From assembly GCF_002286985.1 (NCBI RefSeq), contig NZ_NSKC01000005.1:124001-188000 (forward strand): a stretch of DNA of 64,000 bases, read 5' to 3'. The DNA comes from Halorubrum salipaludis. Its GTDB lineage: Archaea; Halobacteriota; Halobacteria; Halobacteriales; Haloferacaceae. Every line of letters begins with the position of its first letter. Within the stretch, counting starts at the first letter, position 1. Positions 1 through 64,000 of this stretch are shown in pieces. The notes beneath the pieces are model-generated. The model saw only the letters and a program-made list of their open reading frames with translations, did not search any database and was not told the origin of the DNA. Both the position numbers and the translations under genes were made by a program.

Positions 1-1468
1 CGCCGGCGACCGCCTCCCCGTCGATCTCGCGGATCGGGAGCTTCCCGGTCGCGTAGTACATCGTCCGCCCGTCGGCGTCGGCGTACACCAGGTTCTGGGT
101 CGGCAGGTCGAACGAGCGGGCGGCCGCGAGCGCGTCGTCGAACCCCTCGCTGCGCCCCAGCTCGTCGATGGCGACCGTGGTCCGGGTCGCGGTGTGGCCG
201 GTCCAGGCGACGCCGACCTGCCGCCCCTCGCGCTCGATCAGCGGGCCGTGGACGGTCCGTTTGACCTCGATCTCGCGGTCCTCGCCCCCGGAGACGGGGA
301 TCGCCCGGGTCTCGGTCTCGAACTCGCGCCACTCGCCGTCGTAGCGGTAGCGCTCGCCCGCCTCGTCGATGTCGTAGCGGTAGCAGTCGAGCACGTCGGC
401 GCCGACGTTGGTGAACGACCACGTCCCGCGGTCGTTGGCGCCCGCGATGACGAACGGGACGCCCGGGAACGTCGCCCCGCGGACGGACCGCTCCGGGGTC
501 TCGACGTGCTGTTCGTACCACAGCGGCGGGGCCGAAAGCGACAGGTGCGGATCGTACGCGAGGATCGGTGTCCCGCTCGCGGTGTGGTCGCCCGAGACGA
601 CCCAGCTGTTCGAGCCGACCCCGGTCGGGGACTCGAAGCCGGAGAGCCACGTCGTTAGGTCGGCGTCGACGGGGTCGGCAGCGACCTGCTCCTGACGGGG
701 AGCGGCGTCCCGCTCCGCGTCGTCGTCGCCGAGCTGCCGCTCGTCGCCGTCGAGGATCGTCGCGTCGTGGTCGAGGCGCCGCGGGAACAGGTCGGCCGCG
801 CGGCCCTCGCCGAGCCGGTCGGCGACGATCGCCCGGCGAAGTTCGGAGAAGTCCCCGGTGAGCGTCCACGAGATCTGCTTTTCCATCAGCATCGAGTCGA
901 CCGGGGTCCACGGCCGCGGCTCGTGGCCGACCAGCGCGAACTCGACGGGGAGCGGTTCGGCCTCGATCGCGGCGTTGACGCCGTCGGCGAACGCTTCGAT
1001 CGGCGGCCCGGCGGGGGTCTCGCTCACGAGGTCCCACGTGGCCTCGGCGGCCTCGGCGAACCCCATGGCGAGGTGGAACTCGTCGCTCTCGACGGTCGAC
1101 GCGCCGACCGCCTCCGAGAGCCGCCCGCGCATGACCCGCCGCTGGAGGTCCATCGCGAAGAGCCGGTCGAACGCCTGCAGGTAGCCGACGGCGAAGTACG
1201 CCGCGCGCTCGTCGTCGGCCGCGACGTGCGGGACGCCGTACCCGTCCACCCGCACGTCCGCGTCGCCGTGCGGGCTCTCGACGGTCTCGGGGAGGGATCG
1301 GTCGGCCGCCGCCCACGCGTCGCCCGAGAGCGGCGCGAACGAGTCGAGCAGGTCGGACGCGGCGGAGACCGCGATCCCCCCGGTGCCGGCGGCCAGCGCG
1401 GCGGCGAGGACGGCCCGGCGCGTGGTGTCGTTCGTCACCTCGTGACCGAGTCGTCGATTCCTAATCAT
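1..1468 (-). CDS. Penicillin acylase family protein, Tat-exported, 3' end outside window
   Basis: This is an Ntn-hydrolase of the penicillin/acyl-homoserine-lactone acylase type, which hydrolyses amide bonds of acylated substrates. Family precursors cut themselves just before a nucleophile Ser. That residue is visible as Ser288 in a GSNSW motif (codon at 605-607), next to the usual VVSG. The N-terminus carries TRRAVLAAALAAG, a Tat-like signal, so export is likely. The ATG at 1468 is preferred; an in-frame GTG at 1438 is possible and would still include the RR motif. The C-terminal part of the beta subunit lies beyond base 1. The gene is divergent from the CinA-like gene. The substrate cannot be read from sequence. 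Confidence 0.85.
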   Translation of the reverse strand, partial: MIRNRRLGHEVTNDTTRRAVLAAALAAGTGGIAVSAASDLLDSFAPLSGDAWAAADRSLPETVESPHGDADVRVDGYGVPHVAADDERAAYFAVGYLQAFDRLFAMDLQRRVMRGRLSEAVGASTVESDEFHLAMGFAEAAEATWDLVSETPAGPPIEAFADGVNAAIEAEPLPVEFALVGHEPRPWTPVDSMLMEKQISWTLTGDFSELRRAIVADRLGEGRAADLFPRRLDHDATILDGDERQLGDDDAERDAAPRQEQVAADPVDADLTTWLSGFESPTGVGSNSWVVSGDHTASGTPILAYDPHLSLSAPPLWYEQHVETPERSVRGATFPGVPFVIAGANDRGTWSFTNVGADVLDCYRYDIDEAGERYRYDGEWREFETETRAIPVSGGEDREIEVKRTVHGPLIEREGRQVGVAWTGHTATRTTVAIDELGRSEGFDDALAAARSFDLPTQNLVYADADGRTMYYATGKLPIREIDGEAVAG

Positions 1469-1532
1469 TATTCCGGTGGATTCCGCGGCCGACGGGAAAC
1501 GCACATCCGTGCGCCGCCCCTGCGATCCGGTA

Positions 1533-2282
1533 ATGGAGGTCGCGCTGATCACGGTCGGCGACGAACTGCTCGCGGGCGACACGGTGAACACGAACGCCAA
1601 CTGGCTCGCCGCCGAGCTGAGCGACCGCGGCGTCGCCGTGACGCGGATTCTCTCCGTGCCCGACGACCGCGCCGTCGTCGCGGAGCACGTCGGAGCGTAC
1701 GCCGACGCGTTCGACGCCGTGATCGTCACGGGCGGGATCGGCGGGACGCCCGACGACGTGACGATGGAGGCGGTCGCCGACGCGTTCGACCGCGATCTGG
1801 CCCCGACCGACCTGACCCGCGAGGCGGTCGAGCGGCGGCTGGCCGAGATCCGCGAGCGGATCCCCGACAGCGACGTCGACGTTGACGTCGAGGCGGAGGC
1901 CGCGATCCCGACCGGGAGCCGCCCGCTGCTGAACGACCCCGGGCTCGCGCCGGGCTGCGTGATCGAGGGCGTGTACGTCATGCCGGGGATCCCCGAGGAG
2001 CTGCGGGCGATGTTCGAGTCCGTCGCCGACGAGTTCGCGGGCGACCGGCGGTCGCGGTTCCTCTACACCGTCGAGCCCGAGTCGGACATCGTCCCCGCGC
2101 TGGAGGCGGCGGGCGAGCGCTTCGACGTCGCCGTCGGCTGTTACCCCGACCGCGAGGCGGAGCACAACCGCCTGAAGGTGACCGCGACCGACGAGCGCGC
2201 GCTCGACGAGGCGACGGCGTGGCTGCTGGCGAACGTCGACGCCAGCGAGACGCCGGTCCATCGCGACTGGGGCGACGAGTGA
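1533..2282 (+). CDS. CinA-like molybdopterin-binding-domain protein
   Basis: This 249-residue protein begins MEVALITVGDELLAGDTVNTN, the start of the MoCF_biosynth/CinA N-terminal domain (GDELL and the TNA segment). It continues with VTGGIGGTPDD, the conserved glycine-rich loop of this fold. It lacks the C-terminal amidohydrolase domain of bacterial CinA, so it is the short archaeal form. Related CinA proteins act in pyridine-nucleotide repair (ADP-ribose pyrophosphatase/NMN amidase); the exact activity here is not established. The ATG at 1533 is chosen because homology begins there; an upstream in-frame ATG at 1476 would overlap the divergent promoter region. Confidence 0.8.
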   Translation: MEVALITVGDELLAGDTVNTNANWLAAELSDRGVAVTRILSVPDDRAVVAEHVGAYADAFDAVIVTGGIGGTPDDVTMEAVADAFDRDLAPTDLTREAVERRLAEIRERIPDSDVDVDVEAEAAIPTGSRPLLNDPGLAPGCVIEGVYVMPGIPEELRAMFESVADEFAGDRRSRFLYTVEPESDIVPALEAAGERFDVAVGCYPDREAEHNRLKVTATDERALDEATAWLLANVDASETPVHRDWGDE

Positions 2283-2343
2283 CGGTGCGGGGTTTATCAC
2301 TGCTGGCGACGCTACGGTAACGCGAACCGTTCGCAGGACCACC

Positions 2344-2451
2344 ATGCCAACCATTACCACTACAGGAGCGGGCGACGCGACGGAGGGCGCGCAGACGGAG
2401 GCGACGGCGGCGTCGCCGGAGCGAGGTATCTCCTCGAACGCCGCCCGATGA
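2344..2451 (+). CDS. Possible 35-residue leader peptide before the DICT gene
   Basis: A short ORF beginning MPTITTTGAGDATEG ends RGISSNAAR. Its stop overlaps the start of the next gene in an ATGA arrangement (2448-2451). A TTTATC box near 2294 lies upstream and could serve as the TATA element. The peptide is Thr/Ala-rich and resembles no family I know. The ATGA overlap hints at translational coupling, but random ORFs of this size are frequent in GC-rich DNA, so this is only a candidate. Confidence 0.35.
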   Translation: MPTITTTGAGDATEGAQTEATAASPERGISSNAAR

Positions 2452-3215
2452 CGGACTCGTTGCGCGGCTTCTTCGACGATATCGACGCCCCGAGCCGGTC
2501 GCTCGTGGTCGTCAACCGGACCGAGCCCGACCCGGTTCGGAACCTCCTCGACTCCCTGCTCGACGGCCAGTCGGTCGCGATCAGCGAGCGCGACATCCCG
2601 GACACCGACGAAGACCTCGTCCTCCTCGTCGAGGACGGCGAGGTGATCGCTCGCTCCACGCTCGACGAGCTGCTCGACTCGGTCCTGTTGATCAACTCCG
2701 ACCTGTACAAGACCGGCGCGATCGACCTCGACGAGGTCGAGCTCCCGGACGTGCTCGCCGGGCTCGACGAGGTCCCCTTCCGGCTCCGCGGCTACCCCCA
2801 CTCGAACAAGGAGAAGCTCCTGTTGATCGTCGTCTCCCGCGTCATCGAGCGCATCGCGGCCAAGGCGGGCGGGGGGACGCTCCGGGCGTCGTTCCAGCGC
2901 CTCTCCCGGCTGCAGGACGAGCGCGGAACCCACGAGGTGTACCGGGTCGTCGGTAGTCGCGGCGTCGACGTCCACGTTTACGGGATCGGGGACGCGGACC
3001 CGGCGGCGACGCTCCCGGTGACCGTCCACCGTGGCCGGTCCTACCCGTACCGGCGGTCGTGGTTCGTCGTCTACGATCCGCCGCCGGAGGCGGAGACGGA
3101 CCGCCACGCCGCGCTCGTCGCCCTCGAGGACGAGCCGAACGTGTGGGACGGGTTCTGGACGTTCCGTCCGGCGCTGGTCGACCGGATCGAGCAACACATC
3201 GCGACCGCGCTCTGA
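2448..3215 (+). CDS. DICT sensory domain protein
   Basis: This is a soluble 255-residue acidic protein. Its features (LRGFFDDIDAPSRSLVVVNRTEPDPV near the start, a long middle region with GYPHSNKEKLLLIVVSRVIE, and a C-terminal half with RSWFVVYDPP and WDGFWTFRPALVDRIE) resemble haloarchaeal DICT-domain proteins. DICT is a sensory domain found with diguanylate cyclases and two-component systems. Here it stands alone, without a kinase, receiver or DNA-binding domain. There are no membrane segments, so it should be cytoplasmic. The ligand and downstream partner are unknown. The family call is from memory of haloarchaeal relatives. Confidence 0.7.
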   Translation: MTDSLRGFFDDIDAPSRSLVVVNRTEPDPVRNLLDSLLDGQSVAISERDIPDTDEDLVLLVEDGEVIARSTLDELLDSVLLINSDLYKTGAIDLDEVELPDVLAGLDEVPFRLRGYPHSNKEKLLLIVVSRVIERIAAKAGGGTLRASFQRLSRLQDERGTHEVYRVVGSRGVDVHVYGIGDADPAATLPVTVHRGRSYPYRRSWFVVYDPPPEAETDRHAALVALEDEPNVWDGFWTFRPALVDRIEQHIATAL

Positions 3216-3257
3216 GCGCCGACAGAGCTACCCCGCTCGCGCGCCACCGTCCGACCC

Positions 3258-4130
3258 GTGCCCCCCACCGACCTCACCGACCGCGTGGTTGTCCTCACCG
3301 GCGCGACCAGCGGGATCGGTCGCCGCGCGGCCGCGACGCTGGCCGAGCGCGGCGCCACCGTCGCCGCCGTCGGGCGGGACCGCGAGCGCGGCGCGACGCT
3401 CGCCGCCGAGAGCGAGGCGGCGGCCGGGACGGTCCGGTTCCACCGCGCGGATCTGGCGACGCAATCCGCCGTGCGCGACCTCGCCGCCGACCTCCGTGAC
3501 TCGTACGACCGGCTCGACGTGCTCGCGCACAACGCCGGACTCTCCGCGGGAGCGCGGACGGAGACCGCCGACGGGATCGAACTCACGCTCGCCGTGAACC
3601 ACCTCGCGCCGTACCTCCTCACCCGCGAGCTGTTCGACCGGCTCGCGGCATCGGCGCCCGCCCGCGTCGTCGTCACCGCCTCGGACCTCCACCGGCGCGC
3701 GACCCTCGACTTCGACGACCTCGAGATGGCCGCCGACTACGACCCTCTGGAGGCGTACGCCCGGTCGAAGCTCGCGAACGTCGCGTTCACGCTCGAGCTC
3801 GCCGACCGGATCGGAGCCGACGCGGGGGTCACGGCGAACTGCCTCCATCCGGGGTTCGTCCCCTCGACGAACCTGTTCCGCGACGCCGCGCTCCGGACCC
3901 GCCTCGCGGTCCGAGTCGCCGGCCTCCTCCCCGGCGTCGGGACGACGCGCCGGGCGGCCGCGGAACGCCTCGTGCGACTGATCGCGGCGTCCGAGTACGG
4001 CGAGCAGACCGGGCGCTACGTCGGCGAGGAAGAGTTGACCCCCGCGGACGAAGCGAGGGACCCCGAGACCCGAAAGCAGCTCTGGGCCGTCAGCGCCGAC
4101 CGCGTCGGGGTCGACCCCGACTGGCCGTGA
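3258..4130 (+). CDS. Short-chain dehydrogenase/reductase (SDR)
   Basis: This is a classical Rossmann SDR of 290 residues using NAD(P)H. The cofactor motif TGATSGIG is at residues 14-21, the structural motif HNAG follows in strand 4, and the catalytic YxxxK appears in EAYARSKLAN. The layout (VNHLAPYLLTREL, then a substrate loop with NCLHPGFVPSTNL) resembles the retinol dehydrogenase/WWOX-like branch. The start is GTG at 3258, placed directly before the first beta strand. The gene follows the DICT gene on the same strand by 42 bp. The substrate is unknown. Confidence 0.88.
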   Translation: MPPTDLTDRVVVLTGATSGIGRRAAATLAERGATVAAVGRDRERGATLAAESEAAAGTVRFHRADLATQSAVRDLAADLRDSYDRLDVLAHNAGLSAGARTETADGIELTLAVNHLAPYLLTRELFDRLAASAPARVVVTASDLHRRATLDFDDLEMAADYDPLEAYARSKLANVAFTLELADRIGADAGVTANCLHPGFVPSTNLFRDAALRTRLAVRVAGLLPGVGTTRRAAAERLVRLIAASEYGEQTGRYVGEEELTPADEARDPETRKQLWAVSADRVGVDPDWP

Positions 4131-4161
4131 GTCGGCGACCGACTCACCGGTCGGCGGGTAG

Positions 4162-5019
4162 CTACCACTCCACGTACGCGAGGTACGCCGCGCCCTCGTA
4201 CTCCAGCAGCCACGTCCCGTCGAAGTCGTCCTCCCGGATTGCATCGTGGTCTCTGATCCGGTCGACCACCGAGCGGAAGGCGTCGTCGTCCTCGAAGTAC
4301 GCCCCGTCGATCGACTCCTCGACGACCTCGCGCTCGGCGTCCGAGAGCCCCGCGAGCACGAACAGGTACCGGTCTCGGACCCGGTCCGCGAACGTCTCCA
4401 CGTCGGGGGCCACCTCGCTCGCCTCGTACCGATACTCGGCCTCCGGGGCGGTCCGCGACTCGACCGCGACCCGGTACCGCTCCCCCTCGTAGACGAGCAC
4501 GTCGTACTCCCGATCCGGCACGAACACCGAGTCGTTCCCGACCTCCTCGGCGCTCCCGTAGTCGACGCCGATGTCGTAACCGTCCCCGAGCGGCGGGTCG
4601 GCCTCGGTGACGATCCGTTCGAGCCGCTTCCTGTCCGTCTCCGGGAGGTCGTCGAACGCGATCTCGCCCAGCTCCGGCGTCGTGTCCTCCGGATCGAGGT
4701 CGAGGAGCACCTCGTACACCGTCACCTCGCTGCTCGCGACCCGCGTCTCCGTGACCTCGTAGAACGCGCCGTCGACCCGGACGGTGTCGGTGCGGTCGAA
4801 CAGCTCGTACCGTCCGCGACGCGTGGCCGTCCCGTTCTCGATCGCCGACGCGACGACGTCGTACTCCTCCGAGTCGGGATCGGCGTTCATCGACACCTCG
4901 TCGGCGACGTCGTCGTCGGTCGCCTCGTTCAGATCGAGGACGACAGAGGGGTGGCCGCAGCCGGCGAGGACCGTCGCCGCGCCGGTCGCGAGGGCCGCGA
5001 GGAGGGACCGTCGGTTCAT
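4162..5019 (-). CDS. Tat-exported lipoprotein of unknown function
   Basis: The 285-residue protein begins MNRRSLLAALATGAATVLAGC. This is a Tat-type signal followed by a lipobox with Cys21, so the mature protein should be lipid-anchored outside the membrane. The remainder is acidic, with many Tyr and Asp/Glu residues, and no catalytic motif is recognised. The start at 5019 is preferred over an in-frame upstream ATG because the signal peptide begins exactly there. It is convergent with the SDR gene and lies downstream of the esterase on the same strand. No function is proposed. Confidence 0.75.
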   Translation of the reverse strand: MNRRSLLAALATGAATVLAGCGHPSVVLDLNEATDDDVADEVSMNADPDSEEYDVVASAIENGTATRRGRYELFDRTDTVRVDGAFYEVTETRVASSEVTVYEVLLDLDPEDTTPELGEIAFDDLPETDRKRLERIVTEADPPLGDGYDIGVDYGSAEEVGNDSVFVPDREYDVLVYEGERYRVAVESRTAPEAEYRYEASEVAPDVETFADRVRDRYLFVLAGLSDAEREVVEESIDGAYFEDDDAFRSVVDRIRDHDAIREDDFDGTWLLEYEGAAYLAYVEW

Positions 5020-5097
5020 GGGGGGGAATGACGGGCCCCGATAATAAACGACCCCGTAGGACAAACGATCGCCGTCGCCTCGCTCCCCGCCCCCTCG

Positions 5098-6036
5098 CTA
5101 TCCGTCCGCCCGAACCGCGCCCGCGAGGTCGTCGGCCACGTCCGCGACGGCCTCGGTCGCACGGTCCACCTCGCGGAGCGTCATGAACCCGTGCACCTGG
5201 TCCGCGTAGTTCTCGTAGCGCGTCGGGACGCCGTCCCGGACCAGCTGTTCGGCGTACGCCCGCCCGCCGTCGCGGAGGGGATCGAAGCCGGCGGTGACGA
5301 CGGTGGCGGGGGCGACGCCGGACACGTCGCCCGCGTTCGTCGGGTCGGCGTAGGGGTTGCGCTCGTGGATCTCGTGGTCGTAGTAGCACTCCCGAAACCA
5401 CTCCAAGTCGGCCTCGTCGAGGACGATGCCGGCGTGCTCCTCGACTGACGGCTGGCCGCGCTCGACGCCGACGGCGGGGTACAACAGCGCCTGATACGCG
5501 ATCTCGGGGCCGCCGCGCTCGGCCGCCATGAGCGCGGCGGCGGCCGCGAGCGCGCCCCCGGCGGAGTCGCCGGCGACCGCGACCCGACCGGTCCCCGCGA
5601 CCGCGTCCGGGTTGGCGGCCGCCCACTCGACCGCCGCGTACGCGTCCGCGACCGCCGCGGGGAAGGGGTTCTCGGGCGCGAGCCGGTAGTCGACGGAGAG
5701 GACCGCGCAGCCGCTCTCCCGCGTGAGGTGGCGACAGAGCCAGTCGTGGGTGTCGACGCTCCCCAGCACGAACCCGCCGCCGTGGAAGAACACCACCGTG
5801 GGGAACGGGCCGTCGGCGTCGGGCAGGTACAGTCGGGCGTCGAGGTCGCCGGCCGGGCCGGGGACCGTCCCGTCCACGGTCTCACCGACCGGGGGCGGGT
5901 TCCGGTTTTGAAGCCGCGTCACCGGCCCCGTGAGCAGCCGCGCGAGCTTCAGCCCCCAGCGGCTGTGGGGCAGCGGGAACCGCTCCTGGCGCTCGATCGC
6001 CGCCTTCGCCTGCGGATCGATCTCGTCGGCGTGCAT
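5098..6036 (-). CDS. Alpha/beta hydrolase, hormone-sensitive-lipase (HSL) type esterase
   Basis: This is a 312-residue carboxylesterase-like enzyme. The oxyanion motif HGGG is at residues 85-88. The nucleophile elbow GDSAGG places Ser158 as nucleophile. Asp252 (in AGFDPLRDGG) and His282 (in VHGF) complete the probable triad. These spacings are typical of the HSL (family IV) group, which hydrolyses short- to medium-chain esters. No signal peptide is seen, so it is probably cytoplasmic. The ATG at 6036 is chosen because the upstream in-frame segment is an unrelated Arg/Thr-rich stretch. Confidence 0.88.
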   Translation of the reverse strand: MHADEIDPQAKAAIERQERFPLPHSRWGLKLARLLTGPVTRLQNRNPPPVGETVDGTVPGPAGDLDARLYLPDADGPFPTVVFFHGGGFVLGSVDTHDWLCRHLTRESGCAVLSVDYRLAPENPFPAAVADAYAAVEWAAANPDAVAGTGRVAVAGDSAGGALAAAAALMAAERGGPEIAYQALLYPAVGVERGQPSVEEHAGIVLDEADLEWFRECYYDHEIHERNPYADPTNAGDVSGVAPATVVTAGFDPLRDGGRAYAEQLVRDGVPTRYENYADQVHGFMTLREVDRATEAVADVADDLAGAVRADG

Positions 6037-6176
6037 GGTCGACCCTGTGGCGAGCCGGGAGTAAACGTTGGGGACGGTGCGGGTACGGGTGCACACTGAG
6101 GAGCGATCGTGGGTACCTATTTGTCGCCGCGGGCGAACGCACAGACACGAGCAGTCAGCCGCCTCTCAGTCCCCCG

Positions 6177-7544
6177 ATGAGCGAGACAAAATCGACCCCA
6201 GACCCGGAGGAGACCAGCCCGCTGGAGACGTTCCGACAGTTCTTCGCGTTGGAACGGGACGTGCTCGCGGTGTCGCTGGCGATGTTCGCGTTCAGCCTCG
6301 GCTTCCAGATGACGAACCGGTTCCTCCCGGAGTACATGGTTGCGCTGGGGGCGTCCGGGTTCGTCGTCGGCCTGTTCGGGACCTTCGGCAACGTCATCTC
6401 CGCGCTGTACCCGTACCCGGGCGGCGCGATCTCCGACCGGATCGGGTCGCGGTACGCGCTGACGGCCTTCGGGCTGATCTCGACCGTCGGCTTCGCCGTC
6501 TGGCTGGTCGCGCCGAACGTCGGGGCGATCACGGTCGCCGGCGTGACGATCGAACCGTGGATCTGGGTCTTCGTCGGGCTCGTGCTCGCGCAGGCGTGGA
6601 AGTCGTTCGGCCTCGGCGCGACCTTCGCCGTGGTCAAGCAGGCGACGGACCCCTCGCGGCTGGCGGCCGGGTTCGCGAGCACGGAGACGTTCCGCCGCAC
6701 CGCGTTCCTGATCGGTCCGGTGCTCGCGGCGGTCCTCATCGACCTCCACCCGGCGTTCACCGTGAGCTTCCGGTACGTGCTCGCGGTGGCGGTCGTCTTC
6801 GGGGTCGTCGGAACGCTCGTGCAACACGTCCTCTACGACGCCAGCGATGACACCGTCGGCGGCGGGCGGTTCGAGGGCGTCGCCCAGATCCGACGCGACC
6901 TCCGCGACATGCCCGATCCCCTCCGCCCGCTGTTGATCGGCGACACCCTCGTCCGCTTCGCGAACGGGATGGTGTACGTCTTCTTCGTGCTCGTCGTCAC
7001 GCAGATCTTCTCGGTCGGGCTGGAAACGACGGTCGCGGTCGGCGGGTTCTCCTACCCCCTCGACCTCTCCCCGCAGGCCTTCTTCGGCTACCTGCTGGGC
7101 GTCGAGATGGTCGTCGCGCTGCTCACGATGGCCCCCGCGGCGAAGCTGGCCGAGCGGGTCGGGCTCAAGCCGGTCGTCGCGCTCGGCTTCTTCGTGTACG
7201 GGGCGTTCCCCGTCGTCCTCGTCTACGGGCCCGAGCTCCTCTCGCCGACCGTCCCGATCCAGTGGGCGCTCGTCCTCGTGTTCGCGTTCTCCGGGCTCCG
7301 GTTCGCCGGGCTGCCCTCGCACAAGGCGCTCATCGTCGGGCCCGCGGAGCAGGGCGCCGGCGGCCGGGTCACCGGGACCTACTACCTGCTGCGAAACACG
7401 ATCGTCATCCCGAGCGCCGCGATCGGCGGCTACCTGTGGGACTTCGTCAGCCCGGAGGTCGCCTTCACCGTCGCCGCCGTCATCGGCGTCGTCGGAACCG
7501 GCTACTTCCTCGTCTTCGGCGAGGAGTTCGAGGCGTACGCTTGA
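6177..7544 (+). CDS. Major facilitator superfamily transporter
   Basis: This is a 455-residue integral membrane protein with about 12 hydrophobic segments and a central cytoplasmic loop near residues 220-250. The early segment SLAMFAFSLGFQMTNRFLPEYMVALG, the AISDRIGSRYAL loop (MFS motif A region, D-R-x-G) and the repeat PAAKLAERVGLKP in the second half fit the MFS fold. It probably exports or imports a small solute by proton or sodium coupling. The substrate is not predictable. The gene stands alone, divergent from the esterase, with repeat block 1 downstream. Confidence 0.85.
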   Translation: MSETKSTPDPEETSPLETFRQFFALERDVLAVSLAMFAFSLGFQMTNRFLPEYMVALGASGFVVGLFGTFGNVISALYPYPGGAISDRIGSRYALTAFGLISTVGFAVWLVAPNVGAITVAGVTIEPWIWVFVGLVLAQAWKSFGLGATFAVVKQATDPSRLAAGFASTETFRRTAFLIGPVLAAVLIDLHPAFTVSFRYVLAVAVVFGVVGTLVQHVLYDASDDTVGGGRFEGVAQIRRDLRDMPDPLRPLLIGDTLVRFANGMVYVFFVLVVTQIFSVGLETTVAVGGFSYPLDLSPQAFFGYLLGVEMVVALLTMAPAAKLAERVGLKPVVALGFFVYGAFPVVLVYGPELLSPTVPIQWALVLVFAFSGLRFAGLPSHKALIVGPAEQGAGGRVTGTYYLLRNTIVIPSAAIGGYLWDFVSPEVAFTVAAVIGVVGTGYFLVFGEEFEAYA

Positions 7545-8035
7545 GATCGGGGGCGTTTCGATCGACGGCGGGAGTACGTGAATCGTTTCGATGGGTTGGT
7601 TGTTTATAAGTCGGATTGTGGTGTTGCTGGCGGGTGTTTATAAGTGATCGACGGCTCCGGAGTGACGGCCTCCAAAGCCCCAGTCGCTGCGGGCGGCGCA
7701 CGCTCGTTGCGCGCCTCACTCGGTCGCTCACGTTGTTCGCTCCCTCGTTCCGGTGCTTCCGTCGCCTGCGCCGCTCGCAGCAACTGCCCCTTTGAGTCCC
7801 ACCCAACCGCACAGCACCTCATACCTCCCCAGCCTCGTCGGCCGGCGCTTATAAGCGCCGGCCGACTCCCTCGCGCGTGCTCCTCGCGGCCGCCTCCGGC
7901 GGCCACTCGGAGGCACGCAGGGCGAGAGCACAGCTCTCGCTTGCAGCCGGCGGCGAAGCCGCCGGCGACGCCACCACACGGTTCTTTATAAGTACTCGTC
8001 GCCGTCGCTCACGGAGTGTTCGCGACAGCAATGAG
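7545..8035. repeat. Dispersed intergenic repeat block 1 (TTATAA-flanked)
   Basis: No convincing gene lies in this stretch. It contains TTATAA boxes at 7604, 7638, 7849 and 7986. The conserved core at about 7782-7873 contains the string CCTCCCCAGCCTCGTCGG, then a hairpin (GTCGGCCGGCGC, loop TTATAA, GCGCCGGCCGAC), then CTCCCTCG. The same core is present in block 2 (17842-17938) and inverted in block 3 (50554-50622). Several other GC-rich hairpins lie around it. It may be a non-autonomous mobile element or encode a structured RNA; the sequence alone does not decide. Confidence 0.8.
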
Positions 8036-8150
8036 GGAGAAAGGGATTCGAACCACGGTCGGACGTGCTCGCTTCGCTGCGCGCGACCTCCCTGCTTCGA
8101 ATCCCTTCTAAGCCGATTCCAGCTGCTCGCGGGTTGCTCGCAGCAGGAAT
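8036..8150 (-). repeat. tRNA-associated cassette behind tRNA-Leu with T-arm copies
   Basis: A degenerate copy of the tRNA-Leu 3' end (AAGGGATTCGAACC at 8041-8054) repeats the true one at 8158-8171, 117 bp away. Between them is an inverted T-arm copy, TTCGAATCCCTT (8096-8107), which makes a perfect 12-bp inverted repeat with 8041-8052. The interior string at 8062-8087 (GACGTGCTCGC..GCGCGCGAC) recurs in the cassette behind tRNA-Arg at 24580-24693. Next to the tRNA is a small hairpin built from CTGCTCGC/GCTCGCAG. It looks like an integration scar or a minimal tRNA-targeting element. Confidence 0.7.
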
Positions 8151-8234
8151 GCGGGGGAAGGGATTCGAACCCTCGAACCTCTACAGGAGCGGATCTTAAG
8201 TCCGCCGCTTTTGGCCAGGCTCAGCCACCCCCGC
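8151..8234 (-). tRNA. tRNA-Leu (anticodon UAA)
   Basis: Read on the minus strand, the gene is 84 nt with a 7-bp acceptor stem (GCGGGGG pairing CCCCCGC), a D-arm with TGGCTGAGCCTGGCC, an anticodon loop CTTAAGA giving UAA, a long variable arm typical of class II tRNAs, and a T-arm GGGTTCGAATCCC. No CCA is encoded. Immediately downstream is the tRNA-derived cassette described separately. Confidence 0.95.
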
Positions 8235-8328
8235 GCGAATTCGGATTCCGGCGGCGGGGTCAAACCCCTTTCGGATGCCGCGGCGGTGCTCTGGATAGCG
8301 GGCTCCCACGCAATCCGCCCGACTCCCC

Positions 8329-8679
8329 CTACCAGTCCACCGACAGGGTCCCGTCCCCGTGCGGATCCGGCGCGATCTCCTCGTCGGTGCGGCGGTCGAC
8401 GACGTGGATGACGCCCTGGTCCTTCTTCGCGGGACACACCTCGGCGGCCCGGACGTTCTCCGCCAGCTCGTCCTCGCCGATGTAGTACGACCGCGGCTTC
8501 GCCATCCCGCTCTGGACGTCCATCACCCAGTTGTCGCCGACCTCGGCGCACTTGCCCGCCCCGAAGCACTTGTTCGCCTCGAAGACGATCTTGTAGGGCT
8601 TCTCCTCGATCGGGGGGCCCTCGCCGCCGATGTCGCTCGCGCGCAGCACCTCGCTCTCGGCGTCCGCCTCGTCGCTCAT
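8329..8679 (-). CDS. Ferredoxin-like protein, probably [3Fe-4S]
   Basis: This is a 116-residue acidic protein with three conserved cysteines: Cys38 and Cys44 in KCFGAGKC, and Cys82 in EVCPAKK. The C-x5-C spacing without a middle cysteine, plus a distal C-P, is the pattern of [3Fe-4S] ferredoxins such as those that serve cytochrome P450 systems. It would carry electrons in the cytoplasm. The first 30 residues form an acidic haloarchaeal extension. The ATG at 8679 is chosen; an in-frame upstream start at 8763 adds a basic stretch unlike the family. No redox partner gene is adjacent. Confidence 0.78.
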   Translation of the reverse strand: MSDEADAESEVLRASDIGGEGPPIEEKPYKIVFEANKCFGAGKCAEVGDNWVMDVQSGMAKPRSYYIGEDELAENVRAAEVCPAKKDQGVIHVVDRRTDEEIAPDPHGDGTLSVDW

Positions 8680-8797
8680 ACCCGTGATCGGCGCCCGCCG
8701 GACTTTCGTCTGTCGGTCGTTTTCACTCGGCGGGCGGTTCCACCCGGTGATCGGTTTCGTCACCGCGCTCCGCGCCGAGCCCGGTCACCGAGCCCGC

Positions 8798-9256
8798 TCA
8801 CCGATGCGCGTCGAGTCCGTCCTCCGGCGCGTCGACGATCTCGTAGCTCCCCTCCGTCCAGCCGTCCTCGACGAAGACGAACACGCGGCCGCCGGCGATC
8901 TCGGGGTCGGCGATCACCTCGTTGCGCTGCCCCTCCCGCGCGACGATGACGCCGGGGAACACCTCGTCGCGCTCGCCGTCCTCGACCATGACGCGGCCGA
9001 CCCCCGAGTCCTCGAGGATCTCGTCGTCGGTGTTGTAGTCGTTGACGTACGTCATCACGCCCTCCGTCTCCGTCGGATCGGTGACGAGCACGTGCGTCTC
9101 CTTGCCGGGGCCGGCGGTCACCGACCCCTCGACGGCGTCCGGGACGCCGCGGTAGAGGGTGGTCCGCCCGTCGAGGTACTCGACGACCACGCCCTCCTCG
9201 CGGAGGTCGATCCCGATCGACGTGGGGGGAACGTCGCTGCGTGAGGGTGCTGACAT
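8798..9256 (-). CDS. Conserved haloarchaeal protein of unknown function
   Basis: The 152-residue soluble acidic protein begins MSAPSRSDVPPTSIGIDLREEGVVVEYLDG and ends EDGWTEGSYEIVDAPEDGLDAHR. Its many short beta-strand-like stretches (GVMTYVNDYNTDD, VMVEDGERDEVFPGVIVAREGQ) suggest a beta-rich fold. I do not recognise a catalytic motif. It resembles DUF-type families confined to haloarchaea. The start at 9256 is preferred over an in-frame upstream ATG at 9316, which adds an Arg/Pro-rich segment. It lies upstream of the ferredoxin on the same strand, about 118 bp away. Confidence 0.7.
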   Translation of the reverse strand: MSAPSRSDVPPTSIGIDLREEGVVVEYLDGRTTLYRGVPDAVEGSVTAGPGKETHVLVTDPTETEGVMTYVNDYNTDDEILEDSGVGRVMVEDGERDEVFPGVIVAREGQRNEVIADPEIAGGRVFVFVEDGWTEGSYEIVDAPEDGLDAHR

Positions 9257-9373
9257 ACGCGCCGTTCGGTGCGCGCGCCTCAAAAGGGGCGCGCTCGGCG
9301 GTCGCGGCTCGGCCATTCAGAAGCGAGAATCGGGGATGCCACATTTAAGGTCCCTCCGCCGGGAGGGTATGTC

Positions 9374-10738
9374 ATGCAACGGACGCGACGGGGCCTGTTG
9401 GGCGTCGGCGCCGCCGCGGTCGCCGGGCTCTCCGGGTGTCTCGGCGTCGAGGGCGTCGAGTACCCCGACGCGGCCTCCGAGGACCCGCCGAACGCGGACG
9501 GCGGGGACGGCGACGGCGGAGACGACGGGGACGGGAACGCGGACGAGCAGGTCGACGGCGACGACGCCGGGCCGGTCGCGAACGAGGCGCTCGCGGCGGC
9601 GACGCGAAACGTCGTCGACGACGCGGTGTGGTTCGCGACCGAGTACCCGTCGGCGGTCGAGACGTATCGCGCGGCGATCCGCGAGGTCGTCGCCGAGATC
9701 GACGACGTTCGGGACGAAGCCGACGCGAACGACGCGGTGACCGTCGAGATGGCCGACCGCCTCGACGAGGCCGGGCGCGCGGCCGCCGACACGGCCGCTG
9801 ACGCGCTGGAACCGCACTTTCACCCCCGCTCTCGGATCGTCTCGCGGACCGAGCGCCACGTCGAGGAGCTTCGGACGTTCGCCCCCCGCGGCGACGTCGA
9901 TCGGTTCCTAGAGGAGCTCTCGCGGATGCACAGCAACTTCGCCGCCGTCGGGACCGCCACCTACGTCGACGAGGCGTTCTCGCGCGAGCCGATCCACAAC
10001 CGCCTCCTGGACCGCCTCCTGTATCCCCTCCCGGACGACCCCGAGGAGCGCCGGCGGGTCCGTGGCGAGGCGTTCGTGGAGCTCGGGCTCGCGAGCCGCG
10101 GCTTCTCGGCGTTCGCACACGAGCCGTACGACGACGAGGAGCACGACCGGGACCGGATCCCGAGGATCTACGGGAACGCGTTCGAGGCCGCCCGCCGCGA
10201 GGAGCTGCGCGCGCGGCTCGGACCGATACCTCGTTCCGAGGACCGGACCGAGGAGCTGTTCGTCGCGTTCGCGGCGCGCCCCGAGGCCGGCAACCGTCCG
10301 AGCGAGACGTTCGAGGGGTGGGCCCACGAACTGGACGGCGTCCCCCTGTACGTCCAGCGGTACCCGGACGCGGCGACCGCGAGTGACCGCCTCGACGAGG
10401 CGATCGCCGCCGTGTCGACCGAGGGCCGCGCGCCGATCGACCCCGACGCCACCGCGGCCGGCTCCGACTTCTCCGGGAACGCGACGGCGGGGGAGGGCGG
10501 AGGGAGCGACGAGACCGACGGGGAGGCGGCGACGGACGAGGGCCCCACCCGCTGGCACCGCCTCTACCACCACGAGGCCGAGGGCGAGCGGTACGGGTAC
10601 GACGAGCACGCCGGCGTCCAGTACGGCTATGTCGTGCAGGCCGGCGAGTTCGTGCTCGCGACCGGGTTCTCGGGCGACGCGTGGGAGGAGCGCACCGGCT
10701 GGCAGGGACGGCTGGCGGACGGGTGGGCGGTGGTCTGA
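9374..10738 (+). CDS. Large Tat lipoprotein, unknown function
   Basis: The 454-residue protein starts MQRTRRGLLGVGAAAVAGLSGC, a Tat signal with a lipobox. An Asp/Gly-rich linker follows (residues 35-65), then a largely helical, acidic body. Near the C-terminus a second low-complexity Gly/Asp/Glu stretch precedes a conserved-looking end, YGYVVQAGEFVLATGFSGD. No known enzyme motif is visible. The stop overlaps the start of the following membrane protein (TGATG), suggesting co-translation and perhaps a shared surface function. An ATG at 9369 is out of frame; the one at 9374 sits directly before the signal peptide. Confidence 0.75.
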   Translation: MQRTRRGLLGVGAAAVAGLSGCLGVEGVEYPDAASEDPPNADGGDGDGGDDGDGNADEQVDGDDAGPVANEALAAATRNVVDDAVWFATEYPSAVETYRAAIREVVAEIDDVRDEADANDAVTVEMADRLDEAGRAAADTAADALEPHFHPRSRIVSRTERHVEELRTFAPRGDVDRFLEELSRMHSNFAAVGTATYVDEAFSREPIHNRLLDRLLYPLPDDPEERRRVRGEAFVELGLASRGFSAFAHEPYDDEEHDRDRIPRIYGNAFEAARREELRARLGPIPRSEDRTEELFVAFAARPEAGNRPSETFEGWAHELDGVPLYVQRYPDAATASDRLDEAIAAVSTEGRAPIDPDATAAGSDFSGNATAGEGGGSDETDGEAATDEGPTRWHRLYHHEAEGERYGYDEHAGVQYGYVVQAGEFVLATGFSGDAWEERTGWQGRLADGWAVV

Positions 10739-11199
10739 TGGACGGGAACGGAGTCGGGCTCACGGCGGCGGTGTTCGCGGTCGTCGGCGCGGGCGTCGGC
10801 CTCGTCGCCGCCGCGACCACCGGGTGGGCGGAGGCCGCGCTCGCCACGGCGGCCACCGGCGAGACCGCGCGGTTCGGCCCGGTGTTCGTCGCGCAGTCGT
10901 ACCTCGCCGTCACAGCCGCCGCGCTGGCCTTCGCGCCGCTGCTCGCCGGCGTGCTCGGCGTCCTCGTCGGGTCGCGGGCGTACGACGCGCGGGAGGCGAC
11001 CGTGACCTGCGGGCTCGGCGGCGGACTCGGCGCGCTGACGTACGGGCTGGTCGTCGTCGTCCTCGTCGTCGCGTCGCAGGGCGAGGCGGCGACGCAGGCC
11101 CACGGGATCGCGGACGCGTTCGGATCGATTCTCACGACCGCGGTCGTCGCCGCCGTCGTCGGCGCGGTGACCGGCGCCCTCGGGTCGGTGACGGGATAA
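10738..11199 (+). CDS. Small multi-pass membrane protein, unknown function
   Basis: This 153-residue protein has about four hydrophobic segments (LTAAVFAVVGAGVGLVAAAT; LAVTAAALAFAPLLAGVLGVLVG; GALTYGLVVVVLVVA; ILTTAVVAAVVGAVTGALG). It contains no recognised motif. Its ATG at 10738 overlaps the stop of the preceding lipoprotein gene by one base, so the two are almost certainly one operon and may act together at the membrane. An upstream in-frame start is possible but lies inside the lipoprotein gene. Confidence 0.7.
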   Translation: MDGNGVGLTAAVFAVVGAGVGLVAAATTGWAEAALATAATGETARFGPVFVAQSYLAVTAAALAFAPLLAGVLGVLVGSRAYDAREATVTCGLGGGLGALTYGLVVVVLVVASQGEAATQAHGIADAFGSILTTAVVAAVVGAVTGALGSVTG

Positions 11200-11302
11200 C
11201 GATGCGGCCGCGCTCGACTCCCGAATGCCGTTGCGACCGAGGGGCGCACGTCGATCGGCTCCGACGACCACCTTTAGGGCGCTCGCCGACGTGGGTGGAC
11301 GC

Positions 11303-11896
11303 ATGACGCCCTCGCTCCGCCGTCGACGCCTGCTGGCCGCCGCGGTCCCCGGCCTGCTCGCCGGCTGTCTCGTGGAGTCGAGCGGGGAGGCCGGCGGCGC
11401 CGACGACGGGACAGGCGACACCGACCGCGAATCGCTCTCCGAGGGAGAGGAGTCCGGGGCTGAGCAGACGGACGGCGAGGAGTCGGACGGGGCGGACGAC
11501 GACGACGAGGCGGACGGCGCCGAAACCCCCGAGGAGGTCGGCCCCGACGGCTCCGGCCTCGTGGTCACGAACGTCGACGTGCTCGACGTGACCGACGGCG
11601 GCTACGAGACGACGGTCGAGGCGCGGCTCACCGTCGAGAACGCCGGGCGGTTCACGTACGGGACCGTCTACTTCCGCGTCGACGCGTACGCGACCCGCCC
11701 GAACTCGATCGAGCGCGAGGCGGTCGGATACGCGTCCCAGCGCGTGGAGTACTCTGCGGACGACCGGTTCGACGGGGGAGACGACCCGCGGCGGTTCACC
11801 GTCGAGATCGACTTCCGGAGCCGGGACACCCGCGCTCGGCCCGACCCGGACTGGTACGAGGTCGACGCCGCGGTCCGGCGCGCCGAGCCGGTCTGA
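11303..11896 (+). CDS. Tat lipoprotein, unknown function
   Basis: This 197-residue protein has the signal MTPSLRRRRLLAAAVPGLLAGC with the lipobox Cys at residue 22. A roughly 55-residue Glu/Asp/Gly-rich linker follows, then a compact beta-like domain (GLVVTNVDVLDVTDGGYETTVEARLTVENAG). That domain reads like the haloarchaeal FxLYD/DUF-type immunoglobulin-like folds, in which extracellular beta strands alternate with charged turns. The start at 11303 fits the signal peptide. It lies between the lipoprotein/membrane pair and the shikimate kinase gene, all on the plus strand. Confidence 0.72.
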   Translation: MTPSLRRRRLLAAAVPGLLAGCLVESSGEAGGADDGTGDTDRESLSEGEESGAEQTDGEESDGADDDDEADGAETPEEVGPDGSGLVVTNVDVLDVTDGGYETTVEARLTVENAGRFTYGTVYFRVDAYATRPNSIEREAVGYASQRVEYSADDRFDGGDDPRRFTVEIDFRSRDTRARPDPDWYEVDAAVRRAEPV

Positions 11897-11999
11897 GGGC
11901 GCGGGCGCTTCGGCGGGCCGCGCCGCTCCCTCCCCCGACCGCCCCGAGAGACTCGCCGTGATCGCTACCTCTTTGTCCGCGCTCGCGAGCCGTGAGTGC

Positions 12000-12893
12000 A
12001 TGGAGGGACGGGCAGCGGCGCTCGGCGCCGGCACCGTGTTGAACGCGCTCGCGACGGGCACCGGCGCGGCCTTCGGCATCGACGTCGAGACGCGCGCGAC
12101 GGTGACGCTCGACCCCGGCGCCGACGACGTGCGCGGGGAGATCGCCGAGGCCCCCGACGCGGACACCGCCCTGATCGAGCGCTGCGTCGCGCTCGCGACC
12201 GAGCGCTGGGGTGACGGCGAGGGCGGCGCCGTCCGGACCGACAGCGACGTGCCCCTCGCGGCCGGCCTCAAGAGCTCCAGCGCGGCCGCCAACGCGACCG
12301 TGCTCGCGACCTGCGACGCGCTCGGGCTCGCGGTCGGGGACGACGCGGACGACCCCGCGGTCGACGTGACCCGCCTCGACGCCTGCCGGCTCGGCGTCCG
12401 CGCGGCCCGCGAGGCGGGCGTCACGGTCACGGGCGCGTTCGACGACGCGACCGCCTCGATGCTCGGCGGCGTCACCGTCACCGACAACGGCGCCGACGAG
12501 CTGCGGTCGCGCGAGGCCGTCGACTGGGACGTGCTCGTGTGGACCCCGCCCGAGCGCGCCTACAGCGCGGACGCGGACGTGGCGCGCTGCGAGGCCGTCG
12601 CGCCGATGGCCGACCTCGTCGCCGACCTCGCGCTGGACGGGCGGTACGCCGAGGCGATGACCGTCAACGGGCTCGCCTTCTCCGCCGCGCTCGGCTTCGA
12701 CGCCGACCCCGCGGTCGAGGCGATGCCCCACGCCACCGGGGTGTCGCTGTCGGGGACCGGGCCGAGCGTCGTCGCCGTCGCGAACCCAGACGACCCCGAG
12801 ACCGACCTCGATCGGGTCGCCGACGCGTGGGGCGACCGCCCCGGCACGCTGCGACGAACGACCACCAGGAACGACGGCGCGGCCGTCGAGTGA
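12000..12893 (+). CDS. aroK: Archaeal shikimate kinase (GHMP family)
   Basis: This 297-residue GHMP kinase phosphorylates shikimate at the 3-hydroxyl using ATP, the fifth step of chorismate synthesis. The ATP-binding motif PLAAGLKSSSAAAN is clear, and ATGVSLSGTGPSV near residue 245 is the third GHMP motif. Archaea use this non-homologous GHMP enzyme instead of bacterial AroK. Chorismate mutase follows 36 bp downstream, which confirms the pathway. The ATG at 12000 is selected because the GRAAALGAGTVLNALATGTGAAFGI start matches the family. Confidence 0.92.
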   Translation: MEGRAAALGAGTVLNALATGTGAAFGIDVETRATVTLDPGADDVRGEIAEAPDADTALIERCVALATERWGDGEGGAVRTDSDVPLAAGLKSSSAAANATVLATCDALGLAVGDDADDPAVDVTRLDACRLGVRAAREAGVTVTGAFDDATASMLGGVTVTDNGADELRSREAVDWDVLVWTPPERAYSADADVARCEAVAPMADLVADLALDGRYAEAMTVNGLAFSAALGFDADPAVEAMPHATGVSLSGTGPSVVAVANPDDPETDLDRVADAWGDRPGTLRRTTTRNDGAAVE

Positions 12894-12929
12894 GCGTCCG
12901 CGAGACACCACACAACAGACACACCCACA

Positions 12930-13223
12930 ATGAGTGACACACCGAACTCCGAGGACCGAAGCCTCGACGAACTGCGACACGAGATCGAGGACATCGACCG
13001 CGAGATCGTGGAACTGATCGCCCGCCGGACCTACGTCGCCGACACGGTCGCGGCCGTGAAAGACGAGCGCGACCTCCCGACGACCGACGAGGGACAGGAG
13101 GAGCGCGTGATGGAACGGGCCGGCGAGAACGCCGAGCGGTTCGACGTCGACGCCAACCTCGTGAAAGCGATCTTCCGGCTGCTGATCGAGTTGAACAAGG
13201 TCGAGCAGCGGGAGAGTCGATAG
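12930..13223 (+). CDS. aroQ: Chorismate mutase, AroQ class
   Basis: This 97-residue all-helical chorismate mutase converts chorismate to prephenate for Phe/Tyr synthesis. The first helix ELRHEIEDIDREIVELIARRT contains the active-site Arg of the AroQ fold. LKN-type residues are replaced by VAAVKDERDLPTTD, with a conserved Lys. The final helix is LVKAIFRLLIELNKVEQ. Its length fits a monofunctional archaeal CM. It is co-directional with aroK and very probably in the same operon. Confidence 0.93.
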   Translation: MSDTPNSEDRSLDELRHEIEDIDREIVELIARRTYVADTVAAVKDERDLPTTDEGQEERVMERAGENAERFDVDANLVKAIFRLLIELNKVEQRESR

Positions 13224-13327
13224 TCGTCTCAGGATAGTTTTAGACGCTTCATCACCTGATTAGTGATTCGAAAACCGGTCTAGGGAGTTCGCCGTGTTCG
13301 GTCGGGGTAGTCGGAAGATGGGCTGAC

Positions 13328-13681
13328 TCAATCTAGCCCGAGACTCAGTTTCAGTGCTTCGTCGACCTCGGCCATGATCGGCTCGCTCAGACTTCCGACA
13401 ACCGAGTGAATCCGCTTTTCGATAGAGACGACGCGAATCTGGTCGAGACGAACTGATGAGTCCTTCTCGAACGGTGAGCCATCCGCTTCGACCAGCACCT
13501 CGAAGGGGTATCCCCGATGCGTGCCTGTCGCGGGAGCAACGATGGTTGTACTGGAGTTTCGATTTCCGATATCGTTTTGCACAATCACCGCAGGCCGGGT
13601 CTTCTTCATCTCACGGCCCTCGGCAGGGTCGAGACGGACGATTACGACATCGCCACGCCGAACCTCGGTATCATCGGTCAT
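13328..13681 (-). CDS. MazF/PemK-type toxin endoribonuclease
   Basis: This is a 117-residue PemK/MazF-fold protein. Diagnostic segments are RRGDVVIVRLDPAEG (the strand 1-2 loop), KTRPAVIVQND, and SVRLDQIRVVSIEKRI near the C-terminus, including the catalytic Arg region. Family members cut single-stranded RNA at short motifs. It follows the antitoxin gene with a 4-bp ATGA overlap (13678-13681), the normal order of such modules. Base composition around the module is lower in GC than its neighbours, which fits acquisition by transfer. Confidence 0.9.
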   Translation of the reverse strand: MTDDTEVRRGDVVIVRLDPAEGREMKKTRPAVIVQNDIGNRNSSTTIVAPATGTHRGYPFEVLVEADGSPFEKDSSVRLDQIRVVSIEKRIHSVVGSLSEPIMAEVDEALKLSLGLD

Positions 13682-13917
13682 TCATCGAGTCCGCTCCACG
13701 CCTCGTCGGATGCTCCCTTCCACTCCTCCGCGAGATGGTCGGCGCTCTCGGAAGCCTCGCGGTACGCGGCGGCTAATTCGTCCTCGTCAGGTCCGGCAGA
13801 CTCGACTTCGACGACGGCGACGGTCACGCGTTTGTTCGCGTATTCTGTTCCGAGATAGATACGACCTCGGTCGTCAGTCTCGTTGGTTCGCAGGTCGCGG
13901 GCATCCACCTTCGTCAT
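13678..13917 (-). CDS. Antitoxin of the MazF-type module, AbrB-like
   Basis: This 79-residue protein starts MTKVDARDLRTNETDDRGRIYLG. The segment DRGRIYLGTEYANKRVTVAVVEVE looks like the swapped-hairpin DNA-binding domain of AbrB/SpoVT antitoxins. The C-terminal half (DELAAAYREASESADHLAEEWKGASDEAWSGLDE) is a helix that would wrap the toxin. An in-frame GTG at 13926 is an alternative start. Three repeats upstream look like its own operator. It should neutralise the toxin and repress the operon. Confidence 0.82.
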   Translation of the reverse strand: MTKVDARDLRTNETDDRGRIYLGTEYANKRVTVAVVEVESAGPDEDELAAAYREASESADHLAEEWKGASDEAWSGLDE

Positions 13918-13918
13918 G

Positions 13919-13967
13919 TTACCCACTACAATCCACTCCTGGATAAGTATTACCCACTATTACCCAC
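13919..13967 (-). promoter_or_regulatory. Phased operator/promoter of the toxin-antitoxin operon
   Basis: Three identical TTACCCAC words (plus strand) start at 13919, 13950 and 13960. A weaker fourth (CAATCCAC) starts at 13929. Their starts lie 10, 21 and 10 bp apart, close to whole helical turns, so all copies would face the same side of the DNA. A TATA-like ATACTTATC (minus strand, about 13942-13950) sits between them, roughly 25 nt before the antitoxin start. This arrangement fits autorepression by antitoxin oligomers. Confidence 0.65.
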
Positions 13968-14148
13968 GGAGATGCTTTTCCGTCAATGTTCCATAGATTT
14001 CGGCGACCTGAGCAAGGGCGGCGGAAGAGTCGGGAGGACGCTACACTCTCGCCCCCGCCCGGCGTTGCTGAGGCGCCTCGCGCCGAGCGCACGCCGTTCG
14101 TCTGACTGACTTTTATCTTCCTGACTGTGCTATTATTTACCACGGACA

Positions 14149-14484
14149 ATGGCCTCCGACCCTCCAGCCGAGAGCGCGACGGAGCGACCGGCGTTGCGGT
14201 GGTCCGACAGCGGCGGCTCCGCGGCGGCAGGCGCCGAGGCCCGCGGCGACGACCGCACCGAGGGCCCCCGCGACGCGGAGCGAGCGGTCGCCGACGACGA
14301 CCGCGACGTCGAACGGCTCGAAGCCGAGCTTGAACGCAAAGAGGAACAGCTCCGGTACGTCACCGAACAGTACGAGGAACTGCTGGCGGAGAAGAACGAG
14401 CGGCTCGCGGACGACGGCGACGACGACCGGGGGCGGACCACGCTCCGATCGCGGCTCGCCGGATACCTCCCCGACCTTCGGTGA
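14149..14484 (+). CDS. Small coiled-coil haloarchaeal protein
   Basis: This 111-residue protein has a disordered, charged N-terminal half. A central heptad-like helix (DRDVERLEAELERKEEQLRYVTEQYEELLAEKNERL) should form a coiled coil, and the C-terminal tail TLRSRLAGYLPDLR is conserved-looking. No enzymatic motif is visible. A TTTTATC box at 14111-14117 precedes it by about 32 nt, compatible with a haloarchaeal promoter. It is 80 bp upstream of the acetamidase gene on the same strand. Confidence 0.7.
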   Translation: MASDPPAESATERPALRWSDSGGSAAAGAEARGDDRTEGPRDAERAVADDDRDVERLEAELERKEEQLRYVTEQYEELLAEKNERLADDGDDDRGRTTLRSRLAGYLPDLR

Positions 14485-14563
14485 CGTATCGATCTCGTTT
14501 CTCTGGCCGCGAACCCGCCGTCGACGCCGGGGTTTTTGTCCGCCCGCCCCGGATCGAGACGCG

Positions 14564-15487
14564 ATGTCACGTGACAGGATCTCACACCGCGACGGCCACG
14601 TCTACGAGTTCGCGCCGGCGATGGACCCCGTCTACGAGGCGGCCGACGGCGAGTCGCTCACGATCGAGACGGTCGACAGCCTGAACGGCGCGATCCAGAC
14701 GGACGACGATCTTCTCGACGCGATCCCGGAGGAGGTGAACGCCGCCACCGGGCCGATCGCGGTCGCGGGGGCCAGCCCGGGCGACGTGCTCGCGGTCGAG
14801 ATCGAGGACGTGCGCGTCACTGAGGACGTCGGGCGCGTCCTCACCGCCCCCGGATTCGGACTCCTGCAGGACGACCCCGACATCGACCACCCGGCGACGC
14901 GGATCACGGAGGTGGACGCCGAGAGCGACGGATCGAGCGGTGGGATCGACTTCGAGGGGATCGACGTGCCGATCGAGCCGGTGATCGGCACGATCGGGGT
15001 CGCGACCGCCGAGGAGACCGTGTCGACGCTCACGCCGGACGACCACGGCGGCAACCTCGACACGACCGACATGACGGCGGGGACGACGGCGTACTTCCCG
15101 GTGTTTCAGGAGGGCGCGATGCTCGCGATGGGCGACTCGAAGGCCGCGATGGCCGACGGCGAGATGTGCGGAACCGGCGCCGAGATCGGCACCGAGATCG
15201 ACGTGACGCTCTCGGTGATCGAAGCCCCCGAAATCCCGCTCCGTCGCCCCCTCGTCGACACCGGCGACGCGGTCAAGACGATCGCGAGCGCGCCGACGAT
15301 GGAGGAGGCCGCCGAGCTCGCGAACCGCGACGCGGTGCGGCTGCTGGCGCACGAACACGGGTTCTCTCGGACCGAGGCGTACCTGTTCTCCAGCCTCGTC
15401 GGCGGCCTCGAGATCAGTCAGGTGGTCGACCCGCAAGTCACCGTGCGCAATGCGGTCCCGAGCGAGCACCTCTCGGTTCCGTTCTGA
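14564..15487 (+). CDS. Acetamidase/formamidase family protein
   Basis: This 307-residue enzyme of the FmdA_AmdA family hydrolyses formamide or short amides to ammonia and an acid. Typical features are GDVLAVEIEDVRV, the HGGNLDTTDMTAGTTAYFPVFQEGAMLAMGDSKAAMADGE stretch (His/Asp metal or active-site region), and the C-terminal SRTEAYLFSSLVGGLEISQVVDP. The length matches archaeal forms. The ATG at 14564 is the first with family similarity. A 21-bp tandem repeat follows the stop codon. Confidence 0.87.
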   Translation: MSRDRISHRDGHVYEFAPAMDPVYEAADGESLTIETVDSLNGAIQTDDDLLDAIPEEVNAATGPIAVAGASPGDVLAVEIEDVRVTEDVGRVLTAPGFGLLQDDPDIDHPATRITEVDAESDGSSGGIDFEGIDVPIEPVIGTIGVATAEETVSTLTPDDHGGNLDTTDMTAGTTAYFPVFQEGAMLAMGDSKAAMADGEMCGTGAEIGTEIDVTLSVIEAPEIPLRRPLVDTGDAVKTIASAPTMEEAAELANRDAVRLLAHEHGFSRTEAYLFSSLVGGLEISQVVDPQVTVRNAVPSEHLSVPF

Positions 15488-15511
15488 CCGGCGGCCGGGA
15501 CCGCCCGGTCA

Positions 15512-15590
15512 CGTCCGCATCGACCGATCTCGCGTCCGAATCGACCGATCTCGCGTCCGAATCGACCGATCTCGCGTCCGCATCGACCGG
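15512..15590. repeat. 21-bp tandem repeat, about 3.8 units
   Basis: Units of 21 bp (CGTCCG[A/C]ATCGACCGATCT plus CG) start at 15512, 15533, 15554 and 15575. The last unit diverges and runs into the stop of the HerA-like gene. Only single-base changes separate the first three copies. The array fills the space between two convergent stop codons. It could aid termination, or it may simply be a young minisatellite. Confidence 0.9.
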
Positions 15591-17573
15591 TCACTCCTCG
15601 GCGGTGCGCCCGCGATCGGCGAGCCGCCGGGCGGCGTCGCTCAGGCCGCCGGCGTCGTCCCCGGTCTCCTCGGTGTCCGCCTCTTCCCGGTCCTCGCTGT
15701 CCTCGTGTTCCGCCTCGTCTCCGTCTGTCGGAGTGTCCGCATCGCCGAGCTCGATCCCCGCCGAGCCGCCGCCGGCGACGTCTTCCGGGTCGGCGTCCGG
15801 GGGATAGCTCCGCTCGGCCGGGGGGACGAAGGCGGTCTCGACCGCGCGGACGACCTCGCGGACGCTCTCCTCGTCGAGCCGGTCGGCGTACGCCTCGCGG
15901 ATCAGGTCGGGGACGGCGTAGGCGTAGTGCCCCCGGCCCGCGTGGCGGATGAGCCCCGCACGCCGGATCGGTCGGTGTCGGCTGTACGCGTGCCCGGAGT
16001 CGCCGTCGCCGCCGGCGTCGATGTGGGCGGCGACGGGGTCGCTGACGCCCTCTCGGCGGTAGTGTCGCAGCATCCCCTGCGAGAGATCCGGGAGCGTCTC
16101 GATCCGGCTCCGGAGCTCCTCGATGACCGCCTCGCGGGTGCCGAGCTCGACCGCGTCGTCGAACCGGAGCGCGCTCTCGGCCACGTCGGCGCGCGTGACC
16201 GGGTCGACGTCGTCGACGTCGGCGGCGGGAGCGTCGCCGGTTCCGGAATCGACGTCCGACGTGTCGGCGCGGGTGTCCTCGGCGGTGCCGGTCGCAGCGT
16301 CGCTCTCCGCGTCGGCGACGTCGAGGTCGGCTGCCGGGTTCCCGTCGGCCGCCGGGTTCCCGCCGTCCGCGGCCTCGCCGTCCGCGGTCCCGCCGTCGCC
16401 CTCGGTCGCGGCGACCGCCTCGTCGTACGACTTGAGGACGGACTGGCCGCCGTCCTCGTCCTCGTCGCTTCCGGGATAGCCGCCGCCGGGCGCGGTCCCC
16501 CCGCCGCCGCGGTACGGCGCCTCGGCCTTCCCGAGGAGCGCCTGCGCGAACTGGTCGGCCATGTTGCTCAGGTCGCGCGCCTCCTCTAACTCGCGTTCGA
16601 GCTCCTGGATGCGCCGGTCCTTCTTGTCGAGCTCCTGGCGGAGGTCGGCGATCTCGGACTCGCGGCGCTCCTTCTCGTCGGAGATCGACTGAAGCTCCCC
16701 CACGAGGTCGCTGGAGACCGACTTCAGCTCGGGGCGCTCGAAGTCGTCGAGCCCGGGGGTCGCCCCCGCGTCGAACGTCTCCTTGCGGTGGAACTGGATC
16801 CGGCGGATCGACTCGTCCCAGTCGGTCATCAGGAAGGCCTCACCGTCGCCCAGATCCTCCACCGCGCTCGCGTACTTCGAGCCGAGGATCCGGCCCACGA
16901 CCTTCGTGTCGTTGTCCCAGGTGAGCCGGTGCCAGCAGAGCCAGTCGCACTGGGTGATGAAGTCCTTCTTCACGTCGGCCGGGCGCTGGCTGATCCCGAC
17001 GATGCCGAGGCCGTGTTTCCGGCCGCGCTTTCCGACCTTGATCAGCATCTTGCCCGTCTCGTCCATCCCGCCGCCCTCGGGGATGTACTCGTGGCACTCC
17101 TCGACGACGAGCAGGAAGGGCTTCTTGAGGCGCTTCTCCTTGGCGAACAGCTGTTTGACGACCTCTAAGAGGAGCTCGTTGGCCGTCTCTTCTTCGAGGT
17201 AGCCCGAGACGTCGAGGATGATCGGGACGTTCTGCTCCAAGGCGAGGGTCGCGATCTTCTCAGCGTGTTCCGGCGAGACGACGATGTCGCACTCGTCGTC
17301 GGCGCCGGCGTGGAGAATCTCGTACTCTTCTTTTAAGCCGTAATACTCTCCGTCCGTGTCGACGATGAGCACCGGAAACCCGTTATCGAGGAGATTCTCG
17401 ATCACGACGCTCGCGGTGTTGCTCTTCCCGGACCCGCTTTTTCCCGTTATGAAGGATCGGCCGGTGAGCACGTCGACGACCGGAAGCTCCACCGGCGAGC
17501 CCGGTTCCGCCGTCGCGTCGCCGCCGATCCCCTCGCTGACGTCCGCGACGTGGATCGTCTCCTCCTCGCTCAT
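15591..17573 (-). CDS. HerA/FtsK-superfamily ATPase (DUF87)
   Basis: This 660-residue P-loop ATPase has Walker A GKSGSGKSNT near residue 42, Walker B LLVVEECHEYIP (with the downstream Glu/His typical of HerA-like proteins), sensor region GIVGISQRP, and a coiled coil at about 300-345. A long Asp/Gly/Ala-rich disordered segment with short repeats (GNPAAD twice) follows, then a globular C-terminal domain (SQGMLRHYRREG..RHRPIRRAGLIRHAG). Relatives act as DNA translocases or conjugation-type motors. No NurA partner is adjacent. The start at 17573 has GTTTATGG 28 nt upstream, suggesting a leaderless transcript. Confidence 0.85.
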   Translation of the reverse strand: MSEEETIHVADVSEGIGGDATAEPGSPVELPVVDVLTGRSFITGKSGSGKSNTASVVIENLLDNGFPVLIVDTDGEYYGLKEEYEILHAGADDECDIVVSPEHAEKIATLALEQNVPIILDVSGYLEEETANELLLEVVKQLFAKEKRLKKPFLLVVEECHEYIPEGGGMDETGKMLIKVGKRGRKHGLGIVGISQRPADVKKDFITQCDWLCWHRLTWDNDTKVVGRILGSKYASAVEDLGDGEAFLMTDWDESIRRIQFHRKETFDAGATPGLDDFERPELKSVSSDLVGELQSISDEKERRESEIADLRQELDKKDRRIQELERELEEARDLSNMADQFAQALLGKAEAPYRGGGGTAPGGGYPGSDEDEDGGQSVLKSYDEAVAATEGDGGTADGEAADGGNPAADGNPAADLDVADAESDAATGTAEDTRADTSDVDSGTGDAPAADVDDVDPVTRADVAESALRFDDAVELGTREAVIEELRSRIETLPDLSQGMLRHYRREGVSDPVAAHIDAGGDGDSGHAYSRHRPIRRAGLIRHAGRGHYAYAVPDLIREAYADRLDEESVREVVRAVETAFVPPAERSYPPDADPEDVAGGGSAGIELGDADTPTDGDEAEHEDSEDREEADTEETGDDAGGLSDAARRLADRGRTAEE

Positions 17574-17755
17574 ACTCGTGAGAGGTGGCGCCCACCCCAT
17601 AAACCATCGGCTCGGTCGACGGTCCGAGTCGGAACGGGTGAAGCGAACCGACGGGTACCTCTCCGAGAAGTAGACGAACCGCTACCGACGACTGGACCAA
17701 GAACACCGACGACGCCCTCCCCAACGCAGTTATCGGCGCGCTCACAGCGGTTCAC

Positions 17756-18000
17756 TTATAAACTGCTGACTGACACGCACCACTCCGAATCCCCAGCAGC
17801 GAGAATCGAAGATTCTCTGGAAGCCGGCGCTATGCGCCGGCGACTGGCCCTTCGAGTTCCGCCCCGCACGGCACCGCACCTCACACCTCCCCAGCCTCGT
17901 CGGTCGCCTCCGCTTCGCTCCGGCGACCGACTCCCTCGTACGGGCGGTTCGCGCCCCGCCGGGCGCTCACCGGCGCACGCCACCGCACGGCCACTTATAA
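17756..18000. repeat. Dispersed intergenic repeat block 2 (TTATAA-flanked)
   Basis: The block is bounded by TTATAA at 17756-17761 and 17995-18000. The core at 17842-17938 matches block 1: CTGGCCCTTCGAGTTCC, then ACCTCCCCAGCCTCGTCGG, hairpin, CTCCCTCG. The hairpin stem here is GTCGGTCGCC/GGCGACCGAC. It differs in sequence from block 1 (GTCGGCCGGC/GCCGGCCGAC), yet pairing is preserved. An extra hairpin GCCGGCGC/GCGCCGGC lies at about 17823-17841. No coding region is evident in 17574-18027 apart from the herA-like promoter. Confidence 0.85.
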
Positions 18001-18027
18001 ATAGTCCACCGCAATCGACGATCCCGT

Positions 18028-19650
18028 TTAGTGCTCGCCGCCGGTCCCGCGCCGGTCGGAGTCCAAGTCGATGTCGAGCTCGTCGAGCAGTTCCTCGGCC
18101 TCCTCGCGCTTCTCCTGGTGGTCTTCGAGGAACTCGCGCATCAGCTCGGCCGCCTGCTCCTTGCAGCCGCCACAGAGGCGCTCGCCGTTGACGCACTCGG
18201 AGTAGACGGTCTTCGTCAGCTCGTCGTCGTCGCCCGCGAGCAGGTAGGCGTACAGCTCGTAGACGGGACACTCGTCGGCCTCGCCGCCCAGTTCGCGCTG
18301 CTTTTCGGCGGTGTCGCGGCCGCCGGTCGTCGCCGCCCGGACCTTGTCGTAGCCGTCCTCGGGGTCGTCGAGCAGGGAGATGTGGCTCGCCGGGACCGAC
18401 GAGGACATCTTCCCGCCGGTGAGCCCGGTCATGAAGCGGTGGTAGATCGAGGAGGGCTGGCGGAAGCCGAACCCGTCGTGGTCGATCTCGACCTCGCGGG
18501 CGACCGACTCGGCCTCGCCGCGGGTGAGGTCGAAGGCGTCGACGTGGCCCTCGAATACGCGCTTCTCGCCGTCGACCGCCTCGATCAGCGCCTCGAACGC
18601 CTCGTCGGTTGCGTTGCGGTCGAAGAAGCGCACGCGGGGCCGGAGCGGTTCCTTCCCGCCGGCCTCGAGCTTGTCGAGGGCGCCGGACTTGGCCTCGGCG
18701 ACCGCCTCGGGCGGCTCGTAGTCGGCGAGCCAGTCGGCGGCGTCCTCGCAGCGCACGTCGGTCTCGGCGTCGTCGACCGCGCCGTCGCCGTCGGGGTCCG
18801 CGAGCGCGTCGTAGGCGGCCCGCACGAGCTGCCGCTCGTCGTCGTCGAGCTCGAAGGAGGCGAACGCCTCGGTCACCTTGAAGTAGCGCACGCGGGTCGC
18901 CAGGTCGCGGGTGAGCCGGACGTGGGGGTCCTGGTCCGGCCCGACGGGAATGACGGTGGGCTTCGGCTCGTCGACCAGCTGCGGGTAGAGGATGTCCGCG
19001 GTCTGAGTGATCACGCTCTGCATGTGCGAGATGTTGGTCTCGCCGTCGAAGCCGTAGATCGCCTCAAACTCCGAGAAGTTCGCCTTCGAGCCGAGCTCGA
19101 AGCCGAGGTCCTGTACCTCGCGGTTGTCGGACTGGCGGTAGATCTCCCCCTCCTCGGCGTCGAAGCCGAGCGCGAGGAGCGAGAGGAGGTAGTTGCGGGC
19201 GTGCTCGTCGATTTCGTCCCACGACATCCCGCGCGCGGAGTGGGCCTCCAGGTCGGCGATCAGCCCGAAGGCGTCGCCGCCCTGCTGTTGATGCCAGATG
19301 ATCTCGTCGAACACGAGCTTGTGGCCGATGTGGGGGTCGCCGGTGGGCATGAACCCGGAGAGCGCGGCGAACGGCTCGTCGTTGGCCATCGCCTCGGCGA
19401 CGGCGTCGTACTCGCGGTGCCCGAAGATGACGCCGCGGCGCATCAGGTAGTGGGGGTCGACCACGTCGTCGGCGACCTCGTCGAACGCCTCGATGCCGAA
19501 CTCCTCGAAGAGGTCCGCGTAGTCGCCGACCGACGCCGACCCCCAGGGGTCGAGCGCGACGTCCTCGGTCGGTTCCGCGCGCTCGGTCCCGCCGTCGGCC
19601 CGGGGGTCGCCCGCCGTCGGCGCCTCCCCGTCGGGGGTGTCCTCGTCCAT
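18028..19650 (-). CDS. trpS: Tryptophanyl-tRNA synthetase
   Basis: This 540-residue class I aminoacyl-tRNA synthetase charges tRNA-Trp. The HIGH-type motif is PTGDPHIGHK, and the KMSKS motif appears as GGKMSSSVPAS. It carries the archaeal/eukaryal-type N-terminal acidic extension (about 60 residues) and a cysteine motif near the C-terminus (ECVNGERLCGGCKEQ). It is longer than bacterial TrpRS, as usual in haloarchaea. The ATG at 19650 is chosen because upstream sequence lacks acidic coding character. Repeat block 2 lies just downstream. Confidence 0.95.
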   Translation of the reverse strand: MDEDTPDGEAPTAGDPRADGGTERAEPTEDVALDPWGSASVGDYADLFEEFGIEAFDEVADDVVDPHYLMRRGVIFGHREYDAVAEAMANDEPFAALSGFMPTGDPHIGHKLVFDEIIWHQQQGGDAFGLIADLEAHSARGMSWDEIDEHARNYLLSLLALGFDAEEGEIYRQSDNREVQDLGFELGSKANFSEFEAIYGFDGETNISHMQSVITQTADILYPQLVDEPKPTVIPVGPDQDPHVRLTRDLATRVRYFKVTEAFASFELDDDERQLVRAAYDALADPDGDGAVDDAETDVRCEDAADWLADYEPPEAVAEAKSGALDKLEAGGKEPLRPRVRFFDRNATDEAFEALIEAVDGEKRVFEGHVDAFDLTRGEAESVAREVEIDHDGFGFRQPSSIYHRFMTGLTGGKMSSSVPASHISLLDDPEDGYDKVRAATTGGRDTAEKQRELGGEADECPVYELYAYLLAGDDDELTKTVYSECVNGERLCGGCKEQAAELMREFLEDHQEKREEAEELLDELDIDLDSDRRGTGGEH

Positions 19651-19818
19651 ACGTCCCTTCCAGTCGGTCGACGCAAAAACCGTTCGCTTGCGCGGGAGCG
19701 GTTGGCACGCCCTCGGACGGGGGACGGCGGGGGAGCCCGTCCCCCCGCGTTCCTCCGCGTTCCCAGCGGGCGACCGAGCGGGCGTACCGTTATTTGCCGC
19801 CGGATCGAACGGGGACCT

Positions 19819-20244
19819 ATGTACGACGACCTGCTGGTGCCGACCGACGGGAGCGAGGCGGTCGACCGCGCGCTCGATCACGCGGTCCGGCTGGCGACCG
19901 ACCACGACGCGACGATCCACGCGCTGTACGTCGTCGACCGGCGCATCGCCACCGCGAGCTCGGGCGAACTGCACGACGAGGTCGTCGCCGACCTCGAGTC
20001 GCAGGGCGAGGCGGCGGTCGCCGCGGTCGCCGACCGCGCCGAGGAGGCCGGCGTCGACGTCGAGACCCGCGTCGTGTCGGGGACGCCGGACACGGAGATC
20101 GTCGACTACGCCGACGAGCACGGGATCGACGTGATCGTGATGAGCCCGGAGGGGAAGTCGCCGCGCGAGCGGATCCGGTCGCTCGGCAGCGTCTCCGACC
20201 GCGTGGCCGACGACGCGAACGTCCCGGTGTTCCTGATCAAGTAG
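19819..20244 (+). CDS. Universal stress protein (UspA family)
   Basis: This single-domain UspA protein has 141 residues. It begins MYDDLLVPTDGSEAVDRALDHA, with the conserved Asp of the nucleotide-binding fold, and ends VPVFLIK. The usual ATP motif G-x2-G-x9-G-[S/T] is incomplete: SPEGKSPRERIRSLGSV has the first and last glycines but not the second. Nucleotide binding is therefore uncertain. It is divergent from trpS by about 170 bp. Its role is presumably in stress physiology, by family only. Confidence 0.88.
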   Translation: MYDDLLVPTDGSEAVDRALDHAVRLATDHDATIHALYVVDRRIATASSGELHDEVVADLESQGEAAVAAVADRAEEAGVDVETRVVSGTPDTEIVDYADEHGIDVIVMSPEGKSPRERIRSLGSVSDRVADDANVPVFLIK

Positions 20245-20273
20245 CGGGGCCCGCGCCGGCGCCCTCGCCCGAT

Positions 20274-21839
20274 CTACTCCGCGAGATCCGCCGCGGAGTC
20301 GGCGATCTCGTCGACGCGCTCGCGCTGCCGGTCGGTCGCGGCGGCGATCTCGCTCGCGCTCTCGGCGACCGTCTCCGCCGAGTCCGCCGACTCGTCGACC
20401 ATGGCGGCCACCTCCTCGACGGAGGTCGCCTGCGAGTCCATCGCGTCGGACACCTCCGCGACCCCGTCTGAGGCGTCCGCCACCGCGCTCTCGATCGCCG
20501 CCAACCGCTCGACGGCCTCGTCGACCTGTCCCGTGCCCGCCGTGACGCGGTCGGCGACCCGCTCGAGCTCGTCGAGCGTCGACTCCCCGCTGTCGGCCAC
20601 CTCCTCGACCGTGTCCTCGATGTCTGCGGCGTGGTCGCTGGCGTCCTGGGCGAGCGACTTCACCTCGTCGGCGACGACCGCGAAGCCGGAGCCGGCCTCC
20701 CCGGCGCGGGCGGCCTCGATAGAGGCGTTCAACGCGAGTAGGTTCGTCTGTTCGGCCACGTCGCCGATCACGTCGGCGACGCCCCTGATCTCGTCGACGC
20801 GCTCCTGGAGGTCGGCCATCTCCTCGCGGACGGCCTCGGTGGCCTCTCGGATCTCCGCCATCGTCTCCGCGGCGTCGTCCGCGACCTCGACGCCCCCGGC
20901 CGCCAGATCCGCGGCGTCGTCGCTCGTCGCGGCCACCTCGTCGGCGGTGGCGGCGACCTCCTCGACGGTCGCGGTCATCTCGTTGGCCTCCCGGGAGAGG
21001 TCGTCCATCCGCTCGGACTGCCGCCCGGCGAGGTCGTCGATCCGGTCGCTCTCCTCGGCGACCGCCGCCGTGGTCTCGCGGAGGGCCGCCGCCGGATCGC
21101 CGATCCGCTCGGCGACTCGACGCGAGAGCTCCCGCTGGCGGCGGGCCTCGCGTTCCGCCTCCGCGGCGTACGAGTCGACGTAGGTGTCGATCGCGAGCTG
21201 TTGGTCGAGGAGGAACGCCTTGAGCACCGACAGCGCCTCGGCGCGGAACTGCTCGACCGCCTCCGCAGCGTCGGCGGTCGCGGAGCGCTCGGCGGTCGCA
21301 GCGCCCCCGTCGATCGGTCCGCCCGCTGCCGGCGATCCGAACCCGTCTCCGTCACCGTTCTGGTCGAGCGCCCGTTCCGCCAACACGTCGAAAATTCCCT
21401 CGTAGTACACCGCGTACTGCCCGAGGTACGCGTCGGGGCCGAGGCCGAGCAGGTCGTGGAGCCGGCCAACGCGCGCCCGGTCGGCGAAGTACTCCCGGCC
21501 GTAGTCGCCGCCGACCAGGTCGGTGAGATACCGCTGCTGGCCGGCGACGAGCGCCGGCATCGGGAGGGAGGACCGGTCGAGCACCGCCCGGACCTCCGGA
21601 TCGGAGTCGATGTGATCGTAGAAGTCGTCGACGATGTCGTCCGTGACCGGGTCGACGTCGTCCGCGATCGCGGAGAGCCGCGCGGCGTCCCGTTCGTCGA
21701 ACCGGGTGTACCGTTTCCGGCGTTCGATCTCGGCGTCGTCGATCCCGAGGTTGTCCAACAGCTCGTCGCCGTCGACCGTCGCTCGGATGTCGTCGTCGAC
21801 GCCGCGCTCGCGGTCTCGATGAGTCCCTTGGCTGCTCAT
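20274..21839 (-). CDS. Globin-coupled aerotaxis transducer (HemAT type)
   Basis: This soluble 521-residue transducer has an N-terminal protoglobin sensor domain (about residues 40-190, with [38 protein letters not shown]). Its heme would bind oxygen. The C-terminal methyl-accepting domain has the hairpin tip [23 protein letters not shown]. There are no transmembrane segments, as in HemAT. It signals to CheA/CheW, not encoded here. The GATAATC box and TATA element upstream are described separately. Confidence 0.92.
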
Positions 21840-21860
21840 ATCAGAGGTATCCGGATCCGG

Positions 21861-21886
21861 TTTATGAGTCCTCTCTCCCGATTATC
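21861..21886 (-). promoter_or_regulatory. Promoter with GATAATC box before the HemAT-type gene
   Basis: On the minus strand the order is GATAATC (21886-21880), a 12-nt gap, a TATA-like TCATAAA (21867-21861), and the ATG 22 nt later. The transcript is probably leaderless. The same GATAATC word stands 11 nt before the TATA of the other transducer gene (44450-44475), which suggests a shared regulator. Confidence 0.5.
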
Positions 21887-22014
21887 AGGTCGAACATTTT
21901 TCCGGTACTGCGCCGCCCCGGCCCCGATCAGGACGCGCCACCGACAGCTCGGGCACGGACGAACGGGGCCTAGGTCCGACCGAGTTAGGTGACTGGGAGC
22001 ACGGACACACGAGC

Positions 22015-22854
22015 ATGGAACTCACCGTCCTCGGGTCCGGCAGCGCCATGCCGGTCCCGGACCGCGCGCAGGCCGGCTACCTCCTCGACGACGGCGACCG
22101 CTCCCTCCTCGTCGACTGCGGCAGCGGCGTCCTCCAGCGACTCGCGGGCACCGACACCGGCTACGAGGGGGTCTCGACCGTCCTCTTAACCCACCACCAC
22201 CTCGATCACGTCGCGGCGCTGCTCCCGCTGATAAAGGCCCGGTGGCTCGCCGGCGAGGAGCACTTGGAAGTCGTCGGCCCCGCGGGGACCAAGTCGCTCC
22301 TCGACGGACTCCTCGACGTCCACGAGTACCTCGACGGACGGATCGACCTGGCGGTCCGCGAGGTGTCGGCGTCGCGCCCCTTCGCGGCGGCCGGGTTCGA
22401 CGTGACCGCCCGCGAGACGCGCCACTCGATGGCGGGGTTCGCCTATCGGTTCTCGCCGCCGAGCGCCGACGTCGACCCGGCGGACGGACCGCTCACGCTC
22501 TCGGGGGACACGGAGGCGTTCGCGGGCATGGCGTCGTTCGCGGACGGGAGCGATCTGTTGGTCCACGACTGCTCGTTCCCGGACGGGACCGACGTGTCGA
22601 ACCACCCGAACCCCACGGAGCTCGGCGAGTCGCTCGCCGGCGTCGACGTCGACACGCTACTGCTCTCGCACCTGTATCCGCACACGGGAGGTCGCGAGCA
22701 CGAGATGGCGCGAAGCGTCCGGGACGCCGGCTTCGACGGGGACGTCGAGGTCGCCAGCGACGGGCTCCGGATCGCGATCGCCGAACGGTCCGAGCCCACG
22801 GGCGAGAGATCGACCGCCGATACGGACCACGCGAACGCGAGAGACGAAACGTAA
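22015..22854 (+). CDS. Metallo-beta-lactamase-fold hydrolase (RNase Z-like)
   Basis: This 279-residue enzyme has the zinc motif [12 protein letters not shown] (HxHxDH), preceded by the opening [23 protein letters not shown], which is characteristic of the RNase Z/ElaC-like branch. Further metal ligands are visible as [14 protein letters not shown] and HLYPH. It may process tRNA 3' ends or hydrolyse another phosphoester/ester; the branch includes both. It lies just upstream of moaA on the same strand with a 68-bp gap that contains a TTATTTAAG-like promoter. Confidence 0.85.
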
Positions 22855-22922
22855 CCGTACCACGTTACACTGACCCACGATCCACCCGGTTATTTAAGCG
22901 AACGCGGCGGTTCCGTTCGGAC

Positions 22923-23927
22923 ATGACCGGCCCACTCGCGGACGACTTCGGACGGGAGGTGACGGGGGTTCGGATCTCGCTCACCGACCGGTGTAACTTC
23001 GACTGCGTCTACTGTCACAACGAGGGGTTAGGCGACACGCGGGGGCCGATGGAGCCGAGCGACGACGAGATGACCGCCGACGACGTGGTCCGCTTCCTGG
23101 AGGTCGTCGAGGGGTACGGCGTCGACTCGGTGAAGTTCACGGGCGGCGAGCCGATGCTCCGGCAGGACCTCGAGGAGATCGTCGAGCGCACGCCCGACTC
23201 GATGGAGGTGTCGCTGACGACCAACGGCACCTTCCTCCCCGGCCGCGCCGCGGACCTGAAGGCGGCCGGCCTCGACCGCGTGAACGTCTCGCAGGACGCG
23301 CTCGACCCTGACGACTTCGCGGAGGTCACCAAGTCGGGCGCCTACGAGAAGGTGTTAGAGGGCGTCAAAGCCGCCGTCGACGCCGGGCTCGACCCCGTCA
23401 AGCTCAACATGGTCGTGTTCACGCACACCGCGGGCTACGTCGAGGAGATGGTCGAGCACGTCGCCGACAACGAGGGGCTCCAGCTCCAGCTCATCCAGTA
23501 CATGCCAGAGCTCACCGGGAAGCCGGAGTGGAACATCGACATCCAGCGCGTCCACGACTGGCTCGCGGAGCAGGCCGACCGCGTCGAGCGCCGCGAGATG
23601 CACGACCGCAAGCGCTACTTCGTCGGCGAGGACAGCGACGACGACACCGGCGGCATGGTCGAGATCGTCGACCCCGTCGAGAACGAGGACTTCTGTGCGA
23701 ACTGCGGGCGCGTCCGCGTCACCCACGAGGGGTACTTAAAAGGGTGTCTCAACCGCAACGACGACCTCCGGTCGATGGGCGAGATGACCCGTGACGAAAT
23801 CGCGGAGACGTTCGAGGAAGTGGTCGCCAATCGGGTCCCGTACTACGGCGAGTACCTGGTCGAGAACGACGACGGCGAGTACGAGATCAACGAGGAGTAC
23901 CTCGGGACGCCGAGCGTGGCGGACTGA
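22923..23927 (+). CDS. moaA: GTP 3',8-cyclase, molybdenum cofactor synthesis
   Basis: This 334-residue radical-SAM enzyme converts GTP to the first molybdopterin precursor. The N-terminal cluster motif is CNFDCVYC (CxxxCxxC), and the second C-terminal cluster uses [28 protein letters not shown] and QLIQYMPE are further family hallmarks. The C-terminal GG tail of bacterial MoaA is absent (the protein ends TPSVAD). No MoaC or MoaB gene is adjacent. The promoter (TTATTTAAG) lies about 27 nt before the ATG. Confidence 0.93.
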
Positions 23928-23960
23928 GGCGGGCCTATAAACCGATCTCGGAGCGCCTTC

Positions 23961-24512
23961 TCAACCGGACCCGGTTACGAGCGTCTCCCTGAACGACTCT
24001 GCGGACGCCTCGCTTTCGAACGTCATCCGGAACGCCCCGTCCCACTCGCCGTCGACGATGGAGCGCGCCAGCGGCTGTGCGACGCCGAACCGGTTCAGTT
24101 TCTCGCCGTCGGCGATCACCGCGATCTCGGCGTCCTCGTACCGCTCGCCGAGGTCGGCCGCGACCGCCGTCTCGGTGGCCGCCTCGACCCCCTCGTCGGT
24201 CAGTCGAAGGGCGAGGTAGGGCATCCCGTTTTGACCCGTCTCCACCGGCCCGACCGTCTCGACGTGCCGGCTCTCGAAGAGCGTCCGCGTCTCGTCGACC
24301 GTGAGCGTGACCCGAAGGGAAGCGTCGTCCGCCACCGGGTCGCCGGCCGGTTCCGAGCCGGACTCGGACTCCGTCGGTCCCGACTCGCCGGCGCCACCGT
24401 CGACGGCGTCACCCGAGACGAGATCGTCGGGGAGGGCGCCGGTACAGCCGGCGACCGCGACCGCGCCGGCGACGCCGCAAAGGCCGAGATAGCCGCGTCT
24501 GGAGGGCTGCAT
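23961..24512 (-). CDS. Tat lipoprotein, SecD-like extracytoplasmic fold possible
   Basis: This 183-residue protein starts MQPSRRGYLGLCGVAGAVAVAGC, with a twin-Arg signal and a lipobox. After a Ser/Gly/Glu linker, the domain LRVTLTVDETRTLFESRHVETVGP..PYLALRLTDEGVEAATE resembles the P1 head segment of SecD (residue change DETRTLF..LTDEG..). If so, it is a stand-alone extracellular relative and not a translocase. The resemblance is by eye only. The start is fixed by the signal. It is convergent with moaA. Confidence 0.65.
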   Translation of the reverse strand: MQPSRRGYLGLCGVAGAVAVAGCTGALPDDLVSGDAVDGGAGESGPTESESGSEPAGDPVADDASLRVTLTVDETRTLFESRHVETVGPVETGQNGMPYLALRLTDEGVEAATETAVAADLGERYEDAEIAVIADGEKLNRFGVAQPLARSIVDGEWDGAFRMTFESEASAESFRETLVTGSG

Positions 24513-24579
24513 ACGGCGAGCCAGTCGCGGAACGATGAAATGCTTTGTGACGAACACCGCCGACCGCACGACGAACGAA

Positions 24580-24693
24580 CGGGCACGGTGGGATTCGAAC
24601 CAAAATCAGACGTGCTCGCTCGCTTCGCTCACTGCGCGCGACTGATAGGGTTCGAATCTCTGTACCGCTACTGCTCGCTTTGCTCGCAGATAA
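24580..24693 (-). repeat. tRNA-associated cassette behind tRNA-Arg with 3'-end duplication
   Basis: The string at 24580-24601 (CGGGCACGGTGGGATTCGAAC plus C) repeats the last 22 nt of the tRNA-Arg gene (24694-24715) with one mismatch, 114 bp apart. Between them is an inverted T-arm remnant GGGTTCGAATCTC (24648-24660) and the interior string GACGTGCTCGC..GCGCGCGACT (24609-24642) shared with the tRNA-Leu cassette. A small hairpin, CTGCTCGCTTTGCTCGCAG, sits beside the tRNA. The layout is that of an attL/attR-like scar left by an element that used the tRNA 3' end. Confidence 0.75.
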
Positions 24694-24768
24694 CGGGCAC
24701 AGTGGGATTCGAACCCACGACCGTCGGATTAGAAGTCCGACGCTCTATCCGGGCTGAGCTATGTGCCC
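24694..24768 (-). tRNA. tRNA-Arg (anticodon UCU)
   Basis: Read on the minus strand, it has acceptor GGGCACA pairing TGTGCCC with discriminator G, D-arm TAGCTCAGCCCGGATAGA, anticodon loop CTTCTAA giving UCU, and T-arm GTGGGTTCGAATCCCAC. The gene is 75 nt, short-variable-loop class I. No CCA is encoded. Its 3' end is duplicated 114 bp downstream. Confidence 0.96.
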
Positions 24769-24843
24769 TCATTTGCTTCTACTCTGCCGGGTCTAAAAAA
24801 CGCCCGCGGTTCGCGTCGGGGAGTCGTCCCGAGTCGACCGCGT

Positions 24844-27669
24844 TCAGTAGCTGTGCTCGATCACGAGGGTGCCGTCCGGGTCCTCGACGTACACCGTGTC
24901 GCCGCCGTTGTTCCAGATCGCCGACCCGGTCCGACCCCAGTACACCGTGTCGTCGGTGTCGGTACCTGTGCCGGTGTACAGTGTGATCGTCGCGCCGGGA
25001 TCGACGCTGACCGCGCCGAAGGTGTAGCTGTTGTCGACCTCGTCGTACACGACGTATCCGTCGAGGTCGACCGTCTCGGCGCCCTGGTTCACGAACGAGA
25101 CGTACTCGTCTTGGACCGGGTCGCCCGCGGGGGCTTCGACCAGCTCGTCGATCGCGAGGTAGACATCTCCGCCGCCGCCCCCGTCGTCGCCGTCGCCGTA
25201 GGCGTCGAACAGGTCGAAGTCGGCGTCGAAGTTCGTCGTCGTCGGGTTCGCGGGGCCGCCGAGGTTGTTCTGGTCGTCGGTCACCGCGTCGCCGGTCCGC
25301 AGGTCGGACCCGAGGTCGGCGGCGAGCGCGTCGAGGTTGTCGCGCGCGTCGCTCGCGTCGTCGCCGGCCGCGCTCGCGAGGATCACGGCGCCGCCGTCGT
25401 CGCGGAAGTCCTCGATCGCGGCGACCTCGTCGCTCCCGAATCCGTCGTCGGGGGCGGTGACGAGGACCGCCCGGGCCTCCGCGAGGTCCCGGCCGAGGTC
25501 GTCGTCGAAGTCGTTCTTCCCGTCGAACTCGATCGCGAACCCCTCCAGGTAGCGCTGGAAGTAGGCGGCGTCCTCGGCGGAGAGCGCGTAGTCCGCGGCG
25601 AACTGCCCGTGTCCGCCGTCGATGACGACGCTCCCCTCGCGCCCGTCCGCGGAGACGGCGTCGATCAGGTTCGCGAGGAAGACGTAGTTGCCGTACGGAT
25701 CGGTTCCAGGTCCGTCCTCGCCCCCTTCGAAGTTCTCGTCCGGAAGCGGTCCGCCGAGGAACGCGACGTTGCTGTCGGCGTCGACGCCGACGAGCGGGTC
25801 CCCGCCCTCGGACTCGACGGGGACGCGGTCGTCTGCGATGTCGCCGTCGGCGGTCGCGACCGCGGTGGCCGACGGGACGAACAGCTCGTCGACGGGGGCG
25901 TCGCCGACGACGGGGGTTGCGGTGACGTCGCTGTCGGCCCAGAGCCCGCGACCGTTCTCGCGCGCGTCGGCCTCCGCCTCCCAGAACTGATCGTGGAGCC
26001 CGAGCCCGGAGTCGTACACGCGAGCGTAGCCGTCGGCGATGAGGTTCTCGTTGAACAGTCCGTCGTCCGTCTCGATCAGACCGAGCAGTCGACCGAAGTT
26101 CCCGCGAAGCCCCTCGTTCTCGTCGAAGGAGAGCGTCACCGTCTCACCGACCGGAACCGCGTCCTGCGCGTAGTCGGTCGCTTCGTCGCCCCAGAAGCCG
26201 AGCGTGTCCACGTCGTCGATCCCCTCCCACTCCTCGGGACGCTCGTTAGCCGCCTGTGTTTCCGGCGCATCGTGTCCGAGAGTGCGAACGGTTTCGACCT
26301 GTCCGCCTTCGAACTGGACGTCGACGGTGTCGCCGTCGGTGACGCTGACGACCTCGACCTCGTACTCCTCGCTTGGGTCGAGTTCGAGCCCGAGCCCGTC
26401 GCGGTCGGCGAACAGCTCGGGATAGCTCTCCGTGTCGAGATCGGTCGACGTGGGTGCGAAGTTCGCGCCGTCGTTGTTCTCGTCGTCTATCACCTGATTG
26501 TCGTTGAACCGGATCTGCGAGTCGAGACCGTTCGCTAGGGCGTTGAGGTTGTCCGTCTCGTCGTAGTCGCTGTAGTCGGACTGGTCCATCAACACGATCA
26601 GCCCGCCCGCGTCGGCGAACATTGAGAGCGCATCGATCTCGCTCCCGGAGAACGACTCGGAGGGCGACGTGATCACGATCGCCCCGGCCGAACCGGACAG
26701 GTCCGTTCCGAGTTCCGTCGTCGCCTCCAGTGTGTATCCGTTCTCCTCGGCGTAGGATTCGAAGTTATTGTGGCCGTCTCCTTCACCCTGACCCAGGGTG
26801 TAAAACTGGCCGTGCCCCTCATCCCAGAGGACCGTGTCCGACGCGGCGTACTTGTCGAGAACGTTCAGTAGCACTTCCTCGTTGCCGTAGCTTCCGAACT
26901 GAATGTCGTCCTTGGCGAACGGGAAGCCGAACGCGACCACCGGAAGCTCCTGGTCGACCGCCATCAGCGGCAGCGGCGCGTCGTCCGGGTAGCTCGTGTC
27001 GTCGCCGTTGCCGTCCTCGTCGACCGACTCCGCCGTCGGCTCGGCGGCGACCGCGACGGCGTCCTCGGGGAGGTAGCCGTCCGCCGCCAACAGGCTCGCG
27101 GTCGAGTCGAAGACGAGCTCGTCGACGAACTCGGTCGGCCCCTCGCCCGGCTCGTCACCGGGGTCTTCGATCGGTCCGTCGCCGATGCCGAGCGTGATCG
27201 CCACCTCGCCGTCGGTCGGGTCCTCGCCGGAGTCGATCTCGACGCCGACCGCGACTGCCTCGCCGACGCCGAGCTCGACGGTCGGGTCAGGACCGAGCGT
27301 CTCGCCGTCGACGGTCAGTTCGAAGCTCGCGTCGCCGAGGCTCCCGTCCTCGACCTCCGCGAAGAGGCCGAGGTCCTCGGTCCCCTGGTTGCTGACCTGG
27401 AACACCTCGCCGATCTCGTAGACGGTGTTCGAGCCGAAGCCGGTGCCGCCGCCCTCGACCTCGTCGAAGACCAAGGCGAGCTCGCCGTCGTCGTCGACGA
27501 ACGCGTACTCGTCGTCCAGCGGCGTCAAAGAGAGGAGCGAGCTGGCGTCGTCCGCGAGCGCGACGGTCGCGGTCCGCTCCGCCGTCGCCGTGTCGAACGC
27601 CCCCGTGGCGATCGCCCCGCCGCCGGCCGCGGTCGCGCCGATGCCGATGAGGACGCTGCGGCGCTTCAT
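24844..27669 (-). CDS. Secreted multidomain protein: two HGQ domains, thermonuclease, lamin-tail-like domain
   Basis: This 941-residue acidic protein has a Tat-like signal (MKRRSVLIGIGATAAGGGAIATGAF) and a DUF1102-like surface domain (about 30-165). A first HGQ domain spans about 180-415 (DEGHGQ at 283-288, and an Asn/Asp-rich PTSTDLD end). A staphylococcal-nuclease-like domain spans about 436-577, with Arg462, Glu470 and Arg527 matching catalytic Arg/Glu/Arg. A second HGQ domain spans about 593-825 (DGGHGQ at 684-689). A C-terminal lamin-tail-like beta domain follows (about 835-941). It would act outside the cell, probably on nucleic acid. It overlaps the preceding gene by 4 bp (one operon). 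Confidence 0.8.
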   Translation of the reverse strand: MKRRSVLIGIGATAAGGGAIATGAFDTATAERTATVALADDASSLLSLTPLDDEYAFVDDDGELALVFDEVEGGGTGFGSNTVYEIGEVFQVSNQGTEDLGLFAEVEDGSLGDASFELTVDGETLGPDPTVELGVGEAVAVGVEIDSGEDPTDGEVAITLGIGDGPIEDPGDEPGEGPTEFVDELVFDSTASLLAADGYLPEDAVAVAAEPTAESVDEDGNGDDTSYPDDAPLPLMAVDQELPVVAFGFPFAKDDIQFGSYGNEEVLLNVLDKYAASDTVLWDEGHGQFYTLGQGEGDGHNNFESYAEENGYTLEATTELGTDLSGSAGAIVITSPSESFSGSEIDALSMFADAGGLIVLMDQSDYSDYDETDNLNALANGLDSQIRFNDNQVIDDENNDGANFAPTSTDLDTESYPELFADRDGLGLELDPSEEYEVEVVSVTDGDTVDVQFEGGQVETVRTLGHDAPETQAANERPEEWEGIDDVDTLGFWGDEATDYAQDAVPVGETVTLSFDENEGLRGNFGRLLGLIETDDGLFNENLIADGYARVYDSGLGLHDQFWEAEADARENGRGLWADSDVTATPVVGDAPVDELFVPSATAVATADGDIADDRVPVESEGGDPLVGVDADSNVAFLGGPLPDENFEGGEDGPGTDPYGNYVFLANLIDAVSADGREGSVVIDGGHGQFAADYALSAEDAAYFQRYLEGFAIEFDGKNDFDDDLGRDLAEARAVLVTAPDDGFGSDEVAAIEDFRDDGGAVILASAAGDDASDARDNLDALAADLGSDLRTGDAVTDDQNNLGGPANPTTTNFDADFDLFDAYGDGDDGGGGGDVYLAIDELVEAPAGDPVQDEYVSFVNQGAETVDLDGYVVYDEVDNSYTFGAVSVDPGATITLYTGTGTDTDDTVYWGRTGSAIWNNGGDTVYVEDPDGTLVIEHSY

Positions 27670-28958
27670 AGTTCACCCTCCGCGAGGAAGAAGTCGGGAA
27701 ACTCGTCGTCGTTGAAGTTGCTCGTCCGCGGGATGTAGAAATCGCCCCCGTTGTTGTCGTTGTCGACCACCTGATCGAAGTTGAACCGGAACGCGGCGTC
27801 GAGGTCGGCGAGCACCGCGTTCAGCGCGTCGTTCGAGGTGCCGTCGAACGACGCGGTCCCGTGGAGGAACACCGCACCGCCGTCGTCGACGAAGTCGGCG
27901 AGTTCGGACCGCTCCGTGTCGGAGAATCCGCCCACGCTCGCCACGTCGCCGTCGGATGTCGCGATCATCACCGCGTCCGCACCGTCGAGCGAGCCGACGA
28001 AGTCGCTGTCGATCGACTCGACGTCGAACCCCCGACCCTCTGCTACCGATTGGAGCTGCGAGAAGGCGTCGAGCGTCAGTTCCTGTCCGTGGGTCTCGTC
28101 GTACAGCACGGTTCCGGTCCCGTCGAGGACCGTCTGCCAGGCGTTCGCGATGAGCGTCCGATTGTCGTCTTCACTGCTCGCGTCCGGGCCGAGATCTGCT
28201 CCGAACCCGACTACGTTCCCGTCCGCCGCTGCCAACGGGATTCCGGTGTCGTCGGGATACGAGACGAACCCGTCGTCGTCCTCCGAGTTTTCGTTGTCGG
28301 CCGTCGCTTCCGCCCACACCGCGACGACGGAGTCGTCGTCGAGCACCTCGCCGTTCGCGTCGACGAGGCTCGACGTGGAGAAGAACTCCGTCTCGTCGAT
28401 CGTCTCGGGCGGCTCCGGTTCCGGCTCGTCCGGCTCGTCGCCGCCCTCCTCGAAGGCCGCCTCGATGGTGATCTCGATGTCGAGCTCGTTCGTCACGTCG
28501 ACGTCGCCCGTCTCGACGTGGGTGCCGACCGACTGCTCCTCGCCGGTCTCCAAGACGATCGCGTTGTCCTCGTCGTCGAGGGTGCCGTCTCGGTCGCCGG
28601 TCGGGTACAGCCGGAACTCGCCGTCGAACGCGTCGGTGTCGCTGCTCGCGGTGATAGAGACCGTCTCGGTCCCCTGGTTCGCGATCGCGAACACCTCGTC
28701 GAAGAAGAACTGCGAGTTGCGGCCGATCCCGTCGCCGTCGCCGGAGACGTCGCCGAACGCGAGCGCGAGCTCGCCGTCGCCGTCCGTCGTCGCGTACGCG
28801 CTCTTCGAGACCAGCCCCAGATAGGCGTCCTCGTCGTCCGCGAAGTTCACCGTCGCGGTCCGCTCCGCGCTCGCCGTGTCGAACGCGCCCGTTCCGATGA
28901 GTGCTATACCGCCGATACCGCTGGCCGCCGCTCCCGTGATGAGTGTTCGTCGTCGCAT
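27666..28958 (-). CDS. Secreted HGQ-domain protein, partner of the nuclease gene
   Basis: This 430-residue protein has a Tat-like signal MRRRTLITGAAASGIGGIALIGTGAF and a DUF1102-like domain (about 30-170). A Glu/Pro-rich linker (about 172-188) follows, then one HGQ domain (about 190-425) with DETHGQ at 287-292, IATSDGD, LADFVDDGGAVFL and a final IPRTSNFND. Parts resemble a DUF4350/class-I-amidotransferase-like Rossmann fold. No nuclease domain is present. It is upstream of, and overlapped by, the thermonuclease gene (ATGA at 27666-27669), so the pair is co-expressed and probably co-located at the surface. Function unknown. Confidence 0.78.
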   Translation of the reverse strand: MRRRTLITGAAASGIGGIALIGTGAFDTASAERTATVNFADDEDAYLGLVSKSAYATTDGDGELALAFGDVSGDGDGIGRNSQFFFDEVFAIANQGTETVSITASSDTDAFDGEFRLYPTGDRDGTLDDEDNAIVLETGEEQSVGTHVETGDVDVTNELDIEITIEAAFEEGGDEPDEPEPEPPETIDETEFFSTSSLVDANGEVLDDDSVVAVWAEATADNENSEDDDGFVSYPDDTGIPLAAADGNVVGFGADLGPDASSEDDNRTLIANAWQTVLDGTGTVLYDETHGQELTLDAFSQLQSVAEGRGFDVESIDSDFVGSLDGADAVMIATSDGDVASVGGFSDTERSELADFVDDGGAVFLHGTASFDGTSNDALNAVLADLDAAFRFNFDQVVDNDNNGGDFYIPRTSNFNDDEFPDFFLAEGEL

Positions 28959-29087
28959 GGATCGTCCGCGGCCGCCGTGCGTCGCCGCGGGTGTCCACCG
29001 TCAGAGAACCGAGCGCCGGCGGAGGAGAGCGGGCGAATGCAAGGGACTTGCTGGCACACGTCAGCCACGTTAAACGAATCCGAGAGA

Positions 29088-29152
29088 TAGTTTATATATT
29101 TTTATACTACTTCTATTGTGTTTTGTATTCGGGTTCCCAGATATATAGCGCT
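29088..29152. other. AT-rich island between the secreted operon and the UPF0200 gene
   Basis: In this otherwise GC-rich DNA a stretch around TTTATATATTTTTATACTAC (29091-29110) and on to TATATAGC is strikingly AT-rich. It lies about 130 bp before the start of the minus-strand secreted operon and about 80 bp before the plus-strand kinase-like gene. It holds TATA-like words in both directions and is probably a divergent promoter. No gene is seen in 28959-29231. Confidence 0.5.
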
Positions 29153-29231
29153 CCACGGAGGAAACGGTCGGTCGGCGAGGCTCGCGGCCCCAACAGCAGA
29201 CCTAAGTCCGGCACGGGACTACTCGCCGCCA

Positions 29232-29891
29232 ATGAACGTCATCGGAACCGTCGGCCTCCCCGGCAGCGGGAAGGGGGAGGCGGCGAACGTGGCCGAGGAG
29301 GCGGGGATCCCGGTCGTCGTCATGGGCGACGTGATCCGGGCGGAGTGCCGCCGACGCGGGCTCGACCCGGCCGAACACCACGGTCGGATCGCCGGCGCGC
29401 TCCGCGAGGAGGAGGGCGACGACGCGATCGCCGCCCGGACGCTCCCGCTGATTCGCGAGGCGGCGGCCGAGAGCGACCGCGAGGCCGTCCTCGTCGACGG
29501 GCTCCGCTCGACCGTCGAACTGGAGCGCTTCCGCGACGCCTTCGGCGACGACTTCACGCTGGTGGCCGTCCGCGCGCCCTTCGAGCTCCGCGCCGAGCGG
29601 CTCGACGAGCGCGGCCGTGACGACTCCGACTCCGACCTGGAGGCCCTCCGCGAGCGCGACGCCCGCGAGCTCGAGCTCGGCCTCGGCGAGACCCTCGACC
29701 GGGCCGACGTCGAGATCGACAACACCGGGACGCTGGCGGCGTTCCGGCGGCGGGTCCGAGAGGTACTCGGCGTCGCGGACGGCGAGGCGAGCGAGGAGAG
29801 CGCCGACGGCGGCGCGGCGGGCGACGCCGATCCGGATCCGGAGTCCGACACCGACCCCGCGGCCCCGAACGCCGGAGGTGACGGCTCGTGA
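29232..29891 (+). CDS. UPF0200-type P-loop nucleotide kinase-like protein
   Basis: This 219-residue protein has a P-loop GLPGSGKGE at the N-terminus and a mononucleotide-kinase-like body (VVVMGDVIRAECRRRGL, VLVDGLRS, VAVRAPFELRAERLDERGR). It matches the archaeal UPF0200 family (dephospho-CoA-kinase-like fold). The substrate is not established. The C-terminal tail is Asp/Gly/Glu-rich and probably disordered. Its stop overlaps the GTG of the UPF0201 gene (4 bp), so the two form an operon; this pairing is known in archaea. The start at 29232 is set by the P-loop. Confidence 0.85.
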   Translation: MNVIGTVGLPGSGKGEAANVAEEAGIPVVVMGDVIRAECRRRGLDPAEHHGRIAGALREEEGDDAIAARTLPLIREAAAESDREAVLVDGLRSTVELERFRDAFGDDFTLVAVRAPFELRAERLDERGRDDSDSDLEALRERDARELELGLGETLDRADVEIDNTGTLAAFRRRVREVLGVADGEASEESADGGAAGDADPDPESDTDPAAPNAGGDGS

Positions 29892-30340
29892 TCTACAGCG
29901 TCGACGTGCGGATCGAGGCCCCAGTCAACGACACCGAAGTCACCGATCGGGTCGCCGACGCGGTCGAGAACGTGTTCCCGGACGCGGAGCCGGTCCACGA
30001 GGACGGGATGCTGGTCGCCGAGGCGCACGCCCTCGACGCCTTCTCCGACGTGCTCCACGAACAGGAGATCCTCGACACGGCCCGCCGGGTGTTCCTTCAG
30101 AACAGCACCGACGAGGGGTTCGACTTCTCCTTGAAGAAGCAGGCGGCGTTCGAGGGCGTCGTCAACTTCGCGGTCGGCGAGCCGGACGAGCTCGGCGAGA
30201 TCGACGTCGAGGTCCGCGTCCGGGAGCCCGACGTCGAGGCGTTCATCGACTACGTCGCGCCCGAGACGGACGAGGGGCGCCCCGTCGATCCCGCCCGGGA
30301 GTACGGCGACCGGATCGACCCCGAGGACGCGGAGTACTGA
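29888..30340 (+). CDS. UPF0201 RNA-binding-domain protein
   Basis: This 150-residue protein matches the PF01877-type (UPF0201/DUF54) archaeal family proposed to bind RNA and linked to exosome function. Its core includes MIYSVDVRIEAPVNDTEV, FSDVLHEQEILDTARRVFLQN and DEGFDFSLKKQAAFEGVVNF. The start is GTG at 29888, overlapping the upstream stop. A short T-rich repeat (CTCTGGCGGTTTTGG occurring twice in 30344-30394) follows and may act as a terminator. Role inferred from family and from coupling with the UPF0200 kinase. Confidence 0.83.
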   Translation: MIYSVDVRIEAPVNDTEVTDRVADAVENVFPDAEPVHEDGMLVAEAHALDAFSDVLHEQEILDTARRVFLQNSTDEGFDFSLKKQAAFEGVVNFAVGEPDELGEIDVEVRVREPDVEAFIDYVAPETDEGRPVDPAREYGDRIDPEDAEY

Positions 30341-30431
30341 CAGCTCTGGCGGTTTTGGCGGTACCGGCGCTACGAGCGGTTCTGGCGGTTTTGGGTACGC
30401 CGCCGAAAAGTCGAGTCGCCGCTTCTCGGAG

Positions 30432-31010
30432 TCAGTCGCTCAGCAGCGACGAGGCGGCGCCGCCGATCGCGCCGAAGACCGCGGGGTAGACGGCGCCGGC
30501 GAGCAGCACCGCGGTGACGAGGTCGGGTGCCACCGTCCCGTCACCGACGGAGTACCGGAACAGGAAGGCCCCGATCACCGCGAGGGGGAGGTAGCCGGCG
30601 AGGACGAACGCGCCGGCCTGCGCCCCGTCGGCCGGATCGGACGCGCCGGCGGTCCGGCCCGCGACGAGGCCGGCGACGATAAGGAGGAGCGGGGGGAGGA
30701 CGAACAGCAGCGACAGCGACCCCCCGTCGGCCTGCGTGATCAGGTTCCCCGACTGCGCGCCGCCGATCAGCGAGGGGGCGTTGACGTCGACGAAGTGGGC
30801 GTTGTAGAACATCCACCCCGCGGCCTGCCAGGTGGAGATCGGGTCGCCGCCGAACAGGTCGGCGAAGAAGTTGATCCCCGAGAGGCCCTCCTCGATCCGG
30901 TCGCCCTGCGTCACGTACACGACGAGATAGCCGAGGACGTACGCGACGGCGCCAGCCGCCGCGCCGCCGACGATTCCCTGCGTTCGGTTCGATCGGTCGG
31001 GGACAGACAT
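30432..31010 (-). CDS. Multi-pass membrane protein, haloarchaeal, unknown function
   Basis: This 192-residue protein has about five hydrophobic segments: GIVGGAAAGAVAYVLGYLVVYV, a long extracytoplasmic loop with ISTWQAAGWMFYNAHFVDV, SLSLLFVLPPLLLIVAGLVAG, AGAFVLAGYLPLAVIGAFLF and LVTAVLLAGAVYPAVFGAIGG. The loop and its aromatic residues look conserved but unassigned. The gene stands alone, convergent with the UPF0201 gene. I do not recognise a transporter motif. Confidence 0.7.
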   Translation of the reverse strand: MSVPDRSNRTQGIVGGAAAGAVAYVLGYLVVYVTQGDRIEEGLSGINFFADLFGGDPISTWQAAGWMFYNAHFVDVNAPSLIGGAQSGNLITQADGGSLSLLFVLPPLLLIVAGLVAGRTAGASDPADGAQAGAFVLAGYLPLAVIGAFLFRYSVGDGTVAPDLVTAVLLAGAVYPAVFGAIGGAASSLLSD

Positions 31011-31079
31011 GTGCTCGGTGTCGTTTCGGCGGTCATAAGTGTCTGTTGGGTCGGTGTGCTCGGCGCCGCCCGTGTTCCG

Positions 31080-31673
31080 CTACTCCGTCGCCTCGCGCCA
31101 CTCGCCCTGCGAGATCGAGTACCGGACCTCGTCGTGGACGCTGCCGTCCGTGAACGTGATGTGGTTCCGCAACAGCCCCTCGCGGCGGCCGCCGAGCCGG
31201 TCGACGTACTTCTCGATCGCCCGCCGCGACTTGTCGTTCTCGGGGAGGTGGCTCACGGCGACGAGGTCGAGATCGAGGTCGTCGAAGGCGACCTCGGCGA
31301 GGGCGGCGGCGCGCTCGCCGGAGTAGCCGCGGCCCCAGAACCGCTTGCGGAGCCAGGTGCCGAGGACCGCGGTCCGTTTCTCCCAGTCGACGGTGAAGCC
31401 GCCGAAGCCGGCGATCTCGCCCGCGCCGTCCTCGCCCTCGCGGGGGCGGATGACGTAGCTCGCCGCCTCGTCGTCCTCCCAGCGCTCGCAGCCGCGCTCG
31501 AGGAACTCCAGCGTCTCCTTCTTCGTCTCGTGGGGATCCCACGTGACGTGTTCGGTCACCTCGTCGATCCCGGGGTCCGACGAGCAGATCCGGTAGCAGT
31601 CGTCGAGGTCGACGTTCTCGGGCCACCGCGGCTCCAGTCGCAGCCGGTCGGTCTCGATCGTCTCGGGGAACAT
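31080..31673 (-). CDS. GNAT-family N-acetyltransferase (RimJ/RimL-like)
   Basis: This 197-residue acetyltransferase begins ETIETDRLRLEPRWPENVDLDDCY, the typical RimJ/RimL start (ETxRLxLRP). LRKRFWGRGYSGERAAAL is the acetyl-CoA pyrophosphate loop (R/Q-x-x-G-x-G/A). A later segment, SHLPENDKSRRAIEKYVDRLGG, contains the conserved N-x-x-S-x-x-x-x-E/K motif. It would transfer acetyl groups to an amine, such as a protein N-terminus or a small molecule. There is no operon partner. Confidence 0.87.
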   Translation of the reverse strand: MFPETIETDRLRLEPRWPENVDLDDCYRICSSDPGIDEVTEHVTWDPHETKKETLEFLERGCERWEDDEAASYVIRPREGEDGAGEIAGFGGFTVDWEKRTAVLGTWLRKRFWGRGYSGERAAALAEVAFDDLDLDLVAVSHLPENDKSRRAIEKYVDRLGGRREGLLRNHITFTDGSVHDEVRYSISQGEWREATE

Positions 31674-31745
31674 ACCCGCCCGTCTCGCGGGTGCGTATAA
31701 AAACCACCTCGGGAGTGGGGGATGGTACCGTCCGTCAGTACCTCG

Positions 31746-32666
31746 TCACTCGACCACGCCGTACTCGCGGAGGGCGTCCCTGAACGCCGCCCGCTTCACG
31801 AGGAGGAAGCCGAGGCAGATGATCAGGAAGCCCGCGACGGTGTTGAGGGTGATCGCCTCCCGCAGGAACAGCCACCCGGAGACCGCGGCGAACACCGGCG
31901 CGACGTACGAGACGAGGTTGATCTCGATCGGGCCGAGCCGGTCGAGGAGATCGAAGTAGATGAGGAAGCCGAGCCCGCTGGCGACGACCGAGAGGTAGCC
32001 GAGCGCGAGGAGCGCCTCGGCGGTCCACGCCACGTCGGCGGCCGACTCGCCGAGCCCGAGCGACAGCAGGTGCATCAGCGCCGCGCCGAGGAGCATCGAC
32101 CACGCCTCCATCGTCTCGATCGGGAGGTCGGCGTCGGACGCCCGCGTCAACACCGACCCGAGCGCGAACGACGCGGCCGCCAGCAACACGAGCAGCTTCG
32201 GGACCGTGCCGCCGCCGGCGAGGTTGCTCGGGTCCGGCGCGGCCAGCACGACCGCCCCCACGAGACCGACGAGGAGACCGATCACGCCGACGACCGTCAG
32301 CCGCTCGGAGGGGAGGAAGGCGCGCGCGAAGACGGTCGTCAAGACGGGCGAGAGGCTGACGATCACGGCCGCGACCGCGCTCGTCACGGCCGGATCGGTC
32401 TCGCCGACGAAGAGGAACGCGTGGTAGGCGGCGATGATCAGCGTCGCGCCGACGGCGACGACGGCCCACTCGTCGCGCCCCCGCGGGATCGGGTCGTCGA
32501 CGACGTACGCCGCGTACGCGAGCATGACGACGCCCGCGACGTCGTACCTGAACGCGGCGAACAGCACGGGCGGAAAGTACGCCAGCCCGGCCTTGATCGC
32601 CATGAACGCCGACCCCCACACCGCGGCGAGGACGAGGAACAACGCGAGATTCCGTGCTCTGCTCAC
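31746..32666 (-). CDS. EamA/DMT-family drug/metabolite transporter
   Basis: This 306-residue membrane protein has ten hydrophobic segments arranged as two EamA repeats. It begins NLALFLVLAAVWGSAFMAIKAGLAYFPPVLFAAFRYD (the classic W-G-[ST]-x-F start). The second repeat has VLTRASDADLPIETMEAW and ends SYVAPVFAAVSGWLFLREAITLNTVAGFLIICLG. The family exports or imports metabolites. The substrate is unknown. It is downstream of the ArsR-type regulator on the same strand by about 100 bp, but a regulatory link is only a guess. Confidence 0.88.
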   Translation of the reverse strand: MSRARNLALFLVLAAVWGSAFMAIKAGLAYFPPVLFAAFRYDVAGVVMLAYAAYVVDDPIPRGRDEWAVVAVGATLIIAAYHAFLFVGETDPAVTSAVAAVIVSLSPVLTTVFARAFLPSERLTVVGVIGLLVGLVGAVVLAAPDPSNLAGGGTVPKLLVLLAAASFALGSVLTRASDADLPIETMEAWSMLLGAALMHLLSLGLGESAADVAWTAEALLALGYLSVVASGLGFLIYFDLLDRLGPIEINLVSYVAPVFAAVSGWLFLREAITLNTVAGFLIICLGFLLVKRAAFRDALREYGVVE

Positions 32667-32768
32667 GCGTCGACCTCTCCCGGGCGCGCGCCAAAAGGTT
32701 CCGGAAGCGGCCGACTGTGCGGGGACCGGTGCGCCTCGGCGGCGACTCTCGACCGCTGGCCCCGCGCC

Positions 32769-33440
32769 CTACCGGATCCGGTAGCGGTCCACGTCGGCGG
32801 AGCCGTCGCGGGCGACGACCCCCACGTCCGCGAGCCGCCGGAGGGCGTCGGCGACCGTCTCCTCGCGGGCGCCGACCTCGTCGGCGACCGCCGCCGGGGT
32901 GCCGTCGGTCTCCACCAGCGCGGCGAGGACCGCCGCGAAGAAGCGGCTGTCGGACTCGGTGCCGAGCCGCTCGTCGATCTCGGCCAGCGTGTCCTCGACG
33001 CGGCCCTGCACCCACCGCTGGGCCAGCGAGAGCTCCCGATCGAGGTTCTGGAGCCGACCGAACTCGTCGGCGAGGTCGGCCAGGTCGCTCGACGACCCGG
33101 ACCCGTCGGGGACCTCTATCGAGAGGTGTTGGCACCGGGCCGCCATGTCGAAGCTGTTCTTCGCGGGGTACGCGCTCTTCGCCCCGAAGCCGTACGGGGA
33201 GACGCTCACCTCCAGTCGGAGGCTCCGGGCGATACGGAAGTACTTGCGGCGCTGGTCGTCGGTGGTCGACTCGATGAGGCCGGCCTCCTCCAGCTTCCGC
33301 AGGTGGTCGATGACCGCCTTGGGGCTCACGTCGAGGTACTCCGAGATCTCCGTGACGTAACAGGGCTTGGTGGCGAGCAGCCGGAGGATGCGCCGCCGGT
33401 TCTCGTTGCCGAGGAGATCGAGCAGTACCGCGGAGTCCAT
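32769..33440 (-). CDS. ArsR-type winged-helix transcriptional regulator
   Basis: This 223-residue protein has an N-terminal winged helix (LLGNENRRRILRLLATKPCYVTEISEYLDVSPKAVIDHLRKLEEAGLI), a standard ArsR/Lrp-like HTH. A central domain (DQRRKYFRIARSLRLEVSVSPYGFGAK) and a second putative HTH at the C-terminus (GTPAAVADEVGAREETVADALRRLADVGVV) follow. The double-HTH layout resembles haloarchaeal metal- or stress-linked regulators. No conserved metal-binding cysteine cluster is obvious. Possible targets are the DMT transporter downstream or itself. Confidence 0.83.
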   Translation of the reverse strand: MDSAVLLDLLGNENRRRILRLLATKPCYVTEISEYLDVSPKAVIDHLRKLEEAGLIESTTDDQRRKYFRIARSLRLEVSVSPYGFGAKSAYPAKNSFDMAARCQHLSIEVPDGSGSSSDLADLADEFGRLQNLDRELSLAQRWVQGRVEDTLAEIDERLGTESDSRFFAAVLAALVETDGTPAAVADEVGAREETVADALRRLADVGVVARDGSADVDRYRIR

Positions 33441-33518
33441 TAACGTATGGTTAGCGTCGGAGAGGGAAAAGGGTGACTTCCCCGGCGCCCGTCGAGCGTC
33501 ACTCCGCGTCGTCGGGCG

Positions 33519-34316
33519 TCACTCCGCGTCGCCGTCCTCGTACGCGTCGAGCCAGCCGGAGACGGTCTTCTGGAGCGCTCCGGTGGTGCTACCGAGATTC
33601 AGGATCTGGTATCCCTCCGTCGCCTTCTCGTCCGCGTCGTCGACGCCGAAGGCGAGCCCGCCGACCGGCACGCCGGCCGCGATCGCCTTCGATCGGACGG
33701 TCTCGACCGCCTCCCGCACCTCCGGGTGGTCGATCTCTCCGGGATGGCCGAGCGAGACGGACAGGTCGAACGGCCCGAGGAAGACGAAGCCGAGCTCCGG
33801 GACGTCAAGGATCGCGTCGATGTTCTCGACGGCGGCCGCGGTCTCGATCGTGGTACCGACCATCGTCTCGGCGTCCTCGGTCTCCACGTAGTCGTCCGCC
33901 AGGCCCCATCGGCGCGCCCGCGGCGCGGCGAGCCCGCGGTCGCCGGGCTCGTCGTCGTACTCGAACCGGGCGGACGCGACGGCCTCGCGGACCTCGGCCG
34001 CGCCCTCGACCCGCGGCAGGAAGACGTTCCTGACGCCCAGGTCGAGCGCCTTCCGCACGAGCGCCGGGTCCGAGTCGGGCAGCCGGACGAGCAGCTCGAC
34101 GCCGGTCCGCTCAGCGGCCCGGAGGAGGTTCTCGATCAGGCCCGCGTCCCACGGGTCTGGCCCGCCGTGTTCCAAGTCCAGCCAGACGAAGTCGACCCCG
34201 ACCTCACCGTACAGTTCGACGAGATTCGGGCTGTACGCGTTGTCGAGCAGTCCGAGCGCGACCTCGCCGTCCGCCACCGTCGCCGCGAGTTCGTTCGTGC
34301 GCGAGTGAGTTCCCAT
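33519..34316 (-). CDS. HpcH/HpaI aldolase family protein
   Basis: This 265-residue TIM-barrel class II aldolase would cleave or form 2-keto-acid C-C bonds. Features: FVWLDLEHGGPDPW (conserved E/H near strand 2), VRLPDSDPALVRKALDLGVRNVFLPRVEGAAEVREAV, TTIETAAAVENIDAILDVPELGFVFLGPFDLSVSLG. Metal-binding Glu/Asp residues lie in IET and GPFDLS. The natural substrate (e.g. 4-hydroxy-2-oxoheptanedioate or 2-keto-3-deoxy sugar acids) is not determined. The gene is divergent from gpmI. Confidence 0.86.
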   Translation of the reverse strand: MGTHSRTNELAATVADGEVALGLLDNAYSPNLVELYGEVGVDFVWLDLEHGGPDPWDAGLIENLLRAAERTGVELLVRLPDSDPALVRKALDLGVRNVFLPRVEGAAEVREAVASARFEYDDEPGDRGLAAPRARRWGLADDYVETEDAETMVGTTIETAAAVENIDAILDVPELGFVFLGPFDLSVSLGHPGEIDHPEVREAVETVRSKAIAAGVPVGGLAFGVDDADEKATEGYQILNLGSTTGALQKTVSGWLDAYEDGDAE

Positions 34317-34435
34317 CGTCCGTCACGTCGGTCGCCGCGGACAAACCGTTGTGGGGTCGACGGGCGCCCGGATCCCGGGACCGCCGGGGCGACGCGAGGC
34401 GAAGAGTAGTTACCTCGCCCACGGAAACGAGGGGT

Positions 34436-36001
34436 ATGGAAACGGCGCTCATCATTCTCGACGGCTGGGGGCTCGGCGGCGGCGCAGGAGACGGCGAGCG
34501 CGGGGAGACGGTCGATCCCTCGGGACGTCCCGCGGGCCGCGACGCGGTCGCGGCGGCCGACACGCCCGCCTTCGACGCTGCCACCGAGCGCGGCGCGGAC
34601 GGCCGCCTCGTCGTCCACGGGCGGCGCGTGGGGCTCCCGGAGGGGCAGATGGGCAACTCCGAGGTCGGCCACCTGAACATCGGCGCGGGGCGGGTCGTCA
34701 AGCAGGCGTACACCCGCATCACGGACGCGCTCGCCGAGGGGTCGCTCTCGGACAACGACGCCGTCGCGGCCGCGCTCGACCACGCTGACTCGACCGGTGG
34801 ACGGGTCCACTTCATGGGGCTCGTCTCTGACGGCGGGGTCCACTCGGACGTGGAACACCTGCTCGCGCTGATCGACGCGGCGGCCGACGCCGGGGTGCCG
34901 GCGACGAGCCACGCGTTCACCGACGGCCGCGACACCGCCCCGGAGATCGCCGACGAGTTCCTCGCGGACGTGACGGCGAAGGCCGACGAGCGCGGAACCG
35001 GTCACGTCGCGACCGTGACGGGACGCTACCACGCGATGGACCGCGACGAGAACTGGGAGCGCACGCGGAAGGCGTACGACGCGATCGTCTCCCGCGACGC
35101 CCCGCACGAGGCCGAGAGCGCGGTCGCGGCGGCCCGCGAGGCCCACGCTCGGGGGGAGACCGACGAGTTTGTCGAGCCGACGCTCGTGGCCGACGAGCCG
35201 GCGCTCGATGACGGAGACGCCGTGGTCTTCTTCAACTTCCGGGCGGATCGCGCCCGCCAGCTGGTCCGGATGCTCACCGACACGCAGCCCGCGTGGGAGT
35301 TCGATCTCGACCAGCCCGATATCCGCATGACCACGATGACCGAGTACGACGAGACGTTCGAGTTCCCGGTCGCGTTCCCGCCGCAGATCCCGGCGAACAC
35401 GATCGGCGAGGTGGTCTCAGACGTCGACGGCACCCAGCTCCGGATCGCGGAGTCGGAAAAGTACCCGCACGTCACCTACTTCCTTAACGGCGGGAGGGAG
35501 GTGGAGTTCCCCGGCGAGAATCGGACCATCGTCGAGAGCCCGGACGTGTCCACCTACGACCAGCAGCCGGAGATGTCCGCCCCGGAAGTGACCGACGAGG
35601 CGGTCGAGACGATCGCCGAAGACGACCCCGACCTGCTGGTGTTGAACTACGCGAACCCCGACATGGTGGGCCACACCGGCGACTTCGACGCCGCGGTCGA
35701 GGCGGTCGAGGCGGTGGACGCCCAGCTCGACCGGCTCCTCGACGCGGTCGCCGACGCGGGCGGCCACGCGGTCGTGACGGCCGACCACGGCAACGCCGAC
35801 GACATGGGGACCCCCGAAGACCCCCACACCGCCCACACGTTCAACCCGGTCCCCTTCGTGTACCTGACGCCCGACGGCGACGACGGGGGACGAGCGGTCC
35901 GCGAGGGCGGCTCGCTCTGTGACATCGCCCCGACGCTGCTCGATCTGATGGGGCTCGACCGTCCGGAGGAGATGACCGGCGAGGGCCTCTTGACGGAGTA
36001 A
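34436..36001 (+). CDS. gpmI: 2,3-bisphosphoglycerate-independent phosphoglycerate mutase
   Basis: This 521-residue metalloenzyme of the alkaline phosphatase superfamily interconverts 3- and 2-phosphoglycerate in glycolysis/gluconeogenesis. The catalytic Ser lies in MGNSEVGHLNIGAGR. Other hallmarks: HFMGLVSDGGVHSD, HAFTDGRDTAP, FFNFRADRARQL, NYANPDMVGHTG and VVTADHGNAD (metal ligands). Full length for the iPGM family. The start at 34436 is the METALIILDGWG box. It is followed at 107 bp by thiolase on the same strand, likely a separate unit. Confidence 0.95.
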   Translation: METALIILDGWGLGGGAGDGERGETVDPSGRPAGRDAVAAADTPAFDAATERGADGRLVVHGRRVGLPEGQMGNSEVGHLNIGAGRVVKQAYTRITDALAEGSLSDNDAVAAALDHADSTGGRVHFMGLVSDGGVHSDVEHLLALIDAAADAGVPATSHAFTDGRDTAPEIADEFLADVTAKADERGTGHVATVTGRYHAMDRDENWERTRKAYDAIVSRDAPHEAESAVAAAREAHARGETDEFVEPTLVADEPALDDGDAVVFFNFRADRARQLVRMLTDTQPAWEFDLDQPDIRMTTMTEYDETFEFPVAFPPQIPANTIGEVVSDVDGTQLRIAESEKYPHVTYFLNGGREVEFPGENRTIVESPDVSTYDQQPEMSAPEVTDEAVETIAEDDPDLLVLNYANPDMVGHTGDFDAAVEAVEAVDAQLDRLLDAVADAGGHAVVTADHGNADDMGTPEDPHTAHTFNPVPFVYLTPDGDDGGRAVREGGSLCDIAPTLLDLMGLDRPEEMTGEGLLTE

Positions 36002-36108
36002 TTCGGGGGACGATCGCTCCCGGGTCGACGCGTGATAAACGATAAACCCCGGTCAGATTCACTCGGGTTCCACGCCGTTTTAAGTCCCTGACGCGCCAGC
36101 GATCGATC

Positions 36109-37251
36109 ATGACAGACGGGACCACGCCGGTTATCGCCGCCGCCTACCGAACGCCGCAGGGACGCGACGGGGGCGTCTACGCCGACGTCCGCAGCGAGGA
36201 CCTCTCGACGCGGCTCATCGACCACACGCTCGCGGAGACGGGGCTGACGAGCGACCACGTCGACGACCTGATGTGGGGCGTCGCCCAGCAGCGGACGGAA
36301 CAGGACAACAACGTCGCGCGCGTCATCGCGCTGCTCTCCGATCTGGGCGAGTCGGTGCCGGCGACCTCGATCAACCGCTGGTGCGCCTCCTCGATGCAGG
36401 CGATCATCTCGGCGTCGGACGCGATCGCGGCCGGGAACCGCGACTGCATCATCGCCGGCGGCGTCGAGAACATGAGCCGCGTCCCGATGGACGGCGACTC
36501 CTACCAACACCTCCATTCCGAGCTCTCGGAGCAGTACAACGTCTTCCAGCTCCAGATGGGGATGACCGCCGAGAAGGTCGCCGAGGAGTACGACGTGAGC
36601 CGCGAGGCGCAGGACGAGTACGCGGCCCGCAGTCATCAGCGCGCCGCCGAGGCCACCGAGTCGGGCCGCTTCGACGACGAGATCGTCCCCGTGGAGACCG
36701 ACGAGGGGCTCGTGGAGGAAGACGAGGGGATCCGCCCGGACACGACGCCCGAGAAGCTCGCCGGCCTCTCGCCCGCGTTCACGGGGGACGGCACGGTGAC
36801 CGCCGGGAACTCCTCGCAGATCTCCGACGGCGCGTCGCTGACGCTCGTCACGAGCAAGGCGTTCGCGGAGGACCACGGCCTCGACGTGCTCGCGGAGGTC
36901 GGCACGAACAACGTCGCCGGCGTCGACCCCACCGTGATGGGGATCGGCCCGGTGCCCGCGACCCGCGGCCTGCTCGACCGCGCCGGCCGGAGCATCGACG
37001 ACTACGACCTCGTGGAGCTCAACGAGGCGTTCGCCTCCCAGTGCGAGTACTCGCGGCGCGAGCTCGGGATCGACGAGGAGCAGTACAACGTCAACGGCGG
37101 CGCCATCGCCATCGGTCACCCCCTCGGCGCGTCCGGCGCGCGGCTCCCCGTCACTCTGATCCACGAGATGGAAAAGCGGGACGCCGACCGCGGGCTCGCG
37201 ACGCTCTGCGTCGGCTTCGGGCAGGGCGCGGCGATAGAGTTCAGCAGATAG
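36109..37251 (+). CDS. Thiolase (acetyl-CoA C-acetyltransferase/3-ketoacyl-CoA thiolase)
   Basis: This 380-residue thiolase has the acylated Cys92 in NRWCASSMQAI, the His motif GGAIAIGHPLGASGAR, and a second active Cys near the C-terminus in TLCVGFGQGA. It makes or cleaves acetoacetyl-CoA or longer 3-ketoacyl-CoA, so it may serve mevalonate synthesis or fatty-acid degradation. No operon partner indicates which. Full length; the ATG at 36109 begins MTDGTTPVIAAAYRTP, matching the family start. Confidence 0.92.
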   Translation: MTDGTTPVIAAAYRTPQGRDGGVYADVRSEDLSTRLIDHTLAETGLTSDHVDDLMWGVAQQRTEQDNNVARVIALLSDLGESVPATSINRWCASSMQAIISASDAIAAGNRDCIIAGGVENMSRVPMDGDSYQHLHSELSEQYNVFQLQMGMTAEKVAEEYDVSREAQDEYAARSHQRAAEATESGRFDDEIVPVETDEGLVEEDEGIRPDTTPEKLAGLSPAFTGDGTVTAGNSSQISDGASLTLVTSKAFAEDHGLDVLAEVGTNNVAGVDPTVMGIGPVPATRGLLDRAGRSIDDYDLVELNEAFASQCEYSRRELGIDEEQYNVNGGAIAIGHPLGASGARLPVTLIHEMEKRDADRGLATLCVGFGQGAAIEFSR

Positions 37252-37310
37252 CGCTCGGCGCCGTCGCTCGGGAGATTAAAAACACCTTCCGGTGACACCG
37301 CGCCGCGGAG

Positions 37311-37595
37311 TTACTGGATATGGCCTTCGCGCCGGAGCTGGTCCGCGTCGTCGTCGTCGTACCGCCACTCGACGTTCGCCTTCTCGTCCTGCCAGTCCCA
37401 CGGCTCCGCGAGGACCACGTCGCCCTCGCTGATCCACGTCCGGTACTTCATGCGGCCGGGGATCCGGCCCATCCGCGTCTCGCCGTCCACGCAGCGCAGT
37501 CGCACGTGGTTCCCGCCGAGGTGTTCCGTCACCACGGCGAACACTTCGTCGTCGTTGGGCATTCGGAGGTTCCGACGCCCGGATTCTTCGCTCAT
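37311..37595 (-). CDS. eif1a: Archaeal translation initiation factor aIF1A
   Basis: This 94-residue OB-fold factor occupies the A-site during start-codon selection. [73 protein letters not shown] is the signature eIF1A core (G-R-[IM]-x-G-[KR]-[FM]-R). The short N-terminal tail precedes it. A CTTATAC box (plus-strand 37618-37624) lies about 23 nt before the ATG, so the message is probably leaderless. Confidence 0.95.
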
Positions 37596-37728
37596 ACACT
37601 ACATATGACGGTGGGCCGTATAAGTGATGGGAGATACGTGTGCGCGTTTCTCGTGCGAACCTGTGTCGTGCAAACTGGTGGCACGACACGGGGAGTCCGG
37701 TCACCGCGACGCCGATCGCCGCCCGCGC

Positions 37729-38415
37729 TCACTTCCCGTCGCCCGGTTTCGCGTCGAACGCGGCGTCGACCTGCGCGAACGTCTCCGCCTGATCGCCGGA
37801 GTTGTCGACGACGACGTGGTCGGTCTCGATCCGGTCGAACAGCTCCTTGAAGTGGAGGTGGACCTCGAAGTCGGCGTCGCTGATCCCGTCGCGGCGCTCG
37901 ATCCGGCGCTCGACGACCGGCTCGTCGCACTCGACCTCGACGAGGGCGAACCCGCCCGCGACGCTCTCGCCCACCTCGCGGGCGTCGGCGCGGAACCGGG
38001 CGTCCGCGAACGTCGCGTCGAGGACGACGGCGGACCCGGCGGCGACGCGGTCGCGGGCGCGGTCGATGAGCTCCGCGTACACCGCCTCCGTCTCCGCGTC
38101 GGTGTACGCCGGCTCCTCGAACAGCTCCTTCCGAATCACGTCGGTCCGGAGGATCTCGCCGTCGACGTGGGCGGCGACCCGCTCCGCCACCGTCGTCTTG
38201 CCGACGCCCGGCAGCCCGCAGACGACGACCAGCGCGCCGCCCCCGGACGCGGCGGCGGTCGTCGATCCGGCCGCCGGGTCGACGGCGGCCCCTCCCTCGG
38301 AGGGCGGGTCGGGCGGATCGGCGATCGCCCCTCGAGGTCCCCCGTCGTCGGCCGCGTCACCGTTCGACATCGGCGCCCCCTCGGTTCCGGCCGTCGGCCG
38401 TCCTCCGTCACTCAT
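37729..38415 (-). CDS. P-loop kinase with long disordered N-terminus
   Basis: This 228-residue protein has Walker A VVCGLPGVGKTTVAERV preceded by about 60 low-complexity residues (PPDPPSEGG, TTAAASGGG). The body (GEILRTDVIRKELFEEPAYTDAETEAVY, VVLDATFADARFRADAREVGES, VECDEPVVERRIERRDGISDADFEVHLHFKELFDRIE) matches small-molecule kinases such as the gluconate kinase/AAA_33 group. The substrate is unknown. An internal ATG at 38370 (MSNGDAADDGG) is an alternative start that removes 15 residues. Confidence 0.8.
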   Translation of the reverse strand: MSDGGRPTAGTEGAPMSNGDAADDGGPRGAIADPPDPPSEGGAAVDPAAGSTTAAASGGGALVVVCGLPGVGKTTVAERVAAHVDGEILRTDVIRKELFEEPAYTDAETEAVYAELIDRARDRVAAGSAVVLDATFADARFRADAREVGESVAGGFALVEVECDEPVVERRIERRDGISDADFEVHLHFKELFDRIETDHVVVDNSGDQAETFAQVDAAFDAKPGDGK

Positions 38416-38507
38416 CCATCCGCACGGTCCGTCGAGAGGTAAATGAAGCTTCCCTTCAGGGGCGGCCGAGCGAAGCGTTCAAACCCCGTCGCCACGACGG
38501 GTCTCGC

Positions 38508-38642
38508 ATGGAAGACATGGAGTCGCTCGTGCTCGATCAGGACGAAGAGGCCCTCTCTCCCGCCGTCGTGGTGGCGACGATCGCCCTCCTCGCGGTCTTC
38601 GTCGTCGGATTCCTCGTGCAGATCGTCGGCCTGCTCGTCTGA
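38508..38642 (+). CDS. 44-residue single-span membrane protein
   Basis: This tiny ORF encodes MEDMESLVLDQDEEALSPAV followed by a hydrophobic run (VVVATIALLAVFVVGFLVQIVGLLV). The charged N-terminal half and single TM helix are typical of haloarchaeal micro-membrane proteins. A second in-frame ATG lies at 38517. It is divergent from the kinase gene upstream and co-directional with the carbonic anhydrase. The composition strongly suggests real coding sequence, but no family is recognised. Confidence 0.65.
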   Translation: MEDMESLVLDQDEEALSPAVVVATIALLAVFVVGFLVQIVGLLV

Positions 38643-38758
38643 TCGCCTGATCGCCTCCGAACCGATCTCGGTCGCCTACTCCCCGATTCTCGCGGCGTCC
38701 GTCCCTTATTCTCGCCACGTCCGTCCCCCTTTTCAGACTCGGGAGCGAGTCGACGGGT

Positions 38759-39493
38759 ATGGGACGCGATCTCCTCACCGATCTCCTCGCGCGCAACGAC
38801 GAGCACGTCGCGTCGCTCGGGGCGGACGCCTTCGCGAATCAGCGCGACGGTCAGCGTCCCTCGGTCGTCTCCGTCTGCTGTTCGGACTCCCGCGTGTCGC
38901 AGGAGGGCATGTGGGAGGTCGATCGGCCGGGGTTTCTCTTTTCCGCCGGCAACATCGGGAACCGCGCCACCGACCGCGTCGACGGCGAGCGCGTGCTCGC
39001 GGGCAGCGTCGCGTACCCGCTCGCGTACACCGGCACGGAAGCGCTCGCGATCGTCGGACACACCGGGTGCGGCGCGGTCGGCGCGGCCCTCTCTGCGGTT
39101 CGGACGGGTGAAATCCCCGGAGAACCCGGCGTCAGGGCCGACGTGGAGGAGCTCGTCCCGATCGTCGAGGCGGGGATCGACGCGCTTGAGAGCGACGCCG
39201 GCGAGGGGACCGGCGACAACGAGGCGGCCGACGGAGGGGGGGCCGGCGAAGACGCCCCCGGCCTCCGCAACCGCCTCGTCGAGTACAACGTCCACGAACA
39301 GGTCGCGATGGCTCGCGAGACCGAAACCGGCGCCGACGCCGACGTGTACGGCTTCGTCTACGACTTCCACGGCGCCTACGGCGGCCGCGACGGAGCGGTC
39401 TACCTCGTGAACGCCGACGGCGAGCGCGACCCCGAGGTCCTCCGCGATCTGGTCGGGCCGTCGCACGCGGACCACGTCGCTACGCTGCTGTAG
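38759..39493 (+). CDS. Beta-class carbonic anhydrase
   Basis: This 244-residue zinc enzyme interconverts CO2 and bicarbonate. Beta-CA ligands are visible: Cys41 and Asp43-Arg45 in CCSDSR, and His101 and Cys104 in GHTGCGA. AGNIGNR is the usual loop. A haloarchaeal acidic insertion (GEGTGDNEAADGGGAGEDA) lies in the middle, and the C-terminal YGFVYDFHGAYGG completes the domain. No signal peptide is seen, so it is cytoplasmic. It probably supplies bicarbonate for carboxylases. Confidence 0.92.
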   Translation: MGRDLLTDLLARNDEHVASLGADAFANQRDGQRPSVVSVCCSDSRVSQEGMWEVDRPGFLFSAGNIGNRATDRVDGERVLAGSVAYPLAYTGTEALAIVGHTGCGAVGAALSAVRTGEIPGEPGVRADVEELVPIVEAGIDALESDAGEGTGDNEAADGGGAGEDAPGLRNRLVEYNVHEQVAMARETETGADADVYGFVYDFHGAYGGRDGAVYLVNADGERDPEVLRDLVGPSHADHVATLL

Positions 39494-39553
39494 GCCTCCT
39501 CGTCGCCCGCCGCATCCGACAGGGGTATCACGCCGACGACCGAACCCCAGGTA

Positions 39554-40801
39554 ATGGACCGCCGCGTTCTGTTCGCGAGCCTGATCTTGTTCGCCGGCGG
39601 CGCGACCGGCGTCGGGGTCGCCCTCTTCGCGTTCGTCGGCCTCGACGACGCTACGGCGGACGCCGAGGTCGTCTGGGAGTCGGAGCCCGTCGCCGGCGAC
39701 GACGGCACCGGCGCGGTCGTCGCCACGATGGACGGCGACCCGCTCGTCCTCCAGCCGACGGTCGAGGACGGCGCCCCGACGATACGCGCCACCGCGGTGG
39801 GCGGCGACGTGGAGTGGCGAACGGGGGTCGGCGGGGCGGACGGCGACACCGGCGACACTGGCGACGGGAACGGCACGGATCCCCCGGCGACGAGCGGGCT
39901 GGCCGCCGGCGAACTCGGCGGCGACGAGGTCGTCGCGTTCACGACCGAAGCCGGCTCCCTCGTCGTGATCGATCCGACCGACGGCACCGAGCGATTCGCG
40001 GTCGACCTCGGCGGATCGGGCGGACTCCGACCGGCGATCGGCGACCTCGACGGCGACGGCGACGGCGAGGTCGCCGCGGTCACGACCGACGGACGGGTTC
40101 GCGCGGTCGACGCGGGCGGAGAGACCGTGTTCGAGACCGACCTCGACGCCTCGGTGAAGCGTCGGCCGCTGGCGGTCGACTTCGGCGGTGCCGGGGGCGA
40201 CGCCGTCCGCGGGCTCGCGGTCGCGACCGCGGTCGACGGCGAGCGTTCGATCAGCCTGCTCGACGCGAGCGGCGAGGTGCGATGGACGACGACTCCGTCG
40301 GTCACCCCCCTGAGTTGGAGCGCGGCCGACACCCGGAGCGGTCCGGTGCTCGCGCTCGGCGGCGCGAACGGGAACCTTGAGACGCTCGATGTCGCCGACG
40401 GCGGGAGCCGCTACGAGGTCGGACTGCAGGACGAGCCCGTCACCGTCGGCGACGCGGACCCCGGTCGCGTCTACGTCGGTGGGAGCGGAAGCGTCTGGGC
40501 GGTCGACCTGCTCGACGGCGAAGTCGTCTGGAAGCAGCAGTACGGCGGCGACACCCGGGTGAACGCGCCCGGCGTCGCCGACGTCGACGGCGACGGCTCT
40601 CCCGGCCCAGTGGCGGTGAATCAGAACGGCGGCGTGCTCGCGCTGAACCAGAACGGCGAGGCGATCGCGCGCGGCGATATCGGTGGACCCAGCGGCGCCG
40701 TCGTGTACGCGGGCCCGCTGTTCGCGGACGCGACCGGCGACGGGACCGCGGAGGTACTCGTGGTCGCCGAGGACGGTCGGATCGTCGCGCTGTCCGACTG
40801 A
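39554..40801 (+). CDS. Membrane-anchored beta-propeller (PQQ/FG-GAP-like) protein
   Basis: This 415-residue protein has an N-terminal signal anchor (RRVLFASLILFAGGATGVGVALFAFVGL) followed by about seven beta-blade repeats. Blades contain patterns such as GDLDGDGDGEVAAVTTDGRVRAVDAGG, ADVDGDGSPGPVAV and FADATGDGTAEVLVVAEDGRIVALSD (Asp-rich calcium-type loops of FG-GAP) and AVDLLDGEVVWKQQYG (PQQ-like). The domain is extracytoplasmic, and it may bind cations or another surface partner. It is downstream of carbonic anhydrase by 60 bp. No catalytic function inferred. Confidence 0.8.
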   Translation: MDRRVLFASLILFAGGATGVGVALFAFVGLDDATADAEVVWESEPVAGDDGTGAVVATMDGDPLVLQPTVEDGAPTIRATAVGGDVEWRTGVGGADGDTGDTGDGNGTDPPATSGLAAGELGGDEVVAFTTEAGSLVVIDPTDGTERFAVDLGGSGGLRPAIGDLDGDGDGEVAAVTTDGRVRAVDAGGETVFETDLDASVKRRPLAVDFGGAGGDAVRGLAVATAVDGERSISLLDASGEVRWTTTPSVTPLSWSAADTRSGPVLALGGANGNLETLDVADGGSRYEVGLQDEPVTVGDADPGRVYVGGSGSVWAVDLLDGEVVWKQQYGGDTRVNAPGVADVDGDGSPGPVAVNQNGGVLALNQNGEAIARGDIGGPSGAVVYAGPLFADATGDGTAEVLVVAEDGRIVALSD

Positions 40802-40977
40802 AGACTGAGCGGCCGGGTCGCGGAGCTCGTCGGGACGTGTTTATCAGTCGGTTCGTGTCCAGTTCGCGTCGCAGTCGCCGAATTTCAGATGTGATTTCAC
40901 CGGAAACGAGGTGTGTCGAAATAGCTACCGCTCGCGGGAACGCGGAGGTCGACGAAAACGGAACGCGGCGTCGCCGT

Positions 40978-41457
40978 TCAGTGCTGCTCGTCCTCGTACA
41001 CCCACGCGGCGGTGTCGAGGCCGTAGTCGACGAGCTCGTCCTCGTCGAAGAACAGGTCGATCTCGCGTTCGTTCGCGCCCTCGTCCTCGTGGTCCGACGC
41101 GTGGATCACGTTGTGGCCGAGGTCTAAGCCGAAGTCGCCGCGGATCGTGCCCGGGGCGGACTCGGCGGGGTCGGTCTCGCCGACCATCGCGCGGACCTGT
41201 CGGGTCGCGTCAGCGCCCTCCCACACCATCGCGAAGACGGGGCCGGAGGTGATGAACTCGACGAGGCCGTCGAAGAACGGCTTCCCCTCGTGCTCGCCGT
41301 AGTGCTCGTGGGCGAGCTCCTCGTCGATCTGCATGAACTTGCCGCCGACGAGCTTCAGGCCGCGCTCCTCGAAGCGAGAGACGATCTCGCCGATGAGGCC
41401 GCGCTGGACGCCGTCCGGCTTCACCATCACGAAGGTGCGCTCGTCGTGGTGGCTCAT
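40978..41457 (-). CDS. ndk: Nucleoside diphosphate kinase
   Basis: This 159-residue enzyme transfers phosphate among nucleoside di/triphosphates via a phospho-His in [12 protein letters not shown]. Family hallmarks: [38 protein letters not shown] and the Kpn-type loop [15 protein letters not shown]. It ends an operon with rpl24e, rps28e and rpl7ae, with a directly abutting start (41457/41458), the conserved archaeal order. Confidence 0.96.
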
Positions 41458-41646
41458 CTACTCGCCACCCTGGTTGCGCCCTTCCTCGGTCCACTCGAGG
41501 TCGCGCGCCTCGCGGCCGAGGAAGTAGTTCTTCTCCGCCTTCGAGTCGACGAAGTGGAGGATCTGTCCGTCCTTCTTGACGTACATCGTGCCCGTGCCGG
41601 GCTCGATCTCCTCGCCGGTGTAGTCGCAGGTTCGTGTCTCGACCAT
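41458..41646 (-). CDS. rpl24e: 50S ribosomal protein L24e, zinc motif lost
   Basis: This 62-residue protein keeps the L24e core TCDYTGEEIEPGTGTMYVKKDGQILHF..REARDLEWTEEGR. Archaeal L24e normally has a four-Cys zinc ribbon (CxxC..CxxxC). Here only the first Cys (Cys7) remains; the others read T, V/D and A (CDYTG; HFVDSKAEKN). The fold must be held without zinc. It sits between rps28e and ndk, spaced 3 bp from rps28e. Confidence 0.93.
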   Translation of the reverse strand: MVETRTCDYTGEEIEPGTGTMYVKKDGQILHFVDSKAEKNYFLGREARDLEWTEEGRNQGGE

Positions 41647-41649
41647 TGG

Positions 41650-41874
41650 TTATCGCCCTCCGATGGAGTCGGCGTCGCGCTGGGTCTCCCGGAGCTGGAG
41701 CACGTCGCCCATGCGGACGGGACCCAGGACGTTCCGGGTGATGATCCGGCCCTGGTTCGATCCTTCCTGGATGCGGCACTTGACCTGCATGGCCTCGCCG
41801 TGCATCCCGGTCTTGCCGACGACCTCGATGACCTCCGCGGTCGTCGAGTCGCCGGTGCCCTCTTCTGCGCTCAT
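41650..41874 (-). CDS. rps28e: 30S ribosomal protein S28e
   Basis: This 74-residue OB-fold ribosomal protein of the small subunit contains [62 protein letters not shown], a textbook S28e ending (LRETxREA). It has a short acidic N-terminal extension ([12 protein letters not shown]). It lies 6 bp downstream of rpl7ae and 3 bp upstream of rpl24e, hence one transcript. Confidence 0.96.
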
Positions 41875-41880
41875 GGGTGG

Positions 41881-42243
41881 TTATCGGAGCTCCGCGACCT
41901 TCTCGCCGATGTCCTCGACGTCGTCGTCGGCGTCGCCGGCGTCAACGACGGCGGCGGCGGCCGAGCCGACTTCGAGGCCGGCGGCGTGGCCGACTTCGTC
42001 CTGCGTGTCGACGAAGACGACCGGGATGCCCTTCTCCTCGGCGAGTTCGGGGAGGTGCATCACGATCTCCTCGGGGGAGACGTCCTCGGCGACGATGACG
42101 AGGTCCGCGTTGCCGCGCTCGACGGCCTTCGTGGTCTCGTTGGTTCCTTTCTTCACGGTACCGGTGTCTCGGGCGACCTCGAGCGCCTCGAGCGATCGCT
42201 CGGCGAGGTCGGCTGGGGTTTCGTAGTCTACGTAAACGGGCAT
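41881..42243 (-). CDS. rpl7ae: 50S ribosomal protein L7Ae / kink-turn-binding protein
   Basis: This 120-residue protein binds kink-turns in rRNA, box C/D RNPs and RNase P. Core: [71 protein letters not shown]. It is the first gene of the operon. The start at 42243 ([10 protein letters not shown]) is preferred over an in-frame ATG 14 codons upstream. An approximately 90-nt leader separates it from a TATA element at 42357, which leaves room for autoregulation through a leader structure. Confidence 0.95.
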
Positions 42244-42356
42244 ATGTTGTTCACCTATCCTCCGCGCGGGCTCGCGTGCTCGCACCGTGGTCGGTCCCTA
42301 ACGGCACGGCACATCATCAACCCCGCAGAGGCTGTGAAGCGACGTAGTCCGGACAT

Positions 42357-42364
42357 CCATAAAA
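42357..42364 (-). promoter_or_regulatory. Probable TATA box of the rpl7ae operon
   Basis: TTTTATGG on the minus strand (plus-strand CCATAAAA) stands about 115 nt before the rpl7ae start. Transcription from about 42332 would leave a roughly 90-nt leader, unusual in a genome region where most mRNAs look leaderless. Confidence 0.5.
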
Positions 42365-42543
42365 GCGCTTTCAATGTCCTGCGCGTGTGCGAGCGGGGCT
42401 CACGGGGCTCGGACCCGCCGCACCCGCGGCGTTGCGACGATAACTCGGGGCCGTCTCGCCGCGCCCACGCCGCGCCTCGACGGCGATCCGCCGCCGAACT
42501 CCGCGCTTTTTAAGCGTCGCTCGCCCCTCCCTCCGCACATCGA

Positions 42544-44004
42544 ATGGTCCGTCTCGTTCACTACTCCGACATCGAGAACGTCTTCGACGCCCCGGAGCGG
42601 GCGGCCCGCCTCGCCGGCCGGATCCGAGAGCTCTCGGGCCCGGACGCCGCCGTCGTCGCCACCGGTGACACGACCGCGCCGGGCGTCCTCTCGCTGGTCG
42701 CGACCGGCCGGCAGGTCCTCGACTTCTACGCCGCGACGGACACCCGCCTCGACACGTTCGGCAACCACGAGTTCGACTACGGGCCGGACGCCCTGCGCGG
42801 GCTGGTGGGCGACGCCACCGCGACGTTCGTCTCCGCGAACGTCCGCGACGAGAACGGGGACCCCTTCGGCCGCGACGAGGGGGTCGTCCCGTGGACGACG
42901 CGACGGATCGACGGCGCGACCGTCGGCTTCGTCGGCGTCACCGACCCCGCGACCGACTCGCTGAACCCGATGGCCGCCGACCTCACCTTCGACGACCCGG
43001 TCGCCGCCGCGCGGGACGCGCTCGCCGAGATGCGGGACGAGGTCGCCGAGAACGGCGACGGACTCGATCACGTCGTCGTCCTCTCGCACCTCGGCGCGGG
43101 CGACGACGACCTCGCCCGCGAGCTCGACGTGGACGCGATCCTCGGGGGGCACGTCCACAGCCCGCGCAACGAGCGCGTTGGCGACACCCTGCTCGTCCGT
43201 CCCGGCGTCAACGGCGAGGCCGTCGTCGAGGTCGAGTTCGGCGGCTCGGTGGCGGCCGACGGCGCCGGCGCGGTCGACGGTGCGGAAGGCGCCGACGACC
43301 CCGCCCCCACCGCGACCCTCCACGAGCCGGACGGCGCCGAACCGCTCGCCGCGCTCCAGGCCGCCCTCGAAGAGCGGATGGCGGCCGCCGACCTCGACGA
43401 GGTCGTCGACCGCGTCGACGAGCCGATCGAGCGGACCGGCGAGATCGTCCACGGCGGGGAGTGCCGCGTCGGCAACTTCGTCGCGGACGCGTTCCGCTGG
43501 GCGCTCGACGCCGACGTTGGGCTGTCGAACGCCGGCGGGCTCCGACAGGGCGACCCGTGGCACGGCGACGTGACGAAGGCCGACCTGATCAGCCTGATCC
43601 CGTTCGAGGAGCCCGTGGCGCTCGCGTCCGTCACGGGCGCGGAGCTCCGCGACGTGTTCCGCGAGATGGCCGCCCCCGACGTGGACTTCGGCGAGGACGA
43701 CTGGTGGCACGGCCACGTCTCGAACGCCCGGGTCGTCTGGGACGCCGACGCCGAGCTGGTTCTCGAGGCCACGGTCGGCGGCGAGCCGATCGACCCCGAG
43801 GCGCGCTACACGGTCGCCGTCTCGGAGTACCTGCTCCACTCCGACCACGAGTTCCCGACGCTCGCGCAGCGCCACCGGATCGACGAGGCCGACATCCAGT
43901 ACGAGGTGCTCGCCGACTACGCCCGTGAACGCGGGATCGACCCGCGGATCGAGGGGCGGATCGAGATCCGGAACCGGCGGGAAGTCGCCGGCGAAAGTCG
44001 GTGA
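42544..44004 (+). CDS. 5'-nucleotidase/UshA-like metallophosphatase
   Basis: This 486-residue two-domain protein has an N-terminal metallophosphoesterase domain with HYSDIEN (usually DxH, here D-I-E), VATGDTTAPG, GNHEFDYG, and GGHVHSP. A C-terminal 5'-nucleotidase domain (GEIVHGGECRVGNFVADAFRWALDADVGLSNAGGLRQ, NPxR-type) follows. It would dephosphorylate nucleotides or 2',3'-cyclic nucleotides. No signal peptide is present, so it is probably cytoplasmic. The D-x-E replacement of a metal-ligand His is noteworthy. Divergent from rpl7ae. Confidence 0.87.
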   Translation: MVRLVHYSDIENVFDAPERAARLAGRIRELSGPDAAVVATGDTTAPGVLSLVATGRQVLDFYAATDTRLDTFGNHEFDYGPDALRGLVGDATATFVSANVRDENGDPFGRDEGVVPWTTRRIDGATVGFVGVTDPATDSLNPMAADLTFDDPVAAARDALAEMRDEVAENGDGLDHVVVLSHLGAGDDDLARELDVDAILGGHVHSPRNERVGDTLLVRPGVNGEAVVEVEFGGSVAADGAGAVDGAEGADDPAPTATLHEPDGAEPLAALQAALEERMAAADLDEVVDRVDEPIERTGEIVHGGECRVGNFVADAFRWALDADVGLSNAGGLRQGDPWHGDVTKADLISLIPFEEPVALASVTGAELRDVFREMAAPDVDFGEDDWWHGHVSNARVVWDADAELVLEATVGGEPIDPEARYTVAVSEYLLHSDHEFPTLAQRHRIDEADIQYEVLADYARERGIDPRIEGRIEIRNRREVAGESR

Positions 44005-44019
44005 GAAAACGGAAAGAGC

Positions 44020-44337
44020 CTACGCGCTGCCGTCGACGAACTGCTCTGCGCCCTCGTAGAACCAGTAGCCGTTCTCGCGCATCGCGCGCCCGAGCTCCTG
44101 GTGGAACTCGACGAAGTCGGCGAACTCCTCCTTCTCGACGCCCTCGAAGATCTCCTCGACGGAGACGACCGTCTCGTAGTCGATCCGGATCGGGTGGTCG
44201 CCGTACTGCTCGACGTAGTCGGCGGCCGACAGCGGGAAGTCCTCCTCCTCGTCGACCTTCTTCGCGAGCACCGCGTGCCCGTACTGCCGCCTGCCCTCGC
44301 TCCCCTGTTCGCCGTCGGGGTCGTGTGGCCAGTCCAT
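44020..44337 (-). CDS. Conserved small haloarchaeal protein (DUF5785-like)
   Basis: This 105-residue acidic protein begins MDWPHDPDGEQGSEGRRQYGHAVLAKKVDEEEDFPLSAADYVEQYGDHPIRIDYETVVSVEEIFEGVEKEEF. It is rich in aromatic/acidic residues and has no known catalytic motif. I associate it from memory with a haloarchaea-restricted DUF. Start 44337 is preferred over an in-frame upstream ATG at 44424, which would overlap the palindrome/promoter region of the transducer gene. Convergent with the metallophosphatase. Confidence 0.72.
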   Translation of the reverse strand: MDWPHDPDGEQGSEGRRQYGHAVLAKKVDEEEDFPLSAADYVEQYGDHPIRIDYETVVSVEEIFEGVEKEEFADFVEFHQELGRAMRENGYWFYEGAEQFVDGSA

Positions 44338-44436
44338 ACCCGCGAATTCACCGGGACCGGGCATAGTCATTACGGAACACACGGCGGGCGTCGTCGCCGC
44401 GACCGGGCCGACGCCCGTCGACATCCATGCTCCGTG

Positions 44437-44475
44437 GATTATCCTAACTGATAATCATCTGCCCAAGTTTATAAA
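44437..44475 (+). promoter_or_regulatory. GATAATC inverted repeat and TATA box of transducer gene
   Basis: GATTATC (44437-44443) and GATAATC (44450-44456) form a perfect 7-bp inverted repeat with a 6-nt spacer. Then TTTATAAA (44468-44475) follows by 11 nt, and the ATG comes 22 nt later (44498). This is a leaderless-type promoter with an operator placed just upstream of the BRE/TATA. The HemAT-type gene has the same GATAATC at the matching distance. Confidence 0.6.
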
Positions 44476-44497
44476 CAGGTGAGAGAATCGCGGTGTA

Positions 44498-46924
44498 ATG
44501 CCTACTGACGAGGATTCAGGCGCCCTCCGGACCCTCTACGACCGCATTCGCGGGCAGTACCTCTTCAAGATCGCGGCGGTGATACTGGTCGTCTCGGCGG
44601 TGTTGCTCGGGGCGGGCGCGCTCGCGTTCGACCAGGTCCAGGCGAGCGTTGAGTCCGACGCCCGAGAGACGCTGGTCTCGTCGGCCGAGCGCGAGGCCGA
44701 GGGGATCGAGGGGTTCATCGAGGAGGGGAACGACCACGCGCGCCGCATCTCCGCGGAGCGCCGGGTCCAGTCGTCGAGCGAGAACGTGATCCGCGACGAG
44801 CTCCGGAACAACGACCGGATCCTCCCGGAGTACGTCGTCGACATCCACTACTACGACCTCGTGTCGAACGAGATCGTGGTGAGCACCGCGACGGAGCGAG
44901 AGGACACCACGGTTCGGATCGACGACCGACCGTGGGCGGTCGGGCCCGCCGGATTCGCCGGTCCCGACCAGGTCCGGTCGTTCGAACCGTACGCCGTCGA
45001 CGGGGAGACCAGGCTCGCGTTCGTCAGCCGGATAGAGAACACGCCGGGGATGGCGATCGTGGTCACGACCAGCCTCGCGGACCGGGGCGCGATCCTGAGC
45101 CCGCCGGTCGAGGGCGCGAACATGGAGATCGTCTCGGCGCAGACCGAGCGGGTCGCGCTCTCCGCGAACAGCGACGCGATCTTGGGGGAGTACTTCCTCA
45201 TCGAGGAGCTCCCGCACCTCGAGACCACGAGCGACGAACCCCGCGTCGACGAGGTCTCGGGCGCGGGGCAGGACGTCGTCGACGCCGACCGGATCGTCGC
45301 CGCGAGCGTCCCGGTCGACAACAAGCCGTGGACGGTCGTCGTCGCGGCGCCCGAGGGGCAGGTGTACGGCACCGTCGGCGACGTGACCCGGAGCGTGCTG
45401 CTTTTGATCGGGATCGCCATCCTCGGGCTCGTCGCGGTTGGCGCGTTCATCTCTCGGGACGTGAACGGCTCCGTCGACGAGCTGCGGGGGTACGCCGAGG
45501 CGATCGAGGCCGGCGACCTCGACGTCGACATCGACCGCTCGCGGACCGACGAGTTCGGGCAGCTCTCCGGGCTGTTTGACCGCATTCGGAACACCATGCG
45601 CGAGCAGATCGAGGCGGTCGAAGAGTCCGCCGCGGAGGCGGCCGAGGCCCGCGAGGAGGCCGAGGCGCTCTCCGGGCACCTCGAGCGGAAGGCGGACGAG
45701 TACGGCGAAGAGATCGACGCGGTCGCCGACGGCGACCTCACGCGCCGGCTCGACCCCGAGAGCGACAGCGAGGCGATGACCGAGATCGCGACCTCGGTGA
45801 ACGAGATGCTCGACCGCGTCGAGGGGCTGGTCGTGGCCATTCAGGACGCCGCCGAGACCGTCGGCGAGCGGAGCTCCGAGGTGACCGCGTCCGCCGAGGA
45901 GGTGGAGTCGACGAGCGTCGACGTCGCGGAGAGCGTCGAGGAGATCTCCGTGGGCGCCGAGAGACAGGAGGAGAACCTCTCGACCGCGGCCGCCGAGCTC
46001 AACGACCTCTCGGCCACCGTCGAGGAGATCGCCTCCTCGACCGACGAGCTGGCGGCGCAGTCGGCAGGGACGGCGGAGTCGGGCGAGGACGGCCGCGAGC
46101 AGGCGAACGCCGCGATCGACCACATGGACCGGATCGAGGCGGAGATGGGGAGCACCGTCGACGAGATGGCGGACCTCCGCGACGAGGTCGAGCGGATCGG
46201 CGAGGTGGTCGGGCTGATCGACGACATCGCCGAGCAGACGAACATTCTCGCGCTCAACGCCTCCATCGAGGCCGCCCGCGCGGGGGAGGCGGGCGAGGGG
46301 TTCGCGGTCGTCGCCCGCGAGGTGAAAGAGCTCGCGGAGGAGACGGCCGAGGCGACGACCGAGGTCGAATCGCTCATCGAGGGCGTGGAGGACTCCACCC
46401 ACTCCGTCGCGGACGACATGTTCGCCATGGAGGAGGACGTGGAGCGCGGTCGCGAGATCGTCGACGACACCGTCGACACGCTGGAGGCGATCGTCGAGGA
46501 GGTGTCTGACGCGAACGCCGGGATCCAGTCGATCAACGACGCCACCGACGAGCAGGCCGACTCGACGCAGGAGGCGGTCGCGATGATCGACGAGGTCTCG
46601 GAGGTGAGCGTCGAGACCGCCAGCGAGGCCCAGAACGTCTCCGCCGCCGCCGAGGAGCAGACCGCGGCGATCTCGCAGATCTCGTCGAGCGCGGAGTCGC
46701 TGTCGAGCCGCGCCGACGAGCTCCGGGGGTTGGCAGACCAGTTCGAGGCGCGCGACGACCGGGCGGACGAGGGAGACGGCGACGGGAGCAGCGACGACGA
46801 GACCGCCGAGAGCGAGATCAGCGACGACGCCTTCGAGCCGGCGACGGCCCGGGACCCGTCCCGACGCTCGTCCGCACGGGACGAACCGGGGGTCGACGAT
46901 CCGGTCCCGTCCGACGACGACTGA
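44498..46924 (+). CDS. Methyl-accepting transducer with Cache domain
   Basis: This 808-residue chemoreceptor has TM1 at about 22-44 ([22 protein letters not shown]), an extracytoplasmic Cache-type sensor (about 50-290), TM2 at about 300-318 ([18 protein letters not shown]), HAMP-like segments at about 320-450, and a methyl-accepting domain with hairpin tip [23 protein letters not shown]. The C-terminal tail ([21 protein letters not shown]) is acidic and disordered. It feeds CheA/CheW. Ligand unknown. Confidence 0.94.
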
Positions 46925-46970
46925 TTCCCGAACCGGCCCGTCCCGCGCAGGCGAGTCGACGCGTAGTTGA

Positions 46971-47018
46971 ATTATACCTCAATTTATTAACTGTATAGTA
47001 TAATGTAAAAACGTTTAG
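46971..47018 (+). promoter_or_regulatory. AT-rich promoter with inverted repeat before the formaldehyde dehydrogenase-like gene
   Basis: ATTATAC (46971-46977) and GTATAAT (46998-47004) form a perfect 7-bp inverted repeat with a 20-nt spacer, followed by GTAAAAACGTTTAGA. The ATG is at 47054. Such an AT-rich island in 70% GC DNA points to a promoter/operator, but the exact TATA element is unclear. Confidence 0.45.
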
Positions 47019-47053
47019 ATTACTCGGTGTCCATCGATCACACGGATCACATC

Positions 47054-48223
47054 ATGAGAGCCGTTGTATACCAAGGCCCGTACGACGTGGCCGTAGAGGA
47101 GGTAGACGACCCGGAGATCGAACACCCGAACGACGTCGTCGTCGACATCACGACCTCGTGTATCTGCGGGTCCGACCTCCACATGTACGAGGGGCGGACC
47201 GCCGCCGAGGAGGGGATCGTGTTCGGTCACGAGAACATGGGGATCGTGAGCGAGGTCGGCGAGGCCGTCTCGACGCTGGAGGAGGGCGACCGCGTCGTGA
47301 TGCCGTTTAACGTCTCGTGCGGCTTCTGTCAGAACTGCGAGGAGGGGTACACCGGCTTCTGTACCAACGTCAACCCCGGCTTCGCCGGCGGGGCGTACGG
47401 CTACGTCGCGATGGGCCCGTATCCGGGCGGACAGGCGGAGAAGCTGCGCGTCCCGTACGCGGACCACAACGCGCTGAAACTGCCCGAGGGACGCGAACAC
47501 GAGGACGCGTTCTCGCTGCTCGCGGACATCTTCCCGACCGGGTGGCACGGCACCGAGCTGGCGAACCTCGAGTCGGGCGAGTCCGTCGCCATCTTCGGCG
47601 CCGGGCCGGTCGGGCTGATGGCCGCCTACAGCGCGAAGATCAAGGGCGCGGCCGAGATCTACGTCGTCGACCAGGTGCCGAGCCGACTGGAGCTGGCCGA
47701 GGAGCACTGCGACGCCCACCCGATCGACTTCTCCGAGGGCGACCCGGTCGACCAGATCATCGAGGAGCACGGCGGGATGGTCGACAAGGGCGTCGACGCG
47801 GTCGGCTATCAGGCGACCGACCCCGACGACGTCGACACCGACACCGAGGACTACTCCTACCAGCCGGCCAAGGAGAACCCGGCGGTCGTCATCAACAACC
47901 TCATCCGCGTGGTCCGGCCGACGGGCGAGCTGGGCATCCCCGGCCTGTACGTGCCGGAGGACCCGGGCGCGCCGGACGACATGGCCGCGCAGGGGCGGCT
48001 CGGGATCGACTTCGGGAAGTTCTTCGAGAAGGGGCTCAAGTGCGGCACGGGCCAGTGTAACGTGAAGGAGTACAACCGGTACCTCCGGGACATGATCATC
48101 GAGGGGCGCGCCGACCCGAGCTGGGTCGTTTCGCACCGCGTCGACCTCGAGGAGGCCCCCGACATGTACGAGGCGTTCGACGCCCGCGAGGAGGGCGTCA
48201 CGAAGGTCCTGCTCGAACCCTGA
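47054..48223 (+). CDS. Zinc alcohol dehydrogenase, formaldehyde dehydrogenase-like
   Basis: This 389-residue medium-chain dehydrogenase has catalytic zinc ligands in CICGSDLHMYEGR and GHENMG. The structural-zinc cysteines are in CGFCQNCEEGYTGFC (CxxCxxCx7C), and the Rossmann segment is IFGAGPVGLMAAYSA. Length and the C-terminal insert (YQATDPDDVDTDTEDY..NNLIRVVRPTGELGIPG) match the glutathione-independent formaldehyde dehydrogenase group. It oxidises formaldehyde or a related aldehyde/alcohol with NAD. The ATG at 47054 is chosen because MRAVVYQGP is the family start; a GTG at 47027 is possible. Confidence 0.88.
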   Translation: MRAVVYQGPYDVAVEEVDDPEIEHPNDVVVDITTSCICGSDLHMYEGRTAAEEGIVFGHENMGIVSEVGEAVSTLEEGDRVVMPFNVSCGFCQNCEEGYTGFCTNVNPGFAGGAYGYVAMGPYPGGQAEKLRVPYADHNALKLPEGREHEDAFSLLADIFPTGWHGTELANLESGESVAIFGAGPVGLMAAYSAKIKGAAEIYVVDQVPSRLELAEEHCDAHPIDFSEGDPVDQIIEEHGGMVDKGVDAVGYQATDPDDVDTDTEDYSYQPAKENPAVVINNLIRVVRPTGELGIPGLYVPEDPGAPDDMAAQGRLGIDFGKFFEKGLKCGTGQCNVKEYNRYLRDMIIEGRADPSWVVSHRVDLEEAPDMYEAFDAREEGVTKVLLEP

Positions 48224-48280
48224 GTCGACGACGCGAAGTCTCGCCGCCGCCGGTCCGACTTTTTCTCACCGCGCCGCGAA

Positions 48281-48448
48281 TCAGGCCCGGAGCCACGCCT
48301 TCGGGTGCTCGTCACGGAGGTGCGACTGGTACCGCCCGACGAGCTCCGGATAGCCGTCGGCGACGCAGTGCCAGCCGCAGTGCTCGCAGGTGCGTTCGAC
48401 CGCCTCGTCCCCGCCCTGTACGTGTCCGCCGCGCCTGTAGGTGACCAT
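48281..48448 (-). CDS. 55-residue C2H2-like zinc-finger protein
   Basis: This very small protein has CEHCGW (CxxC), then about 20 residues later HLRDEH, giving a C2H2-type zinc site. The N-terminus MVTYRRGGHVQGGDEAVER is basic/polar. It is divergent from another small Cys protein at 48612. Haloarchaea encode many such mini zinc fingers, some affecting regulation or stress; the role here is unknown. The start at 48448 fits the conserved block. Confidence 0.7.
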   Translation of the reverse strand: MVTYRRGGHVQGGDEAVERTCEHCGWHCVADGYPELVGRYQSHLRDEHPKAWLRA

Positions 48449-48611
48449 GTGTGTCTCGTCGCGGGCCGATCGCGTCGATAGGTACCGTACGTCACGCGCG
48501 CGGTTCACTCTGTCGGCGCTCGGGGGACGTGGTCTCCTCGTCTCCGTCGAGGTGCACTCTCCCGCTCGCACCGCCGAAACCGGTTTGTCGGTTCCGCGCG
48601 TTGCGACCCGT

Positions 48612-48764
48612 ATGTGTAAATACTGCAACTGGGCGTTCCACGACGGCTGGGGGGAGCTGCTGAAGTACGACGACGTCTACCAGTCGGCCGTCGGCGCCGA
48701 GACCGAGTCCACCCACGGGTTCCACGAGGACTGGGACGACCTGCAGGCGGAACTGGGAATCTGA
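48612..48764 (+). CDS. 50-residue CxxC mini-protein
   Basis: The short protein begins MCKYCNWAFHDGWGELLKYDDVYQSAV and contains one CxxC pair plus two later His residues (THGFHED), which could complete a metal site. It is acidic at its C-terminus (DWDDLQAELGI). The ATG at 48612 places CxxC at the very N-terminus. It sits between two small zinc-protein genes and the CobW gene. Function unknown. Confidence 0.6.
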   Translation: MCKYCNWAFHDGWGELLKYDDVYQSAVGAETESTHGFHEDWDDLQAELGI

Positions 48765-48779
48765 CGCGGCGTCGCCCCT

Positions 48780-49904
48780 TCAGATCGGGAACGCGTCCGC
48801 CCCCCGGACCGCCGCCGGGTCCGACGCCGCCAGCGCGTCGAGCTCGTCGCGGATCCGCGCTTCGTCCATCTCGCTCCCGATGAACACGAGCCGCGTGCGG
48901 CGGTCGTCGTCCGCCCCCCACTCGCCGATCGGCCCCGCCTGCACCGAGGGACCGGCCTGACTCACGCCGATGACCTCGTCGGTGCCCGCGACGTTGGCGA
49001 CCCCCTTCGCCCGCACGACGGCCCCGTCCCAGTCGCCGAGCCAGTCCGCGAACGGTTCCGGATCGAGAGCGTCGGCCGAGCGGTAGACGAACGAGTCGAC
49101 CCCGTGGGCCGCGGCGGCGCCCTCGCCGTGGTCGTGACCGCGGTGGTCGCCGCGGGGCTCGCCGCCGTCTCCCGACTCGCTCTCCGCAATCGCGCGCTTC
49201 CACCCCGGCGAGCGCTTCGCCGTCTCGAAGTCGAACCGCCCCGTGCCGAGCACGTCGCCGGGGTCGACCTCGGAGTAGCTCGTCCGAATTCGCTTCGCCC
49301 GGGGACCGAGCCGGTCCGCGACCGACTCGATCTCGTCGAGCACGTCGTCCGGGACCATGTCCGTCTTGTTCAACACGAGCACGTCGCAGAACTCGATCCC
49401 CTCGACGAGCACGTCGGCGAGGGGGCGGTCCGCCGCCGGCTCCCCGTTGCCCGGCAGGCTCTCGCCGGCGTCGAACTCCTTCCAGAACCCGTAGGTGTCG
49501 AGGACGGTCACCATCGTGTCGAGCCGGAAGCGCTCGGTCGGGTCGACCTCGGAGTCCTCGGTCCCCTCCGTGAACGCCCGCGCGACCGGGATCGGCTCGG
49601 AGATGCCCGACGACTCGACGAGGAGGTAGTCGAACTCGCGCGAGTCCGCGAGCGACGCCGCCTCGCTCAGCAGGTCGTCCTGCAGCCGACAGCAGATACA
49701 GCCGTTCGAGAGGTCGACGATCCCCTCCTCGTCGTTCTCGCGCGCGACGAGCTCGGCGTCGACGTTCACCTCGCCCATGTCGTTCAGGATGACGGCGATC
49801 CGCCTGTCGCCCGGGTTCGCGAGCAGGTGGTTCACCATCGTCGTCTTCCCGGCGCCGAGGAACCCGCTGAGAACCGTCACGGGGGTCCGGTCGTCGTCGC
49901 TCAT
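48780..49904 (-). CDS. CobW/G3E-family GTPase (metal chaperone type)
   Basis: This 374-residue P-loop GTPase has Walker [15 protein letters not shown], the metal-binding CxCC in [11 protein letters not shown], switch ESSGISEP, and NKTD guanine motif ([12 protein letters not shown]). A His-rich loop ([11 protein letters not shown]) supports zinc or cobalt/nickel handling. COG0523 proteins deliver metals, often under zinc limitation. The C-terminal half has the CobW_C domain ([28 protein letters not shown]). Start 49904 is preferred; an in-frame ATG at 49973 adds an Arg-rich segment. Small zinc proteins next door are a suggestive context. Confidence 0.9.
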
Positions 49905-50005
49905 GTGTGTTACTGTGAGCCGTGCTAACAGTATGAAACGATCGATCGGGTCCCTCCGACGCCGACGCCACAAAGCCTATCGCCGCGTCGAACGCATCCG
50001 CCCTC

Positions 50006-50503
50006 ATGCGCCGCAGAGCCCTCCTCGCGACCGCAGCCGCCGTCTCGACTACCTCGCTCGCCGGGTGTCCCACGCCCCCGTGGGGCGAGATTCCCGAAAC
50101 CATCGACGGCGCCGAGGTGACCTTCCGCCGCGAACACACTGGCGAGTTCGACCCCGGCGACAGCGACGCCTTCGACGCGGCCGAACTTCGCCGCGAACTC
50201 GATCGGGAGCCGCCCCGACTCCTCGTCAGGGGGCGAACGATGGGCGGCGTGCAGGACTGTTACCGGGTCTCGCTGATCGAGGCGACGCGTTCGGCCGACC
50301 TGCTGTCGATCCGGATCGCGATCGAGAAACGTCCGCTGATAACCGCGTGCAACGACGCCGCCGAGTCTCACCCCTACGAGGTGGCGGTCGCGTTCACCGA
50401 GCCTCCGGTTCCCGAGCGCGTCGAAGTCCGCCACGGTGAGGACACGGTGTTAGCGGAAACGGTGTCAGTGACCCGTGATCTCGGATCGCGAGTTCATAAG
50501 TGA
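50006..50503 (+). CDS. Small Tat lipoprotein, unknown function
   Basis: This 165-residue protein has MRRRALLATAAAVSTTSLAGC, with an RR signal and lipobox. The rest is a compact acidic domain: EVTFRREHTGEFDPGDSDAF, LLVRGRTMGGVQDCYRVSLIEA, ITACNDAAESHPYEVAVAFTEPPVPERVEVRH. Two further cysteines may pair in a disulfide outside the cell. No family recognised. The stop at 50501-50503 lies at the edge of repeat block 3. Confidence 0.68.
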   Translation: MRRRALLATAAAVSTTSLAGCPTPPWGEIPETIDGAEVTFRREHTGEFDPGDSDAFDAAELRRELDREPPRLLVRGRTMGGVQDCYRVSLIEATRSADLLSIRIAIEKRPLITACNDAAESHPYEVAVAFTEPPVPERVEVRHGEDTVLAETVSVTRDLGSRVHK

Positions 50504-50878
50504 GCCGCGGCGGCGCGCGCCGCCGAGCGCCCATCGGGCGCGAGGTGCGCGTGCGAGGGAGATCGGCCGGCCCTTATAAGCGCCGGCCGACGAGGCTGGG
50601 GAGGCGTGAGGTGCGGTTGCGGTGTGGGCGCTGAAACCGTTCACCGTCGATCCGTAGACGGCCAGTTATAAGCGAACGGTTGGGGGCTTTGAGCGCATTC
50701 TCCCTCGATCCGCGGACAGCTGTTTATAAGCAATCAGCTCGGGATCTGCGGTCTTCACCACGGAGCCGCTGTGAGTTACTTATAAACGATCGGCTGGAGC
50801 GTTGGCCGTGTTTGTCGTCGATCCACAGACAACCATTTATAAAAAGTCGACAACCACGTGGCGATCGCCGACCGCGTC
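50504..50878. repeat. Dispersed repeat block 3 with periodic TTATAA array
   Basis: No gene is seen here. The inverted block core occupies 50554-50622: CGAGGGAGATCGGCCGG, CCCTTATAAG, then CGACGAGGCTGGGGAGGCGTG. It is followed by four TTATAA boxes at 50666, 50724, 50780 and 50837, i.e. 58, 56 and 57 bp apart. Three of the four are preceded by a CGATCC..GAC word (e.g. CGATCCGTAGAC, CGATCCGCGGAC, CGATCCACAGAC). A further TTATAA at 50574 lies in the core hairpin. The array resembles spaced promoter-like boxes in tandem. Confidence 0.8.
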
Positions 50879-51238
50879 CTATCGCTCGATCCCGCCCTGC
50901 GCTTTGATCTGCATGATGTGCCGGACGTTCAGGTAGATCTCCTCCGGCGAGGTCTGTTCGTCGGGGTCGTACAAGTCCGACACGCGGTAGAGGATCGCCG
51001 AGAGCTGCTTGCTCTCGGAGCTGTCCCCCCGCACGTCCTCGGCGATCTCGCGGAGGAACGAGCGGACCTCGTCGTCCTCGGCGAACGCCTCGTCGGCCGC
51101 GTCCGCGGCCGACTCCGGGACGACCGGATCGATGCCGGCGGCGTCGAGGGCGTCGGGTTCGTCGCCGTTCGCGTCGTCGTTCTCGGCGCCCTCGTCGTCA
51201 CTCTTGCCGCCCTTGCCGTCTCTACCGTCCCCGCTCAT
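50879..51238 (-). CDS. Conserved haloarchaeal protein downstream of Mrp
   Basis: This 119-residue protein has a low-complexity Gly/Asp/Lys N-terminus (MSGDGRDGKGGKSDDEGAENDD) and a helical C-terminal half: FAEDDEVRSFLREIAEDVRGDSSESKQLSAILYRVSDLYDPDEQTSPEEIYLNVRHIMQIKAQGGIER. The last segment looks conserved. It overlaps the Mrp gene by 4 bp (ATGA), so it is translated in the same operon and could be a partner in Fe-S delivery, but that is inference only. Confidence 0.7.
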   Translation of the reverse strand: MSGDGRDGKGGKSDDEGAENDDANGDEPDALDAAGIDPVVPESAADAADEAFAEDDEVRSFLREIAEDVRGDSSESKQLSAILYRVSDLYDPDEQTSPEEIYLNVRHIMQIKAQGGIER

Positions 51239-52272
51239 CGCCCCCGGCTCACCCCGCGGCGGCGCACGACGCCGGCGTTGTTCGCGACGTTCTCCACGAT
51301 CACTTTGAAGGCGTCCGCGGTTTCGCCCTCGTTGAGCACGACCGGCTCGCCGTCGTCGCCGCCGGTCCGGACAGCCGGGTCGAGCGGGACGCCGCCCAGG
51401 AAGGGGAGGTCCTGCTCCTGCGCGAGGGCCTTCCCGCCGCCGGAGCCGAAGATCTCGTGGAACCCGCCGCAGTCGGGGCATCTGAACCCGGCCATGTTCT
51501 CGGCGATCCCGAGGACGTTCGTGTCGTGTTTCCCGAACATCCGGAGCCCCTTCGTCGCGTCGTCGAGCGCGACCTCCTGCGGCGTCGTGACGATCACGGC
51601 GCCCGTCAGCGGGAGCGTCTGGAGGATGGTGAGCTGCGTGTCGCCGGTGCCCGGCGGGAGGTCCATCACGAGGTAGTCGAGCTCGCCCCACTCGACGTCC
51701 TCGACGAGCTGGGTGATGATCTTGTGGACCATCGGCCCGCGCCAGATCACCGGGTCGTCCTCGCCGGTGAGGAAGTCCATGCTCATCAGCTTCATGCCGA
51801 ACTGCTCGGAGGGGACGATCGTTTCGCCGTCGGTCTCGGGGCGCTGCTCGGCCGACACCATCCGCGGGACGTTCGGCCCGTACACGTCGGCGTCGAACAG
51901 GCCGACCCGCGCGCCCATCTCCGAGAGCCCCGCCGCGATGTTGACCGCCATCGTCGACTTCCCGACGCCGCCCTTCCCCGAGGCGACCGCAATCACGTTT
52001 TTCACGCCGGGGAGCACCTGCTCGTCCGCGTCCAGATCGTCCGGGATCGACGCCGACAGCTCCACGTCGAGGCCGGTGTCCGCGAGCGCGTCCCGCACGT
52101 CGTCGGCGATCGCCGACTCGTGCGGCGAGAACGGGGCGCCGAGCGCGAGCGAGATGCGGACCTCGTCTCCGTCCACCTCGATGTCGTTCACCAGCCCGAG
52201 CGAGACGATGTCGTCGCCGAGGTCGGGGTCCTGCACGTCGGCGAGCCGCTCTCGCACGTCCGCTTCGTTCAT
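51235..52272 (-). CDS. Mrp/Nbp35-type Fe-S cluster carrier ATPase
   Basis: This 345-residue protein has an N-terminal MIP18/DUF59 domain (MNEADVRERLADVQDPDLGDDIVSLGLVNDIEVDG). A P-loop deviant-Walker ATPase domain follows: VASGKGGVGKSTMAVN, DADVYGPNVPRM, DLPPGTGDTQLT. FRCPDCGGFHEIFG carries the CxxC that binds an Fe-S cluster. The C-terminal end is typical. It assembles and transfers Fe-S clusters. A conserved haloarchaeal gene follows in the same operon. Confidence 0.93.
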   Translation of the reverse strand: MNEADVRERLADVQDPDLGDDIVSLGLVNDIEVDGDEVRISLALGAPFSPHESAIADDVRDALADTGLDVELSASIPDDLDADEQVLPGVKNVIAVASGKGGVGKSTMAVNIAAGLSEMGARVGLFDADVYGPNVPRMVSAEQRPETDGETIVPSEQFGMKLMSMDFLTGEDDPVIWRGPMVHKIITQLVEDVEWGELDYLVMDLPPGTGDTQLTILQTLPLTGAVIVTTPQEVALDDATKGLRMFGKHDTNVLGIAENMAGFRCPDCGGFHEIFGSGGGKALAQEQDLPFLGGVPLDPAVRTGGDDGEPVVLNEGETADAFKVIVENVANNAGVVRRRGVSRGR

Positions 52273-52393
52273 GTCGAAAGGGAGGGCGGTGGCCCGAATA
52301 AGGGTTCTGTACGTGCGCGCCGCGCCCTCGTCGATCCGACGGGGGCCGCGTGTGGATCCCCCGCGGCACCGAACCGATCGGCGACGGACCGGG

Positions 52394-53209
52394 CTAGTCG
52401 ATCCGCGTTCCGGCGTCCTCGCCGCGCAGGAACGGCTCCAGTCCCGCGGCGCCGAACACGTGCGCCGGCGCGTCGAGCGCCAGCAGCTCGCGGACCTTCG
52501 CGGCCATCCCGCCCGACACGTCGGTCGCGTCGCTGGCGCCGAGCAGGTCCGCGACCGCGCCGAACTCGTCGATCGCGGGGATCACCTCGCCGTCGCCGTC
52601 GAGGACGCCCGGCACCGTCGAGCAGACGCCGACCCGGCGCGCGCCGAGCCCGGTCGCGAGCTCGACGACCAGCTCGTCGCCGGAGACGACGGTGACGCCG
52701 GCGCCCGCGGTCGCGACGCCGTCGCCGTGGAGCACGGGGACGAACCCCTCCCCGAGCAGCGTCGCCGTCGAGGAGAGCGGCAGGTCGAGGTCGCCGTCCG
52801 GCCCCGCGGGCCGCGCCGAAAGCGAGAGGGGGTGTACCGGGATCGCGGGCACGCCGCGGTCGCGGAGCCGGTCGAGGACGGCCCGGTTCAGCTCCGTCAT
52901 CGCGCCGTGGATGTCCATCACCGCGTCCGCCTCGCTCGTCCCCGCGGTCGTCGAGACGCCGTGCTTGCTGGCGTGGTGATGGCCGAAGCTCCCCCCGCCG
53001 TGGACGACGACCAGTCGCTCGACCGCGCCGGCGGCGAGTGCGCTCGCAACCGCGTCGCAGGCCGCGTCGAGGGCCGCGCCGTCGAGCGTCTCCGGCCGGT
53101 CCTTCTCCGTGATCAGGCTCCCGCCGAGCTTGAGGACGACGGGGGGCGTCGCGGCGTCCGGTTCGGGGGCGTCCGGGGCGTCCTCGGGGGCGGCGCCGTC
53201 GCCCGTCAC
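52394..53209 (-). CDS. ipk: Isopentenyl phosphate kinase
   Basis: This 271-residue amino-acid-kinase-fold enzyme phosphorylates isopentenyl phosphate to the diphosphate in the archaeal mevalonate pathway. Hallmarks: VVLKLGGSLITEKDRPETLD, HGGGSFGHHHASKHG (catalytic His), and VLHGDGVATAGAGVTVVSGDELV. The start is GTG at 53209, overlapping the mvk stop by 4 bp (GTGA), so mvk-ipk are coupled. The N-terminus has an acidic Pro/Asp-rich extension. Confidence 0.92.
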   Translation of the reverse strand: MTGDGAAPEDAPDAPEPDAATPPVVLKLGGSLITEKDRPETLDGAALDAACDAVASALAAGAVERLVVVHGGGSFGHHHASKHGVSTTAGTSEADAVMDIHGAMTELNRAVLDRLRDRGVPAIPVHPLSLSARPAGPDGDLDLPLSSTATLLGEGFVPVLHGDGVATAGAGVTVVSGDELVVELATGLGARRVGVCSTVPGVLDGDGEVIPAIDEFGAVADLLGASDATDVSGGMAAKVRELLALDAPAHVFGAAGLEPFLRGEDAGTRID

Positions 53210-54240
53210 GGCTCCACCACCCGGACGCCCTCGGTCGCCAGCTCGGCGCGGAACGCCTCCTCGCAGCCCTGCGTGAACGAGAGCGCGGTCTCCGTCGCGT
53301 CGCTCGCGTCGAGCGCGACGATGCAGCCGCCGCCGCCGGCGCCCGTGAGCTTCGCGCCGTGAGCGCCGGCGTCGCGGGCGGCCCATACCATCGCGTCGAG
53401 CGAGCGCGCGGAGACGCCGAGCGCGGCGAGCAGGCCGTGGTTGAAGTCCATCAGCTCGCCTAGTTCCGCGAGCAGCTCCGGCGACGGCTCCGCGCCGGCC
53501 GCGGCGTCGCCCGCCGGGACGGCGTCTTCGAGCAGCGCCTCGCCGGTGCGGACCAGGTCGCCGATCGACTCGACGGTGTCGGCGGCGAACTCGTACTCCT
53601 CGCGCAGCTCGCCGACCCCGGCGACCAGCTCGCCGGTGTCGCCGGCGCCGCCGTCGAAGCCGACGACGAACGGGAGGTTCGGGGCCTCGATCCGCTCGCA
53701 GTCGTCGCCCTCGACGCGGACCGCGCCCCCCATCGTCGAGCAGAACGTGTCGGCGCGGGAGGCCTGTCCGTCCTGCACCTCGTACTCCGCGCGGTACGCG
53801 CGGTCGGCCAGCTCGCGGCGGTCGAGCGGCTCGCCGAGCGCGCGGGTCGCGGCGTCGATCCCCGCGACCACCACGGCGGCCGACGAGCCGAGCCCGGCGC
53901 CGAGCGGGATGTCGCTCTCGACGGTGATGTCGAAGCCGGCGTCGGGGGCGTCGGCCGCGTCCCGCGCCTGCTCGACCGCGGCGTCAACGTAGCCCATCGC
54001 GGCCTCGACCAGCGGCGTCGGCACGTCCACGTCGGGCCGGTCGCCGGTCCCGCCGGTGTACTCCACCGTGAACCCGTCGAGCGAGAGGTCCTCGGCCTCG
54101 ACGCGGACGTGGTCGTCCGACCGGGGCTCGGCGGTCACCGTGGCGCGTCGCTCGATGGCCGCCGGCACGGCGGGCTCGCCGTAGACGACGGCGTGTTCGC
54201 CGAAGAGGTACACCTTCCCCGGCGCTTCACAGACGGTCAT
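53206..54240 (-). CDS. mvk: Mevalonate kinase
   Basis: This 344-residue GHMP kinase phosphorylates mevalonate, the entry to isoprenoid/ether-lipid synthesis. Hallmarks: EAPGKVYLFGEHAVVYGEPAV (GHMP motif 1), PLGAGLGSSAAVVVAGIDAA (ATP motif 2), and GAHGAKLTGAGGGGCIVAL (motif 3). It is followed, overlapping by 4 bp, by ipk. In many archaea this operon continues from rps2, but here two plus-strand genes intervene between rps2 and mvk. Confidence 0.95.
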   Translation of the reverse strand: MTVCEAPGKVYLFGEHAVVYGEPAVPAAIERRATVTAEPRSDDHVRVEAEDLSLDGFTVEYTGGTGDRPDVDVPTPLVEAAMGYVDAAVEQARDAADAPDAGFDITVESDIPLGAGLGSSAAVVVAGIDAATRALGEPLDRRELADRAYRAEYEVQDGQASRADTFCSTMGGAVRVEGDDCERIEAPNLPFVVGFDGGAGDTGELVAGVGELREEYEFAADTVESIGDLVRTGEALLEDAVPAGDAAAGAEPSPELLAELGELMDFNHGLLAALGVSARSLDAMVWAARDAGAHGAKLTGAGGGGCIVALDASDATETALSFTQGCEEAFRAELATEGVRVVEP

Positions 54241-54344
54241 ACGAACTCCCTCTCCCCGCGTGCTTACAGGCGTTGCGCTTGGTCCGCGAGCGACATCCTC
54301 CGCGGTCCCTCACCTTTTCGTCCGTCGCTCCCGTCGCGTGTGTC

Positions 54345-54899
54345 ATGCAGATCCTCTCGAACCTGCTCGCGGAGTCGCTTCGGGGGTTCCTCGACGGGGT
54401 CGTCGCCGCGATCCCCCGCGTGCTCTCCGGGCTGGTCTTCCTCGCGCTGGCGTACGCGCTGGTCCGCGTCGTCCTCGGGATCGTCCGCCGGTCGGTCCGC
54501 CGGATCTACCCGGCCGAGCGCGAGCTCGTCGGGAATCTCGTGGTTACCGTCGTGGCGGTCTTCCTCTGGTTCGGCGTCGCGCTCACCCTGCTCAAGATCC
54601 TCGGCATGGGTGACGTCGCCGCGAGTCTCGGCACCGCGGTCGGCTTCATCGCGCTGGGCGTCTCGTACGCGCTCTCCGAGATGATCGAGGACACGGTGGC
54701 CGGCGTCTACCTCCTCCGCGATCCCGACTTCAACCCGGGCTACCGCGTCGAGGCGAAGGGCGTAACCGGAACGGTCGCCGCCATCGAACTCCGGAAGACC
54801 CGGATCGACACGGACGACGGCGACCGCGTCGTCCTCGCGAACCGGGAGATCGAAGGGAAGTGGACCTACGAGGGGTCGGGCGAGGCGGCGTCCGACTGA
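54345..54899 (+). CDS. Small mechanosensitive-channel (MscS-like) protein
   Basis: This 184-residue protein has three hydrophobic segments (LSGLVFLALAYALVRVVLGIV; LVGNLVVTVVAVFLWFGVALTLLKILG; a glycine-rich pore helix ASLGTAVGFIALGVSYALSEMI). The beta domain follows: EDTVAGVYLLRDPDFNPGYRVEAKGVTGTVAAIELRKTRIDTDDGDRVVLANREI. This is the MscS signature (GxxVxxxxxxGxVxxIxxRxTxxxxxDxxxxxxPN-like). It lacks the large C-terminal cage of full MscS, so it is a compact form. It would relieve osmotic stress. Confidence 0.82.
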   Translation: MQILSNLLAESLRGFLDGVVAAIPRVLSGLVFLALAYALVRVVLGIVRRSVRRIYPAERELVGNLVVTVVAVFLWFGVALTLLKILGMGDVAASLGTAVGFIALGVSYALSEMIEDTVAGVYLLRDPDFNPGYRVEAKGVTGTVAAIELRKTRIDTDDGDRVVLANREIEGKWTYEGSGEAASD

Positions 54900-54971
54900 C
54901 CATCGGCACGTACCGGTCTGTCAGTCCCCTCTCACCGAACCTTTATCCGATGAGACGGAGAGCGAACGGAC

Positions 54972-55322
54972 ATGTCGGGACAGACAACAGTTGACGGCGG
55001 GGAAACAGTATCGGGGGACACGACGCTCGCGGCGTTGGCGCACGCGTCGGCGCTCGTTGCCTCGTTCCTCGGGCCGATCCTCTTTTTGATCCTCGCGGAC
55101 GACGACGACGAGCTCGTCAGACAGAACGCGAAGAACGCGATCAACTTCCAGATCGTCGTGTTCGTCGCGCTCATGATCGCCGGCGTGCTGTCGTTCGTGT
55201 TTATCGGTCTGCTGCTGCTTCCGCTCATCGGGCTGATCGACGTCATCCTCGTTCTGATGGCAACGGTGAAGGCCAACGACGGACAGGTGTACTCGTATCC
55301 GTACACGCCGGACATCATCTGA
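54972..55322 (+). CDS. DUF4870/Tic20-like small membrane protein
   Basis: This 116-residue protein has a polar N-terminal tail (MSGQTTVDGGETVSGDTT) then three hydrophobic segments: LAALAHASALVASFLGPILFLILA, VRQNAKNAINFQIVVFVALMIAGVLSFVFIGL, and LPLIGLIDVILVLMATVKANDGQ. The RQNAKNAINFQ block and the final YPYTPDII are typical of the DUF4870 group. Function unknown. It is co-directional with the MscS gene, and both are oriented against the ribosomal cluster. Confidence 0.83.
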   Translation: MSGQTTVDGGETVSGDTTLAALAHASALVASFLGPILFLILADDDDELVRQNAKNAINFQIVVFVALMIAGVLSFVFIGLLLLPLIGLIDVILVLMATVKANDGQVYSYPYTPDII

Positions 55323-55468
55323 TCGGACGACGACGCCGGCAGACTGTCAGCTGACGCCATTCTCGCAAGCCTCCCCGCGAAGCGCGCCGTCGCCACTGAC
55401 GAGCGCGTTCGGAACAGCTCGGCGACCGTTCGATCGCAGAAAAGTCAAACTCGACGTCGAAGGTCGAC

Positions 55469-56290
55469 TTACAGCTCGTCCTCGAAGTCGTCGAGGGCGA
55501 ACACGGTGTCGGCGCCGCGGCGGTCGAGCGTCTCGTTGGCCAGGAGCCAGTAGACGACCGACAGCGCGCGTCGACCCTTGTTGTTCGTCGGGATGACCAG
55601 GTCGACGTTCGACAGCTGGTTGTTGGAGTCGCACATCGCGATGACCGGGATGCCGACGGTGATGGCCTCCTTGACGGCCTGCGCGTCGCCGATCGGGTCG
55701 GTCACCACGACGACGTCCGGCTCGATGTAGCCGGCGTAGTCGGGGTTCGTCAGCGTGCCGGGGATGAAGCGTCCCGTGCGGGCGCGGGCGCCGATGGCGT
55801 CCGCGAACTTCTCGGCCGGGAACCGGCCGTACTGCCGCGAGGACGTGACGAGGATCTGCTCGGGGTCGTAGTTCGCGAGGAAGTCCGCGGCGGTGCGGAT
55901 CCGCTGGTCCGTCGTGCTCACGTCGAGCACGTACAGCCCGTCGTCGCGGACGCGGTGGATGAACCGCTCCATGTCCTTCGTCTTCTGCTGGGTCCCGATG
56001 TGGACACCGGCGGAGAGGTAGTCCTCGACGGGGATCAGCAGGTCGACGTCGTCGTCGGGCATGACGTCGTCGTCGAACGGGGAGGCGTCCTCCTCGTCGT
56101 CGGCGTCGCCCTCGGCGTCTCCGGTCTCGGCGTCGGCGGCTGCTTCGGGTTCGGCGTCGGCGGACGCCCCCTCGGCAGCCGCGTCGGCGGTCGGTTCCTC
56201 GGTCGTGTCGGCCTCCTCCTCGACCGCCGCGTCGACCGCCTCGGTCTCCGCGTCGTCGTCGAGTTCGACCGCGTCGTTGTCTTCGCTCAT
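55469..56290 (-). CDS. rps2: 30S ribosomal protein S2
   Basis: This 273-residue ribosomal protein has a long acidic N-terminal extension (about 70 residues of Glu/Asp/Ala). The S2 core follows: [130 protein letters not shown]. It is downstream of eno by about 16 bp on the same strand and likely in that operon. Confidence 0.95.
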
Positions 56291-56306
56291 GCGTGGTGTC
56301 GGCCCG

Positions 56307-57509
56307 TCATACCGCGTCGTCCGCGATGCGGACCAGTTCGTTCAGCTTGGCGGTTCGCTCGCCGCCGACCGTGCCGGTCTTGATGAAGCCGGCGTCGGTC
56401 GCCACGGCGAGGTGTGCGATGGTGGTGTCCTCGGTCTCGCCCGAACGGTGGGAGATGACCGTCTCGTACCCGTTCCGCGAGGCGAGTTCGACCGCGTCGA
56501 ACGCGTCCGACAGCGTCCCGATCTGGTTCGGCTTGATCAGGATGCTGTTGGCCGCGCCCGTGTCGATCCCCTCGCGGAGCCGCTCGACGTTGGTGACGAA
56601 CAGGTCGTCGCCGCAGATCAGCGTCCGGTCGCCGACCCGGTCGGTCAGCTCCGCGAACGCCTCGTAGTCGTTCTCGTCGAGCGGGTCCTCGACGTACGCG
56701 AGGTCGTACTCGTCGACGAGGGAGGCGACGTAGTCGATCTGCTCGCCGGTCGATTTGGTCTCGTCGCCGTAGACGTACGCGCCCTCGTCGTCGTCGTACA
56801 GCTCGGCGGCCGCCATGTCGAGGCCGAAGCGGATCTCGAAGCCCACTTCCTCCTCGACGCGGTCGACCGCCTCGTCGACGACGTCGAACGCGTCCGCGTC
56901 CGAGATCGGGGGCGCCCACGCGCCCTCGTCGCCCTTCGCCGCGGGCACGCCGCGCTCGTCGAGCACGTCCGCGACCGCCGCGTGGACCGCGGCGTTCGCG
57001 AAGACGGCCTCCGAGACGCTCGGCGCGCCCACGGGGGCCGCGAGGAACTCTTGGATGTGGGTCGCCTCCTTGGCGTGCTCCCCGCCGCCGACGACGTTGC
57101 CGAGCGGAATCGGGAAGTTCTCGCCGCGGAACGCGCCGCCGAGGTGCTGGTACAGCGGCGCACCGAGCACGTCGGCGGCGGCCTTCGCGGCCGCCATCGA
57201 GATCGCGACCGCGCTGTTGGCGCCGATCGCCGAGAAGTCGTCCGTCCCGTCGGCGGCGCGTAAGGCGTTGTCGACCGCGCGCTGGTCGCCTGCGTAGACG
57301 CCTTCGAGGCGGGGGACCGCGTGTTCGCGGGCCGCCGCGATGGACTCGTTGGCCGGGAGCTCGATCGCCTCGTACTCGCCGGTCGACGCCCCGCTGGGCG
57401 CCGCCCCGCGGCCGAAGCCGCCGGACTCGGTGAGCACGTCGGCCTCGACCGTCGGGTTCCCGCGCGAGTCGAGCACGCGACGCAGCGAGACGCCGGTGAT
57501 TCGAGTCAT
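56307..57509 (-). CDS. eno: Enolase
   Basis: This 400-residue glycolytic enzyme interconverts 2-phosphoglycerate and phosphoenolpyruvate. Hallmarks: [49 protein letters not shown], and [64 protein letters not shown] (catalytic Lys and metal loop). It starts immediately after rpoK with one-base overlap (57509), the conserved archaeal order. Confidence 0.96.
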
Positions 57510-57688
57510 CAGTTGGACTCCCTCCGGACCGTGAACGGGAGCGCGCCCGCGTCGTACTCCTCCGCGGCGACGAGGATCGGCTCCGTCTGGTCCGTCTCGA
57601 TCAGCACGGGCGCCCCGTAGGACACCTGCAGCGCTCGCGCGCCGAGGATTCGTGCCTTCTCGTATCGATTGTATCGCTGTTCTGACAT
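57509..57688 (-). CDS. rpoK: RNA polymerase subunit K (Rpb6-like)
   Basis: This 59-residue subunit reads [54 protein letters not shown]. It carries the archaeal RpoK pattern (RYExARxLGARALQxxxGAPVL) and helps clamp stability. It lies between rpoN and eno; its stop overlaps the enolase start by one base. It is short but unmistakable. Confidence 0.96.
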
Positions 57689-57691
57689 GGT

Positions 57692-57886
57692 TTACTGGTA
57701 CGGCGAGACGACGTCGACGAGGTCGCGGTGGCTGACCAGCATGCGGCGGCAGCAGTGCCGGTCGACGCCGAGCTCGTCGAGGACCTCGCCGGGGTCCTCG
57801 TCGCCCTCGCGGGCGCGCTCCTTGAACTCCTCCCAGTGTTCACCCACGACGTTGCCGCACGTGAAACACCGGACGGGGATCATCAT
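57692..57886 (-). CDS. rpoN: RNA polymerase subunit N (Rpb10-like)
   Basis: This 64-residue subunit has the invariant [20 protein letters not shown] (CxxC) and CCRRML zinc ligands, making the Rpb10 zinc bundle. The protein may start one codon later at the second Met. Family length is about 62-70, so it is complete. It sits 12 bp from rps9 and 3 bp from rpoK on the same strand, in one cluster with ribosomal proteins. Confidence 0.96.
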
Positions 57887-57898
57887 GACTGGATCACC

Positions 57899-58297
57899 TC
57901 AGCGGTAGGACTTCTGGTAGCGGGCACGCGCGCCGGGTCCGCCCCACTTCTTGGGTTCGGACTGGCGGACGTCGTTGACCAGCAGCGTGCGGTCGAAGTT
58001 CATGTACGCGTCGCGCAGCTCGGCGTCGCCGAGGTGCTGGACGAGACCGCGCGCGATGGCGGTCCGCGTCGCGTCGGCCTGGCCGCTGAAGCCGCCGCCC
58101 TCGACGTTGACCTCGATGTCCACGTCGGCGCGGAGCTCCTCGCCCGCGATGCGGAACGGCTCCAGCATCTTGAGCCGCGCCTGCTCCGGTTCGACCAGCT
58201 CGACTGGCTGGGAGTTGATGCGAACGCGGCCCTCGCCGTCGCGCACGGTGGCGCGGGCGACGGCCGTCTTCTTCTTGCCTGAGGTGTTAGTTACCAT
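57899..58297 (-). CDS. rps9: 30S ribosomal protein S9
   Basis: This 132-residue ribosomal protein contains [69 protein letters not shown] and ends RARYQKSYR. The C-terminal Lys/Tyr/Arg tail is the part that contacts tRNA at the P site. It starts with a 7-bp overlap to the rpl13 stop (58291-58297), a conserved archaeal pair. Confidence 0.96.
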
Positions 58298-58740
58298 GTG
58301 ACGTTGGCTCCCAGAGACTCGGAGATGTCCCCGAGCGTCGTGAATTTGATGTTCGAGAGGCGGTCGAGCGAGGTGCCGTCGAGGACGACGCTCTCGACGT
58401 CCTCGTCGCGCTCGTAGGGGTTCCCGACGTACACGCGCACGTTCGAGAACGCCTCGCGACCGTCCTCCGTCTTGTACGGCAGCATGCCGCGGATGGCGCG
58501 CTTGAAGATCCGGTCGGGGCGCTTGGGGTAGTACGGCCCGCTGTCGGAGCCGAGCTCCGCGCGGGTGTGGTACGTCTCCATCGTCGCGTCCTCGTTACCG
58601 GTGATGACCGCGCGCTCGGCGTTGACGACGGCGACCGTCTCCCCGTCGAGGACGCGCTGGGCGACCTTCGACGAGACGCGACCGAGGATGCAGTCGCGGG
58701 CGTCGACGACGACGTCCGCGTCGATCTTCGCGAGACTCAT
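58291..58740 (-). CDS. rpl13: 50S ribosomal protein L13
   Basis: This 149-residue ribosomal protein reads [100 protein letters not shown]. It is the archaeal L13/L13a form (K-R-A-[IV]-R-G-M-L-P). Its neighbours are rpl18e upstream (4-bp overlap) and rps9 downstream (7-bp overlap). Confidence 0.96.
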
Positions 58741-59090
58741 CGGATCACCCGGACGTTGCTCCCTTCAGGATTCTGTTCGATGAACTGTTCGAGCGACACC
58801 GCTTCGCCGGCTTGGTCGATCTTCGTGCGGGCGGTGCCCGAGAAGTCGACGGCGGCGACGGTGACGTTCTTTTCGAGCACACCGCTGCCCAGCACCTTGC
58901 CGGGGACGACGACCGTCTCGTCTTCCTGCGCGTATCGTTCGATACGGCCCAGGTTGACCTCAGCGTGCGTGCGCCGTGGCTTCTCCAGTCGGTCGGCGAC
59001 GTCCTGCCACACGTTGGCACCGGAGTCGCGCGAGACCGACTTCAGATCGGCGATGAGGTTCTGTAGTTTCGGATTCGTCTTGCTACTCAT
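58737..59090 (-). CDS. rpl18e: 50S ribosomal protein L18e
   Basis: This 117-residue ribosomal protein reads [89 protein letters not shown]. It is the first protein gene after the tRNA-Leu(CAG). The order tRNA-Leu, rpl18e, rpl13, rps9, rpoN, rpoK, eno, rps2 is a recognised archaeal superoperon. Confidence 0.96.
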
Positions 59091-59130
59091 AGCTGTCCCT
59101 CCTGAACTGGAGAGTTAGTGAAAACGGAGT

Positions 59131-59214
59131 GCAGGGAGCAGGATTTGAACCTGCGGACCTCTACAGGACAGCGCCCTGAACGCTGCGCCGTTGGCCTGAC
59201 TTGGCTATCCCTGC
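59131..59214 (-). tRNA. tRNA-Leu (anticodon CAG)
   Basis: Read on the minus strand, it has acceptor GCAGGGA pairing TCCCTGC, D-arm with AGCCAAGTCAGGCC, anticodon loop TTCAGGG giving CAG, a long variable arm, and T-arm CAGGTTCAAATCCTG. It is 84 nt, class II. It lies directly before rpl18e and may be transcribed with the ribosomal cluster. No downstream cassette like those behind tRNA-Leu(UAA) and tRNA-Arg is present. Confidence 0.95.
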
Positions 59215-59387
59215 GTGCACTCCTGCGTAATCCGGCTCCCTTCAAACCACTTTCGGTCCCGGCGTCGGGACGGCCCGAGTCGAACTCGGGCGCAGATCGC
59301 TCCGACGCGGCGTCGGAACGGGTCGCGGCGCCGCGGCTGCGTGCAGGGGCGAGCGCCGAGCGTGCGGTCTGAAGGTCCGTCATTACG

Positions 59388-60140
59388 TTAGACTGCGACT
59401 TTCGTCTGTAGTTCGTCCGCGCGCTCCTCGATGGAGTCGATCGCGCGGAGCAGCAGTTCCTCGACGTCGAACGAGCCGTCCGTCTCGATGTGGAACACGA
59501 ACGCGCCGGGGACGTCCTCGACGCTGACTTCCTTCCCGGGGAACCGCTCCGAGAGGTCGTTGTCGAACTCGTCGGTGAGCTCGATATCCCCGTCGGGCGT
59601 CTCGATGACGCCGCGGAGGATGTTCGGCTCGTCGTCGTCGAACTCGCCGAGGTCGCCCTCGACGGAGACGCGCTGAAGGTGGCGGTAGCCGACGGAGACG
59701 CCGCCCTGATGTTTGGCGTGCTCCTTGCCGGTGTCGAGCACCGCGTCGGCCTCGAACTCCAGCCGCTGTCCCTCCTTCAGCTCGATGATCGGGACGTTGT
59801 CGTCCGCGACCTCGACGAGCGGGTCAGCGCTCTCGATGTCGCCGGAGTACGCCGTCGCCGGGCCTTCGACGTCGAGCGCGAGGGTGACCTCGTCGCCGAT
59901 TTCGAAGTCGTCGAGCGGCGTCGTCAGGGGCACGAGCCCCAGCCGAAGCCCGATCATCTCGTCGAACATGACGGAGGAGTTCTCGACGAACCGAACGGTG
60001 TCGATCGAGAACGTCGGGACGTCGGCGATCATCGCGCGGCGGATGCCGTTGGCAAACGCCGGCGTGAGCCCGCGGATCAGCACCCGCGCGCTGCGTTCGT
60101 CCCGTTCGACGTACTGGACGTCGAAGTCGTCTTCCGTCAT
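59388..60140 (-). CDS. rpoD: RNA polymerase subunit D (Rpb3-like)
   Basis: This 250-residue assembly subunit reads [73 protein letters not shown], the Rpb3/D core. The domain-2 insert lacks the Cys cluster found in many archaeal D subunits, so no Fe-S centre is expected. It is followed at 170 bp by tRNA-Leu(CAG). Start 60140 ([14 protein letters not shown]) is set by the conserved core. Confidence 0.95.
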
Positions 60141-60141
60141 G

Positions 60142-60534
60142 TCAGACTCGCTTGTTCTTGGGCGCCTTCGTCCCGTCGTGCGGGATGGGCGTGACGTCCT
60201 CGATCCGGCCGATCTCGACGCCCGCACGCGAGAGCGCGCGAATCGTCGCCTGCGCACCGGGACCGGTGGACTTGTTGAGGTTGCCGCCGGGGCCGCGCAC
60301 GCGAACGTGCACGCCCTCCAGGCCGGCGTCCTTGACGCGCTCGGCGACGACCTCCGCCATCTGCATGGCGGCGTACGGCGACGCCTCGTCGCGGTTCTGC
60401 TTCACCACGGTGCCGCCGGACGACTTGGCGATCGTCTCGGCGCCCGTCTCGTCGGTGACCGTGATGAGCGTGTTGTTGAACGACGCGTACACGTGGGCGA
60501 TGCCCCACTTTCCTCCGTCTTCGGATTCACTCAT
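60142..60534 (-). CDS. rps11: 30S ribosomal protein S11
   Basis: This 130-residue ribosomal protein reads [118 protein letters not shown], the universal S11 end. It is one base from the rpoD start and 6 bp from rps4. Confidence 0.97.
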
Positions 60535-60540
60535 GATTGC

Positions 60541-61068
60541 TCACTCCTGTGACTCCGCGCGCTCGGGGTGGAGATCGTCCGCGAGCGGGCTGTTCTCGTC
60601 GAAGGCGATGGCGCCCTCGTCGTCCACGTCAACCTTCACCGAGGGGCGCGTGACGCGGGCGCCGTTGACGGTGATGTGGCCGTGAACGATGAACTGGCGG
60701 GCCTGCTGGGTGGAGGACGCGAACCCCTGCCGGTAGGCGACCGTCTGGAGACGGCGCTCGAGCAGGTCGGTCACGTCCAGCGAGAGGACCGCGGAGATGT
60801 CGTCGTTGTCGCCGAGGATGCCGATCCGGCGGAGCCGTGCGACGAACTCCGAGCCGGCCTCCTGGGCGGCGTCGGCGTCGCCCTGGGCCTCGCCGAGCAG
60901 CCGACGCGCCTCGCGTCGCATGCTGCGCAGCTCGGACTGGGCGCGCCAGAACTCCTCTTTGTTCTTGAGACCGTACCGCGAGAGGAGGTCGGACTCCTCG
61001 GCGATGCGCTCGCCCTGGTACGGGTGGTTCGGCGTCTCGTAGCCTTTGGTGTTCTTGCCGGTGCTCAT
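60541..61068 (-). CDS. rps4: 30S ribosomal protein S4
   Basis: This 175-residue primary rRNA-binding protein has an N-terminal [52 protein letters not shown]. The S4 RNA-binding domain follows: [48 protein letters not shown]. It overlaps the rps13 stop by 4 bp (61065-61068). Confidence 0.97.
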
Positions 61069-61586
61069 TCTTCGTCACCCGCTTCGTCTTCCGCCATCTC
61101 CTCGCGGATCTCCTCGACGTTGACCCCGATGGTCCCCTCCGAGCGACCCGTGGACTTCGTGCGCTGGCCGCGTACCTTCTGGCCGCGCTTGTGGCGAACG
61201 CCCTTGTACGATTCGATGATCTTCATCCGGTTGATGTCGTGGCGACGCTTCTCGCTGACGTCGGTGCCGACGAGGTGCGTCGTCTCTCCGGAGTAGAAGT
61301 CGTTCTGTCTGTTCGTCATCCACGACGGGACGTGGTCTTCGAGGTTCTCGGCGATGTCGACCACCGCGTCGAGGTCATCCTCGTCGAGGAGCCCGAACGT
61401 GGCGTTTCGGTCCACGTCGGCCTTCTCGGCGACCAGCCGCGCCGTGCGCGTGCCGATGCCGTCGAGTTCGGACAGGCTTCGCTCGACCGTCTTCGTCCCG
61501 TCGAGGTCAGCGCCCCCGATCCGGACGAAGTACTGGAGGTCTTCCTCCTCCTCCGGCGAGTCGTCCTGTGATTCTTCCGTGCTCAT
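61065..61586 (-). CDS. rps13: 30S ribosomal protein S13
   Basis: This 173-residue ribosomal protein reads [132 protein letters not shown]. Both ends carry acidic extensions, typical of haloarchaea. It is the first protein gene of the cluster, after tRNA-Ser. Confidence 0.97.
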
Positions 61587-61644
61587 GTGTTGGTTGTGGT
61601 GAGCCCTACCGGCGCGAATCCGGCGGTGCTCGGTCCGTTCGAGC

Positions 61645-61729
61645 GTTGCGGCGGGGATTCGAACCCCGGAGGCAGTGACGCCACAGAGTTAGCAACCCTG
61701 CGCCTTGGGCCAGGCTTGGCTACCGCAAC
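61645..61729 (-). tRNA. tRNA-Ser (anticodon GCU)
   Basis: Read on the minus strand, it has acceptor GTTGCGG pairing CCGCAAC, D-arm AGCCAAGCCTGGCCCAAGG, anticodon loop TTGCTAA giving GCU, a long variable arm and T-arm CGGGGTTCGAATCCCCG. It is 85 nt, class II. It precedes rps13 and likely shares the ribosomal cluster promoter region. A TTTAAGTAC box (minus strand, near 61807-61815) could serve both. Confidence 0.95.
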
Positions 61730-61852
61730 CCGCGTTGTATCATCGCCCTCGTGGACTCGGGACCCGGTGCCCCTGCAGTTCGTGCATCCGTATGGTCCCC
61801 CTTTCAGTACTTAAACATCACGAAAGGCTCGGGGCGGATGCGCCCGGCTCAC

Positions 61853-61902
61853 ACGGGTGAGGACGGTTAACGTGGCTGATGACGGGTGAGGACGGTTAAC
61901 GT
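61853..61902. repeat. 29-bp direct repeat, two copies
   Basis: The 21-bp string ACGGGTGAGGACGGTTAACG plus T occurs at 61853-61873 and again at 61882-61902, 29 bp apart. It lies in the 285-bp gap between the tRNA-Ser promoter and the quinone-oxidoreductase-like gene. It may be an operator pair or a recent duplication; no protein is encoded here. Confidence 0.8.
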
Positions 61903-62014
61903 AGCGGATGCGCCACCGTCTGAATCGGACCGGAGAGATACGCACCGAGTGCGAGTTCCGTTCGCGAGTTCCGTTTGGCGTACTGTTTAGTGGGTGCCGC
62001 GGCTGGATCACCCC

Positions 62015-63055
62015 ATGAAGGCCGTCCAGTTCGACTCCCATGGCGACCGCGACGTGATCGAATACGGCGAGTTCCCGGACCCCGAGCCGGACCGCGGCGA
62101 GGTCCTCGTCGACGTCAAGGCGGGCGCGCTGAACCACCTTGATATCTGGACGCGACGCGGGATGCCCGGCATCGACCTGGAGATGCCGCACATCCCCGGC
62201 AGCGACGCGGCCGGCGTCGTCGAGGCCGTCGGCGAGGGCGTGACGCGCTTCGAGCCCGGCGATCGCGTCGCCGTGAGCGCCGGCGTCTCCTGCGGCGAGT
62301 GCGAGTTCTGCCGCCACGGCGAGGAGTCGCTGTGTCCCTCCTTCCACATCATCGGCGAGCACGTCCGCGGCGTCCACGCCGAGCGCGCGGCCGTGCCCGC
62401 CGAGAACCTCGTGCCGGTCCCATCGGGCGTCGACTGGGAGGTCGCGGGCTCCGCCTCCCTCGTCTTCCAGACCGCGTGGCGGATGCTCCAGACCCGCGCC
62501 GATATCGAGGCCGGCGAGAAGGTGCTCGTCCTGGGCGCCTCCGGCGGCGTCGGCCACGCCGCGGTGCAGATCGCGGACCACGCCGGCTGCGAGGTGTTCG
62601 CGACCGCCTCCACCGAGGAGAAGCTCTCGCACGCCGAGGAGTGCGGCGCCGACCACGTCATCGACTACGAGGCGAACGACTTCGCCGAGGAGATCGCCGA
62701 ACTGACCGACCGCCGCGGCGTCGACGTCGTCGTCGACCACATCGGCGAGGCGACGTACCCGAACTCGCTGAAGTCGATGGCGAAGGGCGGTCGGCTCGTC
62801 ACCTGCGGCGCGACCACCGGCCCGAACCCCGACGCCGGACTCAACCGGATCTTCTGGAACCAGCTGTCCGTGATCGGCTCGACGATGGCGACCCCCGGCG
62901 AGGTCGACGACGTGCTGGAGCTCGTCTGGGACGGCACGTTCGAGCCGCGCGTCCGCGAGACGCTCCCGATGAGCGAGGCCGCGCGCGCCCACGAGATGAT
63001 CGAGAACCGTGAGGGCTTTGGCAAAGTGGTCGTTAGACCGGACAGTGAGCTCTGA
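62015..63055 (+). CDS. Zinc-containing alcohol dehydrogenase / quinone-reductase-like MDR enzyme
   Basis: This 346-residue medium-chain reductase has the catalytic region RGMPGIDLEMPHIPGSDAAG and a Cys motif CGECEFCRHGEESLC (structural zinc). The Rossmann motif VLVLGASGGVGHAAVQIADHAGCEVFATAS is followed by FASLING-type ends. It matches NADPH-dependent quinone reductases or alcohol dehydrogenases. Full length. The ATG at 62015 (MKAVQFDSHGD) is the family start. Substrate unknown. Confidence 0.88.
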   Translation: MKAVQFDSHGDRDVIEYGEFPDPEPDRGEVLVDVKAGALNHLDIWTRRGMPGIDLEMPHIPGSDAAGVVEAVGEGVTRFEPGDRVAVSAGVSCGECEFCRHGEESLCPSFHIIGEHVRGVHAERAAVPAENLVPVPSGVDWEVAGSASLVFQTAWRMLQTRADIEAGEKVLVLGASGGVGHAAVQIADHAGCEVFATASTEEKLSHAEECGADHVIDYEANDFAEEIAELTDRRGVDVVVDHIGEATYPNSLKSMAKGGRLVTCGATTGPNPDAGLNRIFWNQLSVIGSTMATPGEVDDVLELVWDGTFEPRVRETLPMSEAARAHEMIENREGFGKVVVRPDSEL

Positions 63056-63383
63056 AGACGACGGCGACGCCGGCGAGAGCACGGACGGCGGCTACGTCCA
63101 CGTGCCGGGCGAGGTCGGCGACGACGGGGGCACCCCGGGCAGAGACGACACCGGGGACTCCGAGCCCGAGGCCGACGGCTTCGGCCGGAAGGGGTGGGCG
63201 CTGACGGCGGTGCTTTTCACCTGCATCCTCGTCATCCCCGGCATCATCTACGTGTACCCGTACGCCGCGGGGGCGCTCGGCTTCTCGTTTTTCGCGACGT
63301 ACCTCGCCCTGCCGCTCGTCCCGGCGGTCCTACTCGGGCTGGTCGCCGTCTGGTCGATGACCGCGGCGACGCGGGACCAGTAG
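63045..63383 (+). CDS. Small two-span membrane protein before cmk
   Basis: This 112-residue protein has an acidic N-terminus ([28 protein letters not shown]) and two hydrophobic segments ([48 protein letters not shown]). The likely start is GTG at 63045, an 11-bp overlap with the dehydrogenase stop; a GTG at 63009 is also in frame. It is a haloarchaeal unknown whose gene precedes cmk by 94 bp on the same strand. Confidence 0.65.
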
Positions 63384-63477
63384 ACGGGCGCCGGTCGACG
63401 GCGCCGCGGTGGCGCCGCTCTCCCGCCCCCGCGCGCCGAACGACAACCGTTTTGAACGACACCCGCGCAGTAGCGAT

Positions 63478-64000
63478 ATGTTGATCACCGTCTCCGGCCC
63501 GCCGGGAAGCGGGAAGAGCACGAACGCAGCGGCCCTCGCCGATCGACTCGACCTCGATCACGTCTCCGGCGGGGACATCTTCCGCGAGATGGCGGCCGAA
63601 CGCGACATGACGCCCGTCGAGTTCAACGAGTTCGCGGAGGAGGACCCCCAGATCGACCGGGACCTGGACCGCCGGCTCCACGAGATCGCCGCGACCCGCG
63701 ACGACCTCGTGCTGGAGTCGCGGCTCGCCGGCTGGCTCTCCGCGGACCACGCCGACTTCCGGTTCTGGTTCGACGCCCCCGTCTCGACCCGCGCCGAGCG
63801 CATCGCCGAGCGCGAGGCGAAGCCGGTCGACCGCGCGAAGGCCGAGACGGAGCGCCGCGAGGCCTCCGAGCGGAAGCGGTACCGCGAGTACTACGACGTC
63901 GACATCGACGACCTGTCGATCTACGACGCCGCGTACAACACCGCTCGGTGGGGGCCGGAGCCGTTCATCGACGTCCTCGTCGCGACCATCGACGCGTACG
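63478..64000 (+). CDS. cmk: Archaeal (d)CMP kinase, 3' end outside window
   Basis: This P-loop kinase phosphorylates CMP/dCMP. The start [24 protein letters not shown] carries Walker A (GPPGSGKST). The following [44 protein letters not shown] and [36 protein letters not shown] are typical of archaeal cytidylate kinase. About 174 residues are visible; the last few lie beyond the window. Its upstream neighbour is a small membrane protein. Confidence 0.92.

Follow-up and report, generated by a model that had tools for sequence, protein, structure and literature searches.

The 64,000-nucleotide stretch of the Halorubrum salipaludis genome analysed here (contig NZ_NSKC01000005.1, positions 124,001–188,000; hereafter the window) contains two overlapping genes on the minus strand, which is the strand of all coordinates below unless stated otherwise. 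Gene 1 (P0002; 27666–28958) encodes a protein of 430 residues with a Tat signal, a tafi-pilin-like domain and one N-type domain characterized by the motif D-x-x-H-G-Q (HGQ domain). The protein encoded by gene 2 (P0001; 24844–27669) is longer, at 941 residues, and consists of a Tat signal, a tafi-pilin domain, an N-type HGQ domain, a staphylococcal nuclease-like (SNase) domain, a C-type HGQ domain and a lamin-tail domain (LTD). The stop codon of gene 1 and the start codon of gene 2 share 4 bp (ATGA, 27666–27669), as a previous sequence-only reading of this DNA had noted. Since the two-gene arrangement is kept in related species, with protein identities of 64–87%, it is not the result of chance. 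The left border of the site is a tRNA-Arg(TCT) (24694–24768) and the right border is an AAA-kinase-like gene (29232–29891, plus strand); the gene calls also place an unrelated small Tat/lipoprotein-like gene among the neighbors.

Both N-termini carry two arginines followed by a hydrophobic stretch, in agreement with the Tat export proposed earlier. The signal peptides, delimited from the sequence and by alignment with pilin signal peptides, comprise residues 1–31 of gene 1 (MRRRTLITG...GTGAFDTASA; 28866–28958) and residues 1–30 of gene 2 (27580–27669). In both proteins the region that follows (residues ∼31–165) is a tafi-pilin (TafE/DUF1102-like) domain, with boundaries at residues 32–170 of gene 1 (28449–28865) and 31–164 of gene 2 (27178–27579). 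Tat-fimbriae (tafi) have been described recently (PMC12687288). The N-terminal 170 residues of gene 2 have a single sequence match in the PDB, the Tat-fimbria pilin 9p0a of Natrinema sp. J7-2, a member of the TafA/TafE family (phmmer, 9p0a_C, E-value 3.1e-11), and match the TafE profile with an E-value of 2e-9. The same pilin is the sole PDB sequence match of gene 1, at a weaker level (phmmer, 9p0a_C, 5e-4), with profile matches to TafE (5.8e-8) and DUF1102 (3.4e-7). Foldseek places 7ueg and 9p0a at the top of the matches to the gene 1 model, with only modest TM-scores for 9p0a (TMt 0.43). The entry 7ueg is the AbpA bundling pilus of Pyrobaculum, which differs in being a crenarchaeal filament protein with no nuclease. 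Both proteins score below the NCBIfam TafE equivalog cut-off (37.4 and 32.7 bits versus 155), as do nine proteins of the pilin cluster in the same genome.

The likeness to 9p0a extends over the Tat signal, the strand segment that follows it and the β-sandwich. The post-signal segment of gene 2, AERTATVALADD, aligns with ADRTVSVAVAGD of the pilin, and a cluster at another place in the genome encodes nine proteins with this pattern. The proteins described here differ from tafi pilins in that the pilin domain is followed by further modules (HGQ in both; SNase and LTD in gene 2) and in that their operon is located away from the pilin cluster.

Three HGQ domains with Asn/Asp-rich ends (DDENN, DDQNN or DNDNN) are distributed over the two proteins, exactly as first read, with the motif at residues 287–292 of gene 1 (DETHGQ; 28083–28100) and at residues 283–288 (DEGHGQ) and 684–689 (DGGHGQ) of gene 2. 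The domain is ∼240 residues long and reaches well upstream of the motif. It occupies residues 187–430 of gene 1 (27669–28400), defined by alignment and by a family HMM built here (2e-73), and residues 182–426 (N-type; 26392–27126) and 590–826 (C-type; 25192–25902) of gene 2, defined by DUF4350, our own HMM and a tree. Gene 2 matches DUF4350 (PF14258) over two stretches with an E-value of 7.5e-12 (46.3 bits versus a gathering cut-off of 30.4; Pfam), while the HGQ region of gene 1 has no Pfam match; weak scores are also obtained to ABC_transp_aux and GIFT. The HGQ domain belongs to the DUF4350/GldG/IFT52-GIFT flavodoxin-like superfamily, of which it forms a haloarchaeal branch. This superfamily is already known, though uncharacterised.

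Canonical DUF4350 proteins (arCOG01314) are membrane-anchored and have MoxR ATPase and VWA neighbors, whereas genes 1 and 2 encode no C-terminal transmembrane segment and no MoxR or VWA neighbors were noted in the gene calls. The distant DUF4350/GldG/IFT52-GIFT relatives examined did not contain a D-x-x-H-x-Q motif; it is absent from the three distant Halobacteriota loci that were read. The distant Halobacteriota matches (E-values of about 1e-11 to 1e-17) are, as far as checked, of the generic GIFT/GldG type, and the idea of HGQ as a general archaeal domain was rejected.

The SNase domain of gene 2 (residues 431–584; 25918–26379) lies between the two HGQ domains and is well supported by both sequence (PF00565, E-value 3.2e-11, 44 bits versus a cut-off of 21; Pfam) and fold (Foldseek against staphylococcal nuclease, 1.5e-9, TMt 0.85). 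Arg462, Glu470 and Arg527, which had been singled out from the sequence, are invariant in an alignment of 30 sequences together with Asp447 and Asp467; the five residues are equivalent to Asp21, Arg35, Asp40, Glu43 and Arg87 of staphylococcal nuclease (in the order D447/R462/D467/E470/R527). The position of Thr41 of staphylococcal nuclease is occupied by Ala468. The gene 2 protein is predicted to be an active nuclease. The lamin-tail domain suspected at its C-terminus (residues 838–941; 24847–25158) matches PF00932 with an E-value of 2.3e-17 (63.7 bits versus a cut-off of 34.3; Pfam). Staphylococcal nuclease shares the SNase fold and catalytic residues with gene 2 and has no HGQ, LTD or pilin modules. 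The fold and catalytic residues are also found in YokF and YncB of B. subtilis, which are not known to contain any of these modules. Hvo_1477 of Haloferax volcanii is, like gene 2, a secreted haloarchaeal SNase with a lamin-tail domain (PMC5118699), and its deletion results in poorer growth on DNA, an effect that was complemented (PMC3929857). With 327 residues, Hvo_1477 has been described as a putative lipoprotein and contains neither HGQ nor pilin domains; the lipobox cysteine of this type of surface nuclease is absent from both proteins of the present operon.

The domain combination had been regarded as unfamiliar. Its HGQ-SNase-HGQ(-LTD) core is common in haloarchaea (76 of 292 Halobacteria genomes). 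What is unusual in the system is the fusion to a fimbrial subunit and the domain-level swapping described below, both of which had been overlooked; of the features missed, the pilin domains at both N-termini are the most informative. The tafi-pilin fusion is a minority form: the pilin domain is absent from 79 of the 98 family members, which apparently act as free Tat-secreted proteins, and fimbrial tethering is therefore dispensable for the core function. Homologues with the same gene order were found in Halorubrum only, where the operon always lies between tRNA-Arg(TCT) and the AAA-kinase gene. The AAA-kinase-like border gene is present in all 39 genomes of the genus that were searched, the site is empty in 24 of 33 congeners examined, and most Halorubrum species lack the operon; decaying copies are found in some (G100 and G140).

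Comparison between species identified the pilin domains as the best-conserved modules (86–93% identity in most lineages). The HGQ, SNase and LTD modules have been exchanged between species, with breakpoints at domain junctions (0 of 5000 permutations in clear cases). Slower evolution of the pilin domain was rejected as the sole cause of these steps in identity, because genome G346 resembles G013 in the LTD (82–84%) and not in HGQ2 (about 50%), while the pattern is reversed between G346 and G141. In G346, the gene 1 pilin domain is fused to the gene 2 nuclease and a separate gene 1 is absent; the gene 1/gene 2 pair is therefore not obligatory. Module exchange at domain junctions beside a constant anchor suggests that diversity of the HGQ and LTD parts is under selection, and the ligand of these domains is therefore a worthwhile target.

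Neither protein has a C-terminal transmembrane segment and neither contains a cysteine, hence no lipobox cysteine, so that the pilin domain is the sole visible tether. We tentatively prefer a reading, whose likelihood we place just short of even, in which these are surface proteins built on tafi-pilin domains, with the nuclease held on Tat-fimbriae and cutting extracellular DNA. Both proteins would leave the cell via Tat, and the pilin domain of either would most likely enter Tat-fimbriae, or pair with the other of the two proteins, by donor-strand complementation. The tethered nuclease would be kept at the cell surface rather than diffusing off, and would there cut extracellular DNA, most likely for a gain in phosphorus and nucleotides, with phosphorus acquisition probably its role, or for the remodelling of biofilm DNA. 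The HGQ and LTD modules probably bind a substrate or partner surface (DNA, nucleotides or glycans). It is possible, though doubtful, that such a nuclease-bearing fimbria combines a constant pilin anchor with HGQ, LTD and SNase recognition modules swapped between species through recombination at domain junctions, resulting in DNA capture and digestion of variable specificity at the surface. If fimbrial tethering is correct, the pilin-nuclease fusion would give Tat-fimbriae a concrete role, in which they keep enzymes and binding modules on the cell surface, and would tie them to the use of extracellular DNA in hypersaline waters. Against tethering weigh the many family members that lack a pilin domain, the scores below the TafE cut-off, the modest TM-scores to 9p0a, the distance of the operon from the pilin cluster and its absence from most Halorubrum species. 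Co-occurrence with pilin genes was uninformative on this point, since pilin-like genes are present in every one of the 39 Halorubrum-genus genomes searched.

Alternatively, the two proteins could form a soluble secreted complex, in which the pilin-like domains pair gene 1 with gene 2 as a strand-exchange heterodimer, or are passenger β-sandwiches, and the free enzyme scavenges DNA. Most homologues lack the pilin domain yet carry Tat signals, and the start/stop overlap suggests that the two proteins, whose pilin domains are homologous, are made in matching amounts. However, strong conservation of the pilin domains amid exchange of the remainder fits an interface of constant structure, and the G346 fusion dispenses with the pair; we consider this alternative unlikely, although it deserves weight.

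With regard to function, the proposal of extracellular DNA processing or scavenging is the best supported, given that the active site of the SNase is intact, that both proteins carry Tat signals and that Hvo_1477 provides a precedent. A structural adhesin or matrix protein, whose HGQ and LTD domains bind glycans or DNA to hold a biofilm, with nuclease activity secondary, would account for gene 1 having no nuclease and for the existence of stand-alone, nuclease-free Tat-secreted HGQ proteins; DUF4350 relatives also belong to a flavodoxin-like superfamily for which complex formation has been proposed (PMC5898192). Invariance of all SNase catalytic residues in the 30 aligned homologues would be unexpected if the activity were dispensable, and renders this explanation improbable. 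Destruction of viral or foreign DNA at the fimbriae, with module swapping as an arms race, could similarly explain the conserved anchor, the presence or absence at one site and the decaying copies, but viral DNA is usually ejected straight into the cell and the gene calls reveal no defence gene neighborhood, making such a barrier a poor candidate. The interspecies competition also raised earlier has no positive support. A fimbria-displayed, polymorphic toxin-like weapon would share a conserved display domain at the N-terminus with variable modules behind it, but is very improbable: the nuclease is located mid-protein rather than at an exchangeable C-terminal tip, the neighbors (tRNA, small Tat/lipoprotein-like gene, AAA kinase) include no cytoplasmic immunity gene, no route by which the protein could be delivered into a target cell is visible, and neither protein matches a toxin model in Pfam or NCBIfam.

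As to origins, a viral source was rejected, since no match in a scan of viral contigs extended across HGQ-SNase-HGQ and almost all were confined to the SNase region. An origin of gene 1 as a simple recent copy of the front half of gene 2 is not supported either, as their HGQ domains fall into different tree groups.

The operon lies on contig C23 of the 3.5-Mb haloarchaeal genome studied here (G000), and its closest named relatives are in Halorubrum species. Both genes are on the minus strand, gene 1 (P0002; 27666–28958) encoding 430 residues and gene 2 (P0001; 24844–27669) encoding 941, and they overlap in ATGA. The sequence-only reading had correctly described three D-x-x-H-G-Q motifs (residue 287 of gene 1, residues 283 and 684 of gene 2), each in a domain (HGQ) with its own Asp/Asn-rich end, as well as Tat-like N-termini on both proteins and, in gene 2, a staphylococcal nuclease-like (SNase) domain with Arg462, Glu470 and Arg527 and a lamin-tail domain (LTD). 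Absent from that reading was a fimbrial subunit domain, which spans residues ∼31–165 of both proteins.

The two N-termini match DUF1102 of Pfam and TafE of NCBIfam (2e-9 and 6e-8, both under the equivalog cut-off). A sequence search of the PDB with the gene 2 N-terminus found a single relative, chain C of 9p0a (3.1e-11), entitled as the Tat-fimbria (Tafi) pilus of Natrinema sp. J7-2, which gene 1 also matches at 5e-4. With the gene 1 model, Foldseek ranked 7ueg (Pyrobaculum bundling pili) first and 9p0a second. Aligned proteins with this pilin domain share the Tat signal, a GTGAF-like region and a strand segment following it. Tat-fimbriae exist in haloarchaea according to Galeva et al. 2025, as relayed through PMC12687288. 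A cluster of nine Tafi-pilin-like Tat proteins, one with a fused C-terminal VWA domain, is located elsewhere in the same genome (contig C26:70000–89000, positions 6967–17781 of that locus); none of the nine reaches the TafE or TafA cut-offs.

The predicted structures have a mean pLDDT of 81 (gene 1) and 82.5 (gene 2). The SNase region superposes onto staphylococcal nuclease with an E-value of 1.5e-9 and a TMt of 0.85 (Foldseek), and Asp447, Arg462, Asp467, Glu470 and Arg527 are invariant among 30 homologues. The HGQ domain forms a branch of DUF4350; ABC_transp_aux and IFT52-GIFT matched weakly. According to Makarova et al. (PMC5898192), DUF4350/arCOG01314 proteins are anchored in the membrane and expose a flavodoxin-like domain outside the cell, akin to GldG and to the β-galactosidase trimerisation domain. 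Across 86 HGQ copies, the Asp, His and Gln of the motif, a glutamate (100%), a GG pair, and the Asp and Asn of the DDENN end are near-invariant, and a pocket at the sheet edge is inferred; Arg replaces the motif His in at least one copy of the type that follows SNase (C-type). LTDs occur on halophile DNases and have been proposed to provide extra DNA binding at high salt (PMC4486849). Stand-alone Tat-secreted HGQ proteins of ∼260 residues (motif D-x-S/T-H-x-Q) were seen at ∼7.1–8.1 kb in four loci (L311–L314) of another haloarchaeal family, in a conserved neighbourhood without an adjoining nuclease gene.

Identity between the window and its relatives differs by domain: 86–93% for the pilin domain (67–73% in genome G140), 74–85% or 43–44%, as two classes, for the gene 1 HGQ, 81–88% or 53% for the second HGQ of gene 2, and 48–85% for the LTD. 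The window SNase is only 59–64% identical to most relatives, which share 81–92% among themselves. Nucleotide identity falls sharply at the domain junctions, where the best breakpoints lie (gene 1 residue 189; gene 2 residues 178, 582 and 829); for these cases the statistic was reached in none of 5000 permutations. The left SNase border between the window and G141 is a weaker case (5/5000), and gene 1 of this pair shows only a mild gradient (98/5000). Rate differences alone are excluded as the cause by reciprocal patterns in G346, G013 and G141.

The simplest account is an extracellular nuclease that is held at the cell surface and whose modules can be exchanged; we consider this whole chain about evenly balanced between right and wrong, the tether being its least certain step. 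Both proteins lack a membrane anchor, which leaves the pilin domain as the sole tether that can be seen in them. Haloferax volcanii, for which DNA is mainly a phosphorus source, requires the SNase–LTD protein Hvo_1477 for normal growth on DNA (PMC3929857); its LTD was reported in PMC5118699. A weapon for interspecies competition, as also suggested from sequence, is unlikely, because an immunity gene and a delivery route are both lacking. The domain combination had been called unfamiliar: every domain is known, or from a known superfamily, but the pilin–nuclease fusion and its junction module exchange are unreported in the open-access literature searched.

The operon sits between tRNA-Arg(TCT) (24694–24768) and an AAA-kinase-like gene (29232–29891) that is present in 39/39 Halorubrum-genus genomes. 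Site occupancy was read around this gene in 33 of the 39. The site is empty in 24, with the tRNA ∼100 bp from the kinase gene and nothing between; five carry the uninterrupted operon, namely our genome, G141, G126, G013 and G138. Gene 2 is split near residue 673 in G140, G346 has one gene joining the gene 1 pilin domain to the remainder of gene 2, and G100 retains decayed remains with stops and missing stretches. The decaying copies in G100 and G140 suggest that the operon is dispensable. G316 holds a different two-gene cassette at the site (C15:22000–38000, positions 5323–12098 of that locus), also with a 4-bp overlap, encoding a 1294-residue multi-HGQ nuclease and a 964-residue protein with CarboxypepD_reg/SpaA-like Ig domains. 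A 22-base near-copy of the tRNA 3′ end (24580–24601 versus 24694–24715; 21/22 by eye), ∼115 bp from the tRNA, resembles an old integration remnant.

Of 292 Halobacteria genomes, 76 contain large SNase–HGQ matches with E below 1e-120, as counted from the matches listed. Family members are annotated in databases as "thermonuclease family", "lamin tail domain-containing" or "PKD domain-containing" protein. Among 98 distinct family proteins tabulated, a Tat-like RR lies close to the N-terminus in 84, a pilin domain is present in 19, and only two have a possible C-terminal transmembrane segment. Architectures include HGQ-SNase-HGQ with zero to four LTDs, with a pilin domain, with several HGQs, or with an HGQ apparently within SNase; the near-constant unit is an SNase with a C-type HGQ immediately after it. 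In the HGQ tree, N-type copies (those before SNase, and that of gene 1) are apart from C-type copies, with a few extra N-type-like copies downstream of SNase in multi-domain proteins. Some ten proteins from other haloarchaea (loci L112, L115, L118, L122, L136 and others) apparently have their SNase split in two by an inserted HGQ.
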